Assembly: GCA_025526935.1 (NCBI GenBank)
Contig: JAHLKD010000012.1
Span: 620,001-684,000, forward strand
Length of the DNA: 64,000 bases
Direction: 5' to 3'
From: Cladochytrium replicatum
Taxonomy: Eukaryota > Chytridiomycota > Chytridiomycetes > Cladochytriales > Cladochytriaceae
Below, piece after piece: positions 1 to 64,000 of this stretch. The translations under genes were made by a program, and so were the position numbers. Under the pieces are notes generated by a model that was not told the origin of the DNA, did not search any database, and was given only the letters and a program-made list of their open reading frames with translations. Positions within the stretch are counted from its first letter, which is position 1. Every line of letters begins with the position of its first letter.

Positions 1-3000
1 AGTTCAATTATAAAGGAATGTAACAGAAAAGATCTCACCAAAATGTGGCCTTTTGAGCAGCCAACAATTATCATAGTTGCTTCCATATTTAGAGTCATTG
101 TTGTTAAACCTTCGTCTTCAACAACTTGGCAATTTAGCTGTGAATTTTGGTAATAAGAGTTTATAGCCTTGCAATAGTTTTCGTTATTTACCTCATAGAT
201 CAGCATTCCATCAAAAACGTCCCAGAATCGCAAGCTCCCATCTGCATGACAAGAAACAAGTGGAACTCTTTGCAGCCTTGTTGGAGTCGCTTCTTTACTG
301 AGAAGAAAGAGAATCTGTTTTTGCTTGCTTGAGAAATCTCACAAACAAAGACTGTGAACCCACTTTCTCAACTGCCTTTTCCTCTGTACTTCTGAAATCA
401 ATAAATGGCTCCCTCATTGTTAGTTTGATACATCCAGACTCTAAGTTCCAGATGACAATAGCACCATCGACACTGGATGACGCAAGAACATTTGGGGGAC
501 AGAATGCAACTGATGAAAGATCGTCATTGTGACTTGAACAAATATGAGTAGTACTTTAACTAGATTTACTTTGATAGCGGACAGTACTTCATACCCACGA
601 TGTGTTACTGTTCCTTGTCCATTGAGTTCTCGAACAGGAAAATGTTCGAAATGGTTTGGGTCGTCCAGATAAATGCTGATGCTCTTATCCCATCCGACAC
701 CGACTATATATCTATTTAGTCCCTGCAATTTGGATTGAGAGGTGTGGAAGTATGTATGTTTGAGTCGCCACACAACCATTTCAACAAAACAGACATCAGT
801 TATTTCAGAAGTTTCATCACGCATGAGTCTACGCAAAAGCTGCCCATTGTTGAAATTCCACATCTTGTGGCAGGGTATGATTGAGTCAGGTTAGCTGCAT
901 ACATCAATTCTATTCTCTTTGCTTACTTTCATTACTCCATCTCGGCTTCCTGTAATTAATCTCCGGCCACTATGATCATAGCACATTGCTGTGAGTTCAT
1001 GTTTCTGTAACTTACGTTAACAACAGAGAAAGTCTAACAAATTTTAAGCATACTCCATGAACATTGTGAAATTGAAAGATCTTCTCTCCAGTTGCAATAT
1101 CCCAGATTGAGACTGTTCCATTCTGGCAACCGCTCACAACCTTATGAAACAGTGTCATTCAGTTTCTTTTTGTGCTGATAATACCCTACTTGATGGAAGT
1201 TGCTATTAAAGAGAGCAGCCACAATGGCTGTATCATGGCTCCTTGCCACTGTATGTTTAGGATTTTTGTAAAGCTACATGGAGGTCAAATTTTCTTGCAT
1301 TATCATTCAAATGCATTGCCTACTTACCGGAAATTTCTCCAGCTTATTGCTTCCAGTAATGAGCTGTGAGTTGTATGAGTCGAAGAATATTGCGGAAAGT
1401 ATATTCTCTGGACGGCGAGGGATCTTATCAGTGATTGTTTGAAGGCAATTTAAGTTGCGAGCATTCCAAATTTTGATGACCTGATTGTTCCATATCAAAC
1501 ATTAATTTCAATTGTACATGAATCTTCAGACCTTATCTTCAGATAGACTAATTACATGCCCTTCTTCGTTGTTGACAATGATATTCACAACTGCTGTACT
1601 GTGCCCATGCAAGCTTCCAGCTGGTTTTGATAAGACATACGGGTTCCAGAGACGTCTGTGAACCAATAACTCAATGAGTAAATTCTGATTAGAATATGGT
1701 CACTTCAATGAAGTGACAGACATGATTTTATCTCGGCCTCCAGTGACCAGAAAGCTTGGTCTTCTGCAATAGTCAAAGCATTTGATTCCTTTGGGCACGT
1801 TCAATAGACGCACTGCCTTCCTCTCAAGATCACCGATAACAAGTGACTGTGAGTTCTCAGAAGCGCATGACACAAAAGCATTCATCTCTGCATAGTACTG
1901 TACTTTCAGCACCCACTCATTGTGAATCTTTCGCTGGCACAATACAAAATCTATCTTAATTTTGACGTTGTTGGCTTTACAGTGCGGCCACAAATACCTT
2001 ATAGAACGACATGCTGTATTTCCGCCATGCCTCTTTCTTTGAAAGCTTTGCCGCTGTCAGGGGTTCGCTCAAGTCAGCATCCGAAGTGTTTTCAAAGATC
2101 ATCTTCCGAGTGATCGAAAGCACGTTCAGGTGGCCACCATCATCACCAAACAAGATCAGGTCACGATCATCGTCGTAGTGTGCTTGGAAACATAATTTTA
2201 GCGGTGTGTGAGCTTTTGAAGAACCATCCTAATGAGTTAAAAGACTCACGGGCATATGCAAGACAGAGTGGGTTTCCTTCTAGCTGGCTAATGATTGCAA
2301 CAATCCTTGGTTTTATTGAAAGGATGTCGTATATGCAAAGCCTTTGTTTACATGCTGGATTCAGTTGTTCAATTGGGGAGCTGTTGCACCTACTGTCTAT
2401 CATCTGTGATGGTCACTAGTCTGCCTTGATCGTGCATGAACAGAGCATCTGTAACCCAAGCTTCTTTGGGCGCAATATCCTGGGTGTTAATCACCCTTTG
2501 GAGCTTGAAATTAGGTGCCCACAGACACACGGTTCCCTCCCGACTACAAAGTGACACAATTTATCCTGATCAAAACGAGAACAAAACTTCGGAGTTTCCT
2601 CACCTGACACTGATATACTTTCGCTCCTTTGCAATAAAGTCGATCCGTTTGATCATGTCCTTGTGAGGGCAGTTGATGACCTTTTTTATCCTCTCGTCAA
2701 ACACTGCAGACTATAAGTCCGTCCTTCGAGTTTTCAAACATGTCGAATTGAAGAAGAAATGACGGCTTTACCTGATGATTATCCTCCATTGCCCCAGAGA
2801 TCATGTACGTCGAGAACTCGTCCCAATCCACCGTTCCGTCCGAATTTGCGTCGATTTTCATGAACAGCATCGTCATCTGATCGTAGTTGAGCCCGCCTCC
2901 CAACACGTTTCCAAAAACTTCCCGGAACTGAGTTTTTAATCAAAAAGTGCTAATTTGATGACCCGGTTTTTGATTTGCGTTCCGACTGTTTACCTTTGAT

Positions 3001-3265
3001 ATCGAGAACCCACTCGATCCATCGTCGTTCCTATGCTCGTGAAACGTTTTCTGTAGCTCCTCGAAATGGTGTATGTTCAACACGTCGCTGTTGAAACTTT
3101 TTCATGTGCACAGGGGGGGGGGAATGTGAAATCGAGAATCAATATCCGGTCCTCTCGAAAACGAGATCACAACGCGGGGATATAGGGATCGTACTTTGCG
3201 CGCTTCACTCCGCTCCTGTCTCCCTGGGTGATCCCCGCGTCGTCGTCGTTCTGTGCGTCGCCCAT
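1..3265 (-). CDS. EF-hand/WD40 repeat protein, WDR49/WDR64-like (3' end cut by window)
   Basis: A multi-exon gene read leftwards and leaving the window, so its C-terminus is missing. The start at 3265 (MGDAQNDDD) was chosen because exon 3265-3171 splices in frame (donor GTGATC, acceptor CAACAG) to exon 3087-2994, which continues as FDVLNIHHFEELQKTF. EF-hands come first, with a clear calcium loop DANSDGTVDWDEF near 2830. WD40 blades follow down to the edge, for example REGTVCLWAPN (about 2530), KIWNARNLNCLQTI (about 1460) and DGSLRFWDVFDGMLIYE (about 210). EF-hands followed by many WD40 repeats is the WDR49/WDR64 layout, a family often linked to cilia and flagella; a role in the zoospore flagellum is inference. 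Many introns of about 50-70 nt interrupt it. Confidence 0.78.
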
Positions 3266-3413
3266 TCCTGATTACACGCGGAATGTGAAATTTCCTGTTC
3301 CACCAAGCCATTTTAAATTTTCAAATAAACACTTTGATAAACCTTTACTGTCCCGCAACCAAAACCACGGATAAATCGTAATTATAAAATAGCGAACCCG
3401 CCCCCCAGTAAAA

Positions 3414-5061
3414 ATGGACCAGTCGGTGCCTGTGGACGATCAGGAACTCGAGGACTTTAGAGACAACTGGCAAAGCGAAGTCGTCATGGCAATCGGCGCA
3501 TCGAAGAAGAACGCGGAGCAATCGAGCGGAAGTGGTGGGCCGCCTTCGGGGTCTGCGGGGTCTGAAGTCACGAAGAAGAAGGGAGAGCCTCCACAACAGC
3601 AACAGACTGCGGAGTCGAGAGCGATTGAGGCGTATATCAAAGCGGGACATTATGAGCGGTGAGAGAGGAACGAGGTGTATTAAAAGAGGCGATGTGGCAG
3701 AGAGAGGTGTATGTGTGTGTGGAGGTGTGTGTGTGTGCGAATGAAGGAAGTGCGTTTCAGGCGTACATGTAATTTTGCTGACAGATTCTCTAGGATGGGA
3801 GCCTTATCGGATGCCCTTGCGCAGTACCGCGATGCGTTCCGACTCGACCCCGAAGTGGAGCGGCACTATCGCCACGCGATGCAGACGGACCGCGTGGGCC
3901 TGGAGGCGCGGTACGGGGAGTATCTCCATGCCCAGAACGATTTCTACACCTACTACCAGTTTGGCGACGCGGGGCACTCGACGCGCATGGCGGAGGGGAT
4001 GAAAGCGCTCGACGATCTCGCGCGGGAGTTCTGTCGCGACGGGAAGGCGCCGGGGTTCAGACCGATGCTGGACTATAAGCCGTGCACGCTGGGCAAGTTG
4101 CCTTCCGAGGTGGTGATGAAGATCTTGGGGAGCTGTTTTATCAGGGACAGAGCCGCGATCGTGTCGCTTTCGCTGGGTAAATCATTTGTTTTTTGATGAT
4201 TGGAGTGGGGGAAAAGAGCTCATGCTTTTTTTTCGGCAGTGAACAAAAAGATGTTTGTGCTGACACGGGAGAGAACGGTTTGGAGACGGATGTGTGAGGC
4301 GTTGCACCCCGTGCATGTGGGTGTGCCGTCGCTGGACCTCGAATTGCGGCGGTACAACAATGACTGGTTCGAGATGTTTCTTGACAAGCCTCGGTTACGA
4401 AGTGAAGGAGTGAGTTGATTTCGATCTATCACAGGTTTAAAACGATGGCTCACGAAAACCCAACTTTTTTTTTAATATCAGGTTTACATATCGAGGGTCA
4501 ACTACACCAGAACCGGTATGGCCACCGAAACCTCCTTCTACGCCCCGGTCCACCTTGTCACCTAGTAAATGTTCCAGATTCCGTCGTTTTCCTTTGTCTA
4601 ATCATCCTTTTCTAGCTACCGGTACCTCCGATTCGTCCCCTACTCGATGCAATGCTACTTTTGGACCACGACCATCGAGCCTGCCTCGGCCGTCAAGCAG
4701 CTCCATGCAGACAGCATCCAGTATCACCGTCTCGTCCGAGGCTTCATGAACGGAACATACGTACACAAAGGCGAAACCATCCACATAGAGTTTACCAGCG
4801 AAGAGCAGCCCAAAATGCAGTTCCAGGTAATAAAAAGGACTAAAAATAGCAGAGCTCTGTTGGGTTAGAACCTATTTTTCTCATACTGGTTCTTGTTAGT
4901 GCACGATGAATATTATGCAAACCCGCCGTGGACTGCACAACAAGCTGGTCTGGAAGGAGTACACTTGTAACCGCAAGGACGAGCCTCGGAACAGGATGGA
5001 GATCCCAAAGGCCACACTCAAGCCATTCATTTTCTCAAAAGTCCGTTCCTATCTTCCTTGA
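3414..5061 (+). CDS. FBXO9: F-box protein of the FBXO9/Hrt3/Pof7 family
   Basis: Substrate-recognition subunit of an SCF ubiquitin ligase, by family. The N-terminus is acidic and low-complexity, then a TPR-like segment (AIEAYIKAGHYERMGALSDA across the first splice) and an F-box starting LGKLPSEVVMKILGSCF near 4090-4180. The C-terminal FBXO9-type domain contains RYLRFVPYSMQCYFWTT and GTYVHKGETIHIEFTS. The protein ends FIFSKVRSYLP and stops at 5059-5061, close to the way animal FBXO9 ends. At least five introns; the first carries a GT-rich microsatellite at 3712-3740. Its 3' end faces the BCKDHA 3' end 185 bp away. The animal family is tied to mTOR-complex stability; that role here is not shown. 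Confidence 0.82.
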
Positions 5062-5246
5062 CTTTTGCCCTTTCTTTGCAACCACCCTAATATATATACT
5101 ATATACACTGAGCTTCACTTCATTTTCAACTAGGAATGAGCGTTTTAAAAAAAGGTTAAAAAGTCGGCTCCCTTTTATTGCTTTACAATTGGCAACAAGT
5201 GTTCAAAGCGGAAAACAGCGAGAAATCTTCGCAAGGTTCCCTCCTC

Positions 5247-7146
5247 TCACGAACGGAGACCAGCCGTAAAATCCGAGGTGTCGTACTCGACCGGGTACTT
5301 CTCCATCACGGCCCTCAGCTTCTCCTTCTGCTCCTTCAAGTTCCACGGCATCTCCCCACCATACACGTCCGTAAACAGCTCCTCGACCGCGGGCTTCTTC
5401 TTCCTCTCCGCCTCCGCGAACGCCTTCAGGATCTGCTTGCGCGTCTCCTGCCTCCACGACGCCTCCTCGGCGTCCGACCACCACCCCTTGGACTCAATGT
5501 ACTTGCGGAATCGCGTAACTGGGCTGTCGGTCTTTTGCCAGTCGGTGACTTCCTTTTTGGAGCGGTAGGCGCTGGAGTCGTCCGACGTGCTGTGGTGGCC
5601 GACACTAGCAAAGAGGAGAAATGGAGTGGATTGAGGAAAAATGTCGGGTAGGTTTGCTTTTTTTCTTTCATTACCGGTAGGTTAGGGCTTCAATAAGCAC
5701 GGGGCGGCCCTCTTCGACACACATCCGTCGAGCTTCCTTTGTGGCATTGTACACTGCCTGGAAAGTGGGAGATTCGATCAGTGGTGTTGGTGTCAAAGGA
5801 GGGGCTGCAGACATACCAAGACGTCATTACCATCTACACGGATAGTTGCGACACCGTACCCGTGTCCTCGCGATGCTATTAACAAAGCGAAAATAAGGAT
5901 ATCGTTGGCGACTGTGTGTTTGGATGCAGAACTGACCAATTCCATCACCGGCGTATTGTTCGTGTGCTGGGGTGGAAATAGCATATCCGTTGTTGCGACT
6001 GCAAGAAAATGACTGTTAGTTGTGTGTGCCGATGATCATGAAATGATCAATGAGTGTGATCAAGTGAGATCACTTCAAAACAGGTGTGATCACGTTCTGC
6101 TCTCCTTCTCCCTCTCACACGTTCACTCCCCTTCTCTCAATTTCCCTCCTCTCTTTCTCCTCCCTCCCTCTCTCTCCCTCTCTCCTCTCTCACCAGAAAA
6201 AGATGACCGGGGCCTCGAGAGTGGCCGCCATGTTGATACCCGAGTGGAAGTCACCCTCGGAAGCGGCGCCCTCGCCAAAGTAGACGATGACGCAGGCCTT
6301 TTTACCGTCGCGTTTGTAAGCGTAGGCTGCACCGGTAGCCTGGGGGATCTGAGTTCCCAGAGGGGAAGAGATGGTCTGAAAGTTGAGTTTCCTTGAGCCG
6401 TAATGAACTGGCATCTGTCTGCCCTTCCCGTAGTCGAGTTCGTTTGAGTAGCACTGGCTCATGAACTCGTCTAGGGAGAACCCGCGGTGCAGGAGGACAC
6501 CGGCTTCGCGGTACTGGCCAAAGACCATGTCGTCGAGGGAGAGGGCAGCCGCAGAGCCCATGTGGGTGGCCTCTTCGCCGTAGTTTGTCATGTAGAAGGA
6601 TATTCTGCCCTGGCGCTGAGCTTCGTATAGGATAGTGTCCATTGCATTGAGGGTCAGCATGTCCTTGTAGATCTTGAGGCAGAGGTCTTTTGAAAGCTAT
6701 AATGGAGGATGTAAGAAGGGAGGGATGAGCGAAAACGATGGGAGAGGGAGATTACGTTTGGATCCGAGTCAGGAACGATGACGGCACCATCAGTGTTGAG
6801 GACACGATAGGTGGGGATGGTGGGGTAGTCTTTGATGAAATGGAGCGACTCTGTGTAGAACGAGCCACCGAGAGCGCCTGGGAACAAAACTTTGTTTAGT
6901 TTGTCAGGGGTGGACTCCTGGAACTGATGATTTTGATGAGCGGCCGAAGTAGCATTTTGCGACGAAGCGGAGGTTTTGAAGCGGCGGCGAGAAGCAGCGG
7001 CGAGAGCGACTGAGTAGCGAGCGAGCTGAGGTATCAAGATCAGCCAGGTTTTCAATAATAATAATAACAGACAGCAATACGTTTGATGGAATGGCACAGC
7101 GATCAGCAGCACGGCACGCACTTGGCAGCAGCGCACGAAGTAGCAT
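5247..7146 (-). CDS. BCKDHA: branched-chain 2-oxoacid dehydrogenase E1 alpha subunit, mitochondrial
   Basis: Thiamine-diphosphate-dependent E1 alpha of the branched-chain keto-acid dehydrogenase complex (valine, leucine and isoleucine breakdown). The start at 7146 gives [16 protein letters not shown], an Arg/Ala-rich presequence fitting mitochondrial import; the first intron then joins [16 protein letters not shown]. The ThDP motif is present (GEGAASEGD ... RNNGYAIST, split by an intron), and so is the conserved phosphorylation loop [16 protein letters not shown]. The protein ends [11 protein letters not shown]. Gaps match the family's normal length of about 450 aa. One intron (about 6090-6195) is a long pyrimidine tract. 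The gene is divergent from the uL24m gene. Pyruvate E1 alpha is the main alternative, but the sequence follows the BCKDHA branch. No frameshift seen. Confidence 0.9.
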
Positions 7147-7212
7147 TGCTTTTTAGAGAGATTGGGTGACCGGAAGAGAGAAGTGATGGTGTTGGAGTGG
7201 TGGAGGGGGGAA

Positions 7213-7330
7213 GGTGTGGCTTACCCAGTGAGTGGTTAGAACAAGTCTCACAGCACTGGTAGCACTTGAAGTGGTGGTAGCAGGTGTGGCTTACTGATGG
7301 GAATAGTACTAGTACGTGGTGTGGCTTACT
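7213..7330. promoter_or_regulatory. divergent promoter region with three GGTGTGGCTTAC repeats
   Basis: The 271-bp gap between the start codons of BCKDHA (7146, minus) and uL24m (7418, plus) holds three direct copies of GGTGTGGCTTAC, at 7213-7224, 7283-7294 and 7318-7329. Between the second and third lies a 10-bp palindrome, GTACTAGTAC (about 7306-7315). Repeated identical words in a short two-way promoter suggest binding sites for one factor that serves both mitochondrial genes; this is inference. Confidence 0.4.
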
Positions 7331-7417
7331 AACGAGCGTTAGCCACCCTACTGCATTGATGCTGGTGCGCTAGTGTACTCCCACCAAGCCCCTTCGCCAG
7401 TGCTTCCGTTCTCTGCC

Positions 7418-8220
7418 ATGTCCCGTTCCCACCCCAACATGAACTTTCTGGTGCCAAAGCTGCACAGGACTCTGCCCAGAATTGCTACCTGGAAAATATT
7501 CCCGGGCGACACCGTCATCGTTGTGCCGGGAACGAAACTGTGGGACGGTTCCGCTTCCGAGGAAAACCAGCGCGTCGGTGTCGTTTCGGATGTCAACATG
7601 GAGAGGCAGCTCGTCTGGGTCGATGGCGTAAACATGGTACTATTATACTACTAGTAGTAGTAGTACCATCAGAATCTATCTCTTTGATCTTACTCTCTGT
7701 AAAAAAAAGCACAAGAAGCACCTAAAGCCAAATACCCACGTAGGCTCAATCGGTCACATCATCCAAGTGCCAATGCCCCTGCACTACTCAAAAGTACAGC
7801 TCTTTGACAAGGATGAAGGGTATGTGTCTGAATTTGTGCACGATCCTTGTTTGGCTCTTTTTTAATTGGAAATTAAGTCGAGGTACCCCCGTCAAACTCG
7901 TTAAGGCGTTCAACGTCGCTCGAAAGCGGACAGAATTGCAGCGTCAGTCGATCCTGACTAAAAAACTGTTCCCGATCCCTTCCACTGCCGACGGTCTCAA
8001 AGAAAAGGAAACCCGTATGTTGAATATTAATATTCGCTCTTTTTTGCTCATATGCCTTACGGTTTTCTTTTGCCATGCAGCCCAAGAATGGATCACACCA
8101 GCGCTTGAAGCTACTTCCCAGTCCTGGACTCCGGAACTCAGCAAGCTCCCCTTCCCGGTCCCTTTCCTCAACCAGCTGGAACGGCTCAAACGCAAGAACA
8201 AGGAATCTTTTGCTCTGTAA
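7418..8220 (+). CDS. MRPL24: mitochondrial large-subunit ribosomal protein uL24m
   Basis: Mitochondrial L24 protein with the KOW fold (IFPGDTVIVVPGTKLWDG, then GVVSDVNMERQLVWVDGVNM), followed by GSIGHIIQVPMPLHYSKVQL, the normal continuation of the family. The ATG at 7418 is the first in frame; the open frame extends upstream only from a GTG. There are at least three introns, one carrying a TAG/GTA triplet repeat near 7650-7665. The C-terminal extension (PALEATSQSWTPELSKLPF to KNKESFAL) is typical of fungal mitochondrial forms. The 3' end converges on ASNSD1 with 133 bp between stops. Confidence 0.85.
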
Positions 8221-8353
8221 AACCATCAGCTCATCTCTGCAAATACAATCAACCCATGATACACCCTCTGAAGAACAAATGGGACTGAAATCTGTGCACG
8301 AAAAAGACAGAGTCTATTCGCAATGAATAAGCACCACCACAATCTATTCGTTG

Positions 8354-8957
8354 TCACTCGGATGCCCCGATCCGGTCCACCCCTTTCTCACCACCGTCGA
8401 CCATCTTGGCCGTCCGCGCACCAAACTGCACCGCCCGCTTCGGCTCCACCCCCGCCCTCGACAACCCCATCCACTCACTGCACGCGTACTGCCTCAACAG
8501 CATCTTCTCCCCGATCCCCTTTCTGTACCGTGGGTCCGCTTTGATGTAGATCGGCAGCGACGACAGGAAAGTCACCACCGACTCGTCAAGGAACGGGAAC
8601 CGTACCTAAAAGGAAAAGAAGAAAAAGTTCAGAAAAGTGGGGATGGGGTTGTGGGGTGAGCACACCTCTTTGCCGTGGTCGGCGACGATGCGGTCGTCGC
8701 GACCGAGATTACGCTGCGCGATACGTCCAACGTCCAGCGACACCTCCGTGAGCAGACCGCTCCAACCTTCCTTCTGAAACCTCGCCGTGTGACGTCCATA
8801 ACCCGCAAGCTGCAGTCCCAAATAAAACAACAATTTTGGGGGGCCTTTCAAAAACAATCCATCTAAATTACCTGCTCGTCAGCACCCAGTCCGCTAAACA
8901 ATACCCGTGCTTGACTCGTATACTCGCGCTCCTCCTAAGCCAAAGAGTTGAGCGCAC

Positions 8958-8994
<37 letters not shown>

Positions 8995-11052
8995 CATACA
9001 CCGCTCTCTTCGTCCTTGACGACGCCCTTCCCCCGCGCAGCGAACCAGAACGCCATCGCAATACTCTGCGGAAAGCACAAAAAAGAGAGTAGATACATTC
9101 ATCATCAGTTCCGGATCGTCTTTCCGTGTTCTTTTTGATGTTGCCATTTCTTACCAGATCCATAACGGTATCGAGCGGCGCCATCAACCCCAGTATCCGC
9201 TCCTTGCACCCCATCGCCTCCTCGAACGGCACATCGATCCTCACAAATCTCCACTCCCTCCCTCCACACACCCTCCTCAGCTCCGCGACGCCCTCGATGC
9301 CCGTCCGACGGTCCGGGACGCCGTACGGGTCCACCGCGGCGCCGCCCGCCGCGCGGGTTTTGTGGCTCGCCTTGAGCGCGCGGGGATTCTCGAAGGCGAC
9401 GTTGAGGAGGTCGATGGGTTCCTCGAGGGGGAGGTGGCGGTGCGCGAGGGCGGCGAGGAGGGTGCAGTCCAGACCGCCCGAGAAGAGGATTGCGAGACGC
9501 GGGTGGTGCGGGTTGGAGGGTCGGGGGATGGTGGTGGTTGTGCGGAGACGAACGGAGGTCGAGAGGGCTGCGTGGAGGGCTGTGAGGGCTTCGAGATGCA
9601 GGGGGCTGGATGTGGGGAGGTGGGTTGGGGTGGTTGCGGGTGGGTGGGTGGGTGGGGGGAGGGAGGTGTTGATGGGTCCGATTGGAGCGCGCTGGCGGGG
9701 AAACGTGTGTTTAGGGTTGCGGGCAAGTCAGACGATTAAGCAATCTTACGAGGGAGGATATTGGAGAGTCGGGCTGGTGAGGGACCCAGGGATAATGGCG
9801 GATCGTGTCGGCTCTGCTCTATTGAAGAAGCACCACTGTGTGAATGGCGGTGTTTGAGTCATGAGCTCTTGGTTAATTTAACCTGTGTATGGATGTTTTT
9901 GGTGTTGCCAAAGTCGATGCAGTAGAGCCCGTCCGCCGGGACTTCCTCCCACACTCCATACTGCCCGTCGCTACACTCCAACCCAATCGCAGAGCTCACT
10001 GCAAGTGGAGGGGCGTCATCAAGGCTTCCGATCGAATCATTCTCGACAGTAGCGAAGGAAGACAGAACGCTCGGGATATTCCAGACTAAAGAACGTCGTC
10101 CTAAAACATCGCGGCCCAACCAGAGACGACTGAACCGTTGCTAATGAACTGGTCAACGGGGCAGTTTAGACCTGCGTGGTGAGAAGACTTGCCTCCCAGA
10201 TGATGGTAGCCCACTCTCCTCGGATCCGAGAGAACACATCCAGTATCCCGGCAGTGCATTGATCCCTCTGTTTCGACGATGTAAACATGACCCCCCTAAA
10301 ACAGAAAGACTTTGAAGCGCAAACATTACTGTTTTCGGATGTGAAATTGCGGCGGCGATTTCCTTCTCAAGTGCCTGGGTGTCGTTTTCGGACTGTTGGA
10401 CCTTTATGTGTTGCAGCAAACGTAGAAGAAGAAATGCAAACCGCTTTATTAATTTCATTTTTTGATTCTGAACCCAAATACATGGGTTTGCCCAAAGAAG
10501 AGAAGCTCACCCCATTCAAACACCAACACTCTTTTTTCGAGAACTCACCTTCACGCCATCAAAGATCTCCCCATTGAACAGTAACCATCCCAAACCATCC
10601 CGCACATTAGTCTCAGCCCCGTGGATCCCTTCCACCGAGTTCGTGATCGTTGAAGATACTGGACCTTGCATAGATGCGTCGAGCTGCACCGGAACAAACA
10701 AGATTTCAACTCAAATCATTTAGCATTTGTTTGTTTTGATTTGCTCACATGCGGGGCACGGATCAGACATGGCTGTGATGTCGGAGAACCCGAGCCGCGG
10801 AGGTGGAGGACCGATCCTCTGAAGCGGAGTTCCCAGTCACGTAGCGTGATGCGTTCGGATCCGTGGGCATCTGGACCTGTTTGCAAAAAAAAGTGTGAGA
10901 TTTGGGAGGTGCATGGTGCAGGCATGTTTTTACTAGGTACCCCTTCTGTCGTTTATGGACTGGAGGGCCGACAGCAGCGCGCGGACCCGATGTGCTGCAG
11001 CGTCGGTTGCTTTTAGAGTCGATGGAGCAACAACGACAGAAATGCCGCACAT
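8354..11052 (-). CDS. ASNSD1: asparagine synthetase domain-containing protein 1 homologue
   Basis: A class II amidotransferase/asparagine-synthase-type protein. The start at 11052 gives MCGISVVVAPSTLKATDAAA, so Cys2 becomes the N-terminal nucleophile of the glutaminase domain. Later exons supply DGLGWLLFNGEIFDGVK and the ASNSD1 signature RLWLGRDVLGRRSLVWN. The synthase half has the PP-loop ILFSGGLDCTLLAAL and then QLAGYGRHTARF and NLGRDDRIVADHGKE. The C-terminus ends RIGASE at 8354. A Cys replaces the usual Ser of SGG-D-S in the PP-loop. There are about ten introns; a (CA)n tract at about 8962-8991 sits in one. Family function is poorly defined. It could be mistaken for asparagine synthetase itself, but the LGRRSL motif argues for ASNSD1. 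Confidence 0.85.
8962..8991. repeat. (CA)n microsatellite
   Basis: About 13 uninterrupted CA units inside an intron of the ASNSD1 gene. Simple-sequence repeat with no coding role. Confidence 0.9.
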
Positions 11053-11473
11053 TGAGGTGTTCTGAAGGATGTGGCTTTGTGACTATATGCAGATGTCAAA
11101 GCCACAGAGCGAGTGCTGGAACTTCTCTACCGTGCACTGCCACAGCAATGTGGTGCCTTCGTGCTGTCATGCTGCTCTCTCGCGAGATGAGAGCTTTGAT
11201 GACACGTCACAGGCACACGCGCAGGCAGTGATGATTCCGATCGAAGCAGATACTTCTGACGCACTGCGTGTCGCAGTCGCTGCTTGCTGACAAAGAGATG
11301 GAAACTGAGCCTTTGACTGAATGTATTCTCAGTGCAATGTTGATGACTGGCGTACAATACTTTTTGTTTCAGTCCGAAAATAATACCACAATTACTTTTC
11401 TGAGAGTTCTACCAACAATGAGTACTTTTAAAAATAACACGCCGAATATGAAATGAAAGGATGCTTGGGGAGA

Positions 11474-12893
11474 TCATCCATACCACCGCGAACCGTCGAG
11501 CACAACTTCTTCTCGATGTGGTATCATGGTCTTGGATATGTTATACTTCCGGATCAGCTCCTGGAAACCGAGAATTGAGCATCAGATGGCCAAACAGTTG
11601 CGTTCGGCATCACCTTCCACATGGCAACATCAATATCGACGATCGCTTGCCGTTTCTTCACGCCTTGCGTAACCTCGTCCATTGTCGGCCGCTCAGCGGT
11701 CCTGAGCATAGGCTCGTCGCCAAAAACCTCTGCCTTCCCCTCTCTCACAAGGAAGGCAACGTAAAATACATTCTCCACTGTCTGTGCGAAGGAGCGTGGG
11801 TTGACCACAAACCTCCAGTATGGAACACCGTCATTATTCGAGAGTTCGGCCAATTCGGCGTAGATGGCTTGAACGTTGTTTGCCGTTTCGTTTTTTTGCT
11901 CTTCGATTTCCGAATCTTTCAGCTGGAGCAAAATGATTTTACCACAAACAATGATATATTTAGCGACATCGCTTTGAAAATTCACGATAGATCTTGAACT
12001 AACCTCCTTTGGCTTTTGCAAAGCTGCGTTATCAATGACGAGTTTCCTGTTCTGTCTCTGCACTTGTGCTCGTTCTTTCGCCTTCACTTCCAATGGTCCC
12101 AGCATGAATCCGCATGTTCTTGCGGAGCGCAACCATTTCTTTGCTATGGATCCGACGGCATCCCACTGAATATCGCTCCCACGTGAGTCTGCACCGTCTT
12201 CGTCGTCGTCGTGGCTGTTCTGCCCGGCGTTGTCAGACTGGAGGTGCTGGCCAAGTTTGACAACAAATTCGTCAATGCTGAATGATCCAGAGTCCATTCT
12301 CATGTTTGTTGCCCGCTGGTTCGCTACGTCCGCCGCGAGGATAAGAATGCGAGAGTCAAGAATTCCCTCTTGCGGAGCGGTAACTGAATAGTTTCCGAAT
12401 TTAAAGTTTTATGGGAAATGGCAGCATCTATTTGTGAGTAGCCCACCTCGCTTGTGAAGCTTTTCCGCTTTCTCGAGTGTTTCGACAAGTCCCGATAAAT
12501 CATCGGCCCCGATATACACTTCTCTATTTTCTAATGCAACATTTGAAAGTGTTTAACCCATGGGACAATGTAGGTGGAAGTGCAGCTCTCACCCACGAGA
12601 TCCTTCTGCAGCTTGCGATACTCCATCCTCAGCGCTCTCCTTTGCGCGGGAGTTTCATGAGCCCGTTTTCTTCTCAGATCGTCATCGCCGTCTCCGCCGT
12701 CCTCATCGGTCTCGTAATCGTCGTTCTCGTCCCCCTCCTCATCGTCCTCCCCAGCTTCATCCTGCACTTCTTCCTCCTCCTCTACTACTCGCTGCTTCTT
12801 TGATCGCGAATTTGCAGTCTTCACTTCCACAATCTCGTCCTCGTCGTCCTCGTCATCGTCATCGCGCAATCTTCTCCGTTGCTTCGAGCCCAT
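11474..12893 (-). CDS. NSE4: Nse4 kleisin subunit of the SMC5/6 complex
   Basis: Non-SMC element 4 bridges the SMC5 and SMC6 heads and belongs to the DNA-repair/SUMO-ligase complex in the nucleus. The start at 12893 opens a very acidic, Lys/Arg-rich head (MGSKQRRRLRDDDDEDDEDE). Then come SFSIDEFVVKLGQHL and DIQWDAVGSIAKKWLRSART, the Nse4 core, and VPYWRFVVNPRSFAQTVENV in the C-terminal winged-helix region. The last exon ends IRKYNISKTMIPHREEVVLD to RWYG, stop at 11474. The frame change near 11570-11620 is explained by a 53-nt intron (GTGATG...TTCCAG) that joins DVAMWK to ELIRKYNIS and restores the conserved W-x-E-L/I. The start codon lies 41 bp from that of the divergent formyltransferase gene. 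Confidence 0.85.
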
Positions 12894-12934
12894 TTGTGGT
12901 TACAGATGCCTCCTGCCTTTTTGGGTCTAATTGC
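12894..12934. promoter_or_regulatory. 41-bp bidirectional promoter space between NSE4 and MTFMT
   Basis: Only 41 bp separate the NSE4 start codon (12893, minus) from the formyltransferase ATG (12935, plus). Any core promoter for either gene must overlap this gap or lie inside the neighbour's first exon. No TATA-like word is visible. The MTFMT frame stays open upstream into the NSE4 exon, but there is no earlier ATG that I would prefer. Confidence 0.5.
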
Positions 12935-14327
12935 ATGCCACATCCCAACCATCCGTTCCGTGTGCTGTTCTTCGGCTCGTCGCACTTTGCGATTCCGTCG
13001 TTGCGGAGACTCATGCAATGCAAGGGTGGGTGCTGGACGTTATTGGCTGGATAGTCGATGTTTGTTTTTTAATGTGGTTTACTTAACGTGTGCAGAGTCG
13101 GGCGAACTCGTTACTGCATTGGAAGTGGTGACTGCACCGGACAACAAGCAGACTAAAATCCCCGAAGTTCCGCTGAAAACGTTTAGTCGAAAAGCTGGAA
13201 TCCCGGTCCACGTTGCACCTCCAAAAACACTGCGAAATTGGCAGGTGGGAAAAATATGGCGGGGACTCAAACAAAAAGCATTCCTGAATCTCACTCCTGG
13301 GATTGTAAAATAGCGGCCAATACTTTCCGAAACTGAAGACTTTGACCTCGGCGTCGTCGTTTCGTTTGGATACTTCCTACCCAAAAGCCTGATCACATCC
13401 TTCCGCTATGGTGCTCTAAATGTGCACCCTTCACTTCTCCCAAGGTATCTATCATCAGAAGCCCTTCTTTGAAGTGGGGATTCCAAAAAAAGCTTTCTTT
13501 GACCGCAGTGTGTGGAATGAAGGCATCGTGGCCCTGCTCCGATCGAACATACAATCTTAAACCAGGATACGAAGGCGGGAGTCTCCATCATTGAGCTTCA
13601 CCATGACAAGTTTGACGCGGGACGAATACTGCTGCAAAGTGAAATTGTATGAATGTGATTATTTTTGTCTCGTGGCTTCCTATTGAATTCGGTTATCTAC
13701 TAGGATGTTCGCCAGGACGCAAAGTATTTGGATCTGCATGACCAGCTCGCGGAACTTGGAGCTTCGGAGCTTATTCGAACTATTCGGGACTTGGACTTGC
13801 GTTCGGTGGGCTAACCAAACATTCTCTGGCCTGCTGATTTATGACCCTTTTCGAATTGGCTTTTTTATCAAAAGGCCAACGCACTAAGTCAAGACGACTC
13901 GCTATCGACTCACGCTCCCAAAATCAGGAAAGAGCAAGCAAACATCAATTGGAATACAGCTACCGCGGATCAAGTATATTTATTGCACCGCGCTCTGGGA
14001 TATCGTGTATGTTAACTCCTGTTCATATTTTCTCATATAACTGACGTACGCTCTAAGGTCCCCATACACTCAACATTTCGAGGGAAAAGAGTCCAGATCC
14101 TCGAGATGGTTCCAACAATGGGGCCAACAGGATTTTCCTCAAATGAAGCACCTGGAATACTGGTGTATTCGAAGGAAAGGGGAATGGTCTTCGTTAGGTG
14201 CAGCGAAGGGTGGATTGGGTGTACCCAGCTCAAAGTGCAGGACCGAAACGTGGTGAATGCAGTGGCGTTCATGAATGGCTACCAGGTAGTGAATGGGCAG
14301 GACAAGTTTGTCCAAGGTGACGCATGA
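12935..14327 (+). CDS. MTFMT: methionyl-tRNA formyltransferase, mitochondrial
   Basis: Transfers a formyl group from 10-formyl-THF to initiator Met-tRNA for mitochondrial translation. The first exon reads HPFRVLFFGSSHFAIPSLRR, the N-terminal Rossmann strand. Later exons give DLGVVVSFGYFLP and LNVHPSLLPR; a splice (GTATCT...ATGAAG) joins this to HRGPAPIEHTI, rebuilding the family's LLPRYRGPAPI site, and then GVSIIELHHDKFDAGRILL. The C-terminal OB-like domain runs to FVQGDA, stop 14325-14327. No long presequence is visible, so mitochondrial location is inferred from the family. The 3' end converges on the carboxypeptidase gene with 77 bp between stops. Confidence 0.85.
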
Positions 14328-14404
14328 GAAAATCCCAAGGTTGTATTTTAGCACTCCTTCAATTTGAAAACGAAAACTGTTTGAGCACGAAACATAAACA
14401 TATG

Positions 14405-17400
14405 TTACACCTTTGATTTGAACCCCTTTCCCGAAGCCTGCCAGTTTGCGTTCGAGATATCATCATTTACACTTTGTGGCATTCCCGAGTTTGTCGAGGT
14501 CAAACATGCCACTCCCGCACTATCGAAAACAAGAATCATTTCAAAAATTGCTCTGCAAAAGTCAGTCCCGACTTTTTCAAGATCCCCGATCTGTATCTGC
14601 TGACCCTTCTGGTTGTTTAGCAGAGGAACTTGGTTGATAAAACGCTGGCTAACCTTAAAGGGTCCTGTATCAAAGCCATTGAATGTGCTTTCCAGAGTGT
14701 AGCTAGATAGCACACCCAACTCTCGACAAAGCACCACGCGAGCTGTAGCCTCTTTTGATCTCTCGACGTTGTACTTTGAACGCCCAAGATCAAAAACGGG
14801 GCACACCTCAGACATGAGTTGCGGGAAGACTTTCTCCAACCCCTCGTGTATTCCCGGCCCGTTCTCGACACCGAAAACAAAGACGTTCTTTCGCCTGGAA
14901 TGACCGTGGAAATCGCACGATAGCTTTGGGGTGAGGATGTAAAAATTTAGCTTGGAAGTGGCGACCGTTTTGTTTGTGGAACTGGGGTTGAAACAACTTA
15001 CGAATGGACGGATCCCTCGGTGGACCAGATACCTCCATAAGGTCTTTGTCCAATAGATCGTTGGAGTCTGTCGTTCCGAAGGTTGCACCCATTGGCGATT
15101 CAAGTCCACGCCAGCCAACGAGCATCGATGGCTTCGGTTTTGTTAGCGTATGCTTTCGTTGGGAGTCGGTGTATGAAGTACCTGCCATTTACCACACCGT
15201 CCGGGTTGAGCATTGGAACAATCTTAAACACACACTTCTTCCGCAAAAACGATGCCTGATCATCGTCACTGAGGAGAAACGAGATGATACCCTTCATGAT
15301 GTAGCTTGCATTAGACTCTCCGGGATGCACCTGTGCAGCATATATCTATACATTAGCGATATGTAATATAGATGGTAATGTTTTGGAACGCGGAACTTAC
15401 GCGAGCCATCAAGGGTATATATCTACGTGATTCAACTGGAGATGATACCACGCTCTCTTTCGTTTTGAGGAGTGATTAAGGAGATTTTAAGTTTCAGCTA
15501 GATAGATTGCTAAATTGCCTGCCAGCTTACCTGGACCGAAATCCGTTATTGTCAAAAGATCACACCGATTGTTACCCAGTGATCGGCAAAGCTCTTGCCA
15601 TCTGCAGCGCATGTGAAAAGTCTTTTCAGCATAGCTTGCGTTCAGGAAATCCTGAGTCATGAACATTAAAATTCAGATGATCAAAAGATGGTGTACTATG
15701 GCCGAAACCTGGAGGTCGCTAAGTGTGTACGGATAGTGGTACGCCAAAAAGCAAGTGTCGTTTTCTTGCTTGAACACCACTGTAAACATAAGAGTGGAAT
15801 ACGTAGGTGCGGCTTTAGAAGATTCTGCGTTCGACTCTTGTGCGTCAGCCTTTTCATCACCAACTTCTTCCGCTTCCACATTTTTTCTGTAGTTATTTCT
15901 TTGTCATAGGAATCATGAGAACTGACGCTCCCATCTCCTTTTTGGCAATTCGCTCCTACCGGAAGTAACAAACGGTATCACCTATTCTCCTCCAACAGTT
16001 TTCGCACTTGGAATACATAACCGGCTGCATTCCTGAAATTTCTCTTCAATATTATTCAATGAAGCTCGACTTGGACTGTTTGGGTTACCGTAATTGAACT
16101 GGCTGCTATTTTTGCTCATGTTTATGATGTTGAACCGATACACGCAGTTTGCAACCATTTTGCGAACGGAGAAATAAAACCACTTGAAACCAATGTTATT
16201 AAATCTTCAGATATTGAATTTTGAAATTCTTACTTGATTGTGCTTTCCTATTTCCGTGTTGATGTCCGACTGCAAAATAAGATTGTATTCCGTATTTGAA
16301 ACCTTTTAAGATAAACAGGTGAGCCACGAATAAGGGTATAGTAGAGTTCAGAACCTTGACTGCAAACTGAAGATTCCCGCTTTCAAATCTTGAGTCAAAC
16401 TGGAGTGTTCTACAAGAACGCATTTGCATCAGCGCCCGTACGTATGACAATTGTGATGCTCACAATGGGTCTTTTGATGCAACCTCTGCACTACGTTGAT
16501 CCATAACATCGTAAACCAGGCTTTGTTGCGATCCGTTTGGATTGAACCCCTTACGTATCTGAGAAGTCTGCTCAAACAGAACTTTCCTGGTGATGCATGT
16601 TGGATCATCCTTTATGAGATTATGCACCCTGTGATACATACTTCAGGGCGCTTGGCGGTCGACGGTATTGGAGCTCCTGCTCCGAAGGACAAACTTGCAT
16701 TTTATGTCGGTCTATGGCTCTGTTTGCAGGCTGAACCATTCGAACTGGACACAGACTCGGAGTGCCATGACCACGATTTGTATGCGATTCCGACGCAAAG
16801 AGTGGAGAAGCCACAAAAGCATCATTCAAATGTTGTTCCGGCAAGAGCGCCTCCATCCGCTTCACAAATTGTGAGTCTTTCTCGATAGAAGAAAACACAT
16901 CCTCTTCCGGACTGTCGAGGGGTGGTGGGAGCTGGAAGGAACGTGCTTGCATTCTTTCCTGGAATGGTAGCTCTGATGGGTTCGCTCCCGCTCGGAGAAC
17001 TGCCATGACCATTCCCGGGATTGAGTTCTGGGATGTCACAGTGCTGCTCATATCAAGTTCTGCATATGTGATGAGCTAAATATTGAATTTTACGTTCCGG
17101 CTTATTCACCTTGGACGATTGAGCCGAGGACAGATATCAGAGCATCCTGACCTCCTGCGTCGATGAAAGCCTTCTTACCCTCATCTATGTCAATGATTCC
17201 TAAGTTGATATTTAGGTAGCCTCTCAGCAGCACCTGCCTGTTTCAACAGCTGTTTTCAGAAAGCGTAGTGCCCCCTTTAACAAATTATCTCCTTTTGTTC
17301 TTTTTGAGAAATTTAAAGGCTTTTCTCTGTCGGATTCATCTGTGCCAACGCCATCAACTTGAGCCTCTCCAAGCTCCTGGCATTTCCACAGTGTGGTGGA

Positions 17401-20332
17401 CCCAAAGTGAGGGGAGCATGCTTTGATGAAGAAAGTCATTCCTCCGAAAACCCGAAGAACGTCCAAAAGTGCATTTTCTGGGGAAATTTTTTGGTGACAT
17501 TATAAAGTTAGGCACATTGTTGTACCCACTGTTTTTTGCAACCACAGCGAGTGCCTCCAAGATGTTCGCCCAAGCTGATGCGCTGCCGTGCTGAGGAACG
17601 GTTGATACAGTCGGTTTGGACTGGACAACGGAAGCGATTACATCGATTAAACCTGCGCGGTACAAACACAATAAATTGTTATCTACGAAACATCGCCATG
17701 AATACTGATGAGTTAAGAGTTGGCGTTCGATTTTACCGCTTTTTGAAGCCCACAGTTTGAGGACTTGATAGGCCGCGGAAATCATTTTGCGGTGCACCAT
17801 TTCTTGTGTTTCCATCACGGGAGATATGGGAACTCCAATGTATAGGGCATGTGGTGTTAGATTCTGCCACCGTTTTAAGAAGTCGATCAAAATCTCGATA
17901 GCCCCATGAAGTCTCAATTTCAAAGTGAGGATTCAAATAATGAACCAACATCGAACTAACCTTGCTAGCATGGCCGCCTTGACGTCTTTCAGTAATATGA
18001 AGAAATAAACATTCTTCCCTTTTAGACAAGGAGAGTAACACTTCATTACCTGTTTTAGATATCCTTATAAGCATTTGAAGAACGTACAAAACCAGCTCAT
18101 CTGATATGCAGAGAACGGTGGGTGCAGGGGTTCCGGGAGAGGTGTGCAATCGATTCCTTCCAACGGCAAACGTGTTAAGCTTTTATCAGAATACTTTCGA
18201 AGAACTACCTTGTGAGAAGATCCTTATATGCCAATTGCAAACATCCTAGCAGGCACACAGTGACATTCTTCTTTAGGAGGAACGTAGTATTTGATGAGGC
18301 GGAGTCTGCAGATCCAGGAGCACATAAAGTAAATGAGGATTGCTGTTGCTGCTGTGTTAGTGGTTGTCCGAGCTGAGGAGCTCCATTAACGATATTTGAC
18401 GTTAGCTCCTTTAGACATGGAACGCTTGGCGAAGTCATAATGGCGGGTGGTGTTAAGATATTTGCAGAGTTTGGCGTGACAGTCTTTAATAATATTGAGA
18501 TAATGATCGTGGAGATTTCAATATCCGGCACAAGCTACGAATGGTGAATCAGAAGTTGATTACAAACATTAGTTGGCCGACCCCACCTTGAGGCATCGAA
18601 GGAGCACATTGACGTTCGGTCGAGCCTTGGAAAAAAAAGCTTTTTGAATTGTGGAGTCTTCAGACACGGTGTGAGTTCAGCACAAGAGCGCAACCAGCGG
18701 CATACCAGCAGACAAAACAGATCCTTCTTTATCCATCATTCTTTTTAACTCCTGGAAATGTCGACTCATTTTCTTTGAGAGCTCTGGTGAAAGCAAAGTC
18801 GATTGCTCGAACATTGGTGAAAGCAGCGGAGGTGACGAATCACCTTCTCTGTCGTATTCTAGTTCTGTCCGGCCGGGGTCACTGGGCGTATCCTCTGAAT
18901 ATCCTAATGTCGCAGTGGAATGTTGATGGCTGCTTTTGTCCTGATCTATTTTGTGATTTTGCAGTTTCAGTAGTTTCAGCGTTCCATTGATTCTTTCGAG
19001 CAATCTAGTGATCGGCGGGGGAAGTATGCTTGCGCCGAGGTTAAAATTCGAGCCAATTCCACCCAAACTGGTCAGTGATCCATTTGGCGAGAGCGGTGTC
19101 GCTGTGGGAATATGTATTACATTTGCTCCTGGTGGCGATGGCTTCGAAGTGTTGGGAACAACCACAGATTCCATTCCCGACCGACCTGCGGCTGCTGCAA
19201 CTCTCTGCGATGAGATCACGACAAGTTCATCCAATTTTCTGTCAATCGTTGTCGCCGAAGGGTCTGAGAGGAATCCCGCCGTCTTTGTTGTATATGCCGT
19301 TGTTCGCCATCCAGTGGGAGTTTGTAATGGCGGTTGGGCTGGAGTGGACGGTTGGATATCAATCAAGTTGACTAACGAAGTCGAGCTGCTCACGGAAGAT
19401 GTTGAGCTTTGGTCAGTTGCCTCTGGAGGGAGAGTTGGCATCAAAGTCTCGCCATTTGTCTGTGCCGTAGTTGAAGCTAGACCATGCTGTGAACTGAAGT
19501 GCAACTATGTCAGGTTGCTGCTAGATTTTAAGAAATCTACTCACAGACTTCCCGCACTCCTGGTGCTTCGAATGACCGCAAACACTCCACTGTACTTCTT
19601 GATCACATGGCGAAGGATGCTGTTTGCATTCTGCTGGTGATTCGGTGGGGACCGTTTTTCCGCCAATCTGCGACCATTTTCAGAACAATTGACGCTTAGC
19701 TGATTCACCGCTGGCGACAGCGTATCATTTTGCGATCTACGGTCCGACTTTTCTTCCTCCTCCAGCTCCAGATTTCCACCAAGCTTTCCACGTTGTCCCC
19801 CAGCATCAAATGTTTGGTCGTCGGTCGCCTTCTGGTTCTGTTTTGTTGCTTTACAGCCAGCCGCACTGCTGGACAGATCTGGCATCGAGCTCGTCGCTTT
19901 TGGTTTCCGGTTGGATCGCGCAACGGTGGTTCTCACCCGACTAACCGATGACGAACCTCTCCCCGAGTTTTCCGTGCCAGGTTCCAAAATCGGCGGCGCA
20001 GATTGTGATCCACATTTCACCTTCCTCGAAGTCTTTTTGATCTTTTTCCCTGATTTCAACTTTGAAGGTGGCGGTGGTAAACTGGGAACCACCACAGAAA
20101 GAACATGGGAGCTGCTATCTCCTGCATCCATTGCATTCATTTTATAATCAAGGATTTGATCATCCAACATGTCTTCAGCCAACAGATCCATTTTCGAATT
20201 TTCCTCGCTGCTTTGCGAGCTCTCGGAGGAATCCGAACTCTTTGAGCTGCTTTCGGGATTTGTTGAAAGAGCATCTGATCCTCTGCCAGCCTTTGATTTC
20301 GTCTGGGATCGCCGCTTCTTTGTCTTCTTCAT
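14405..20332 (-). CDS. cytosolic carboxypeptidase, AGTPBP1/CCP1 (Nna1)-like, M14 family
   Basis: Zinc carboxypeptidase that by family removes glutamate side chains or C-terminal residues from tubulin. The catalytic exons (about 15330-14700) hold MHPGESNASYIMKG (two zinc ligands), FKIVPMLNPDGVVNGRYF, VDLNRQWVQPSERQTPTIYW, CDFHGHSRRKNVFVFGVEN (third ligand) and YTLESTFNGFDTGPFK (catalytic Glu). Upstream exons (about 18150-16200) are helical, ARM-like, for example MVHRKMISAAYQVLKLWAS, as in CCP1. The start is set at MKKTKKRRSQTK (20332). About 600 N-terminal residues are Ser/Lys-rich and low-complexity (20330-18680), longer than in animals. The far N-terminus could belong to a separate gene, but the reading frames run on. 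More than ten introns. Supports a microtubule-rich, flagellated life stage. Confidence 0.75.
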
Positions 20333-20390
20333 TACTGGATCAGAATTGCTCACGTGGGGCCGAGTGATTCTGATTGAGGGCGGACACCCC

Positions 20391-20502
20391 CGGAAAAGAG
20401 AAAGCAACCAAAGGAGCAGCCTGAAAGTGCTTCAGACGATGCTCGAAAAGCCGAAAAGAGAAAGCAACTACCTGAAAGTGCTTCGGATGATGCTCCGAAA
20501 GC
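20391..20502. repeat. two-copy imperfect tandem repeat, about 55-60 bp
   Basis: Two similar copies lie between the divergent carboxypeptidase and START genes. They share AAAAGAGAAAGCAAC and CTGAAAGTGCTTC plus GATGATGCTC. On the plus strand the stretch is open in frame with the START gene and reads like charged protein (EKRKQPKEQPESASDDARKA then EKRKQLPESASDDAPKA), but there is no in-frame ATG after the preceding stop. It may be a promoter-side repeat or remains of a coding segment. Confidence 0.6.
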
Positions 20503-20554
20503 CCGTTGGGTTGATGGTGAAATTTTGCTTGGGTCAGCGAGACACCACATAAGC

Positions 20555-21695
20555 ATGAAGACACCCTACACATCGCAGTTTGCTGATCAGACGGCAGCGG
20601 TAAGTTAGAGATCGCTCAGATTGCATGAGAGTAACTATCTCTCTCCCTTTGTACAGGCTCTGAAAAAGTTGAAAGAGCTGAAAGAAGACCCCCACTGGAC
20701 GGTCCATTCTGATTCGAACGGTGTCAAAATCTGGACCCAGCCAGCTGAAAATGGAGTGGCCATGCCCATGACAAAGGGGGAGACATCGATCGATGGTGTG
20801 CAGCCATTCGATGTGTTCTCGGTAATTGCAATGCCAGCCGCACGTCGGGTGTGGGACGAGCGCTTTGAAGAGCTTCAGGTTTTGGAATCCTTCGGTCCTC
20901 GGTCAGCCAGGTTCCGCGCGAAGCAGAAGGGCGGATTTGCCATTGCGTAAGCTGAATAGGATATCATGTTCAAGAATTATTCTGACAGCTCTCCTTTCCG
21001 AAGAGGCCGCGAATTCGTAGGAATCCAGAGCTGGATGCTCGAAGATGGAGTTTATTACGCGTGCCAATACTCCATCGGTACTTTTCGAATGGTGATCTAT
21101 TCCGACTGAATCCATGTTAACCACATTCTTTGAAACAGAGGACGACACCATTCCTGTCTCTGAAGGTCGCGTCCGTGGCCATATCCACCTTGCTGGTTGG
21201 ATCGTGTCTCCATCCGGCCCGAACTCCGTCACGGTGACCTACATCACCCACGCGGATCCCAAGGGCACCATTCCCTCCGCGATTCTGCTTCTCGTCGTTG
21301 GATCGACCCCGGGCTGCGTTGGAACAGTTAAGAAGTTCATCTCGACTCATGGTGTTCCCCCGCAGCACTTTGCGCCAAACCCGCGCGGGGGGATCGTGAC
21401 TAGAGACGAGACTTATGCTGCCGACGGAGCTGTGTACACTGCCAAGCTCTTCGCCAAGGAAGGAGCAGAGAAGGGCGATCCGTTCTACTTTGTGCTGTCG
21501 AACATCACCTACGGGGATGGTGCGAAAGTTGAAGTGGCCGGAAGCACTGACGCCATGGAGCTTGCTATTGCGGCGGAAGGGGATCCCTTGGTGCCAGGCA
21601 GTGGGAAGGCGTTCATCGTCACACCTACCGGTATAGCCGGAGAAGTTACAATTACGGTCTCAAAGTCATCTGGCGGTGCGATCACTTTGGCTTAA
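20555..21695 (+). CDS. START-domain lipid-transfer protein with extra C-terminal domain
   Basis: START proteins carry or sense single lipids. The first exon is MKTPYTSQFADQTAA, followed by DPHWTVHSDSNGVKIWTQ, the usual start of the fold. A 57-nt intron (GTAAGC...CCGAAG) joins GGFAIA to GREFVGIQSWMLEDG, and the domain closes with GWIVSPSGPNSVTVTYITH, DPKGTIP and GTVKKFI. After it come about 100 residues unlike START (DETYAADGAVYTAKLF, GDGAKVEVAGSTDAMELA, SGKAFIVTPTGIAGEVTITV), rich in small residues and probably beta-sheet; I do not recognise this domain. No signal peptide or membrane anchor, so likely cytosolic. A poly(A) signal AATAAA lies at about 21806. Divergent from the carboxypeptidase gene, 222 bp between starts. 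Confidence 0.75.
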
Positions 21696-21902
21696 TTGTC
21701 ATGAAACAGTTCATTGTATTTTGTTTCAAAATGACGTAGCTGTTTTCAGTTTGCCGTGCATGTTTTTGTTGGTGGGAGTTTTGTTAATGTCTTCATGCTT
21801 TAGTCAATAAAGTAAGGATTCCATGTTGACCAACTCCACGTTTGCAGCTTCTCAAGGCATAGATCTTAAAAGGCCAAATAGTCTCTTCCTATTTCGCAAT
21901 CA

Positions 21903-22910
21903 CTAAAGTTGGTGGGCGACCAACGCGTCCAGAACGGCCTTCCCACCAAGTTTCTCCATCTCCGCGATGGTCTCCGGCTGAATGAACGAGTTTGCTCGAC
22001 GATCCGCAAACACCATCGCGCAAGCTGCGGCCGCGATCGACTTCCCAGGAGCCTTGCACGACCTCGCCAGATGGAGCAAGTAGAAGGACTCCATCTCAAG
22101 GCTCTGCACGTTCTCGATGTTGCTACGAAGGTAGTCCACGAGCCCGGCGTTGGAGTCGTCAAAGGTCTCGTCAATACGTCCCTGGGATGAGTAGAATGAG
22201 TCGGCGGTGACGTTCACGCCTTTGACGACACGTGCGGGAGTCACTTCGGCCTCTAGCGCTTCGACAAGATGGGCAGATAGAGCGGGATTGGCCGGGTGCA
22301 CCTTTGAGAGGTTGTAGGCAAACGAAGGCGACTCTGCGTGAGCGTTGTCGAGGAAGAAGTCGACGTTGCGGGTGAGGAGAGCAGAGCCCTCTGAAGCGAC
22401 AACGATCTGCCCGATCTGGCCGGATCCAATGGCTCCGCAAGATCCGAAGCGGATGATTGCCATGGGACCGTCCACCACAGCACGGCACTCCCTGACAAAG
22501 AAGTCCATCATCGGCGCACCCTGTGCGAGCAAAAATAAATCTGTGTAAATTCATTGCAAGGAACCCACCAGCAGCAGCGAGGGACATTACCATGCCGATG
22601 GCCACAATCGAAACTGGAACGCCCTTGTATGCCTGCGTGATTGTCACGAAGCCTCGCTTCGACACAACCTCGATGGCTTCGGAAGGCGACTATATGTTTT
22701 GCGAGGGTAAGGGCTCTCTTTTGGTACGTCTGGATATCAACTTACATCCAGCATTGCCTTCAGCACATTTGCTCGATGGGGGTCTCCAACAACCGCGATC
22801 CTCTGGGCGCATTCACCAACCTTTGTGGCTACGTGGTAGGTGCGTCCGTCAGCATCGACGGGGAAGTTTGCATTGCCGTACGAGCTCTTTCCAACGAGTT
22901 TGGTCGCCAT
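21903..22910 (-). CDS. nucleoside phosphorylase (PNP/uridine phosphorylase family, NP-I)
   Basis: Phosphorolysis of purine nucleosides or uridine in salvage. The start at 22910 gives MATKLVGKSSYGNANFPVDA, then IAVVGDPHRANVLKAML, the phosphate-binding opening of the hexameric NP-I group. The middle exon has VSIVAIGM; the last has IIRFGSCGAIGSGQIGQIVV and the ribose/base-site motif SLEMESFYLLHLAR. It ends ALVAHQL. Length (about 290 aa) fits. Substrate cannot be set by eye: GRIDETFDDSNAGLVDYL resembles the uridine phosphorylase-like eukaryotic branch more than classic trimeric PNP. At least three short introns. Converges on the START gene (207 bp). Confidence 0.8.
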
Positions 22911-23048
22911 CAGGATTCAGTGGTCGAGCAAAATCAGAAATTTTGAGGTACATCGCCACGATTAGGTGTGGGGTATTTATTGAATCGATTTAGCAACACT
23001 CGAAAGAGCAGTCAGTACGACTAGTTAAACAAGCTTCGCTGGCATGTA

Positions 23049-23800
23049 TTAATATTTGCCAGTTGAAAACGCATTGTAGGTCAGCGGCATCAGACCTGAA
23101 TGAACTAACGGTTAGCAACAGCAGCTCGAAAGTGGCGATAGTCTCACATACCAAAATGCTGGGCCCTCTTAATAGCCTTTGACAATCTCCTTTGGTTTTG
23201 CTGTGTCAGTCCTGAAAAAGAAATAATAAGCTGCTACAACTATTTGTTTACTTCAATACTCTCTTACCAGTATCGCGGCGTGGTTTGATATAACCCATCT
23301 CCGTTACGAAATGCGACAGAACCTCTGGCCTCTATCAACAACAAAAATGATGGAGTCAGCTGTCCGCTCAAACTCTGCAATGCATGAGATTGGGAATTCA
23401 TTGTACCTTGTACATCTTCAGCGCATCCCAGCCCATCTCCTTAAAAAGATCTGTATTGTGTGTTCCGTTTGCGCTTTGTGCGAGACCCAATGATCGAGCA
23501 GCCTCCTTTCGCTTTGCGAGGTATGGCTGCAAATTTTCGTCGTTCAAGTCTTTCGGATGGTATGTCTGCGATGCATGAACAATGAATACGGGAGACAATG
23601 AGCATGTTTCGTTACGACTACGATTTCGCCCCGCATCGCTTCAAACCTCGTTAGGGAGGAACACGCGCTTTCCGCCCAGCGAGGCTGGTGCCGTGCGCAA
23701 GATAGTCTCTGTGCAAATTCGAAGAGCGTTAATTGCCCCACTCCGAGTTCAGTGTGCCCGTGTCCCTCGCACCTCTCGTCCTGGTGAAGCCGCGGAACAT
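23049..23800 (-). CDS. mitochondrial small-subunit ribosomal protein bS18m
   Basis: Fungal Rsm18-type protein. The diagnostic last exon is LTQQNQRRLSKAIKRAQHFG followed by LMPLTYNAFSTGKY, stop at 23049. Earlier exons give YHPKDLNDENLQPYLAKRKE and RPEVLSHFVTEMGYIKPR. The start at 23800 (MFRGFTRTR) splices to ETILRTAPASLGGKRVFLPN, a basic N-terminus fitting mitochondrial import. About five exons in 750 bp. Same strand as the phosphorylase gene, 138 bp upstream of its start codon. Confidence 0.82.
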
Positions 23801-24012
23801 GACTGCTGAAAACGTGGCTTGACCTGGTGTGGGAAACTGGGACTCTAAATCACAGCTGCCACATTGTATTCACATAGATGGTGCGGATATCTGACAAAAT
23901 GCATGCAAAAAAGGACTGAACAACTAACAACTTGGGCAACAGTATGTACTTGTAAAAAAGCAAGAAAGGCGCGGCAGGGGTGAGGCAGATTGCGATGTAG
24001 TTAGTTCATTCA

Positions 24013-25496
24013 TCAAACCCTGGTGGTGCTATGGGTCGATGATGCGGAAGGCATCTCCTCGGCTCGAGAGAGCTCGGCAAGATCGACACCTTCAGAGTTT
24101 GGATCCAGGCGATCATTCGATGAAGCCGATGAATCACTGGACCTCCTTGCAATCATTGGGGCCGTCGATTGGTGAGAAAGTGACGGATCGGTAGCCGTGA
24201 TCACACCGACTGAAAGATTGCTTCTTCTCCCCAACTGGATGCTTGTCGCGTTCGTGCTCGTAGATCGTCGCGGAATCACTCTCCGATCCTGCAGCTCGAT
24301 GTCCTCCATATTCAGCGAGAAGTACGATCTTGATCGCACGGGTGGCGGTGATGGCAGTGTGTACGTTGGCGGGGCCAGCCTGAACTCGGCCGGCGGCTGG
24401 TCTTTCAAAATGTCTTCGTATACGTAGGGCTGGTAGATCGGCAGTCCCTCGCTGAGTATCACTCCGCCACGGGATTCACTTTCGGGTGAAGTGGGTGTTC
24501 CGAAACGGAGCTGTGCCTCGACGACGTACTCGCGCGTCTGGAACCAGACGGGGTTGAACCTCTTCTGACTCGATGTCCGAATGTACTCCTCACGCCTTGC
24601 GACTTCTTCCATGTCTTCGCTCCACGACCGACGGAGAGTCCACACAACCGCGAAACGCTGGCTGTCGAACGCGTTGAAAGTCTCCACAATCTCTTTAACG
24701 GCAACTTCGAAGCTGAGAACCCGCGCGCGGTTGCGGAAGATGCTGGACAGGGATAGCACGTCCACGACAAACATGACAAAAAGGTAGAAAGAGGGCGACT
24801 GGAGGAGGTACCGGATCTGTGAGCCGATATTGTTGGGCGTCGGAGACGGGCTTTGGAATGGAAGGCTGAACATGACAAGAGCGAGGATGGTCGCGGAGCA
24901 GAAGCAGAAGTAGCCTATTACGTGGACAAGGCCGGGGCCGAAATTCATTGTTGGCAGTGCACCTGAAAGCCTTTGGAAGCGTTCATTGTAGTAGTGCTGT
25001 GATAAGCGTTGGGAAAGAAGCGTCGGGTTGGGAGTGGGGATGGGAGGTGGATGCCGTTCCCGAGTGGGACGGGTTGTACCGGTCGAGATGGTCAATTGTG
25101 GACTCGAGGCTGAAGCAGTTGTTGCGCTTGTTGTGGTAGCTCTGCCGGATGACGCAGCCGCACCGGGGCTGCTGTTGACTGTGCTGTTGACTACTTCGAC
25201 TTCGACCCACTTCTTGACCACCTTTGTGGTGTAGGCAGGAATGCGATAATAGAAACGCACTACAGGGACAGCCATCCCTGATTCGAGTGCAGAAAGCGCA
25301 TTCCTGCTGGTCGTCAACCGAGTGCGCTCATCAGTTGGAGGTTGTGGGCGATCCACAGCCGGCGTCACCGCCGATGCACTTGCGGGTACGGGGTCAAGCG
25401 GACCTGGGTACGAATGCAAAGAGTCAGATAACAATTACACTCCAATTATCATGAGTTACCCGCCAGGTTCAGCGTTTGGCCCAGGTGTGCCGACAT
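24013..25496 (-). CDS. unrecognised two-helix membrane protein
   Basis: Not recognised. The start at 25496 (MSAHLGQTLNLAG) was chosen because its exon splices in phase, over GTAACTC...TACCCAG, to GPLDPVPASASAVTP; the long exon then runs uninterrupted to 24013. Layout: a Ser/Thr/Pro-rich N-terminus of about 160 aa, a hydrophobic helix IGYFCFCSATILALVMF, a short loop, a second helix FYLFVMFVVDVLSLSSIF, then FEVAVKEIVETFNAFDSQRF and a long Ser-rich tail with acidic and Pro motifs. Both ends probably face the same side. The conserved-looking core is the two helices plus the block after them. No signal peptide. About 480 aa. Confidence 0.7.
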
Positions 25497-25589
25497 GTCT
25501 TGGTTGCTATCAGCACAAAATTTTCCGCCCGCAAAAAAGATGGTTACAAAAAAAAATGTATCTATTGTCGTATTGCGTGTTGTTTCTCT

Positions 25590-28162
25590 TCAAGCATTCC
25601 GCAATGGTGCTGCCCGCCCGTGCCGATACATCGAAGTACCCAAAGCACGTATAACCACCCCTTTGAATGTCTCAAACTCATGCGGATTTATTATCGCAAG
25701 ACTTTCTCCAACGTAGCGTTTGATAGTCACCCGGAACAAATCTGACACTGGTCCAACCGCATCCCAAGGAAACACTCCGGGCACCTGCTCCATCACGGGT
25801 TCCTACAGCAGAAGTTGCGGTGAGATGTTTTTACGATTGGGAAATGTCACTTGATCGCATGCACCTTTGTGGGATCTGGAAATGTGTAGCCCGAAGCTTG
25901 CATCTCCAGTATTTGGCCGAGACTCTCCAGCACTGCTTTACTGAATTGTTCAAACTCTTCGGTTGACCTCAGTGCCAGTCCGCGGGGCACGTACAGCTCG
26001 AGAGACCGACGGAATGCGTCTTGGATCATCGACATGCTGTAGTAAGGCATCGGCTGTCCGACCTTCCTGTCGACCTGTTTCATTCATATCAGTAAACGAA
26101 AAAAAGCTTCATGAGCTGTCGCCCTTACAGATCCTGACTGCGATCTTGCCGGCCGCACAGGGCTGTTGAACTGGTGGTACATCAACGTCGTCACAGACGG
26201 TATACTTTTTAAGGATAGTAACGGGCTATTGACGGTGGAAACGGCCGCCGTTGATGGGAGAGAAACAGTTTTTGGCGTAGATTGCCTCCATGTACCCTGG
26301 ATGTCCGCTTGAGTTTGCATCGAAGAACTTGCGGAAGCGTATTGATGATCAACGTCAGTCCGCGACGAATCCACCGAATCGAAACCAGCGTTGGAAAAGG
26401 AGTTTCGATGGTCAGATCCCGCCTGCGTTGCTTTTCCTGCACTTGTTCCTGGTGAAATGGAGCTCCCATTTGAAGAAGGCTTCTCCAACTGTGTCGACTC
26501 TTCACACTCCAAGTCATTGATATCATCGGGGCCGTGGGTGAATTTCGGATTGAGGCGAGGTGATACCGTTCCAAGTCCTCCATCAGATCCATATTCAAAG
26601 ATCTTTCCAACTTTGGCATGCTCTTGCATCACACCTAGCATTGTACGCGGATGGGCGGCACTGTTTTTTTGCTGAAGCTGTTGCTGTCGCCTTGCGCTCA
26701 ATGTGTCCGCACCTGCTTGTTCTGGTGTGTGTCTCGACAGAATTTTCGGCACTCTTCCTTTATCCATTGCTCTGATTGCTGCACGTTCCTGATCTGCTTC
26801 TTCTGATTCGTTGCGTGGCCTCAAATCCTCTTCCTCAGAATGGTTGGTCACTGGGGAAGTGCTATCCCTGCAAAAAACGTCGTTGCGTTCCGTGCAGCAT
26901 CTTTCGGCTCCCCAAGTTGGAGTTGGAAGTGATTCAGCATCGACTTGGCTGTTTGACGGCACACGTTGTGCTTCACCCGACCGTGTTGAGGAGTCTGTTC
27001 CAGAGACATCAACGAATGTACTTCGACTTTGGAGGCTGTTTCGAACTTTCGGAGAGGGGGATTTCGGACCCAGAAGTCCAGCCGATCTTCTGGGAACTCT
27101 CTTGGTCTTGTAATTGCTGGTTAATGTTTGCTGGACTTCACTTTCCTCAAGCGTCCCTCCAACCGTTGTTCTGTCGATCTCTGTGCAGTTTTCGCCATTC
27201 CCATTATCACCGCTCGCCTCCGATGCAGTTTCCACTCCACCGTTTCTGTCCGAACCGTCAGAGCCGAGAGTTGTGAATCGATCCATGAATTCCTTCACAA
27301 GTTGATCTTTCACACTTTCCACTGACCGGCTCATCATGACCTTTCTGAGGTTTAAAACTTTCTCTGCGTCAGGTTCGGTGGGCCGAGATTCCCAATCCAT
27401 ATCGACTATCTCCCTCATTTCCCGAACACGTTCCGCGGTCATTCCTCTCAAATTGCCCTTCTGCTGTGCAAGATTCAGCGCGATTCGTGCACGCTCCGAG
27501 GGGTACGGGTTGTTCTGCTCCTTGAGTGCATAGAGCGCAATCTCTTCCGAAATGCACAATACATCGATGGTGAAAGTGTCGATCCAATCCACATAAAGCG
27601 AGCATTTTTGAATCAGAGATTTGGGGATCTCAAAATCCACTTGTACCGGGAAAGTAAATACGGATGGTGGGCGGCCGGCAACGAATGAATGAGATAGGTC
27701 ATCGTAGTCCAATATGTTGGGGTAGGATTCAGCGGCAAGGGCCCATCTCCTGTCATCCAGGTAGCAGGGACCGTTGTCGATATTTTTTGCGAGATTTGAA
27801 CCAAGTCGAGATTTCTTTGCACTTTCGCTGTTGACGCGAGGTCTGCCACGCTTTCGCTTGTTGCCGGAGGCGATCTCGAACGAATCACCACCACATGCAT
27901 CAGACTTTTCCAGGTTATCAAGCAACTCGCTCTTCCATTTCTCGGTGAGGAAAGCAAAGCAGTTCCCGCGCAGGGGGTGTTTGGTGTCTCCACGGTAGCT
28001 TTTGTGCGGTAAGAAGAGCTTGGTTACTGTGCTGCGTTGGGAGCCTTTCGATGACGGCGAGTAGATTGCAGAGAGTGGAAGGACACACTCGATTTTGACA
28101 GAACTGGATTTTCTGTCATATGGCACAACGTTCACGGCAGCCCGGGCAGCAACAGCGGCCAT
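25590..28162 (-). CDS. unrecognised AT-hook protein with duplicated C-terminal module
   Basis: Not recognised. The start ATG at 28162 (MAAVAARAAVNVVPYDRKSS) is the first in the long exon. Near residue 105 is an AT-hook, NKRKRGRPRVNS, which binds the minor groove of AT-rich DNA in other proteins, so a nuclear role is likely. A structured block follows (EIPKSLIQKCSLYVDWIDTF, PYPSERARIALNLAQQKGNL), then about 350 disordered Ser/Thr-rich residues. Two further exons, joined through introns at about 26125-26080 and 25860-25810, encode a repeated module: DAFRRSLELYVPRGLALRS..EFEQFSKAVLESLG and DLFRVTIKRYVGESLAIIN..EFETFKGVVIRALG. About 800 aa. Lies 93 bp upstream of the membrane-protein gene on the same strand. 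Confidence 0.7.
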
Positions 28163-29078
28163 CCAGACTGCATGCAACAAAAAAAAATAACAGAAACCAG
28201 TTTGACTTTATCAACCCAAAAAATAGACAAAAAATTACGCTATTTTCAATGTGGACGGAAATCGGAGAACACCTCCAAGAAAGTACGACTATCAGGCCGT
28301 GGCGATCGCAGTACAATACATGAATGTTGGTCGAATGTTCATTGCTCTCGTTTATGCCGCGGTAGTCTGATCAATGAAGCTTGCGGTCGGGTAATAATAC
28401 TCTGAACTGTTCTGTAAACGAACGAGAGGCTTCCGCTCAGCATCAAACCGGAATCCATAAATGGTCACACAAGAGGTAACGATGCTTGCACACTCCACCA
28501 CCGTTCACACGACCACATAAGGGACAGGCCAGAAGGCCATTTGAAGAGTCGGTTTTGGCAGCGCAAAGATTATTAATAATTTTTGTGATCCAGATATATG
28601 GTTCTCTTGTAGGGTTAGTTACATTGACTCTACTTCCTCAGCCGAGATCCTTCTTAATCTGTCCTACGTAAGCCTACCACACTGATCCTATTGCTGCCAC
28701 AGCGAAGAGCCTATGCTCACGCAATCTCCAATTTCTCGAATCTGATAAATTTGTCGCCCTACAGCCCTACAGTATGCGCCACCCCCTGGGATGATGGGCA
28801 ACCTGAAGTTTGTGCCGGGCCTTGATTGTGTGTGTCGAGTCGATGTGCCAGAGCGTTGGCAGAGCACCTCCAGAAATGGCTTCCTGTGACCAATTATAGA
28901 TCTCCCGCATGCTCGATGTGCTGGTCATCCCCTATTCGTTCATTTGGAGAACAAGGTTTCTTTATCAGAAGGTTTCCAAAAAATTTTCGAGCCGTTGATC
29001 TGTAATTTATTTATCAGTGTTCGTTTATAAGACCGGCTTGCTCTTTAGATTGTCCCCCATCCCAAACCTCATCTGAGC
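28163..29078. other. intergenic, divergent promoter region
   Basis: 916 bp between the AT-hook gene and the first fungalysin. No open frame, RNA gene or repeat that I can support. The right end carries the fungalysin A promoter, described separately. Confidence 0.6.
29022..29078 (+). promoter_or_regulatory. fungalysin A core promoter and leader
   Basis: A TATA-like word TTTATAAGA (about 29024-29032) lies about 54 bp before the ATG, and CCTCATCTGAGC touches the ATG. Fungalysin B has the same pair (GTTATAAGA about 58 bp upstream, CCTCATCCGAAC at its ATG), so these are likely shared promoter and leader elements kept since duplication. Confidence 0.5.
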
Positions 29079-31234
29079 ATGCGTGCCTCACTCTTTGCCC
29101 TCCTTGCTTTCCTCGCTGCTTCCTCCGCGCACCCCGTTCGTCGCTCCGACGCTGTGCGTCGTGCAGAGATCACAATCCCTGCATTCTTCCAGAATGAGCC
29201 AGCCTTTGAGGTGACGACTAGCATCCTCCCATCTGGAGGCCCTCTGGCTTTCGTTGCTGGGAAGATCGGATTGACTGGAGCGAGCAGCGCTTCTGTCACC
29301 TCCTCATTCACCGACTCCCTCACGGGCATCAACCATGGTACGTTTGCTACAACGTTCTACGCCCACAGGACGAACCGTTCATGTATTTTGCTGAATCTTT
29401 CCTTCGCAGTGCACGCGGTACAGACCGTTTCAGGGATCCCCGTTGCTAACACTGCCGCGAACGTGAATATCAAGGATGGCAAGGTCCTCAGCTACGGCCA
29501 CTCTTTCGTCAAGCTCCCCGCCAAGATCCCATCCACATCACCTACGCTCTCCGCAGTTGATGCGGTCGTTGCGCTCGCGAAGTCTCTCGCCAGCACTGCG
29601 GATGCCTCCCAGCTCACTTTCACCAACGGCGTTGTATCTGGGGCCGGCTTTGCGATTGGTGACATCAAGGCTTCGCTCTCATGGTACGCTCTTCCATCGG
29701 GTGGTATTGAGCTTGCCTGGGGTCTTCAGACCGAGCTTGTCGACTCTTGGCTCGATGCTTACGTGTCGGCTGTGACTGGTCAGCTCTTGGGTGTCGCAGA
29801 TCACACAGCGCACACCGATGTCCCCACCGAGGGAACAGCAACCATTCCGGCACTTCGCACTGCGTACGACGCTCCCGAAGGATATGTTCAGATGCGGAGA
29901 ACGCTCAAGGCTCGAGACTCGGAAGTGGTTTCCGAGAAACCAGCCCAACTCGACCGTCGCCAGGCTGCCACCAACTACACTTACTACGTAGTGCCGTATG
30001 TTATTCTAAAAACGTCTTATATCATCGAATGCTGATAATGATGGATGTGTCCAGGTTGGGAAGCGCAAACCCGCCTGACGGAGGTTTCGTCACGGTGCAG
30101 AACCCAGCGGATCTGCAGTCTTCTCCTCTCGGCTGGCACGATGTCGGCAGTGGCCCAGCTACCACCAGTGTGGGCAACAACGTCAAGGTCGTGTCGAACT
30201 CGGCTGCTAGTTCATCCACCGCCAGCATGCCTATTCTCAGACGGGAAGACTTCAACTTTGTTTACCCGATTGACCTTACCAAGGATCCAAAGGTAACTGA
30301 TTTTGCCTTTCATTTATGTTTTCCTCGGAAATTCTTATCTTCGAATTGTCTCTAGACGTACACCAACGGATCAGCTACCAACTTGTTCTACTCAGTGAAC
30401 ACCATCCACGACATTACTTACAGATACGGCTTCGACGAAGCGTCCGGTAACTTCCAGACCAACAACTTTGGCAAGGGTGGTGCGGCCAATGACGCAGTCC
30501 TTGCGATCACTCAAGATTACACCAGCACCAACAACGCCGGGTTCTCCACTCCCGCCGACGGATCTTCCGGTCAAATGCGCATGTATCCATGGACTCGCAC
30601 AACCCCCAACCGTGATGGTTCCTTGGAGCTTCCTATTGTCTTCCACGAGTTCTGCCACGGTGTTTCCAACCGTCTTACCGGCGGCACTAGGAACGCCAAC
30701 TGCCTGCAGACCACAGAGGCAGGTGGGATGGGCGAGGGATGGTCCGACGTGTGTGGATATACACACCTTATCAAGCCGTCCCTGGACCGAACCGCCAATG
30801 TAGCCGTTGGAGTCTGGGCGTACAACAGTGCCTCTGGTGTTCGCACCTACCCTTACTCCACCAGCACTACCACCAACCCGCTCCAGTACTCGAGCTACTC
30901 TGCCAGTGCTGGAGTGCACTCAATCGGAACCGTCTGGGCTACCATCCTTTACGAGGTGCTCTGGAACTTTGTTGACGCTTACCCGGTTACCCCTCTCGCC
31001 GAGGCGGGTGAGGGTGGAAACGCAAAGTTCTTCCGCTTGGTGATCGCTGGAATGAAGCTTCAGCCTTGCTCGCCTACCTTCATCACGGCCCGTAACGCAA
31101 TCATCCAGGCCGATGTCAACATCTACGGCGGCGCGAACAAGTGCTTGCTGTGGAAAGGTTTCGCCAAGCGTGGTCTTGGATTTACAGCCACCACCACCAA
31201 GACCAACAAATTCGACTTGCCTTCGGACTGCTAA
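29079..31234 (+). CDS. secreted M36 fungalysin metalloprotease, copy A
   Basis: Extracellular zinc protease made as a pre-pro-enzyme. Four exons: 29079-29338, 29411-29998, about 30053-30292 and about 30357-31234. Signal peptide MRASLFALLAFLAASSAHPV, then dibasic VRR. The FTP propeptide shows HAVQTVSGIPVANTAANVNI and KDGKVLSYGHSFVKLP. A second dibasic site (QLDRRQ) lies before the catalytic domain. Active site HEFCHGVSNRLTGG (two His zinc ligands, catalytic Glu), third-ligand motif TEAGGMGEGWSD. The usual fungalysin sequence is HEYTHG; here Phe and Cys replace Tyr and Thr, and the protein ends in Cys (LPSDC). About 650 aa, normal for the family. No frameshift. First of a three-gene tandem array. 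Confidence 0.93.
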
Positions 31235-32018
31235 GTTGGCTCCCCTGTTCTTTCGTTGTGATTGCATTTCTATGACCTCAATCCTTCATGCGCAAAAGCA
31301 TTATCACTTTTGATGAAGTCGTGCCTGTGTAACAGCACGGCTTTCCTTGCCTCGCCAAAGTCAAACCCATATGACATTTCCTTCAATTAACTACCTTGTT
31401 TCTATGAATACATCTGGAGAGGGACCAGATAAATACATATCACATGTAACTTCCAGATATTGCTTTTATCCGACGGAGCCAACCAGTTCCACGGCATTCA
31501 TGTACACATGCTAACTGAGGGGCCTCTAACGGCACAAAGTGCGGAACTTATTTGTGGACAGAGCTCCGTTCCGCATTGGAATTTCCATGAATTTGATCGT
31601 TATGTCATCGTTATTGGTTTTCGGACAGAAATCTTCAATCTATGGCTCACTTTGGAAGGATTCCTTCATCAGCGGCATGTCGCAACACAAATTGGCATTG
31701 CAGCAGACATGACTCGAACAATCAGTTGAGGCCGCTCGACTAGCGCAGACACACTGTTGAACCGAAACTGCCAGAGGCGAATGAGCTTAAGGTGTAGTGC
31801 TGTGAATCATCAAACATTCCCATTGCATTCCATACTTCATCAGAACCGGGACGGAATTCTAACAGAACCCCGATGGCTGGAATTAAAATTTTTTGCTTGT
31901 TGCCATATTGATTCCTGTGATGGAATGATGAAATTTTTAACATATAGGGGAGTGAGATGTTATAAGAAAGCTTCGTCTCGGTCCGACTTCATATCAAACC
32001 TCCTAACCTCATCCGAAC
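31235..32018. other. intergenic between fungalysins A and B
   Basis: 784 bp, rather AT-rich. The open frames inside are short and lack protein-like composition. Nothing else supported except the promoter elements at the right end. Confidence 0.6.
31957..32018 (+). promoter_or_regulatory. fungalysin B core promoter and leader
   Basis: GTTATAAGA at about 31959-31967 and CCTCATCCGAAC directly before the ATG at 32019. Same arrangement as copy A. Copy C has neither in the same places. Confidence 0.5.
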
Positions 32019-34155
32019 ATGCCTGTCGCACTGTTCGCCCTTTTGGCTTTCCTCGCAGCGTCGACTGCTCACCCCGTGCGTCGTGCAACGATCACAATCC
32101 CAGCATTCTTCCAGAATGAGCCGGTGTTCGAGGTGTCTACCAGCGCCCTCCCATCCGGAGGCCCTCTGGCTTTCGTTGCTGGAAAGATCGGCCTGACCGG
32201 AGCGACCAGTGCAGCGCTGTCTTCGTCCTTTAAGGACTCTCTCACAGGGATCGACCACGGTAAGCTTCAACCGATCTTAAGACGCTTCCAGTTTTGATTC
32301 CAATTTATTTCAGTTCACGCTGTTCAGACTATCTCTGGGGTCCCGGTAGCCAACACTGCCGCAAACGTGAACATCAAGGACGGCAAGGTGCTCAGCTATG
32401 GTCACTCTTTCGTCAAGCTTCCGGCCAAGATCCCTTCCACAGCACCTGCGCTGTCTGCGGTGGACGCCGTAGCTGCGCTTGCAAAGTCTCTCGCCACCAC
32501 CGCGGACGTATCACATCTTACTTTCGCGAATGGTGTCGTCTCTGGAGCTGGCTTTGCGATCGGCGACATCAAGGCTTCGCTCAAGTGGTACGCGCTTCCA
32601 TCGGGTGACATTGAGCTCGCCTGGGCTCTCCAGACCGAGCTTGTAGATTCGTGGCTCGATGCCTTTGTGTCTGCTGTGACTGGGAAACTCTTGGGAGTTG
32701 CTGATCACACTTCGCACACCAAGGTCCCGACCGAAGGTGTTGCTACCATCCCGGCTCTGAGGACGGCCTACGATGCGGACCCGAAGTACGTCCAAATGCT
32801 CAGGACTCTCAAGTCGCGCAGCTCTGAGGTAGTTGCTGACGAAACCGTGCAGCTTAACCGCCGCCAGTCGCCAACCAACTTCACTTACTTTGTGGTTCCG
32901 TGAGTATTCGACATATGGGAGTTGGAAATTGTACTAAATAACAGTTCGTTTCGTGCAGACTCGGGAATTCTAACCCTCCCGAGGGTTTTGCAACACTCGT
33001 GAACCCTGCAGACCTCAAGTCGTCCCCACTTGGATGGCACGATGTAGGCAACGGCCCGGTTCCCTCCACTGTGGGAAACAATGTCAGGGTCGTTTCTAAC
33101 ACTGCCGCGCTTGACTCACTCAATTCTGCCAACAACGCCAAAATGCCTGTCCTCAGTCGCTCAGACTTCAAGTTTGTGTACCCGGTCGACCTTACTAAGG
33201 ATCCCAAGGTTTGAAATCTGTTGCTCTACCTGCATTGCTCAAGCCACCATTGTCGCTAACCATAGCTATTCTAAAGACGTACACGAATGCTTCGGCCACA
33301 ACTCTTTTCTATGCCGTCAACACAATCCACGATATCACGTACAAATACGGTTTTGACGAGGTTTCCGGAAACTTCCAGACCAACAACCTCGGAAAGGGGG
33401 GTGCAGCAAACGATGCAGTCTTCGCCATTGCGCAGGATTACTCTGACAGCGACAATGCGGACTTCACAACACCTGCGGATGGAACATTCGGTCGCATGCG
33501 CATGTTCCCGTGGACGCAAAGCACCCCGGGCCGGGACGGGTCTCTGGAGCTTCCGATTATCTTCCACGAGTTCTGCCACGGTGTTTCAAACCGGCTTACT
33601 GGAGGCCCGGCCAACGCGAACTGCTTGCAGACCACCGAGGCCGGTGGGATGGGTGAAGGGTGGTCCGACGTGTGCGGATATACTCACCTGATCAAGCCGA
33701 CCATGAACCGAACCGCTACTGTCGCAGTCGGAACCTGGGCGTTCAACAACCCCAACGGTGTGCGCGCTTTCAAGTACTCCACCAGCACTACCGTTAACCC
33801 GCTCCAGTACTCGAGCTTCTCTGCCAGTGCCGGAGTGCACTCGATCGGCACCGTCTGGGCTACCATCCTTTACGAAGTCCTCTGGAACCTCCTTGACACT
33901 TACCCGTACACCCCTCTGGAGCAAGCAGGTGAAGGTGGAAACGCAAAGTTCTTCCGCTTGGTGCTTGCTGGGATGAAGCTTCAGCCTTGTTCGCCTACCT
34001 TCATCTCGGCTCGTAACGCGATCATCCAGGCCGATGTCAACATCTATGGCGGCGCGAACAAATGCTTGCTGTGGAAAGGTTTTGCTAAGCGTGGACTCGG
34101 GTTTACCGCCACTACCACCAAGACCAACAAGTTTGACTTGCCGTCGGGCTGCTGA
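32019..34155 (+). CDS. secreted M36 fungalysin metalloprotease, copy B
   Basis: Paralogue of copy A with the same four-exon layout and intron positions: after LTGIDH, after FTYFVVP, and after DLTKDPK. Signal peptide MPVALFALLAFLAASTAHPV. Propeptide ISGVPVANTAANVNI, dibasic LNRRQ, active site HEFCHGVSNRLTGG, then TEAGGMGEGWSD. Ends LPSGC. It lacks about six residues after the signal peptide relative to A (VRRATITIP against VRRSDAVRRAEITIP). All catalytic residues are kept, so it should be active. Copies A and B look closer to each other than to C, pointing to the more recent duplication. Confidence 0.93.
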
Positions 34156-34712
34156 GCGACGTCAATTTCTGTTAACCTTCGACAATCGATTCAAGTTCTA
34201 TGACTGCACAATCTTGACAGAAGCGTGCTTACACATTTTTCTATCATGGGTGATAGAATCCAACCCCATGCAATTCCTTCTATGAGCCATGCAACTATTC
34301 AAAATATCAATACATTTTCTCGACACCATCTCTTAGTTCACTCTGCTCAGTGCTGATCCGAAAGCATCAGTGTCTTTAGTTTTATAGTGCATGTAAATCA
34401 ATGACTGTTCGCCAAAAATAGGTCGTTGGGTTTGCTATTGCAGCAGCAAATGCGCGATGCTACAACTATGGGGCCAAGGCTGGTCAAACTTTTCTCAACT
34501 CTGTGTTTCAAAGGAAAATCGCCATTCTGCTCCACGATGCAGGTTGCGGCCACGAATTGTAAGGTTTCGTTCATTTTGGATTTTGCACAATTTGAATGGG
34601 ATCCATGCAACAAAAAATTTTAATCAACTTAATAATACACATATTTAGAGAAAACTTTGCAGCTGGCCACATAAGTACAAACCCCCCTGCCCACCAAAAC
34701 TTTATTCCAAAG
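34156..34712. other. intergenic between fungalysins B and C
   Basis: 557 bp. The frame of exon 1 of copy C stays open upstream to 34596, but the added residues do not resemble a signal peptide, whereas the ATG at 34713 opens one. No other feature supported. Confidence 0.6.
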
Positions 34713-36870
34713 ATGCGTGTTGCTGCTGCTCTTGCTCTCCTCGCTTTCCTTGCGGCTTCGGCGTCGGCACATCCTGTCCGCCGCTCCGAAGTTGCCCCGC
34801 GTGCACAGATCACCATCCCAGCGTTCTTCCAGAATGAGCCGGTGTTCGAGGCTGCGACCGGTACACTTCCAGCCGGTGGGGCCATTGCCTACGTTGCAGG
34901 AAAAACTGCGCTTTCGGGAGCGAGCAGCGCTGCGGTTACGTCGTCCTACAAAGATTCATTGACGGGAGTCACACACGGTGCGTTTGTGTGTTTTTCGACA
35001 TTGTGGATTATGCTGACTTGTTTCCGATTACAGTGCACGCCGTACAGACTATCTCAGGGATTGCAGTAGCCAACACTGCCGCGAACGTGAACATCAAAGA
35101 CGGCAAGGTTCTCAGTTACGGTCACTCGTTCGTCAAGCTCCCCGCCAAGATCCCATCCACAACTCCAAAGCTCTCTGCTGCAGATGCGGTCGTTGCGCTC
35201 GCGAAAGCACTTGCGACGACTGTGGATTCCTCTGCTCTGAAATTCTCGGGCGGAGCCGTCTCTGGTGCCGGATTCGCGATTGGCGACATCAAGGCTTCGG
35301 TCAAGTGGTACGCTCTGCCATCGGGCGGCATTGAGCTTGCGTGGGGTCTCGAGACCGAGCTTGTGGACTCATGGCTGGATGCCTACGTGTCTGCTGTGAG
35401 TGGCCAGCTTTTGGGGGTCGCCGATCACACTTCGCATACCAACGTCCCGGGTGAAGGGACTGCTACCATCCCAGCACTTCGCACCGCTTACGATGCGGAC
35501 CCGGAGTACGTTGACACGCTCCGAAAGATGAGAGCGCGCAGCTCGTTTGGGTACGAAGTTACATCGCCGTCGGTTAAGCTTGACCGTCGACAGGACAACA
35601 CCACGTACTCATACTATGTTGTCCCGTGAGTACAAAGAGCTCGATCTCTAAAGTCTTAAGACCTCATTTATGACTTTGTGCTCATTAGGCTTGGAAGCGC
35701 AAACCCTCTTGATGGCCTGCAAACGGTTGTGAACCCAGCGGACCTTGCGTCAAGTCCCCTTGGATGGCACGATGTTGGAACAGGTCCCGCTCCCATAAGC
35801 GTCGGAAACAATGTGAAGGTCGTGTCGAACACGGCTGGTCTCACATCGTCAACCACAAACTATGCCCGCATGCCGATTCTCTCTCGTTCGGACTTCAGTT
35901 TTGAGTATCCCATCGATCTTACTCAGGACCCCAAGGTGCAGAGATCTACCGTTGATATTTTACGTTGTTTTCACCATTTTTGCGCTCTTAGAGCTACACC
36001 AACGCTTCTGCCACCGGATTATTCTACTCTGTCAACGTGATCCACGACATCACGTACAAGTACGGTTTCGATGAGGTTTCAGGCAACTTCCAGACCAACA
36101 ACTTTGGCAAGGGAGGAGCAGGAAACGATGCGGTGTTTGCAATTTCTCAGGACTACTCAAACACAAACAACGCGGACTTTTCTACGCCAGCAGACGGATC
36201 GTTCGGACGCATGCGTATGTACCCTTGGACGAGGACGACACCCAACCGCGACGGATCCCTTGAGCACCCGATTGTTTTCCACGAGTTCTGCCACGGTGTT
36301 TCCAACCGACTCACAGGTGGTAATGCCAACGCCAACTGCTTGTCGACTACCGAGTCCCGCGGAATGGGTGAAGGGTGGTCGGACGTGTGCGGATACACCC
36401 CGCTCATCAAGCCAACGTGGGACCGCACATTCGACGTTGCAGTCGGAACTTGGAACTTGAACAGCCCCAACGGTGTTCGAGCGTACAAGTACTCTACGAG
36501 CACGACCACGAACCCGCTGCAGTACGAAAACTACTCTGCGAGCGCCGGGGTGCACGCGATCGGAACGATATGGGCCACGATCTTGTACGAGGTGCTCTGG
36601 AACTTTTTGGACGCGTACCCGTACAGCCCGCTTGCCGAGGCTGGTGAGGGAGGAAACGCAAAGTTTTTCCGTTTGGTGATTACGGGAATGAAACTCCAGC
36701 CGTGTGCGCCGACGTTCATCACGGCGCGTGATGCGATCGTCCAGGCCGATGTGAACATCTATGGCGGTGTGAACAAGTGCTTGCTGTGGAAAGGTTTCGC
36801 CAAGCGTGGTCTTGGGTTTTCTGCTACAACCACAAAGACCAACTTTTACGACCTGCCTGCCGACTGCTGA
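34713..36870 (+). CDS. secreted M36 fungalysin metalloprotease, copy C
   Basis: Third paralogue, same exon structure (introns after LTGVTH, YSYYVVP and DLTQDPK). Signal peptide MRVAAALALLAFLAASASAH. Propeptide ISGIAVANTAANVNI; pro/mature junction VKLDRRQ. Active site HEFCHGVSNRLTGG is identical to A and B. The third-ligand motif is TESRGMGEGWSD, keeping the Glu but with SR in place of AG; nearby CGYTPLIKP replaces CGYTHLIKP. Ends LPADC. More diverged than A and B, including an insert (SSFGYEVTSPSV) before the dibasic site and no TTATAAGA promoter. Likely active, perhaps with shifted specificity or expression. Confidence 0.92.
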
Positions 36871-37015
36871 ACAGCTGTCGCGCTGTATCAGCATTTTGAA
36901 TGACCTCTAACCATTTTTTGCGTATCAACGCTCACCCCATATCTTGAACAGCTCCACAGCTGACCACCATCCATTTCTATGATATTGAACTTGAACATGG
37001 CAAACCAAACACATA

Positions 37016-37120
37016 AACAACTCTAACATTCTCAAATGTCATAGCCTTTGGGATTCACATGAACAGCTCTGACATTCTCAAACATTACAGCCTCTAGAAA
37101 TCCCAGATGTCAAAGCCTCT
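37016..37120. repeat. short tandem/dispersed repeat upstream of the TULIP gene
   Basis: Two imperfect copies with a 46-bp period (from 37016 and from 37062), both containing AACWRCTCTRACATTCTCAAA. The second runs into CCAGATGTCAAAGCCTCTA (37103 on). The same word returns at 38274-38297 and again, shorter, at 38306-38320, just before the next gene. Confidence 0.7.
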
Positions 37121-37202
37121 AACGACTGTCTCCCGATTTTCAATCAAGAAATCCGAAACTAGACGCGTGTCTCCAACAACCCCACAGACACTTCTGTTAG
37201 AA

Positions 37203-38200
37203 ATGGCACGACCCTCCCACCAGACAATCAGCTTGGTGCTCACTCAGGACCTCTTCGATGAGATCTCAAAGCTGGTCCCTCCCATCGCTGCGGCAATGGC
37301 GCTAGAGACAAAGATCGAAGACCAGCACATCAAGCAGAAGGTTGTTTTCCCTGTTGTGGAAGTATCATCGTCTCAATGCGAATTTAGATCTTGCTGGTTG
37401 GAGAGAAGGAAATCGTGACGGTCACAGAGCTGAAGATAGAAAAGTTTACAATGGAGAACATGAAGATGCCTCTTCAAGATGGGCATTTGTCCGTTGCCAT
37501 CCATGGCATTAAGGTCCAGGTTTCGTGCAATGTCAAAGCATTGGGAGGTGAGCACTGGTTGCAACTTTTGGGTTTTTTGGGGAGCTCCTGAACATGGCGT
37601 GGTTGCACCAGCAAAACTTGGCAAGGTAACTGTTGACCTTGCAATGGATCTCACTGCCGTGGTCAAGCTCCTCGCTGGCGAACACGGAGTTCTCAAGGTC
37701 TGTTGCAATTTACATACGTGGCTCTATGATTTCCAAACAATCCTTCGCAAACAATAGGTTGATGTTGACCAGGTCACGCCGGCTGGTAATTCAGATCGAA
37801 AAGAGTATCTGTGAAGGTCCTCACCTGAATTTTTTTTAGTGACGTTCTTTGACACCCAAATTGGCACTGGTTTCGGTGGTGACATTCTTGAATGTACGTA
37901 GATAGATCTCTTCTTTCGTCTTGAGAATCTGATTGGAGTTTGAATATAGCTGTGACTGACGCATTCAATAACACGATCAAGAAGACGATTGCAGCCTCAG
38001 TGGTCAAGCCCGTTGACGACGCGTTGACGCAGGGACTCGACTCTGTGCTGGGCCGACCTCTCAACATCGAGGGGCAGGTGTCGACTGTTGGGTACCGCTT
38101 TGACGTTGCGTTCCTCGGCCAACCCGTCATTAAGCCTGCAGGTGTGACGATCAACCTTGGTGTTGACACCACCGTCAAGGTCGTGCCCAAAGCCCAGTGA
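37203..38200 (+). CDS. TULIP/BPI-like lipid-binding protein
   Basis: Resembles the N-terminal barrel of the BPI/LBP/CETP (TULIP) superfamily, which holds lipids in a long tubular groove. Visible pieces: LVLTQDLFDEISKLVPPIAA, VTELKIEKFTMENMKMPLQD, SVAIHGIKVQVSCNVKALG, KVTVDLAMDLTAVVKLLAG, QIGTGFGGDIL, and KTIAASVVKPVDDALTQGLD near the end, the normal order for this fold. The start at 37203 (MARPSHQTIS) is preferred; an in-frame ATG at 37107 would add 32 residues but lies in repeat sequence. No signal peptide with either start, so probably intracellular, unlike animal BPI. About six exons; one intron of about 64 nt ends TTGCACCAG. About 270 aa, one barrel only. Confidence 0.65.
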
Positions 38201-38273
38201 TCTGATTTCATCTGTTCTCTGTGTCTGTGTGCTGTTTTCTTGCATCAACCCGCGGTATGCAGCTCTACTACCG

Positions 38274-38320
38274 CCAGATGTCAAAGCCTCTAGAAATTTG
38301 AATTTCCAGATGTCAAAGCC
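38274..38320. repeat. repeat copies of CCAGATGTCAAAGCC upstream of the methyltransferase-like gene
   Basis: Two more copies of the word found at 37103, at 38274 and 38306; the first also keeps TCTAGAAAT. They sit 28-74 bp before the next start codon (38348), just as the 37103 copy sits about 100 bp before the TULIP start. Likely a promoter or leader segment copied between neighbours. Confidence 0.6.
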
Positions 38321-38347
38321 ACTCTGGTGTGAAATTTCTTTCTTGAA

Positions 38348-39635
38348 ATGAGCGCTCTCAACCATGCGAAAGCCCAGCTGCTGAGCGTCGTTGCGGCGCT
38401 CGATGCTGACGAGCTGAGGGATCTCGGCGATTACTTCAACGAGCTAGTATGTATGTTCATAGAAAGGCGTGCTCTGCCCACCTGGATCCTCGCTGATTCT
38501 GATTCATCGATAACTATCATGTCCCAAAAAGACCACAAGACAAATGGTGCTGCTGGGTCTGCACCATCGGAGAACGAAGAGAATGACGGGAGAGCACGAG
38601 TGCTGGAAGCGATTTTGTCTGATCTCAGAGCCACGGTCGGTGTTGATGCTCAGGCACCTGGAGAGCAGATAACCTTGCCCCAAGACAGCAATAACGTAAG
38701 TGTGATAAAAGAGAAAAGGATCCGAATTTTTGGACTAAAATTCCCCTCCGTCTCGCTTTTTAAAGTTTGATGGGTACAACCCAGACACGACCGTTCACGT
38801 AGACTCTTTCCTTTACACCGACGATGATCTGGATGATCTGGTCGAGAGAGGAGAGTTTAGCAGAAACTACTGCACACAGTGCGGATCACATGCGACCAGG
38901 CCACTGCAGTTCATTTCACACTCGGCCGGGCAGCACCAGCTCATGTGGCTCTTCACAAAGAGCATGCGGGGCACGCTGGAGCAGCTTGCAGAGGAAAAAT
39001 CTGCAGCGGGAGCGGAGCCTAGGGTTACGGTGCTGGACGTCGGATCGCGGCTTGGTGCTGGTATGTAACAAAAACGGGGAGACGCCGGTAACTTTTTGAC
39101 GTTTTGTTATCTATTTTAGTATTGTATATGGGGTATCTTTTCGCACCGCCAACGACCAGTTTTATCGGAATCGAATTCAATCCTTACTTTGCCGCACTGT
39201 CCTCGTCTGTCATCCAGAAATACAACATGACCGACCGCGCCGCCGTCATGCAGGACGACGTACGGAACCGCCTCGACCTTCTTGCCTCCTCTGACGTTGT
39301 CATTTTCCACAATGGTATATACAAAGCGTAGAGACTTTCATTGCTTCGTTACATACTTCCCCTTTTCAGCATTCCAGTGCTTTGTAAATCGCGCGGACGA
39401 GGTGCATATCTGGAACCTTGTGAGAGCACATATGACACGCCCGGGCCAAAGAATCGTCGCGATTCCTTCGCTGGAAGTGCAGTTTGCGGAGTGCGGGGTC
39501 ACCGTACGGCTGGAGGGATGGGTCCGAGAAGTAGTGTTTGATAGCCCTGAGGAGCTCGAGGAGACTTTGGAAGGGCTCGATGGGGATGAGGTGGACGACA
39601 TTCGGAGGATTCACGAGTATGTTGTGCTTGGTTAA
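38348..39635 (+). CDS. predicted class I SAM-dependent methyltransferase-like protein
   Basis: Not assigned to a named family. Exon 1 (MSALNHAKAQLLSVVAALDA) is followed by a disordered acidic stretch. Exon 2 has NYCTQCGSHATRPLQF, a CxxC that could be half of a zinc site, then VTVLDVGSRLGA, which splices to VLYMGYLFAPPTTSFIGIEF. This is motif I plus the acidic post-I residue of a Rossmann methyltransferase. Later come VMQDDVRNRLDLL and DVVIFHN, matching motif IV. The C-terminal exon (VNRADEVHIWNLVRAHMTRP) completes the sheet. Donor and acceptor sites are good. Substrate unknown. About 370 aa. Confidence 0.6.
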
Positions 39636-39789
39636 AACGTCGTCAGTTGCTCGATGTATCAGCATCTGAAGAAGTGGTGTTGGCTCACTAGTATCGTGTG
39701 TTTTCGAGATAGAATTTGCAATCTAAAGCTGTTTTACTCCCGACTTCCAATACTCAAAAACACATTATTCCCCAAGGTGTCTTTTGCAA

Positions 39790-40120
39790 AGTAGAAGATT
39801 TTCGACCTAACTAACCTTGGATTGGAAATCGAGCGGGCTAGAGCTGAGGTGGAGTGAACATGCAGTCGATAATGCGAGCCTGGCCGGGCATCTGGAAGTT
39901 CTCGACCGGTGGAAGAGTGGGCTGGAGATGAAGTGGACGGTGCGCGCATTGGAGGATGCAACCTGGGACGGATGTGGAAGTGGAGCGGACTGGAGCTGAA
40001 ATTCACTTCGCAGGCGTTGGACAATGCGATGGGAGGAGGAAAGGTTGAGGTGGTCGATTGGTGGAATCATCGAATTAATGCATTTGGGCTCGTGCATTTT
40101 CACCACTTTTACCCTGCTCC
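39790..40120 (+). pseudogene. decayed ankyrin-like repeat protein fragment
   Basis: In one frame: GLELRWSEHAVDNASLAGHL then EVLDRWKSGLEMKWTVRALE; then the frame is lost near 39965 and resumes shifted as SGLELKFTSQALDNAMGGGK then VEVVDWW. The unit (SGLELKWT..A(M/L)D.AS..GH(V/L)EVLDWWK, about 30 aa) matches ankyrin-type repeats that, from memory, are very common in chytrid genomes. A deletion breaks the third unit, no start codon fits, and only about three units remain. No intact parent lies in the window. Confidence 0.55.
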
Positions 40121-40195
40121 TTCCTGATGCTGGGTCGAAGACCCATCCCAAATGTGCGAAGATGCTCCCAAGGCTATACAACTGCTGTCAGATCA

Positions 40196-41363
40196 ATGGT
40201 CCCCGACCCATTCTCAAGCTCCTTCCAAAACGTGGTATGTAGGAGAATTATGCTCTTGGATGTGTGCATTCCTTCAACCATTCTTTCCAGTCCAATGTCT
40301 CGTTCGAGGATCTTTTATCGCCATTGCTCTCTGTCCCACAACCCACTTCTTGGTCAAAGGAGTCCGACATCTCCGCTGTTCGACTTAAAGTTTCAGCAGC
40401 AATTTCATCCCAACTCTGGCCACCCTTCATCGCGCTGACGGAAAACTCGCTCGACTCTTCGCCTGAGCTCTCCAGGGAGAAACTCAGTGGATTGACGAGT
40501 ACAAACATACCTGATCCAACCACAGTCCAGCACCTGTCTCTTTATGACCATCCCCGACGTTCTTCTGTTCGTATATTTCCCCTCGGCGTCGTTGCAAACA
40601 TATACCAAGGAATAAACAGCACACCGTCGGCTGGAAATGACCCAGTACTGGAAGGACAGGGTCAACCGCATCCATCCTCTTTTGCCCTCCTCCTCGCTGG
40701 TAGTGACTCCCTCAATGATTTGCACCAATGCGATTCTCTTCACTTTCCCACCCGATGGCCTCCTCCTCGAACGGTACACCATCGGCTGAAGTTGTACCAA
40801 CTGTGCTGTCGTCGTGCTTACGAAATAGTCCTACGCCAGAACTTGTTTCGTCGTTTGAAAGGCCAACGTCGACATCCGGGCGAAGCTCTCGTGATATCTG
40901 AACAACCAGCTCGGCTGTCAGTCGTACCACTTCGCGATCACCGGCTTATCCTGGCTCCCCACTGTCTCAACAAGATGCAATCGCGTCCGCTGTTGACGAA
41001 GCGTCTAGCATCGGCGATACGGATGCATGGAAAGAACGCATGCTGAAATTGGCCGCAAAAAATAGGATTTGTTTTATCCCCGAATGCAACCTTCCCTGAA
41101 CGAAGGTTCAAACTTCAAAGGTTGGGATCTTGTAAATTTGGGCCTTGGTTTCACATTTCAGTTAATGCCTTCCATCCTTTTTTATGTTGGCAGTTCATGT
41201 CGTGCGACACGTTGGTGCACGATTCGACCAAGATGGGGGATCTTTTCGAAATGCTTTAGAGAACGGGAAGCTGTTCGCAATGAAAAGTGTGTGGTTTCTA
41301 CCGTCTGTTGTTGTGCCCACAAATACACAGATGCCATTCACTTATTTAGGATTATAACACTTG
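40196..41363 (+). CDS. uncertain multi-exon gene, unrecognised
   Basis: Low-confidence model. Exon 1 (MVPDPFSSSFQNV) is joined over a clean 57-nt intron (GTATGT...TTCCAG) to SNVSFEDLLSPLLSVPQPTS. The frame continues for about 130 codons. Further plus-strand blocks look protein-like in other frames: VVPTVLSSCLRNSPTPELVS, DAIASAVDEASSIGDTDAWK, and FPERRFKLQRLGSFHVVRHV followed by GARFDQDGGSFRNALENGKL, the last joined across GTAAAT...TTGGCAG. An in-frame TGA near 40902 can be removed by a 54-nt intron. Minus-strand frames in the same place also look partly protein-like, so strand is not fully settled. It may be a degrading gene. Confidence 0.35.
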
Positions 41364-41515
41364 TTGATTTTCTTCTGTTTGACAACCAAGGCACTCGGAC
41401 GAAACAAACAAGGACAGGCAGCAGACATTTCGTCAAGGGTCTCACAATAAAAAAACGTTGATTTGCCATACAGACAATTCACCCACCATCCACATCAATC
41501 CAACAAGAATAAGCT

Positions 41516-44052
41516 TTAATGTTGCACTACCATCGGCTTCCCTGACGGAGCAGTCGGAGCAGTCGCAGCGTCCGCAGGTCCAGCTCCACCAGCAATCCTC
41601 CCCGCCTTCCCCCGCCTGCGCACCTTCTTCCACGTCCCATTCTGGTAGTCAAGCACCACAAACAACCGCTCCACTCTCCCGCCGTCGACTCCGACAGCGT
41701 TGCACAGAATCTCTTTCACCTCGCTGTGGATCGTGTAGTTGCCCGAGAAAAAGTGCACGAGCTCTGCCCAAGTCCCGTCGTCAAGCTCGTTGGTTTCATT
41801 GCCGATCATGCGCACGGCCTCTGCGACGTTGTCGGGTGGTAGTTGCGCGACAAGGTGCATGCGGTGTGGAGGTACGGGTGAGAAAGACGGCGGTGGGGGT
41901 GGGAGTGGTTGAGCGGGAGGAGGAGGAAGTGGGTCTGGCGAGGCTAGGTCCATTGCGACGGGAGTTGGTTGAGCGTCGGGAGATCTGTATGGAGGCGAGG
42001 CTCGGAATCCGGTGTCGAGCTGCATGGGGCCGGGTGGAGCAGGGGATACGGGAGTGGTGCGACGCGGGCTGCCGCTGTTCGAACGCGCGTCCGAGTCTTG
42101 GGGCTCCGGAGAGGCGGCTGTGGTAACGGACTCCCCTTGAGAAGTTCGGCGACCTGGAAGAAGCATTGAGAATATCAGTTGAGATTGATTAAGCGTTATG
42201 GTAGTTTTCCTCACGTTTTCGCACTCCTGTGTCGTCCTCTACCTGAGCTCCAGGCGTTGCCTTAATATCGCGTGGTCGCTTGCGTTCCTCCTTTGCTTCA
42301 AGTTCTTTCCTCTTTTTTTCCTCACGGTCGCGCTTTCTCTTTTCCAGTTCGTCCTTCTTTCGTTTCATCTCGGCATCTTTCTCTGTAAGCAAAATGGTGT
42401 GAGAAATATAGCAACTACTCGACATTCACACGATGCCCTACCATCCTGTTTGCGCTTGGCTTCATTCTGCTTCTCTTCTTCAATGTCCTTGACGAGAGAT
42501 GCATCCATGACCTGCACCTTCCGCTCCTTTTTCAAACCTGCACCCCGTCCTGATTGTAAAGCTAGAATCGAGTGTGTGTAAATGAGCTACCACGATATGG
42601 CTTGACGTCAACCTACCAGCTAATCGTTCACGCTTTGCTTGCAAACCTTCAGCAGCGCTCGCGGCACCGAGACTGCCAGCCGACAGTCTGCCACCACTTC
42701 TCTCCTTCTCAACGCCAGATGTGGAAACGCTCAGACCGCCACCAACAGAGTTCCGCTTTGCTGGCAGGCCAGCAGATCCAAGGCTTGTGCGCTTAGCAGT
42801 GGGAATAGTAGGACCGGAGACCGCTGATGTGGACGATGTGGGAGTCGATGCAGAGGGGAGTGAACCACGCTTTGGAGCTTCCCAGCCGTATCGTCGTCTG
42901 CGCTCGGATTCAGATGTAGGGATGCGGTGGTCTGATTTGAAAAACAGTTTCACATCTCCGGACTGTAAAGTCGATACCGGCTTTGTTGGCTGGATGGATG
43001 GGTTGAGGTACACATATTCCTTTGCAGTGATCTTTGAAGTTGTGAGAACTGACCCGAGCGTTGTTTGTCAGATTGTCATACTGAAGGTTGAGAGCGTGTG
43101 CATACCTTGAGGCTTCAATGTTTCAAAAGCTGAAGAGAATGCAGGAGAAACTGAATCGAGGGAGCAAGTGAGGGGAAGTCGATGTTGGATGAAAGGTGCG
43201 AGCAGAACAGCGTAAGTTCTCACAGGCTCTGCGGGGTCACTTAACGCTTTGTTCACGATCTAGGCAGAGGAAGTTAGTAACTGCCATCAAGAAGAACAAA
43301 GAAAAATAGAAAGAAGTTATTGGAAAGAATGCAACTTCAATAGCGAAAAAAAGAAGTTGGCAAAAAGCGAAAATAACGCTAACTATCTTGGAGCGGTAAA
43401 AAACACCTTGAATTCTGCAGAAGGGACGGATCGCTTCGCGCACACATCTTAACGAAAGTGTCCTCTGTTCAGCAAAAACTTCAAGCACTGCAGTTTACGT
43501 CCCGGTTTATGAATTTCTTCATTATAAAAAATGGAAACCCACAAAAAAAAGGGTTGTGGGTATCAAAGTGACGGGAAACAGGGAAGGTTGGTGCGAGTTT
43601 AAACAAGGATTTCTCCTGAAGTTACTCCCGATTTTCTAACCATTCCACACCCGTTTTCAGAATATAGAATGCAGCTACGCTGTTCAGAGGAAATCATCTG
43701 ATGTACAAATGTTGTGTAGCGTACTCTGCACATAGTGACAGGGTACCAAAAATCAGCGTCAAATGACAATATATCCTACCTCCGTTGCTAGATTCTGGAT
43801 GGTCGGAAACTTTCTTCTAAAATAGCCAATGAAAGACACCACGAAAGCACATCGCACTCTAACAAGATCGACGTTTTCGTTCTCATCACTCCGCTCAACC
43901 AAGAGTTCGTCCCAATGGGCAATCATATAGCGCAACACTTGTGGAGTGTACAAGGTAGATAGTTGCAGATATGGCCACGGGTCTCGCGCGAATTCCTTTA
44001 ACTTCTCGAACAACTGAGCTAGGCTCTGTTCATCTAGCTGTACTTCTGACAT
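41516..44052 (-). CDS. candidate NELF-A-like transcription elongation factor subunit
   Basis: Layout resembles negative elongation factor A: a helical N-terminal domain (MSEVQLDEQSLAQLFEKLKE, VRCAFVVSFIGYFRRKFPTI, RTLSLRCVREAIRPFCRI, YAVLLAPFIQHRLPLTCSLD), a long disordered Ser/Pro middle with a Lys/Glu-rich coiled segment (EKDAEMKRKKDELEKRKRDR), and a small C-terminal domain ending LFVVLDYQNGTWKKVRRR, close to the animal NELF-A end (EMNYATGQWTRFKKYK). The start at 44052 is the first ATG. Introns include one of about 300 nt (about 43465-43775). The match is by eye and modest; another nuclear regulator with helical head and basic tail is possible. Confidence 0.45.
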
Positions 44053-44698
44053 TGCAACTACAAAAGAAAACACAGTTAGCTGACAAGGAATCACCAGTAT
44101 CTGTGCTCTCACCAAAATAGCTGATTTGGCGGGGTAGAGCGAGGGGAGTGATTATATACCTGCTGTCACATGATTTGGCGCAGCTCCGTATTGGGATATA
44201 TTACACCATTTCCTATTTTTACACAAGTATAACATTCAATCTCCACACTTCAAGCCTCGCTCGTTGACAATGCAATTTCACTGTACCTGTTGGCTTATTG
44301 GGATGATGGCGATGGAAATTTTCGGACACTTTCGATGTCTCGGATCAAGAAGAATGATATTTACATGAATTTCTTCAACTGGTGGCAACACGAATGAAGA
44401 TATATATTTACATGAATGTCTTCAACTGGTGGCACGCAAAATTGTCCGTTTTCTTCAAGTGGATGAAAAGCCGAGGAAGAGAAGGTCCTTAACAATGAAA
44501 AAGAAAGTTCCTGTGTAATTCGACACAACGACATTGCATGCGATCAGGCGGTGATCCCCAGGAAATTCACTGGGCGAAGTCCCCGAACTTAAAAGTCAAC
44601 ACACAAACACACAAAGCTGTCGCGGTCGGCGGAAAAGTGCGCCAAAAAATGAGGTCCACACACCAAAGGAAGTCTGTTCAGGACTTTGGTGGATGATA
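44053..44698. other. intergenic region with a short tandem repeat
   Basis: 646 bp upstream of the NELF-A-like gene. The only structure seen is the 47-bp-period repeat at 44350-44443, listed separately. No gene supported. Confidence 0.55.
44350..44443. repeat. two-copy tandem repeat, 47-bp period
   Basis: ATATTTACATGAATTTCTTC followed by AACTGGTGGCA recurs 47 bp later with few changes (ATATTTACATGAATGTCTTC). Noncoding; function unknown. Confidence 0.75.
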
Positions 44699-45103
44699 TC
44701 ACAGTGATGCGGTGAGAATAGTGGGGTGAATGCGACGAGGAGCGTTTGCAGGAAGGTTCCCCGCCGTGCTCGAGGACTGCTGAAAGTTTGCGTGATCCAT
44801 TTGTTGAAGGATTGCGGGATCTGACAGCAGAGAGTCGGTTGACGATTCGGAGAAGCGAGATCCGGATGGAATTGCAGCGACCCATGAGCTTCGACGGGTG
44901 GGAGTGTTAGTTTGACTCAGATCGATGGCGGAGGTCGCAGTGGTGGTAGTCTCCGGTAAGGTTGAAGGGGAGTCAACGGACGTCGGCGAGGTTGTGGCGG
45001 AAGAGCTGGCAGAAGAGACAGAGCTACGGCGCTTGTTTGTGTAAATTCCGACGCCAGCGACGAAGCCAGCAGAGATAGCAGTAGTGGTGGCTCTGAAGAG
45101 CAT
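44699..45103 (-). CDS. small Ser/Thr-rich protein with N-terminal hydrophobic segment
   Basis: Not recognised. An uninterrupted 134-codon frame starting MLFRATTTAISAGFVAGVGI then YTNKRRSS: a short hydrophobic stretch followed by Lys/Arg, which could be a membrane anchor or a mitochondrial signal. The rest is Ser/Thr/Pro-rich with an acidic SESSTDSLLSD patch and ends IHPTILTASL. The composition matches disordered tails elsewhere in the window. The absence of introns and a clean ATG support it, but there is no family match. Confidence 0.5.
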   Translation of the reverse strand: MLFRATTTAISAGFVAGVGIYTNKRRSSVSSASSSATTSPTSVDSPSTLPETTTTATSAIDLSQTNTPTRRSSWVAAIPSGSRFSESSTDSLLSDPAILQQMDHANFQQSSSTAGNLPANAPRRIHPTILTASL

Positions 45104-45999
45104 GGCTGGGCACCAAAATCAATATGAGGATCCAAGTTGAACAGAAGGTAGCGAAGATCAAGTGGAAGCAGAGCAGTCTGGAATTGGAGCAAATGCAGGT
45201 GGCAATACGTAAGCACAGTGGTGATTTGGGCGATCCGAGTTCAGCTCAGCGTTCAATAAGTTACGAGGATCGGCGGGCCTTTGTGTTTGTGAGCTTTTAA
45301 ATTTAAATTTTAATTTAATTTAATTCACAGTCACAAGGGCCAGCGTCACGTGTTGAGAAAATTGGAACATTTGGGCGAGAAATAACTTTGTGGGTGTACG
45401 ATGTACGATGTACAGATCGAGCGGGGCTCACCCCAATTGGCACACATCTCCGACTGTTGCTATTGGTGCTATCACTGGAGGTGGTAAGTTGTGCGTTTGG
45501 GAAAATCCGTCCAAAAGAACATTCTGTCAGATCTACTTCTCGGTGATTCGATCATCACTGATATCACCAGCATGTTCTGGAACTTGCTGTTCTCCGTGAA
45601 CGCGCACTCGGAGCACTCGAACCTCATCTTCGTTAACGAAGGACCCTCTCGCTTTGCCCATGGTTTTAGGTTTTGATATTCTATTGTTCTTGCCATATGC
45701 AAGATGTGTATATATATTTACAAATAAGTGTTAAGCTCGAACTGGAGATATCTTTTCAAGTCCGTATCCATGCCGCCTTTCGCCCGGTCACCGATTTGGT
45801 TTTGAAATTCAAAGGAAGCACCAGCAACGATAGCTCGCTTGAAGGCTCTGTCATAAGCATTTTCAGTTTTTTGTGGGGCCATCATAACATTTATTTGAAA
45901 AATAGAGAGAAATACAAGAAATTTTCTTCTGCATAAACTTGTGCTTCGATTGGAAATCGAGAAAGTTTCATGGAAAATTACATTCAAAGTCCCTGTGGC
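45104..45999. other. intergenic, AT-rich, possible gene remnants
   Basis: Contains a low-complexity AT block at about 45297-45324 (TTTAAATT-type palindromic runs). On the minus strand a short open segment, NAYDRAFKRAIVAGASFEFQ then NQIGDRAKGG, and near 45662-45537 MGKARGSFVNEDEVRVLRVR look protein-like but have no supported start, splice or family. Treated as unassigned. Confidence 0.4.
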
Positions 46000-48900
46000 C
46001 TACTTGATTCGGCGGCGAGATGTAGCTGCCGCAGAAAACAGTTCTGCCCCCTGTTAATATATTTTGCTATCGCTTGCAAACTTTGATACTCACCATCTGC
46101 GTCTCCTGATTTGCGCTTCCGTGAAGCCCTCGTGTTCCCCAGTGCTGACGCTGCAATCACACTCGCAAGTCTCTTCTGCTTCGCGATTTGAATCCTTCCT
46201 TTCTCATCCTTCCATGCTCGCTTGTGCCCGTCTCGCCCCATCGCGGCCTTCACAGGTCCCACGAGCGTCGCGTTGAATCGCCTCAGTGCGTTCTGGGCTT
46301 GCGCATGAATACTCGACACGTGTCGCGATAAGCGGTCTAGAGCTTTGATCGCTGCGTCGCTGTCGTTGGCGTCGCCGCCATTGTTGTGCGGCTTTGGAAG
46401 CTCGACGTGGAAATCCGGCGAGCGGGACGGGAGACGGAGGATGAGTTGGCGGGAGGGAGAAGGGGTAGATGGTGCGGAAGAGGGTGCGCCGGAGAACGGG
46501 TCGCAGATCAACGTAGGAAGCTGCTCTGGTGAGGTTTGGGTCAGGGTTGGGAGCTGCTCGGGGGAAGTTTGGAACGACGGGAGATGCTCGGCTACATCCT
46601 CAGGCGATGTTTGGATCAATGTGACGTCCTGTTCGCGAGGTAAGGACGATTCAGGGGTGTTTTGTGCTTCTAGATCTGTACGATCAACTTCCTCTCTATG
46701 TTCTTGTTGGGAATTTGTAGACTCAACAGCTTGTGCGACCGGTTGATGGAGAATTGTAAAGCTTTCTGGCACGATCTCCACGTTCGCATCCTGTGCGATT
46801 GAAGGAAGCTCCTGCAAAGTTTTGAGATCTGAAAGCTGTTGTTGAGAGTCGACAACGCTGGCTTCCAGCAATTCGATTTGTTCACGATCAACATCGTGTC
46901 CCACAGTTTCAACAACGTCCACAATCCCGCATGCTTGTTTTGATTCTAAATCCATGATTGTATCGGCAGATTCTCCATCCTTGTCTTCCCCTCCTTCGTT
47001 TTTGCTCTCCGAAACCATGGCCATCTGATCGTCAATACCCTTTGCCTCTCCACCGAATCCCCCAAAACCAAAATCGTCAAGATCTGAAATTTCGCTGCAT
47101 TCCGAAATGGGTGCTTCGTCCTCGCTCGACTCTTCGCTTTCGTATCCCTGTCCATTTGAGACCCATGTTCGGGGACAGATGACCTCTGCACCCGAGCGAC
47201 GCTTGAGTTCCACGACGGCTGCCGCGAGCCTGAGGCTTGCCAGCGCATTCTCGGAGAGTCCGCTTGCCTTTCGAATTCTAATAAACTCTGTTGTATGCTT
47301 GAGAGAGTCTTCAAAGCGCAGACGGGGTTCATTTGTCGCGGGAGCCTCCTCGTTGGGAAGATTACGGATGTGGTTTGACATTCGCTCTGTTGGCGCGGGA
47401 GCCTCAGCGTTGGGAAGACTACGGATATGGTTTGACATTTGCTCGCTTCGAGTCTGGGATTTTAACAAAAAAACGATGAAATCAAGATTCAAAGCATTGA
47501 TGATCTGTGTGAAGCTCACCTTGAGAGCTTGGACATCGTTCTGAAACATGCCGACGTACTCGACCAGATCTGACATCTCCTGCTGCATCTTGTACAGCAC
47601 GCGCATGCGCTCCAGTGATGAGGCGTCGTCGGGGAGGTCGGTGAACTCTGCGAGGGCTCTGCTGCCACGGCTACCACGTTTAGGAGTCGCCGTCGTGAAT
47701 GATGTAGCACGTTGTGCACAATTTTGGGCGGGCTTGCCGGTGTCACTTGTACCACCAGAATCGTTTGGAGAGGAACGGACCATGTCTCGAGTCTTGCGCT
47801 TCGAGGCGGTTGCTGAGGCGCGAGGGGCGGGTTTAGTTGGAGAGGGGTTACGGGAGGAACGTGTTTCGATCTTAAACGAAGAGGGAGATTGCGCTCCGGG
47901 GTCGAGATTGGTCGGAGCGGACACGTCCACCTTAAAACTTAGTGTCATTGAAGGTGGGCGGGAGTGGGTCAGAATTGTTACCGAGGGAGGATTCCAACGT
48001 CCACGTTTGTTGGGACTTGCGCTCCTGCTTGCCTTGCGGACAGGCGAGGCTGTTTGATTGGATTCGGCGGTTTCGGCATCCGGTGTGATCTCTTGATCGT
48101 CATTGAGAGGGTCGTGATCGAAACATTGCTCGTCCCCAGCTCTATCGTCCAGGCTTCGATCTGTCCCATTGCTTCCTCGCTTGGGCCTCTGGGAAGAACT
48201 TGGTATCTCCGCAGTGGATTTTCGCTGATGAAATGATCAAAGTAAGAAATCTACCCTGCACACAAGATTGTATACTTTGTATAATTTAAAGATCTCTACC
48301 TTCTTACGGCGCTTCGAGGATCCGGTCTCTCCAGCGTCTGCGTCGATGCTTCGTGCCCTAGAATCACCTTGGTTTTGTTGATGCGATACTGACGCACGGG
48401 CGAAATCGACCGCGGTGCCATAAAGACCTGAGTCGTCAATGTTACCAATGGGGTCCAAAACGATCGGAGAGCCGAGAGAATGCACGCGAGTCGGGTGACG
48501 GGAACGAATGTGCGCAAGGCAATTGGAACGCACGGCAAATCGGAGGGAGCAGCTTGGGAAGGGACACATATAAGGCTTCTCGAGTGTGTGAACACGCATA
48601 TGTTCTGAAGGGAACATGAAAAGTATTTATGAGGTGGGGAGTTCAAAAGGATGGCAGGAAATTACCGATCATTCTTTGCTGCCAGATGAAAGGGTGCTGG
48701 TTGCTGCAGAGGCCCCATTTGCAAACAAATTTCGATACTTCTCGAGAGCTGTTTTGATCACATCACGGTTATACAAAGACACAAGAAAGTTGTCACCATA
48801 TTTGCTTACGATGACTTCCAAGGAATGCTTAAGACATGGACAAAGTTGACATGGCTGATAAAGTCGCCAAAGCTGGCGAAAAGAGCGGAGCAATCGTCCC

Positions 48901-49690
48901 ACTCACACAAATATTGACCGCTAGCACCAAGACCAAGAGGTTTGTAGTCCTTGAATTGCCCAATGGAAGATGCAACCCCAGAATTTGCCAAGGAACTAGA
49001 TGAAGCAGCTTGTCCTTGAGGAGGAGCGGATCTCGAAGAAGAATAACTGGTCGTGGTCGCATTCTGTGGTGCTTGAAAGTGGTGCTGATTGTATCTGGCT
49101 ATGGCTGACGTGGCAGGTGCACCGATGGACGAAGAGGACGAATAGCCCGAACCATGGGGAGGGTTCGGGACCACGCTTGGCTGTCGAGAAGGTGATCTAC
49201 GACGGCTTTTTTGCGCGATGGCGGCTTCAGCGGAAGTGCGGCGGTCGTCAGTGCGGAGGCCGGCTGTTTCAGATTCCCGATTGTGCTGCTGCTGTCGTGG
49301 ATGGGATTGGTGCTGGGGGGGAGGCGGATGAGTGGAGATCTGGCGTGTCAGAGGGGGCAGGGAAGTACTGTGGTGGTACTTAGAACTGGGAGATTGGAGA
49401 TCAGGGTAAAGCACTGGCGGGGGATACGCTGGTTGGTGGTGGTACATCTGGGGAAAGGGATCATGGTACGCTGGCATTGAGGTGGATAGACCAGCCGGGA
49501 GGTCAAGGGGATCAGTGGCCGGGAGGTGAAGATGGATACGGGGAGGGCGAGAATTAGGGCGGGGAGGAGGGAGAGCAGAAGAAGAGGAAGCAGTAGAGGA
49601 AGATGAAGCAGTAAGCTCTGAAGGAGCGAGGACGAGGTGGGGAGGGTGGTGATCTGCCATTGTGGAGGACCGGTGGGGATGGAGAGGCAT
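46000..49690 (-). CDS. C2H2 zinc-finger nuclear regulator with long acidic tail
   Basis: One gene joins the finger region to a long downstream frame, which stays in phase through [16 protein letters not shown]. The N-terminus (from [18 protein letters not shown] at 49660 or 49690) is about 230 residues of Ser/Pro/His-rich sequence. Three C2H2 fingers follow: [10 protein letters not shown]...[16 protein letters not shown]...[18 protein letters not shown]...AHIRSRH. Basic patches KRRKK and PKRG fit nuclear import. The C-terminal 650 aa hold duplicated units [36 protein letters not shown] and three TSPEQLP(T)L-type repeats, long acidic stretches, and a basic end. A 50-nt intron (GTGAGT...GGGGCAG) gives the end [11 protein letters not shown] with the stop at 46000. 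About 1,150 aa. Target genes unknown. Confidence 0.72.
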
Positions 49691-50164
49691 TTAGGGAAGA
49701 AGAAGACCTTAACAAATTTCAGCGAAGGTGCCCTGCAATGAGGGGAACGAAGAGGGGTTGGTTTACAGCTGTCTATCTGCAGGGGATTGCCAGGCGAGTG
49801 TAGATCAGAGCAGGGGAGATTGAGTTAGAGAGACCAGTCAAGAGTCCCCGCAATGCAGTGGACGGGGAGCAGCAGTATTGAAAATTGGGAATCAGGGCAG
49901 ATCGCCCGTCACGACTGGTCCAAACCCAAGATCCAGCCGTGATTGGCGAGGGCTGTTGAACGTCAGCTGCCATTTTGAAGGACAGGCACCAGAAGGAATT
50001 AAAAGCATGAAAACATATCTTACAAGTATGGCATAGATACAGATGGCGAGCTGCCAAACACAAGACCAAAAGTTTCAATTTTTTAGATCACAAAATTCCC
50101 ATAAATCCGAAGTCCATCAAATGGCTTGGCAAATTTGTTTGCCGATCTCCGCAAAGATTTTGCT
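49691..50164. other. intergenic, divergent promoters of the zinc-finger and XRN2 genes
   Basis: 474 bp. The open frames here are short and unconvincing. No TATA word stands out. Confidence 0.6.
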
Positions 50165-53100
50165 ATGGGGTGAGTAGAAACGGGATAGAACACAGCTTTG
50201 GGTTGGAGGAGGGGGCCATGCACCGGCGTATCGGCTGGTGGAGGCGATTGAATACTCCCTCTTTCGTTCTTGTTGAATGTGCTTGCTGACGTTCCACTAT
50301 TTGTGAAGAATCCCCGCCCTATTTCGATGGCTCTCACAAAAGTACCCCAAGGTCACTTCGCCAGTTGCTGAGGAGCACCCCCGTGAAATCAATGGCATGT
50401 ACTACCCTGTCGACATTTCTGCACTCAACCCAAACGGTGTTGAATTTGATAACCTGTACCTGGACATGAATGGCATCATCCATCCCTGTTGTCACCCTGA
50501 TGACAAGGTAAACTGCCTGATGAGCATGTTAAGTTTTTGTTTCGCTTTGGCTGACACTCTTCGTTCTAATAAGCCGGCGCCGCCGACCGAGGACGCGATG
50601 TATGTCGAAATCTTCAAGTACATTGACCGCATCATGGGAATGATACGGCCGAGAAAGATCCTGTACATGGCCATTGGTGAGTGTTTATACAAAAACAATC
50701 TTCGAGTGCCGGTATGACCTCACAATTTACCCAGACGGAGTTGCTCCGCGCGCAAAAATGAACCAGCAGCGTTCGCGACGATTTCGGGCATCTCAAGAAG
50801 CTCAGGAGAAACTTGACGAAGAAGAACGTCTGAGACATGAATGGGAGAAAGGTAATATTATCTTGCCGTAATATTGTATGGACTCCGAACTTAATTTCCC
50901 CTTTTTTATTGTTAATACGTAGAAAATAAACGAATGTTACCAGCGAAAGACACGAAATCTCACTTTGATTCTAACTGCATCACTCCTGGCACTCCTTTCA
51001 TGGATCGATTGGCCACAGCCTTGCGATACTACATCGCCGACAGACAAACAAACGATCCTGCTTGGAAACATGTGAGGGGCAACAATTGTTTTCAAATTTT
51101 TCTTATTAAATCAAATCGTTGCAATAGATCAAAGTAATACTCTCCGATGCCAGTGTTCCTGGCGAAGGAGAACACAAGGTGATGGACTTTATTCGACGGC
51201 AGCGGTCCGCTCCAGCGTACAACCCAGATACTCGCCACGTATTGTACGGTCTTGATGCAGATTTGATCATGTTGGCGTTGGGAACCCACGAGCCCTACTT
51301 CAAAATTCTGAGAGAAGACGTCTTTGCGAAAGAGAAGAGCAATAGCTGCTTTATTTGTGGACAGACCGATCATATTGCTGCCGTTTGTACCGGTAAGATT
51401 TCTGCCCAATGCGATGGATACTCTTTTCTAACTCTCCATAATTTCTACTTTCCTCTGCTCTCTATTTGAACGTGGGTACCTACATCCACCAAGGGAAACC
51501 AAAAGAAAAGGTTGGCGAATTTGACGAAAAGTCGAAGCCAGCGGAGCTCAAGCCCTTCGTATTCTTGCACGTGCATATCCTTAGGGAATACCTCGAGGCA
51601 GAGCTCAAGCTTCAAGACTTGCCTTTTGCCTGGGACCTCGAACGAGCTATAGACGACTGGATCTTCCTTTGCTTCTTTGTCGGAAACGATTTCCTTCCTC
51701 ACTTACCGTCTCTCGAAATCCGCGAAGGTGCTATTGACCGGCTGATTGAGATCTGGAAGCGACTGATGCCCACATCAACGGGGTATATTACCAAAGACGG
51801 AAGCATCGATCTTGAAATCGTGGAGCGACTACTTGAAGAGCTTGGCAGGGCTGAAGATGAGATTTTTGTGGAAAGACGGCAGATTGAGGAAAGGAAACGA
51901 GAAGCGCGGCAAAGAAGAAAGCGCGAGGCGAAGGCAAATAAGGAAGCAAGGGAACGTTTACGTAATGCTGGGGTTCCTTCTTCGGTCGCGATGCAGATGG
52001 CTTTGGAAAACGTCCCAAGCTATTCTGTGAAGATGGGCTCGGAAGAGCGGGCAGAAATCAATAAGGGCTACTTGGACAGGAGGAAGGACATTCGCATGGC
52101 GGGAACGCCAGCAGTGATGAGCAGTTCGCCAAGTAGGTTTGCGTTTTCTGCTCTGGAGGTGGCACGGATGGCGAAGGAGAGCCAAGCGGGTTCAAAAGTT
52201 GGAGAAAACAAGGCGGCAGCGGAGGCACTGAGAAATGCTTTGGGGAAAAAGGGAGGGCCACCGGCAACATTACCAGCAAAGCGATCCGCAGCTGAAGTGG
52301 AAGAAGAGGAGGAGGTTGTCGTGGAAGGAGGCGGTGTAGTTGCGGCAAAGCTATCTGATAGCGCTAACAGCGATACGCCGATGGCGGAGCTCAGTGGAAC
52401 AGTCGTAGAAGAGGCGGCAACATCTGATACACCAATTCCCGATGAACCTGGGGCCGATGAGGCTATAGACGAAGTAGTTGAAGATGATGACGAGGAGGAA
52501 GTGGTTGAAACGATGACGGTGGCCGAGGTGCCGATCCCCGTAATAAAGAAAAAGAAGGAAGATGAGGACAGCGATGCAGAGCCAGACGATAATGTTCGTC
52601 TGTGGGAAAGTGGGTGGAAAGACCGTTACTATCGGAACAAATTCGGTGTAGAGCTTGCGGACGAAGAGTTCCGACGAGAGTGAGATCGTGAGATATTTAT
52701 TTTGGAGATGCTTACTAAAGTTGTTATATGTTAAAGAGTCGTGAAGAAGTATGTCGAAGGCTTCTGCTGGGTTTTGAAGTATTACTACCAAGGCGTTCAA
52801 TCATGGAAGTGGTATTACCCGTATCACTACTCTCCTTTCGCCTCCGACTTTGTTGGCATCCGAAACTTGAAGATCGACTTTGAGCTTGGGCAACCTTTCA
52901 AACCCGTTGAGCAACTCATGGGCGTATTCCCAGCTGCATCTCGCCAACATATTCCGCCGGCTTTTCACAAGCTCATGACTTCCACCGAGTCCGAAATCAT
53001 CGACTTCTACCCCGAGCGAATTCAGATTGACATGAATGGCAAGAAGCACGTGTGGCAAGGGGTTGCCTTATTGCCGTTCATTGATGAGAAGAGGCTTCTT

Positions 53101-54535
53101 GACGCAATGGCGCCATTCTACGAACAAATGACGGATGAGGAGAAGCGGCGGAATGAGAAGGGGTGGGAAGTCGTGGCAGTGGCGAGTGAGAACCCATTGT
53201 ATGAGTTCTTCTGCTCTGTTTACACAAAGAGGGCAAAGGAAGTGAGTTAGTCAAACAGGTGAGGCAGCTCATCGCTGATACATTATTTTAAAGGGCGAAC
53301 AAATGTTTCTTGACCCTAAATTATCGAAGGACCTGTTCGGAAGCATTGTTCCGGACCCCGATGCATGCCTTCCGGGTAGCACGCTCGAGTCTCCTCTAGT
53401 GGAAGAGGGGCTCGGTGATGTAGTTAACAATCAGTGCTTGACCGTCGGATACATTATGCCTGCATACCCTCCCGGACATGTTTTCGCCGCTCGGCTTTTG
53501 AAGACGGTTCAGTTACCTCCGAGAGAGCTGGACGCGGACGATATTTATTTCGTGAAGCTGGGAATGAGCGGTGGTGGTAGGGGACGCGGAAGGGGAAGAG
53601 GACGTGGGGGTTACAATAGAGCACCTGGGCGAGGCGCCATTCAGCTGGGAACAAGCGACCGGTTTATTCGGTAAGTGATGCAAGAGTTATATGAATCTCA
53701 CATGTTCATTTCATGTGTTTGAACTTACAGCCATGGGATTGGTGCCGGCGACAATGGCGACCGATACGGACCTCAAACCAAGCGCGGCCGATATGAAGAC
53801 GAATATGGCGGCGGAGATTCATATTCACGGTCGTACGAAGGGCAGAGTTACGACAACAACGGTGGTCGCAATGGAGGTGGAAACGGATACGGAAGAGGTT
53901 ATGATAATTCACGGTATGATCGATCATATGACGGAGGTGCCCGGGGAGGGTACAGAGGTGGCTACGCTCCCCAACACAACGGCGGAGGGTACGGAAGTCA
54001 ACAGCACCTGGGACGACGATATGATAGTGGGGGTGGGAGCGAAGGCTACTATAACAACGGAAGTGGGAGCCAACAGCATTACCAAGGTGGCGGTAATCAG
54101 TATGATGGATACAGCAACAGTTCGAGTGGATATAGTGGTGGTGGCGGCTATGGCTCGGGTGGATACGGATCATCGTCGTCATACGGGACCACACCGGTAC
54201 GTGCATAATGTGGAATGAAGCCTGCTCTAACTAAATACTGTCGATATGTCATAAACCAGTACGGAGGAGGTGGAGGAGGTGGTGGCGGCTACGGCGCAAG
54301 TCGATACTCCGGAGCAGCCTCTGCAGGAGGTGCACCACCGAGCGTTGGCACTGGCGGAGCCGGAAACATTATTGGAGTACCTGGTGGCGGTGGTGGGCGG
54401 GGTGAGCCTCCACAGGTGCTGTCGTGGCAGAGAAACGTGGCGACTGGGTCAGGTGCAACAGGCACCGGCGGCTCGTCGGGAGGTGCCGCAGGGCGAGGTG
54501 GACCAGGACGTGGTAGCGGCTACAGGCGCAATTGA
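50165..54535 (+). CDS. XRN2: nuclear 5'-3' exoribonuclease XRN2/RAT1
   Basis: Degrades 5'-monophosphate RNA; acts in rRNA and snoRNA trimming and torpedo termination. The first coding exon is only ATGGG (50165-50169), followed by a canonical donor GTGAGT and acceptor GTGAAG at 50308; spliced, it gives [16 protein letters not shown], the universal N-terminus. Active-site motifs: [60 protein letters not shown] and [24 protein letters not shown] zinc knuckle, [14 protein letters not shown], marks the nuclear XRN2 type. An acidic, low-complexity insert (52200-52600) precedes [20 protein letters not shown]. The C-terminus is Gly/Arg/Tyr-rich ([11 protein letters not shown], then YGGGG repeats), longer than in most fungi. 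About 11 exons. Confidence 0.92.
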
Positions 54536-54675
54536 GTGAAGCAAATATTTCGCTTCACGAATGATTACTGTTTGGAAAAGCGTTGTTTTTAAGCAGAAAA
54601 GAAATGAGGAAGACATACACACACATTCAAGAGAAGCGTCGGCAAACTATGGTAAATACTACAAGGTTTAGTGCA

Positions 54676-56597
54676 CTACATCTTTGCAAGGTCAGATCCT
54701 CCAGGACCTCTGAAGGTTTTGTGCACTGCGATCCAGTCCAGACCCATCAACACGAATACCGCAATAAGAACGACAGAGGTGTAGTTCATATTACTTGCAG
54801 TTGCAGGCAATGAGAAGGGCAGAATAAAAAAGATCAAATAAATGAGAGCGATGAGCACGGAAATCGCATGGGGAATCTTGGAAAGGATTGGACCCCAGTT
54901 GAGGTATCTGGATGGCAGCATTTTATCCCGATCGCCCCCAAACAAAAAAATTGCAGATGGCATAGCAATCGAAAGCTGGCCAAGGAGTACTGAAGCTGCG
55001 ACCAGGGCATTAAAAGCTGTGGTGGAGGCAACGTATAAACAAAGCAAGATGGCAATCCCAACGGCAACAACAATTTGGGCGTTCACCGGTGATTTCAGCT
55101 TCGGGTGGACCCATTCGAGAGATTTCGAGAAGGGGAGTCCTTGGTCGCGGGCGAGCGAGAAAACAAGGCGACCGATTGTTTGAATGATCGCAGGAAGCGC
55201 CTTGAAAATATGTTAGTTTCAGAATCTCGAAAGTCTTTTGTTGTGACTTACGAAAACTGGACCAAGAGAAAACAGCAGAGACATTACAAACACGCCGATC
55301 GGATTAACAATCGAGATGCGGAGAATTTCAAAGAACGGGAAGCCGGTCGGACCAGTCAGTATCGCGGTGACATCTCCCATGCAAAGACCCAGAACGACGA
55401 TGAAGATGGACCCAGTGATGAAGCCGATGACAACAGTGGCGATCATTGCTCGGGGAATATTTCGCTTTGGGTGCGGAACTTCCTCCGCAAGATGTGCTGC
55501 CGCGTCTATGTATGCCATCCCGTAGCAAGCATTGATGATCCCAGTAAGAAAGACAACGGCAGAGGAATCCCATCCCGTTTGGTTGATAAATTCTATGGAA
55601 CACAAGTAAGCATTGCACAATCCTGCGATCCGTAGTATCTCACCAGTGAAAACGAAAGCTGCGCTGTTCTTGATGCCTCCAACAGTAGGAATGATGATCA
55701 AGTATGCCAAAAATAGGATGATTGAGAAATACACTTCAAAAGAACGTCAATATCCGAAGAAATTGAACCAAGAAGAAGAAACTCACATCCCAGCTTGTCA
55801 ACCAAAGGCATGATCGAAACGCCAAAGACGTTGGCCAGAGCACCATATACGTTGACAGCGTGGGCGACTCCGAAGATCAAGTACGAATTGTAGGGCGAAG
55901 TATCTTGAGAAAGAATCACAAGGCCTTGAATGCCTTGCGCGATCAGCACACACACAGAAGCAGCCAAGGAGAACCATGATCCGATCGAGAGCCACGCACA
56001 AATGAAGCTCAAGCTGCGGCGAACGTGTGGTGGTGCAAGGAGGTAAACCCAGTGATACTGGCCACCTGCAGTTGGGTAGGAGTGTGCAAACTCTCCCATA
56101 CTGAGAGCGGTGAAGATCTGTCCTATAGACACGAAGATGCTGAGAAAGGTGAATGCTTGATCGAAATAAATACAGAAAGTCCTTACAAGCCAAAGAATAC
56201 GGTCGGGATTCCGCCCTTTGCAACAAGAAGAATGAGATTGACTGGGACAGACTCTGGCCATTATATCTTCACCTGCGGCAACCCGACAGCTAAGGATCCT
56301 CCAACACTCAACCATGAACTGAAAAGCATGATTTCAGCCATATAGATTGCTATTCACAGCAGCACCAACTTTGTAATGATGAAGCCGAGGGCAAACATGG
56401 ACCAAATGCTGAAGTTCCTGTTCAACTCTGTTCAAAAAGATTAATCCATACAGATGAATGCTAAAAATGTACAGCTAACCTTGGGTATAGCCGAGGGACT
56501 TGAGCTGCTCGGCATCTTCATCCCCGCTCTCGATAATTCTCTCAACCTCACCCATGAGAGTTTGGTCGAGATCAGTAGAAGGAGAGGTTTTGGCCAT
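54676..56597 (-). CDS. APC-superfamily amino acid/choline/GABA-type permease
   Basis: Plasma-membrane secondary transporter. The start at 56597 (MAKTSPSTDLDQTLMGEVER) leads to LKSLGYTQ, then ELNRNFSIWSMFALGFIITK, the conserved cytosolic entry of fungal ACT-type permeases. SVGGSLAVGL (TM1) and ALSMGEFAHSYPTAGGQYHW (TM3 region) are diagnostic of the GABA/choline subgroup. Later helices include FVMSLLFSLGPVFV, ALPAIIQTIGRLVFSLARDQ and AQIVVAVGIAILLCLYVAST. Ends FRGPGGSDLAKM. About 520 aa and 12 helices, as expected. At least five introns. Divergent from the copper amine oxidase gene (378 bp between start codons), which suggests a nitrogenous amine substrate; this is inference. Confidence 0.85.
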
Positions 56598-56975
56598 GAT
56601 TCTATCTCAGACGTAGAACGGGCGAATGAACTTGTCCCAACTTTCAGAATTTTTCTGATTTATAAATTGTGGTATAGTGAAGACCGATAGCGAGAACTCC
56701 CGGATGAAAGAGCATCTCGGTGATAGGAGAGGCACCGAACCGACTGATGTCGCCAATATTGCTGATGTGATAGCGAGAACTTTCTTCAGATGTATTAATG
56801 CCACTTTTGATAGGAAGCAAGATAACGTCTGAAACGTGGAAAATTTTCCCAAAAATTAGCCTATCGAACGAAGATCAACTGCTGCCACAAGATGTACCGA
56901 GTGACTGGCACATACAAAATGCAAGGAGTCCACTCTTTATGAGCACATATCATCATCTGTACTGAGCACATTATC
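56598..56975. promoter_or_regulatory. shared upstream region of permease and amine oxidase genes
   Basis: 378 bp between two divergent start codons (56597 minus, 56976 plus). AT-rich, with no protein-like frame. Any nitrogen-control site would lie here; a GATA word occurs (CGATAG, about 56685), too common to count as evidence alone. Confidence 0.4.
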
Positions 56976-59444
56976 ATGGCCCCCTCTCTGCACCCTCTCG
57001 AACTTATTACTGAAGACGAAATCATTCGGGCTGTGGCGATTCTGAAGGAGGAGAAGAACAGTTTCAACTACGCAAATGTCACATTCAGTGAAATCGGTCT
57101 ACAGGAGCCCCCGAAGAAGGACGTTCTTGCATTCACCGGCGAATTCCCACTTGCGAGATGTGTCAGATTCATAATGATCGACAACGACAACATGAAAGTC
57201 TACAAAGCGATTGTCTCCCTGAAAGGATCCAAAGTCATCAGTTGGGATTACCTTCCGAACGTTCAGCCGCTCATTCACTTCGACGAGTTCAAAGCTCTTG
57301 AAGAGAGCGTCAAGAAGCATCCCGACTTTATCGAAGCTATGACGAAGCGCGGCATCGAGGATCTTTCTCTTGTGGTGAGCTGCTCAAAAATGCTTCGGTG
57401 CTTCTTTCTTAAAGGTCAATTTCCATCTCTCCAGTGCATTGAACCCTGGTCAGCAGGATATTACGGTGATGTGGACGAGGAAGGGAAAAGACTCTGCCGT
57501 GGCCTTGTATGTGCGCGCAAATTTCCCGACGACAATTTGTATGCCCACCCGGTCGAAAATGTCCAAGTGATCTTCGACATGGTGAGTATTCGATCCATAC
57601 TAGCTTTCATTTCACTAATGGTCGTTCGGTGCAGAACAAAAACGAAGTCTTCAAGATCAACGACTTCGGCGTGGTCGAGGTTCCACAAGAGTCCCACAAC
57701 TTCGCCGCCGAGTTCATCAAGGAATACCGAAAAGATCTGAAGCCCCTGGAGATCACGCAACCGGAGGGACCGAGCTTTTCGGTGACCGGAAATCTTGTCG
57801 AATGGCAGAAGTGGAGCTTTCGTGTCGGCTTCAACGCTCGGGAGGGTCTTGTTTTCCATCAGGTTCTTCAGTATTATTTCATTACATACTTTTTGTCTCA
57901 TTCCTTCCTTCGCCGTCAGATTGGGTACAAGGACGACAAAGATCCCAGTAGAATTCGCTCTATTCTATACCGGATGTCGATTGCGGAAATGGTCGTGCCT
58001 TATGGGGACCCTCACCCAATCCACTCGAAGAAAAACGCATTCGATTTTGGAGAATATGCTGCTGGAGCTTTCGCCAATTCCCTAGTGTACGCTAATTGCA
58101 CAACAACGGGATCAAAGCTTATTTTCTTCGCCCTCTTTAGCTTAGGTTGCGATTGCAAAGGATACATACACTACTTTGATGCCGTGTGCGCCGATTCCAA
58201 AGGTGTTCCATTTACCATCAAGAACGCTGTCTGCATGCACGAAGAGGATTACGGCATTCTTTGGAAGCACACAGACTTTCGTACGCAAAAATGTGACAGC
58301 CGTCGATCGCGCCGGCTGGTCGTGAGCTTCATCGCAACAGTGGGCAACGTAAGCTCAATTTGTAGACATTTCGATCGTATATTCACATTATATTGTAGTA
58401 CGACTACGGCTTCTTCTGGTACTTTTACCAAGACGGCACAATTCAGCTCGAGGTGAAGCTCACCGGCATCGTGAGCACCGCGCCGTCTGGAGCGGAGACA
58501 CCGGAGTATGGTAGCCTCATTGCTCCAGGTCTTTCGGGCATCATTCATCAACACTTTTTTATTGCACGACTTGACTTTGACATCGATGGGACAACAAACA
58601 AGGTCGGTGAAACATATGTAGACTTTCTCAAGGCTGTTCTAAAGTTTTTCCATAGGTGTTCGAGGTCAACTCCAGCAGTGATAGCGCGGTCAAGCCGTTT
58701 GGCACGCCCGGAAACCTGGTCGGAAATGCGTTCAAGGCAACGGCGACACTTTTGAAAAACGAAACTGACGCTCAACGAACCTGCGACATATACAAAGCCC
58801 GGTACTGGAAAGTCGTATCTTCCGAGAGGAAAAACTTTGTCGGCGAACCTACTGGCTTTAAGATCGCACCCGGGGAGAACGTCCTACCAATGTGGGACCC
58901 GGAAGCGCCAGTAGCGAAACGAGCTCAATTTGCCACGAAACACTTGTGGGTCACCAAATACGAGGAAGATGAGCTTTATGGTGCGGGGGATTTTCCGGTG
59001 AGTGTTGGAGCTTTTGAGCTGCTGTTTGGAGACAGCTGGTTCATTTTGCTTATCTGACTTGTTAATTACTTCACAGAATCAATCGAAGCAAGACACTGGT
59101 GTCGCAGAGTATGCTAAGAAGGCGCGCAATCTTGAAGACGAGGACGTTGTTGTGTGGTACAACTTCGGGTTAGTGTACAAGGAATGATCATATACGGTGT
59201 ACTGATGATCGTACGTTTCAGACATCACCACGTTGTTCGTCCCGAGGACTTTCCGGTCATGCCCGTCGGGTACATTGGTTTCGTTATGAAGCCCGTCGGA
59301 TTCTTTGACGGAAACCCGGCTCTGGACGTCCCGCAGGAAAATTTAGGAAAGTCAAAGTGCACAAAAAGAGATGACAATGGGATTGCGAATGGCAAGGAAA
59401 ATGGGAGCGCAAACGGGACCACAAATTGTCCAGGTTGCTGCTAG
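56976..59444 (+). CDS. copper amine oxidase (primary-amine oxidase)
   Basis: Oxidises primary amines to aldehyde, ammonia and H2O2 using copper and a topaquinone cofactor made from its own Tyr. The cofactor motif [17 protein letters not shown] is present, with the Asn codon and the modified Tyr codon on either side of an intron (about 58350-58398). Catalytic base in [11 protein letters not shown], conserved [15 protein letters not shown], copper ligands in [15 protein letters not shown] and in [15 protein letters not shown]-terminal domain from [16 protein letters not shown]. About ten exons, all splice sites reasonable. No signal peptide and no clear C-terminal SKL; the protein ends Asn/Gly-rich (GTTNCPGCC). 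About 680 aa. All key residues present, so likely active. Confidence 0.9.
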
Positions 59445-59785
59445 AGAAGCCCAACAAGTGATCACAAAATCACTGTTGAGTAAACGCACGAATAAGCCAA
59501 CAATTCAAATGTACCATAATGTTGATGGAAACAATGAAAGAGCATGAATTTCTGGGCACCGAACAAAGTGACAGCTCTTGTGGTGACCTTTTGCTTGCTG
59601 ACCTTCCTGACATGAATGGACAAGATTACCAAGTCGAAACTTTCGACATTGGGATGTGGGGCCCAGCTGGATTAATAACTTATCTTGTTAAGCATGCATG
59701 GATCGTTTGTGATCTCGATGGCAACTTCATTCTTTTAAGAACGATGGCAACTCCAAAAAATGCCAAACAACAAAAAAAATGACCC
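59445..59785. other. intergenic between convergent genes
   Basis: 341 bp separating the amine oxidase stop from the stop of the fusion gene. An 87-codon plus-strand frame (59519-59782) fills most of it but looks like chance; see rejected items. Confidence 0.5.
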
Positions 59786-62700
59786 TCACATTGCGGTCGG
59801 CCTCTGCCTTTGTACATTGCGATGAATAATTGTCACTCGAGAACCGACAGACTCCCGCTCCCATATTTCGTCAGTTCCCACGCCACGATCTCCGACTGAT
59901 GTGGAAGATCGAGGAAGCGAATTGTATGCCTTGGGCAAACCTGTATTCATGCTAGGCATCTCGCGAGCCCCGCTAACACTACCTCCATTTAAACTTTGAT
60001 TTGAGTTTTGAGACCGAACCGACTGCGAGTCAGCCTCGTGAAATCCGAAAGAATCACCGCGGATCGAATCCCGCACGATTGTACCATAAACGGTCCCTTG
60101 CTGAATCGGTCGACGGAAAACCAAATTTCGAGTTGCCTCCTGGGAGGGAATATTGCCAGATTGTGCACGAAGTATCCCGCGAGGAGCAGGAGGCTGGAGA
60201 GCCGATTGAACCGTTGGAGGTTGGGGGCCAGGTGGGGCGACGGATCGGGTTAACAGGTTGGGGAACGACACAGCAGGCTGCTGGTACTGCTGGCCGTATT
60301 GCGCTTGCTGGGCTTGAATAGGGACCCGCGAAATTCGCCTCAGTGCCTTCAAGTTGTTTCCCAGCCAGCCTTCGACATGGTTCATCATCTGCCTTTGTTG
60401 AGACTCCTCCCACACCGTAAACGCACTTATGTCGTCGCTCTTTAGTGCAGTTGATGCCACGTTCGATTGTTGCTGGGCAACTTTCGATGGGTCCGGGGCG
60501 TGCATTCGCGGATCTGATCGGACTGACAGGCCTTCAGGGTACTCTTTAGGAACAATACTCTTCATCTTCTCCAGATCCTTCATGGACTGATAAAGAACTT
60601 GATCAAAGCGAACAGATTGTCGCTGTATGCTGCGCAGGCTACTCACAACACTGGACGATGCCTCTTTAAGCGGTGCTTTGCGTACACCGCCCTCCAGAGC
60701 ATTTTTCCCATTCGCAGCTCGATCCATATACAACATGAATGTTCCGTCGAGAACAACTCGTCTCAACAAACGCCATCTCCCCCTGGCGGGATTGCGTTCG
60801 ATTTCAGGGCGGAAAGCTGTGAGCCTCGAGGATTCAGAAAAGAAAAGCTGGAGTGCGTTCATAGCTCCTTCGAGCCGCTCAAACAAGCTTCGCAACAAGT
60901 TCACGGCGGAATTGTGAACCCCCATGCCAACGCTCTCAATCGGCGCACGGGATGCAGCAACGCCTTTTACATGCTCTCCAAACGCGAAGAGATCCTCGAT
61001 ACCTGCGCAGATTTGAGCCCTGATCGCTTTGAGCAGCTGCATGTCAAGAAGGGTACCCTTCTCGACATACTCAAACACACCCCGTTCGAACAACTGGACA
61101 GAGTGGTCCATGTTGGTGTCAGAGACGAGTTCACCGAGCCTTGCGATCTCCTTACGTGTTCGTGCGGCAGCTGCAGATGACAGGGCTTTGTTAGCCATCC
61201 CAACGATATCCGGAATAAGTGCATCTGTGCCTTGGTCGTCCATTGTAACAAAGCAGAAAGATAGTTTTAAATGAAGATCGTTGAGACGAGTTCCCAGCAA
61301 GCTCGGGAACCCGCGAGTAAGCATTCGGCTCTGTAGTTGATAGAATTTGCGAATACCCGCGACGTTGACCATCCCCGCACCATCTGATTTCCAGAATCGG
61401 GAGTTTTTGTCCAAAAGCGCGTTAAGCTCAAACGATAGAGTCGTGATAGTTTCAACTATGTTGCGTAGGAAGTCTGACCACGCCTCATACACGTCGCACA
61501 TAGATCGGGGCACAGCTCCGCCATGATGGTCTCTTTTAAAGACTCCGGGGGTGCAAGCAAGTCGTCCGACGCGATATTTGGCAAGAAGGCTCATGATCTC
61601 GGGGTTACTTGTGTGAGCTACAGCGTCGAAGGTCAAGGATGCATCTATGCCTGCGGATGCTTGGACAATCAATGAGCCTCCAGGATGGATCGGCAAGAAG
61701 TCAGTGACGTCGTAGCTTAAGAGATAGCTGTTAAAGATCGCGTACACCTACCAACATTGATCCTTTAACTTACCACCAGCCGTGGACTCCAATCCAAGTC
61801 ATAACACCTTCGGCATCGCCAGTGTGAAGTGCAAGTGTCGAGGGGAGGATGATGGGAGCATTGCTTGGTGGAGGAGAGGGAGTCATGAAGATATCGATCT
61901 GGAATCGACGCTCGGCCACCGCCATCGCGATAATTTCATCCGCGGATTCAGTCAAGTAGGTTGCGCGGTGGGCGAGAGCTTGCCGAAGTCCGCGCATTAC
62001 TGACTCATAGAGCGGAACCGATCCGCACACATACAGGAAGGCACCGCTGCCACCAAGGCGAACAGGCATAATCGCCGCGCAGATGGAAGCTGCTTCCTGC
62101 TCAATAACCTCGTCAATATACTGTGGTTCTTTCTCGACTTCCACAATGCGACGCTGCTTTCTGTCGAATCTAAGGCCAATCTTGTCTCGAGAGAAGGCGG
62201 TGAATAGTTCGAGTTGACCATTCTTAACATAATCGAACAGCTCAGACCCGTATAAAAGCTTCTGACGAGTTTGTACGCCGAAGAACAAAAGGTTACGTCC
62301 AGTCGCCCCAGAGTGGACACGCTCTTGAAGGAATCCACGGAAAGGAGCGATCCCTGATCCACCTGCAAACATCACTATCGTGGCGGCCGGCGATGTTGGC
62401 AATGAAAAATGAAGCGGTCGAGATACACCAATGAATACCTAGCGAGAAGTATTTGTAATTTGAATTAATTCCAAAATCAGTTGCCCATCTGACCTCTTCG
62501 GCATCATCAGCAATCACCATCGGATTGCCTTCCAATCCTTCAAGCGTAGGGTGAGGGTTCAAAAAACCACTGGATACTCCCCAGCGAGTGTTCAAAAGCC
62601 CGATGTTTTCGCCATTGAATGCCAGCGAACGGACAAGCGGGTGATTGACACGCGAAACTGTCAAATCAATATAGCTAGGCAAAGCATCATCCATTCCCGA

Positions 62701-64000
62701 GCAGGATATACTGTACATTCGGGGAACTTCAGGCGGGACAATGTCCAGCAACCATCGCAATCCAGTTCCAGCGAAGGTGGTCGGAAAAGTGTTCGCAACT
62801 ACGGTGGGGGTGAGCTCCTCGCTTATCGAAGCAAACAAGTCCCCGAGGTGGGCATCAATTTCTTCTGCCCCGGATTTGAGAAGGTATGTTACGTATGCAG
62901 ACTTCCCATTTAGACGAGCGTTCACCTTGTGGAACAGAAACGCATAAGAATCATCGAAATGCTGACATATTTCCGTATCTCACCGCCTCTATAACGGGTC
63001 GAGAGAGCGGTTGCAGCCGCCCTCGGCGCAGGATCTCCCGGATTGTGAGCCGGGCTCGACTTGGATCTCGAGTAATCTCTCCCACGTATGCACCAAACCG
63101 TTTCCAAACCGATCCATACTTCGACATCGACTCCTTGTCGAATTCGAGAGGCACAAATGCATCAAGTGCGTCATACAGCCCAGGGATTGCTTCGATTAGG
63201 GTCTCGATCGTTGACCACTGGTTAAGTGGCATGATAGAAAGTCGGTCTCCAGGGGCAAAGGTTATACCTGTGTCCCGAACATCAATCGAGATCATCCGTG
63301 TCGTTAGTTCAGGATCTTCGTCGATTCGGGTGCGCATAGCTATTCTACCGATGAACCGGCACTCTTCGAAAGAGCCGCGCATTTCATGAGGCTGCACGAG
63401 ACCAGCTGCTCCAACAGTGGATGGTGAAACCACTCCCTGGTGTCGTTGCTTTGTGCGATTTTTCGTTGTTACAGCAACGTTCAAACGCGGACGGTATGGT
63501 TCAAGTCGTTCCACCAGGGAGTCAGAAAGAGTCTTATGCACTTCTTCCCATGGACGTCCAGTACTGTCCGACGCTCCTGCATTTCCATTGGTTTCGAGAC
63601 GACCGCTTTGGAGAATACGCCAATTAGCTGCGGAAGGAAAAATGTACAGTACACCAGTTACGTCTTTGCCACTACTTCGATAAATCCATAAACTTTGTCT
63701 GTACAATAAAACCTCAGCACGATTGAAACAACAGCATTAGACAGGTGTACATACATCGGTGGGTTCCCATGAAACCCCGTTCTCCGGCATAGCTTTCAAC
63801 AATGCCTTCCAGAACCCCCAGTAGCGTAGGATCGCCTGTCTTCCGAACGTACTCAGGAACAGAGTAGTATGTCTCAATCGCGGCAATGAACGCTCGAACG
63901 TTCAGGGGAAGCCAAGCTCGTAGGTGCATGGCTTCTCGGCCTAGGAACGACAAATATTTTGTGCGCCCAAGGAAGGCATCCATAGTCTACGCATGTTCTA
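59786..64000 (-). CDS. IDO-like dioxygenase / P450-reductase-type / cytochrome b5 fusion (5' end beyond window)
   Basis: Read leftwards; the N-terminus is off the right edge. (1) About 63990-63480: C-terminal core of an indoleamine 2,3-dioxygenase-like heme domain: LRAWLPLNVRAFIAAIETYY, SVPEYVRKTGD, GFMGTHRYKVYGFIEVV (His = expected proximal heme ligand), GRPWEEVHKTLSD. (2) About 63380-61850: P450-reductase-type module: FAPGDRLSIMPLN, PRMYSISCS and YIDLTVSRV (FAD), FAGGSGIAPFRGFLQER, FLYVCGSVPLYESVMRG, ERRFQIDIF (NAD(P)H). No flavodoxin domain precedes it in the visible part. (3) About 61835-61550: cytochrome b5: TWIGVHGWCYDVTDFLPIHP then GGS, with the second heme His in AVAHTSNPEIMSLLAKYRVG. 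A 58-nt intron (61716-61773) lies inside this domain. (4) About 570 unknown residues to PTAM. Exon about 63611-62951 spans the first junction and exon 62402-61774 the second. Confidence 0.75.

Follow-up and report, generated by a model that had tools for sequence, protein, structure and literature searches.

A fungal protein family that joins an IDO-type haem domain, an NADPH-FAD reductase module and cytochrome b5 in one chain

Indoleamine 2,3-dioxygenases (IDO1 and IDO2, and the IDO alpha, beta and gamma forms of fungi) have the same whole fold, family profile and probable proximal histidine as the protein described here, but by structural alignment the latter is about 20% identical to IDO, is without the tryptophan-binding residues and the GTGG[ST] loop, and carries a reductase and a cytochrome b5. 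Enzymes that hold their own reductase within a single chain include P450 BM3 (CYP102) and the fungal CYP505 proteins, in which a Cys-ligated P450 domain and an FMN domain accompany a FAD/NADPH module of the same type as that of the fusion protein; in the latter, however, an IDO domain and cytochrome b5 stand in place of the P450 and FMN domains. The FAD and NADPH parts are also shared with NADPH-cytochrome P450 reductase (CPR), the sulfite reductase flavoprotein (SiR-FP) and the reductase of nitric-oxide synthase (NOS), but no FMN/flavodoxin domain was found in the fusion protein. Ncb5or and nitrate reductase likewise join cytochrome b5 to an NAD(P)H-FAD module; they have no IDO domain, and their flavin module is of the b5-reductase type. 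The His-ligated haem-dependent aromatic oxygenases MarE, PrnB, TyrH and SfmD belong to the same superfamily as IDO according to excerpts of PMC12312684 and PMC11791213 and, compared by their descriptions there, use external reductants or oxidants, whereas the chain of the fusion protein is built in.

Within open-licence PMC papers we found no report describing an IDO-reductase-b5 fusion or its function, and one may exist in the subscription literature. The author of an earlier note on this DNA knew of no described enzyme with such a domain order; this holds for the open-licence literature, although many fungal proteins in public sets have the order itself. What is new is the combination: the fold and the reductase parts are each known, but this literature yielded no description of them joined in this way.

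Gene structure and domain composition

The window, which is the whole 64,000-nucleotide stretch analyzed (C12:620001-684000 of the 50.5 Mb Cladochytrium replicatum genome), contains the 3′ portion of the fusion gene, which is present in one copy in this genome. A spliced model that includes adjoining contig DNA has 13 exons on the minus strand, with twelve introns of 50-81 nt, all with GT-AG sites, and predicts a protein of 1698 aa. Seven of the exons fall between 63986 and 59786 of the window and the other six past its right edge, where the ATG is found 1.57 kb beyond the window end (minus-strand position 6070 in the contig piece L009). The public prediction of the gene, BJ742DRAFT_880965 (P0001), is identical to residues 104-1698 of this model, and the extended N terminus is backed by an RGCAF motif common to the homologues.

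Exons 1-6 (window-equivalent 64037-65570, minus strand, on the same contig C12) encode aa 1-420, made up of an N-terminal segment and the greater part of the IDO domain, and are followed by an intron at the window edge (63987-64000). Exon 7 (63755-63986, aa 421-497) continues the IDO domain and harbors the probable proximal haem ligand, H496 (codon 63761-63759). Exon 8 (63662-63698, aa 498-509) extends the haem-ligand segment and, in the alignment, retains the reading frame of the homologues, THRYKVYGFLEVVAKTGR, while exon 9 (63473-63605, aa 510-554) supplies a TGRxETNG-type loop and, with GRPWEEVH, the IDO domain's C-terminal part. The IDO/FAD junction is occupied by an 81-nt intron (63472-63392, GTAACA...GTGCAG), whose in-frame, stop-free sequence is not in the public model P0001 and has no counterpart in the aligned homologues. 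Exons 10 and 11 (63391-62984 and 62925-62494, aa 555-834) encode the CPR/CysJ-type FAD-binding part, and exon 12 (62438-61774, aa 835-1055) the NADPH-binding domain and the start of cytochrome b5. The NAD/b5 junction is thus inside exon 12, the first nine b5 residues (61802-61774) directly continuing the NADPH domain. The cytochrome b5 domain (61802-61556, aa 1047-1109) is split by the intron 61773-61716. Exon 13 (61715-59786) also encodes a conserved C-terminal helical bundle that has no Pfam family (61510-60743) and, at its end, a weakly conserved tail of low predicted confidence (pLDDT about 30-35) with the stop codon (60190-59786). A BAR-like identity for the helical domain was considered and set aside, as its matches were weak and within noise.

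A Pfam scan of the spliced protein matched IDO (PF01231) at 42.7 bits against a cut-off of 26, NAD_binding_1 at 42.2 bits (aa 857-981, about 62372-61998) and Cyt-b5 at 41.1 bits against 23.7. FAD_binding_1, at 29.0 bits, fell below its cut-off (32.3). The central claim of that note, an IDO domain, a P450-reductase-type FAD/NADPH module and a cytochrome b5 in one chain, is borne out by the spliced model and these matches, and the three are fused in a single protein. Its description of both domain junctions as uninterrupted applies to the NAD/b5 junction and not to that between IDO and FAD, where the 81-nt intron lies. On a 1744-aa model that retained two introns the IDO match was only 31.6 bits. 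Because splicing divides the domain, single-exon Pfam scans gave no IDO match at the fusion locus, which was also absent from the matches of a per-exon PF01231 search of the genome. No flavodoxin/FMN, globin or P450 family and no NOS oxygenase domain was detected in the spliced protein at E up to 1.

The fusion gene is arranged tail-to-tail with a copper amine oxidase gene about 350 bp away (57470-about 59444, plus strand), which was assigned from PF01179 in 57470-58456, its later exons being judged by eye. Elsewhere on the plus strand of the window are a fungalysin-type peptidase, possibly a single gene (29049-34155), with a propeptide motif in 29049-30035 and an M36 catalytic domain in 33199-34155 on two open frames, and an exoribonuclease-type gene with an Xrn1 helical domain in the open frame 51442-52683. 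Minus-strand open frames of 473, 707 and 750 aa (24013-25434, 26084-28207 and 45984-48236) matched no Pfam family at E up to 1e-3.

Occurrence of the fusion among fungi

With the earlier 1744-aa model, or part of it, as query, 7999 candidates were scored, and 285 homologues were obtained at E up to 1e-3. In the 120 homologues listed of these 285, PF01231 is present throughout (120/120), and 115 contain all four Pfam domains. The named organisms among those listed are all fungal and comprise chytrids (Cladochytrium, Gaertneriomyces), Basidiomycota (such as Rhizoctonia, Serendipita and Marasmius) and many Ascomycota; a minority of the listed homologues come from metagenome sources. Among the listed homologues is P0008 of another chytrid, Gaertneriomyces. 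A FastTree tree rooted at its midpoint places the two chytrids together within a 24-member clade (support 1.0) that also holds the basidiomycete sequences and a few others, and the remaining 96 sequences form one group with weak support (0.348). Two members each are present in three of the listed strains, distinguished by a one-residue indel; over 120 sequences this position is a gap in 69 and G in 51.

Searches with the IDO domain only listed apparent pieces or partial models of the fusion family (in one search, the 120 listed of 203 matches), and more distant stand-alone relatives may exist beyond these. For prokaryotic relatives, a limited scan of GTDB contigs with two peptide patterns matched 63 stretches, 0 of which encode a relative. 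Database names of the fusion proteins are mostly hypothetical protein, sulfite reductase flavoprotein and NADPH--hemoprotein reductase; a few listed members (P0042, P0108 and P0111) bear the label indoleamine 2,3-dioxygenase, and two (P0005 and P0066) are labelled 'related to nitric-oxide synthase'. The fungal NOS-like genes NOL2/NOL3, NCU05185 and NCU05006 were considered as characterised members of the family, and their membership could not be established.

Conserved residues of the haem, reductase and cytochrome b5 domains

Residue counts refer to 120 sequences, namely the 1698-aa model and the listed homologues P0002-P0120. A structural match between the model of homologue P0047 and IDO1 shows the IDO fold spanning the whole domain, at the about 20% identity given above. 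The H496 position is His in 119 of the 120 sequences and, judged from the alignments, is probably the proximal haem ligand, the counterpart of IDO1 H346. In an ungapped register test against the IDO encoded on contig C5 of the same genome, the His-on-His register was best, at 9.5, with the next at -8.9. Against the human IDO1 segment the minus-3 register was best (2.7) and His-on-His fourth (-12.0), and the HMMER alignment to human IDO1 sets H346 three residues ahead of H496. Because the residue at this alternative register is M, F or L across the 120 sequences, we assume a three-residue indel just before H496 relative to human IDO1. H441 and H533 are likewise invariant. The structural end points (P0047 model 474 to IDO1 400) would place the ligand near P0047 residue 420, which fits P0047 H422 (H496) and not P0047 367 or 459 (H441 and H533), on a scale at which a three-residue shift is undecidable.

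The substrate-binding positions differ from those of IDO1. In the HMMER alignment and column counts, an NPxSGENFxxPxEW-type segment stands where IDO1 has F226-F227-R231; the GTGG[ST] loop occurs in 0/120 sequences and a TGRxETNG-type loop in 117/120. The position of IDO1 Y126 is mostly F (69) or Q (47) and that of C129 mostly Q (69) or V (45), while the positions of S263, A264 and D274 are S, G and D, each in 120/120. The C5 gene encodes an ordinary IDO with FYHRTRP, SAGQS, KHIQIV and GTGGT, and further IDO exons are found on contig C8. Two other IDO-like stretches, C13:44913-45254 (42.1 bits) and C36:296825-297166 (41.8 bits), each with one TAG inside, are possibly copies of another IDO-like gene. 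The sequence does not support the earlier suggestion that the fusion protein may act on tryptophan, as that protein lacks F226/F227/R231 and the GTGG[ST] loop, which the separate C5 IDO retains. Comparison of these positions suggests that the substrate is probably something other than free L-tryptophan bound as in IDO1.

The FAD part of the reductase matched SiR-FP and CPR, as well as NOS reductase, in PDB profile searches and, in Foldseek, the P450 BM3 FAD domain and SiR-FP. Residues R759, Y761 and S762 of its RxYS motif are each conserved in 119/120 sequences with one gap. In the NADPH-binding domain, R892, C972, D1016 and F1018 are each conserved in 120/120; counted by CPR position, C630, D675 and R597 are kept in 120/120 each, and F takes the W677 position in 120/120. 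The position of CPR S596 (NADPH 2′-phosphate) is S in 109, N in 8 and T in 3 of the 120, with T in the C. replicatum protein. By sequence, the reductase is a P450-reductase/CysJ-type FAD-NADPH module without the FMN half. The distance from the proximal His to RxYS is 220-279 residues, as measured in the 110 sequences (of 120) that showed both motifs. In cytochrome b5, the axial H1066 of the HPGG motif (61687-61685) is conserved in 118/120 with two gaps, and the second axial histidine, H1090 (61615-61613), in 120/120.

N-terminal Cys-Pro motifs preceding RGC[ASN][FW] were counted in 72 sequences, leaving out the 48 of 120 with no RGC[ASN][FW] motif within the first 140 residues. Two such motifs are present in 57/72, one in 9/72 and none in 6/72, compared with a shuffle mean of 0.19; the C. 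replicatum protein has one. These motifs resemble haem-regulatory motifs.

Proposed electron route and alternative readings

The combination of these folds and redox residues in one broadly conserved chain suggests that the protein is a haem oxygenase of the IDO superfamily, His-ligated and self-sufficient, with an NADPH-FAD-b5 chain and an aromatic substrate that is probably other than free L-tryptophan, a reading to which we give a probability of roughly two-thirds. NADPH would reduce the CPR/CysJ-type FAD domain, which has no FMN partner, and the fused cytochrome b5, in FMN's place, would carry single electrons to the IDO-type haem. This order is proposed as the simplest because FAD and NADPH sites are present and the FMN domain is absent, with b5 there instead. 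The haem would then bind O2 as the oxidant and oxygenate an aromatic, probably indole-like substrate. Of the self-sufficient dioxygenase with its own electron chain envisaged in the earlier note, the chain is well supported by near-invariant redox residues and the tryptophan substrate is unsupported.

The built-in supply would either hold the haem ferrous or give electrons at each turnover for monooxygenation. In human IDO, according to excerpts of PMC12921851, monooxygenation requires a reducing agent, and NFK formation takes no electrons after the initial reduction. Since IDO dioxygenation needs this initial reduction only, the fusion alone does not point to monooxygenation. For MarE, excerpts of PMC12312684 report that monooxygenation is promoted by ascorbate and describe the SLGGR/GTGGS loop as important. 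Because a reductant diverts such related enzymes to monooxygenation, the fusion protein is, by analogy, possibly a monooxygenase, and with its donor built in and the canonical loop missing, a self-sufficient monooxygenase is a serious reading. A reductant alone is nevertheless no guarantee of product, as in vitro PrnB, placed near IDO in the superfamily, gave none with either b5 or P450 reductase in the excerpted text of PMC11791213. More tentatively, the family may form a fungus-wide, undescribed class of self-sufficient IDO-fold monooxygenases, in which NADPH electrons, passed on at each turnover by FAD and the fused b5, would convert the His-ligated haem from a dioxygenase to a P450-like monooxygenase; its substrate would not be free tryptophan, and the Cys-Pro motifs would perhaps couple activity to haem status.

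The protein might instead be a 2,3-dioxygenase of tryptophan, or of a simple indoleamine, that feeds the kynurenine pathway and in which the reductase would only prime and re-reduce the ferric haem. Its IDO fold and family match are consistent with this role, as are the invariant S and D at the S263 and D274 positions, with G at A264, and excerpts of PMC4191572 name cytochrome b5 as a reductant of IDO. However, the segment replacing F226, F227 and R231, the lack of GTGG[ST] in all 120 sequences and the separate IDO genes of the same genome, including the C5 IDO with FYHRTRP and GTGGT, make it unlikely; with these genes present, the kynurenine role is probably filled already.

Alternatively, the IDO domain could be a haem sensor or regulator, with the FAD-b5 chain serving other proteins. 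At least one N-terminal Cys-Pro motif in 66 of the 72 assessable sequences (of 120) would accord with sensing, given the likeness to haem-regulatory motifs, but the invariant S, G and D at the S263, A264 and D274 positions fit catalysis; sensing is compatible with them, and we regard this role as very improbable. Nearly as doubtful is a nitric-oxide dioxygenase, or detoxifier of diatomic gases, functionally resembling flavohaemoglobin, in which the IDO haem would replace the globin. The single-chain haem, FAD and NAD layout parallels flavohaemoglobin, and P0005 and P0066 carry the NOS-related name, but that name is explicable by the reductase alone, which matches NOS reductase. N. crassa NOS-like knockouts showed no dramatic NO change in excerpts of PMC4948021, which counts little, the family membership of those genes not being established. 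That gene prediction joined adjacent genes into a chimera is hardly credible: the intron at the IDO/FAD junction would permit it, but four Pfam domains recur together in 115 of the 120 listed homologues, the frame is continuous across GT-AG sites, and the NAD/b5 junction is inside an exon. The earlier view that this is not a merger of two genes therefore stands.

A self-sufficient haem oxygenase of the IDO superfamily would touch on two questions, the in-cell source of electrons for IDO-type enzymes and whether that supply decides between mono- and dioxygenation. A natural single-chain enzyme with its own donors would permit a direct test of both, as P450 BM3 did for P450s. The IDO-reductase-b5 layout is not a chytrid oddity; the family is widespread in fungi, where its members often go under the name of sulfite or hemoprotein reductase, and relabelling would affect many genomes.
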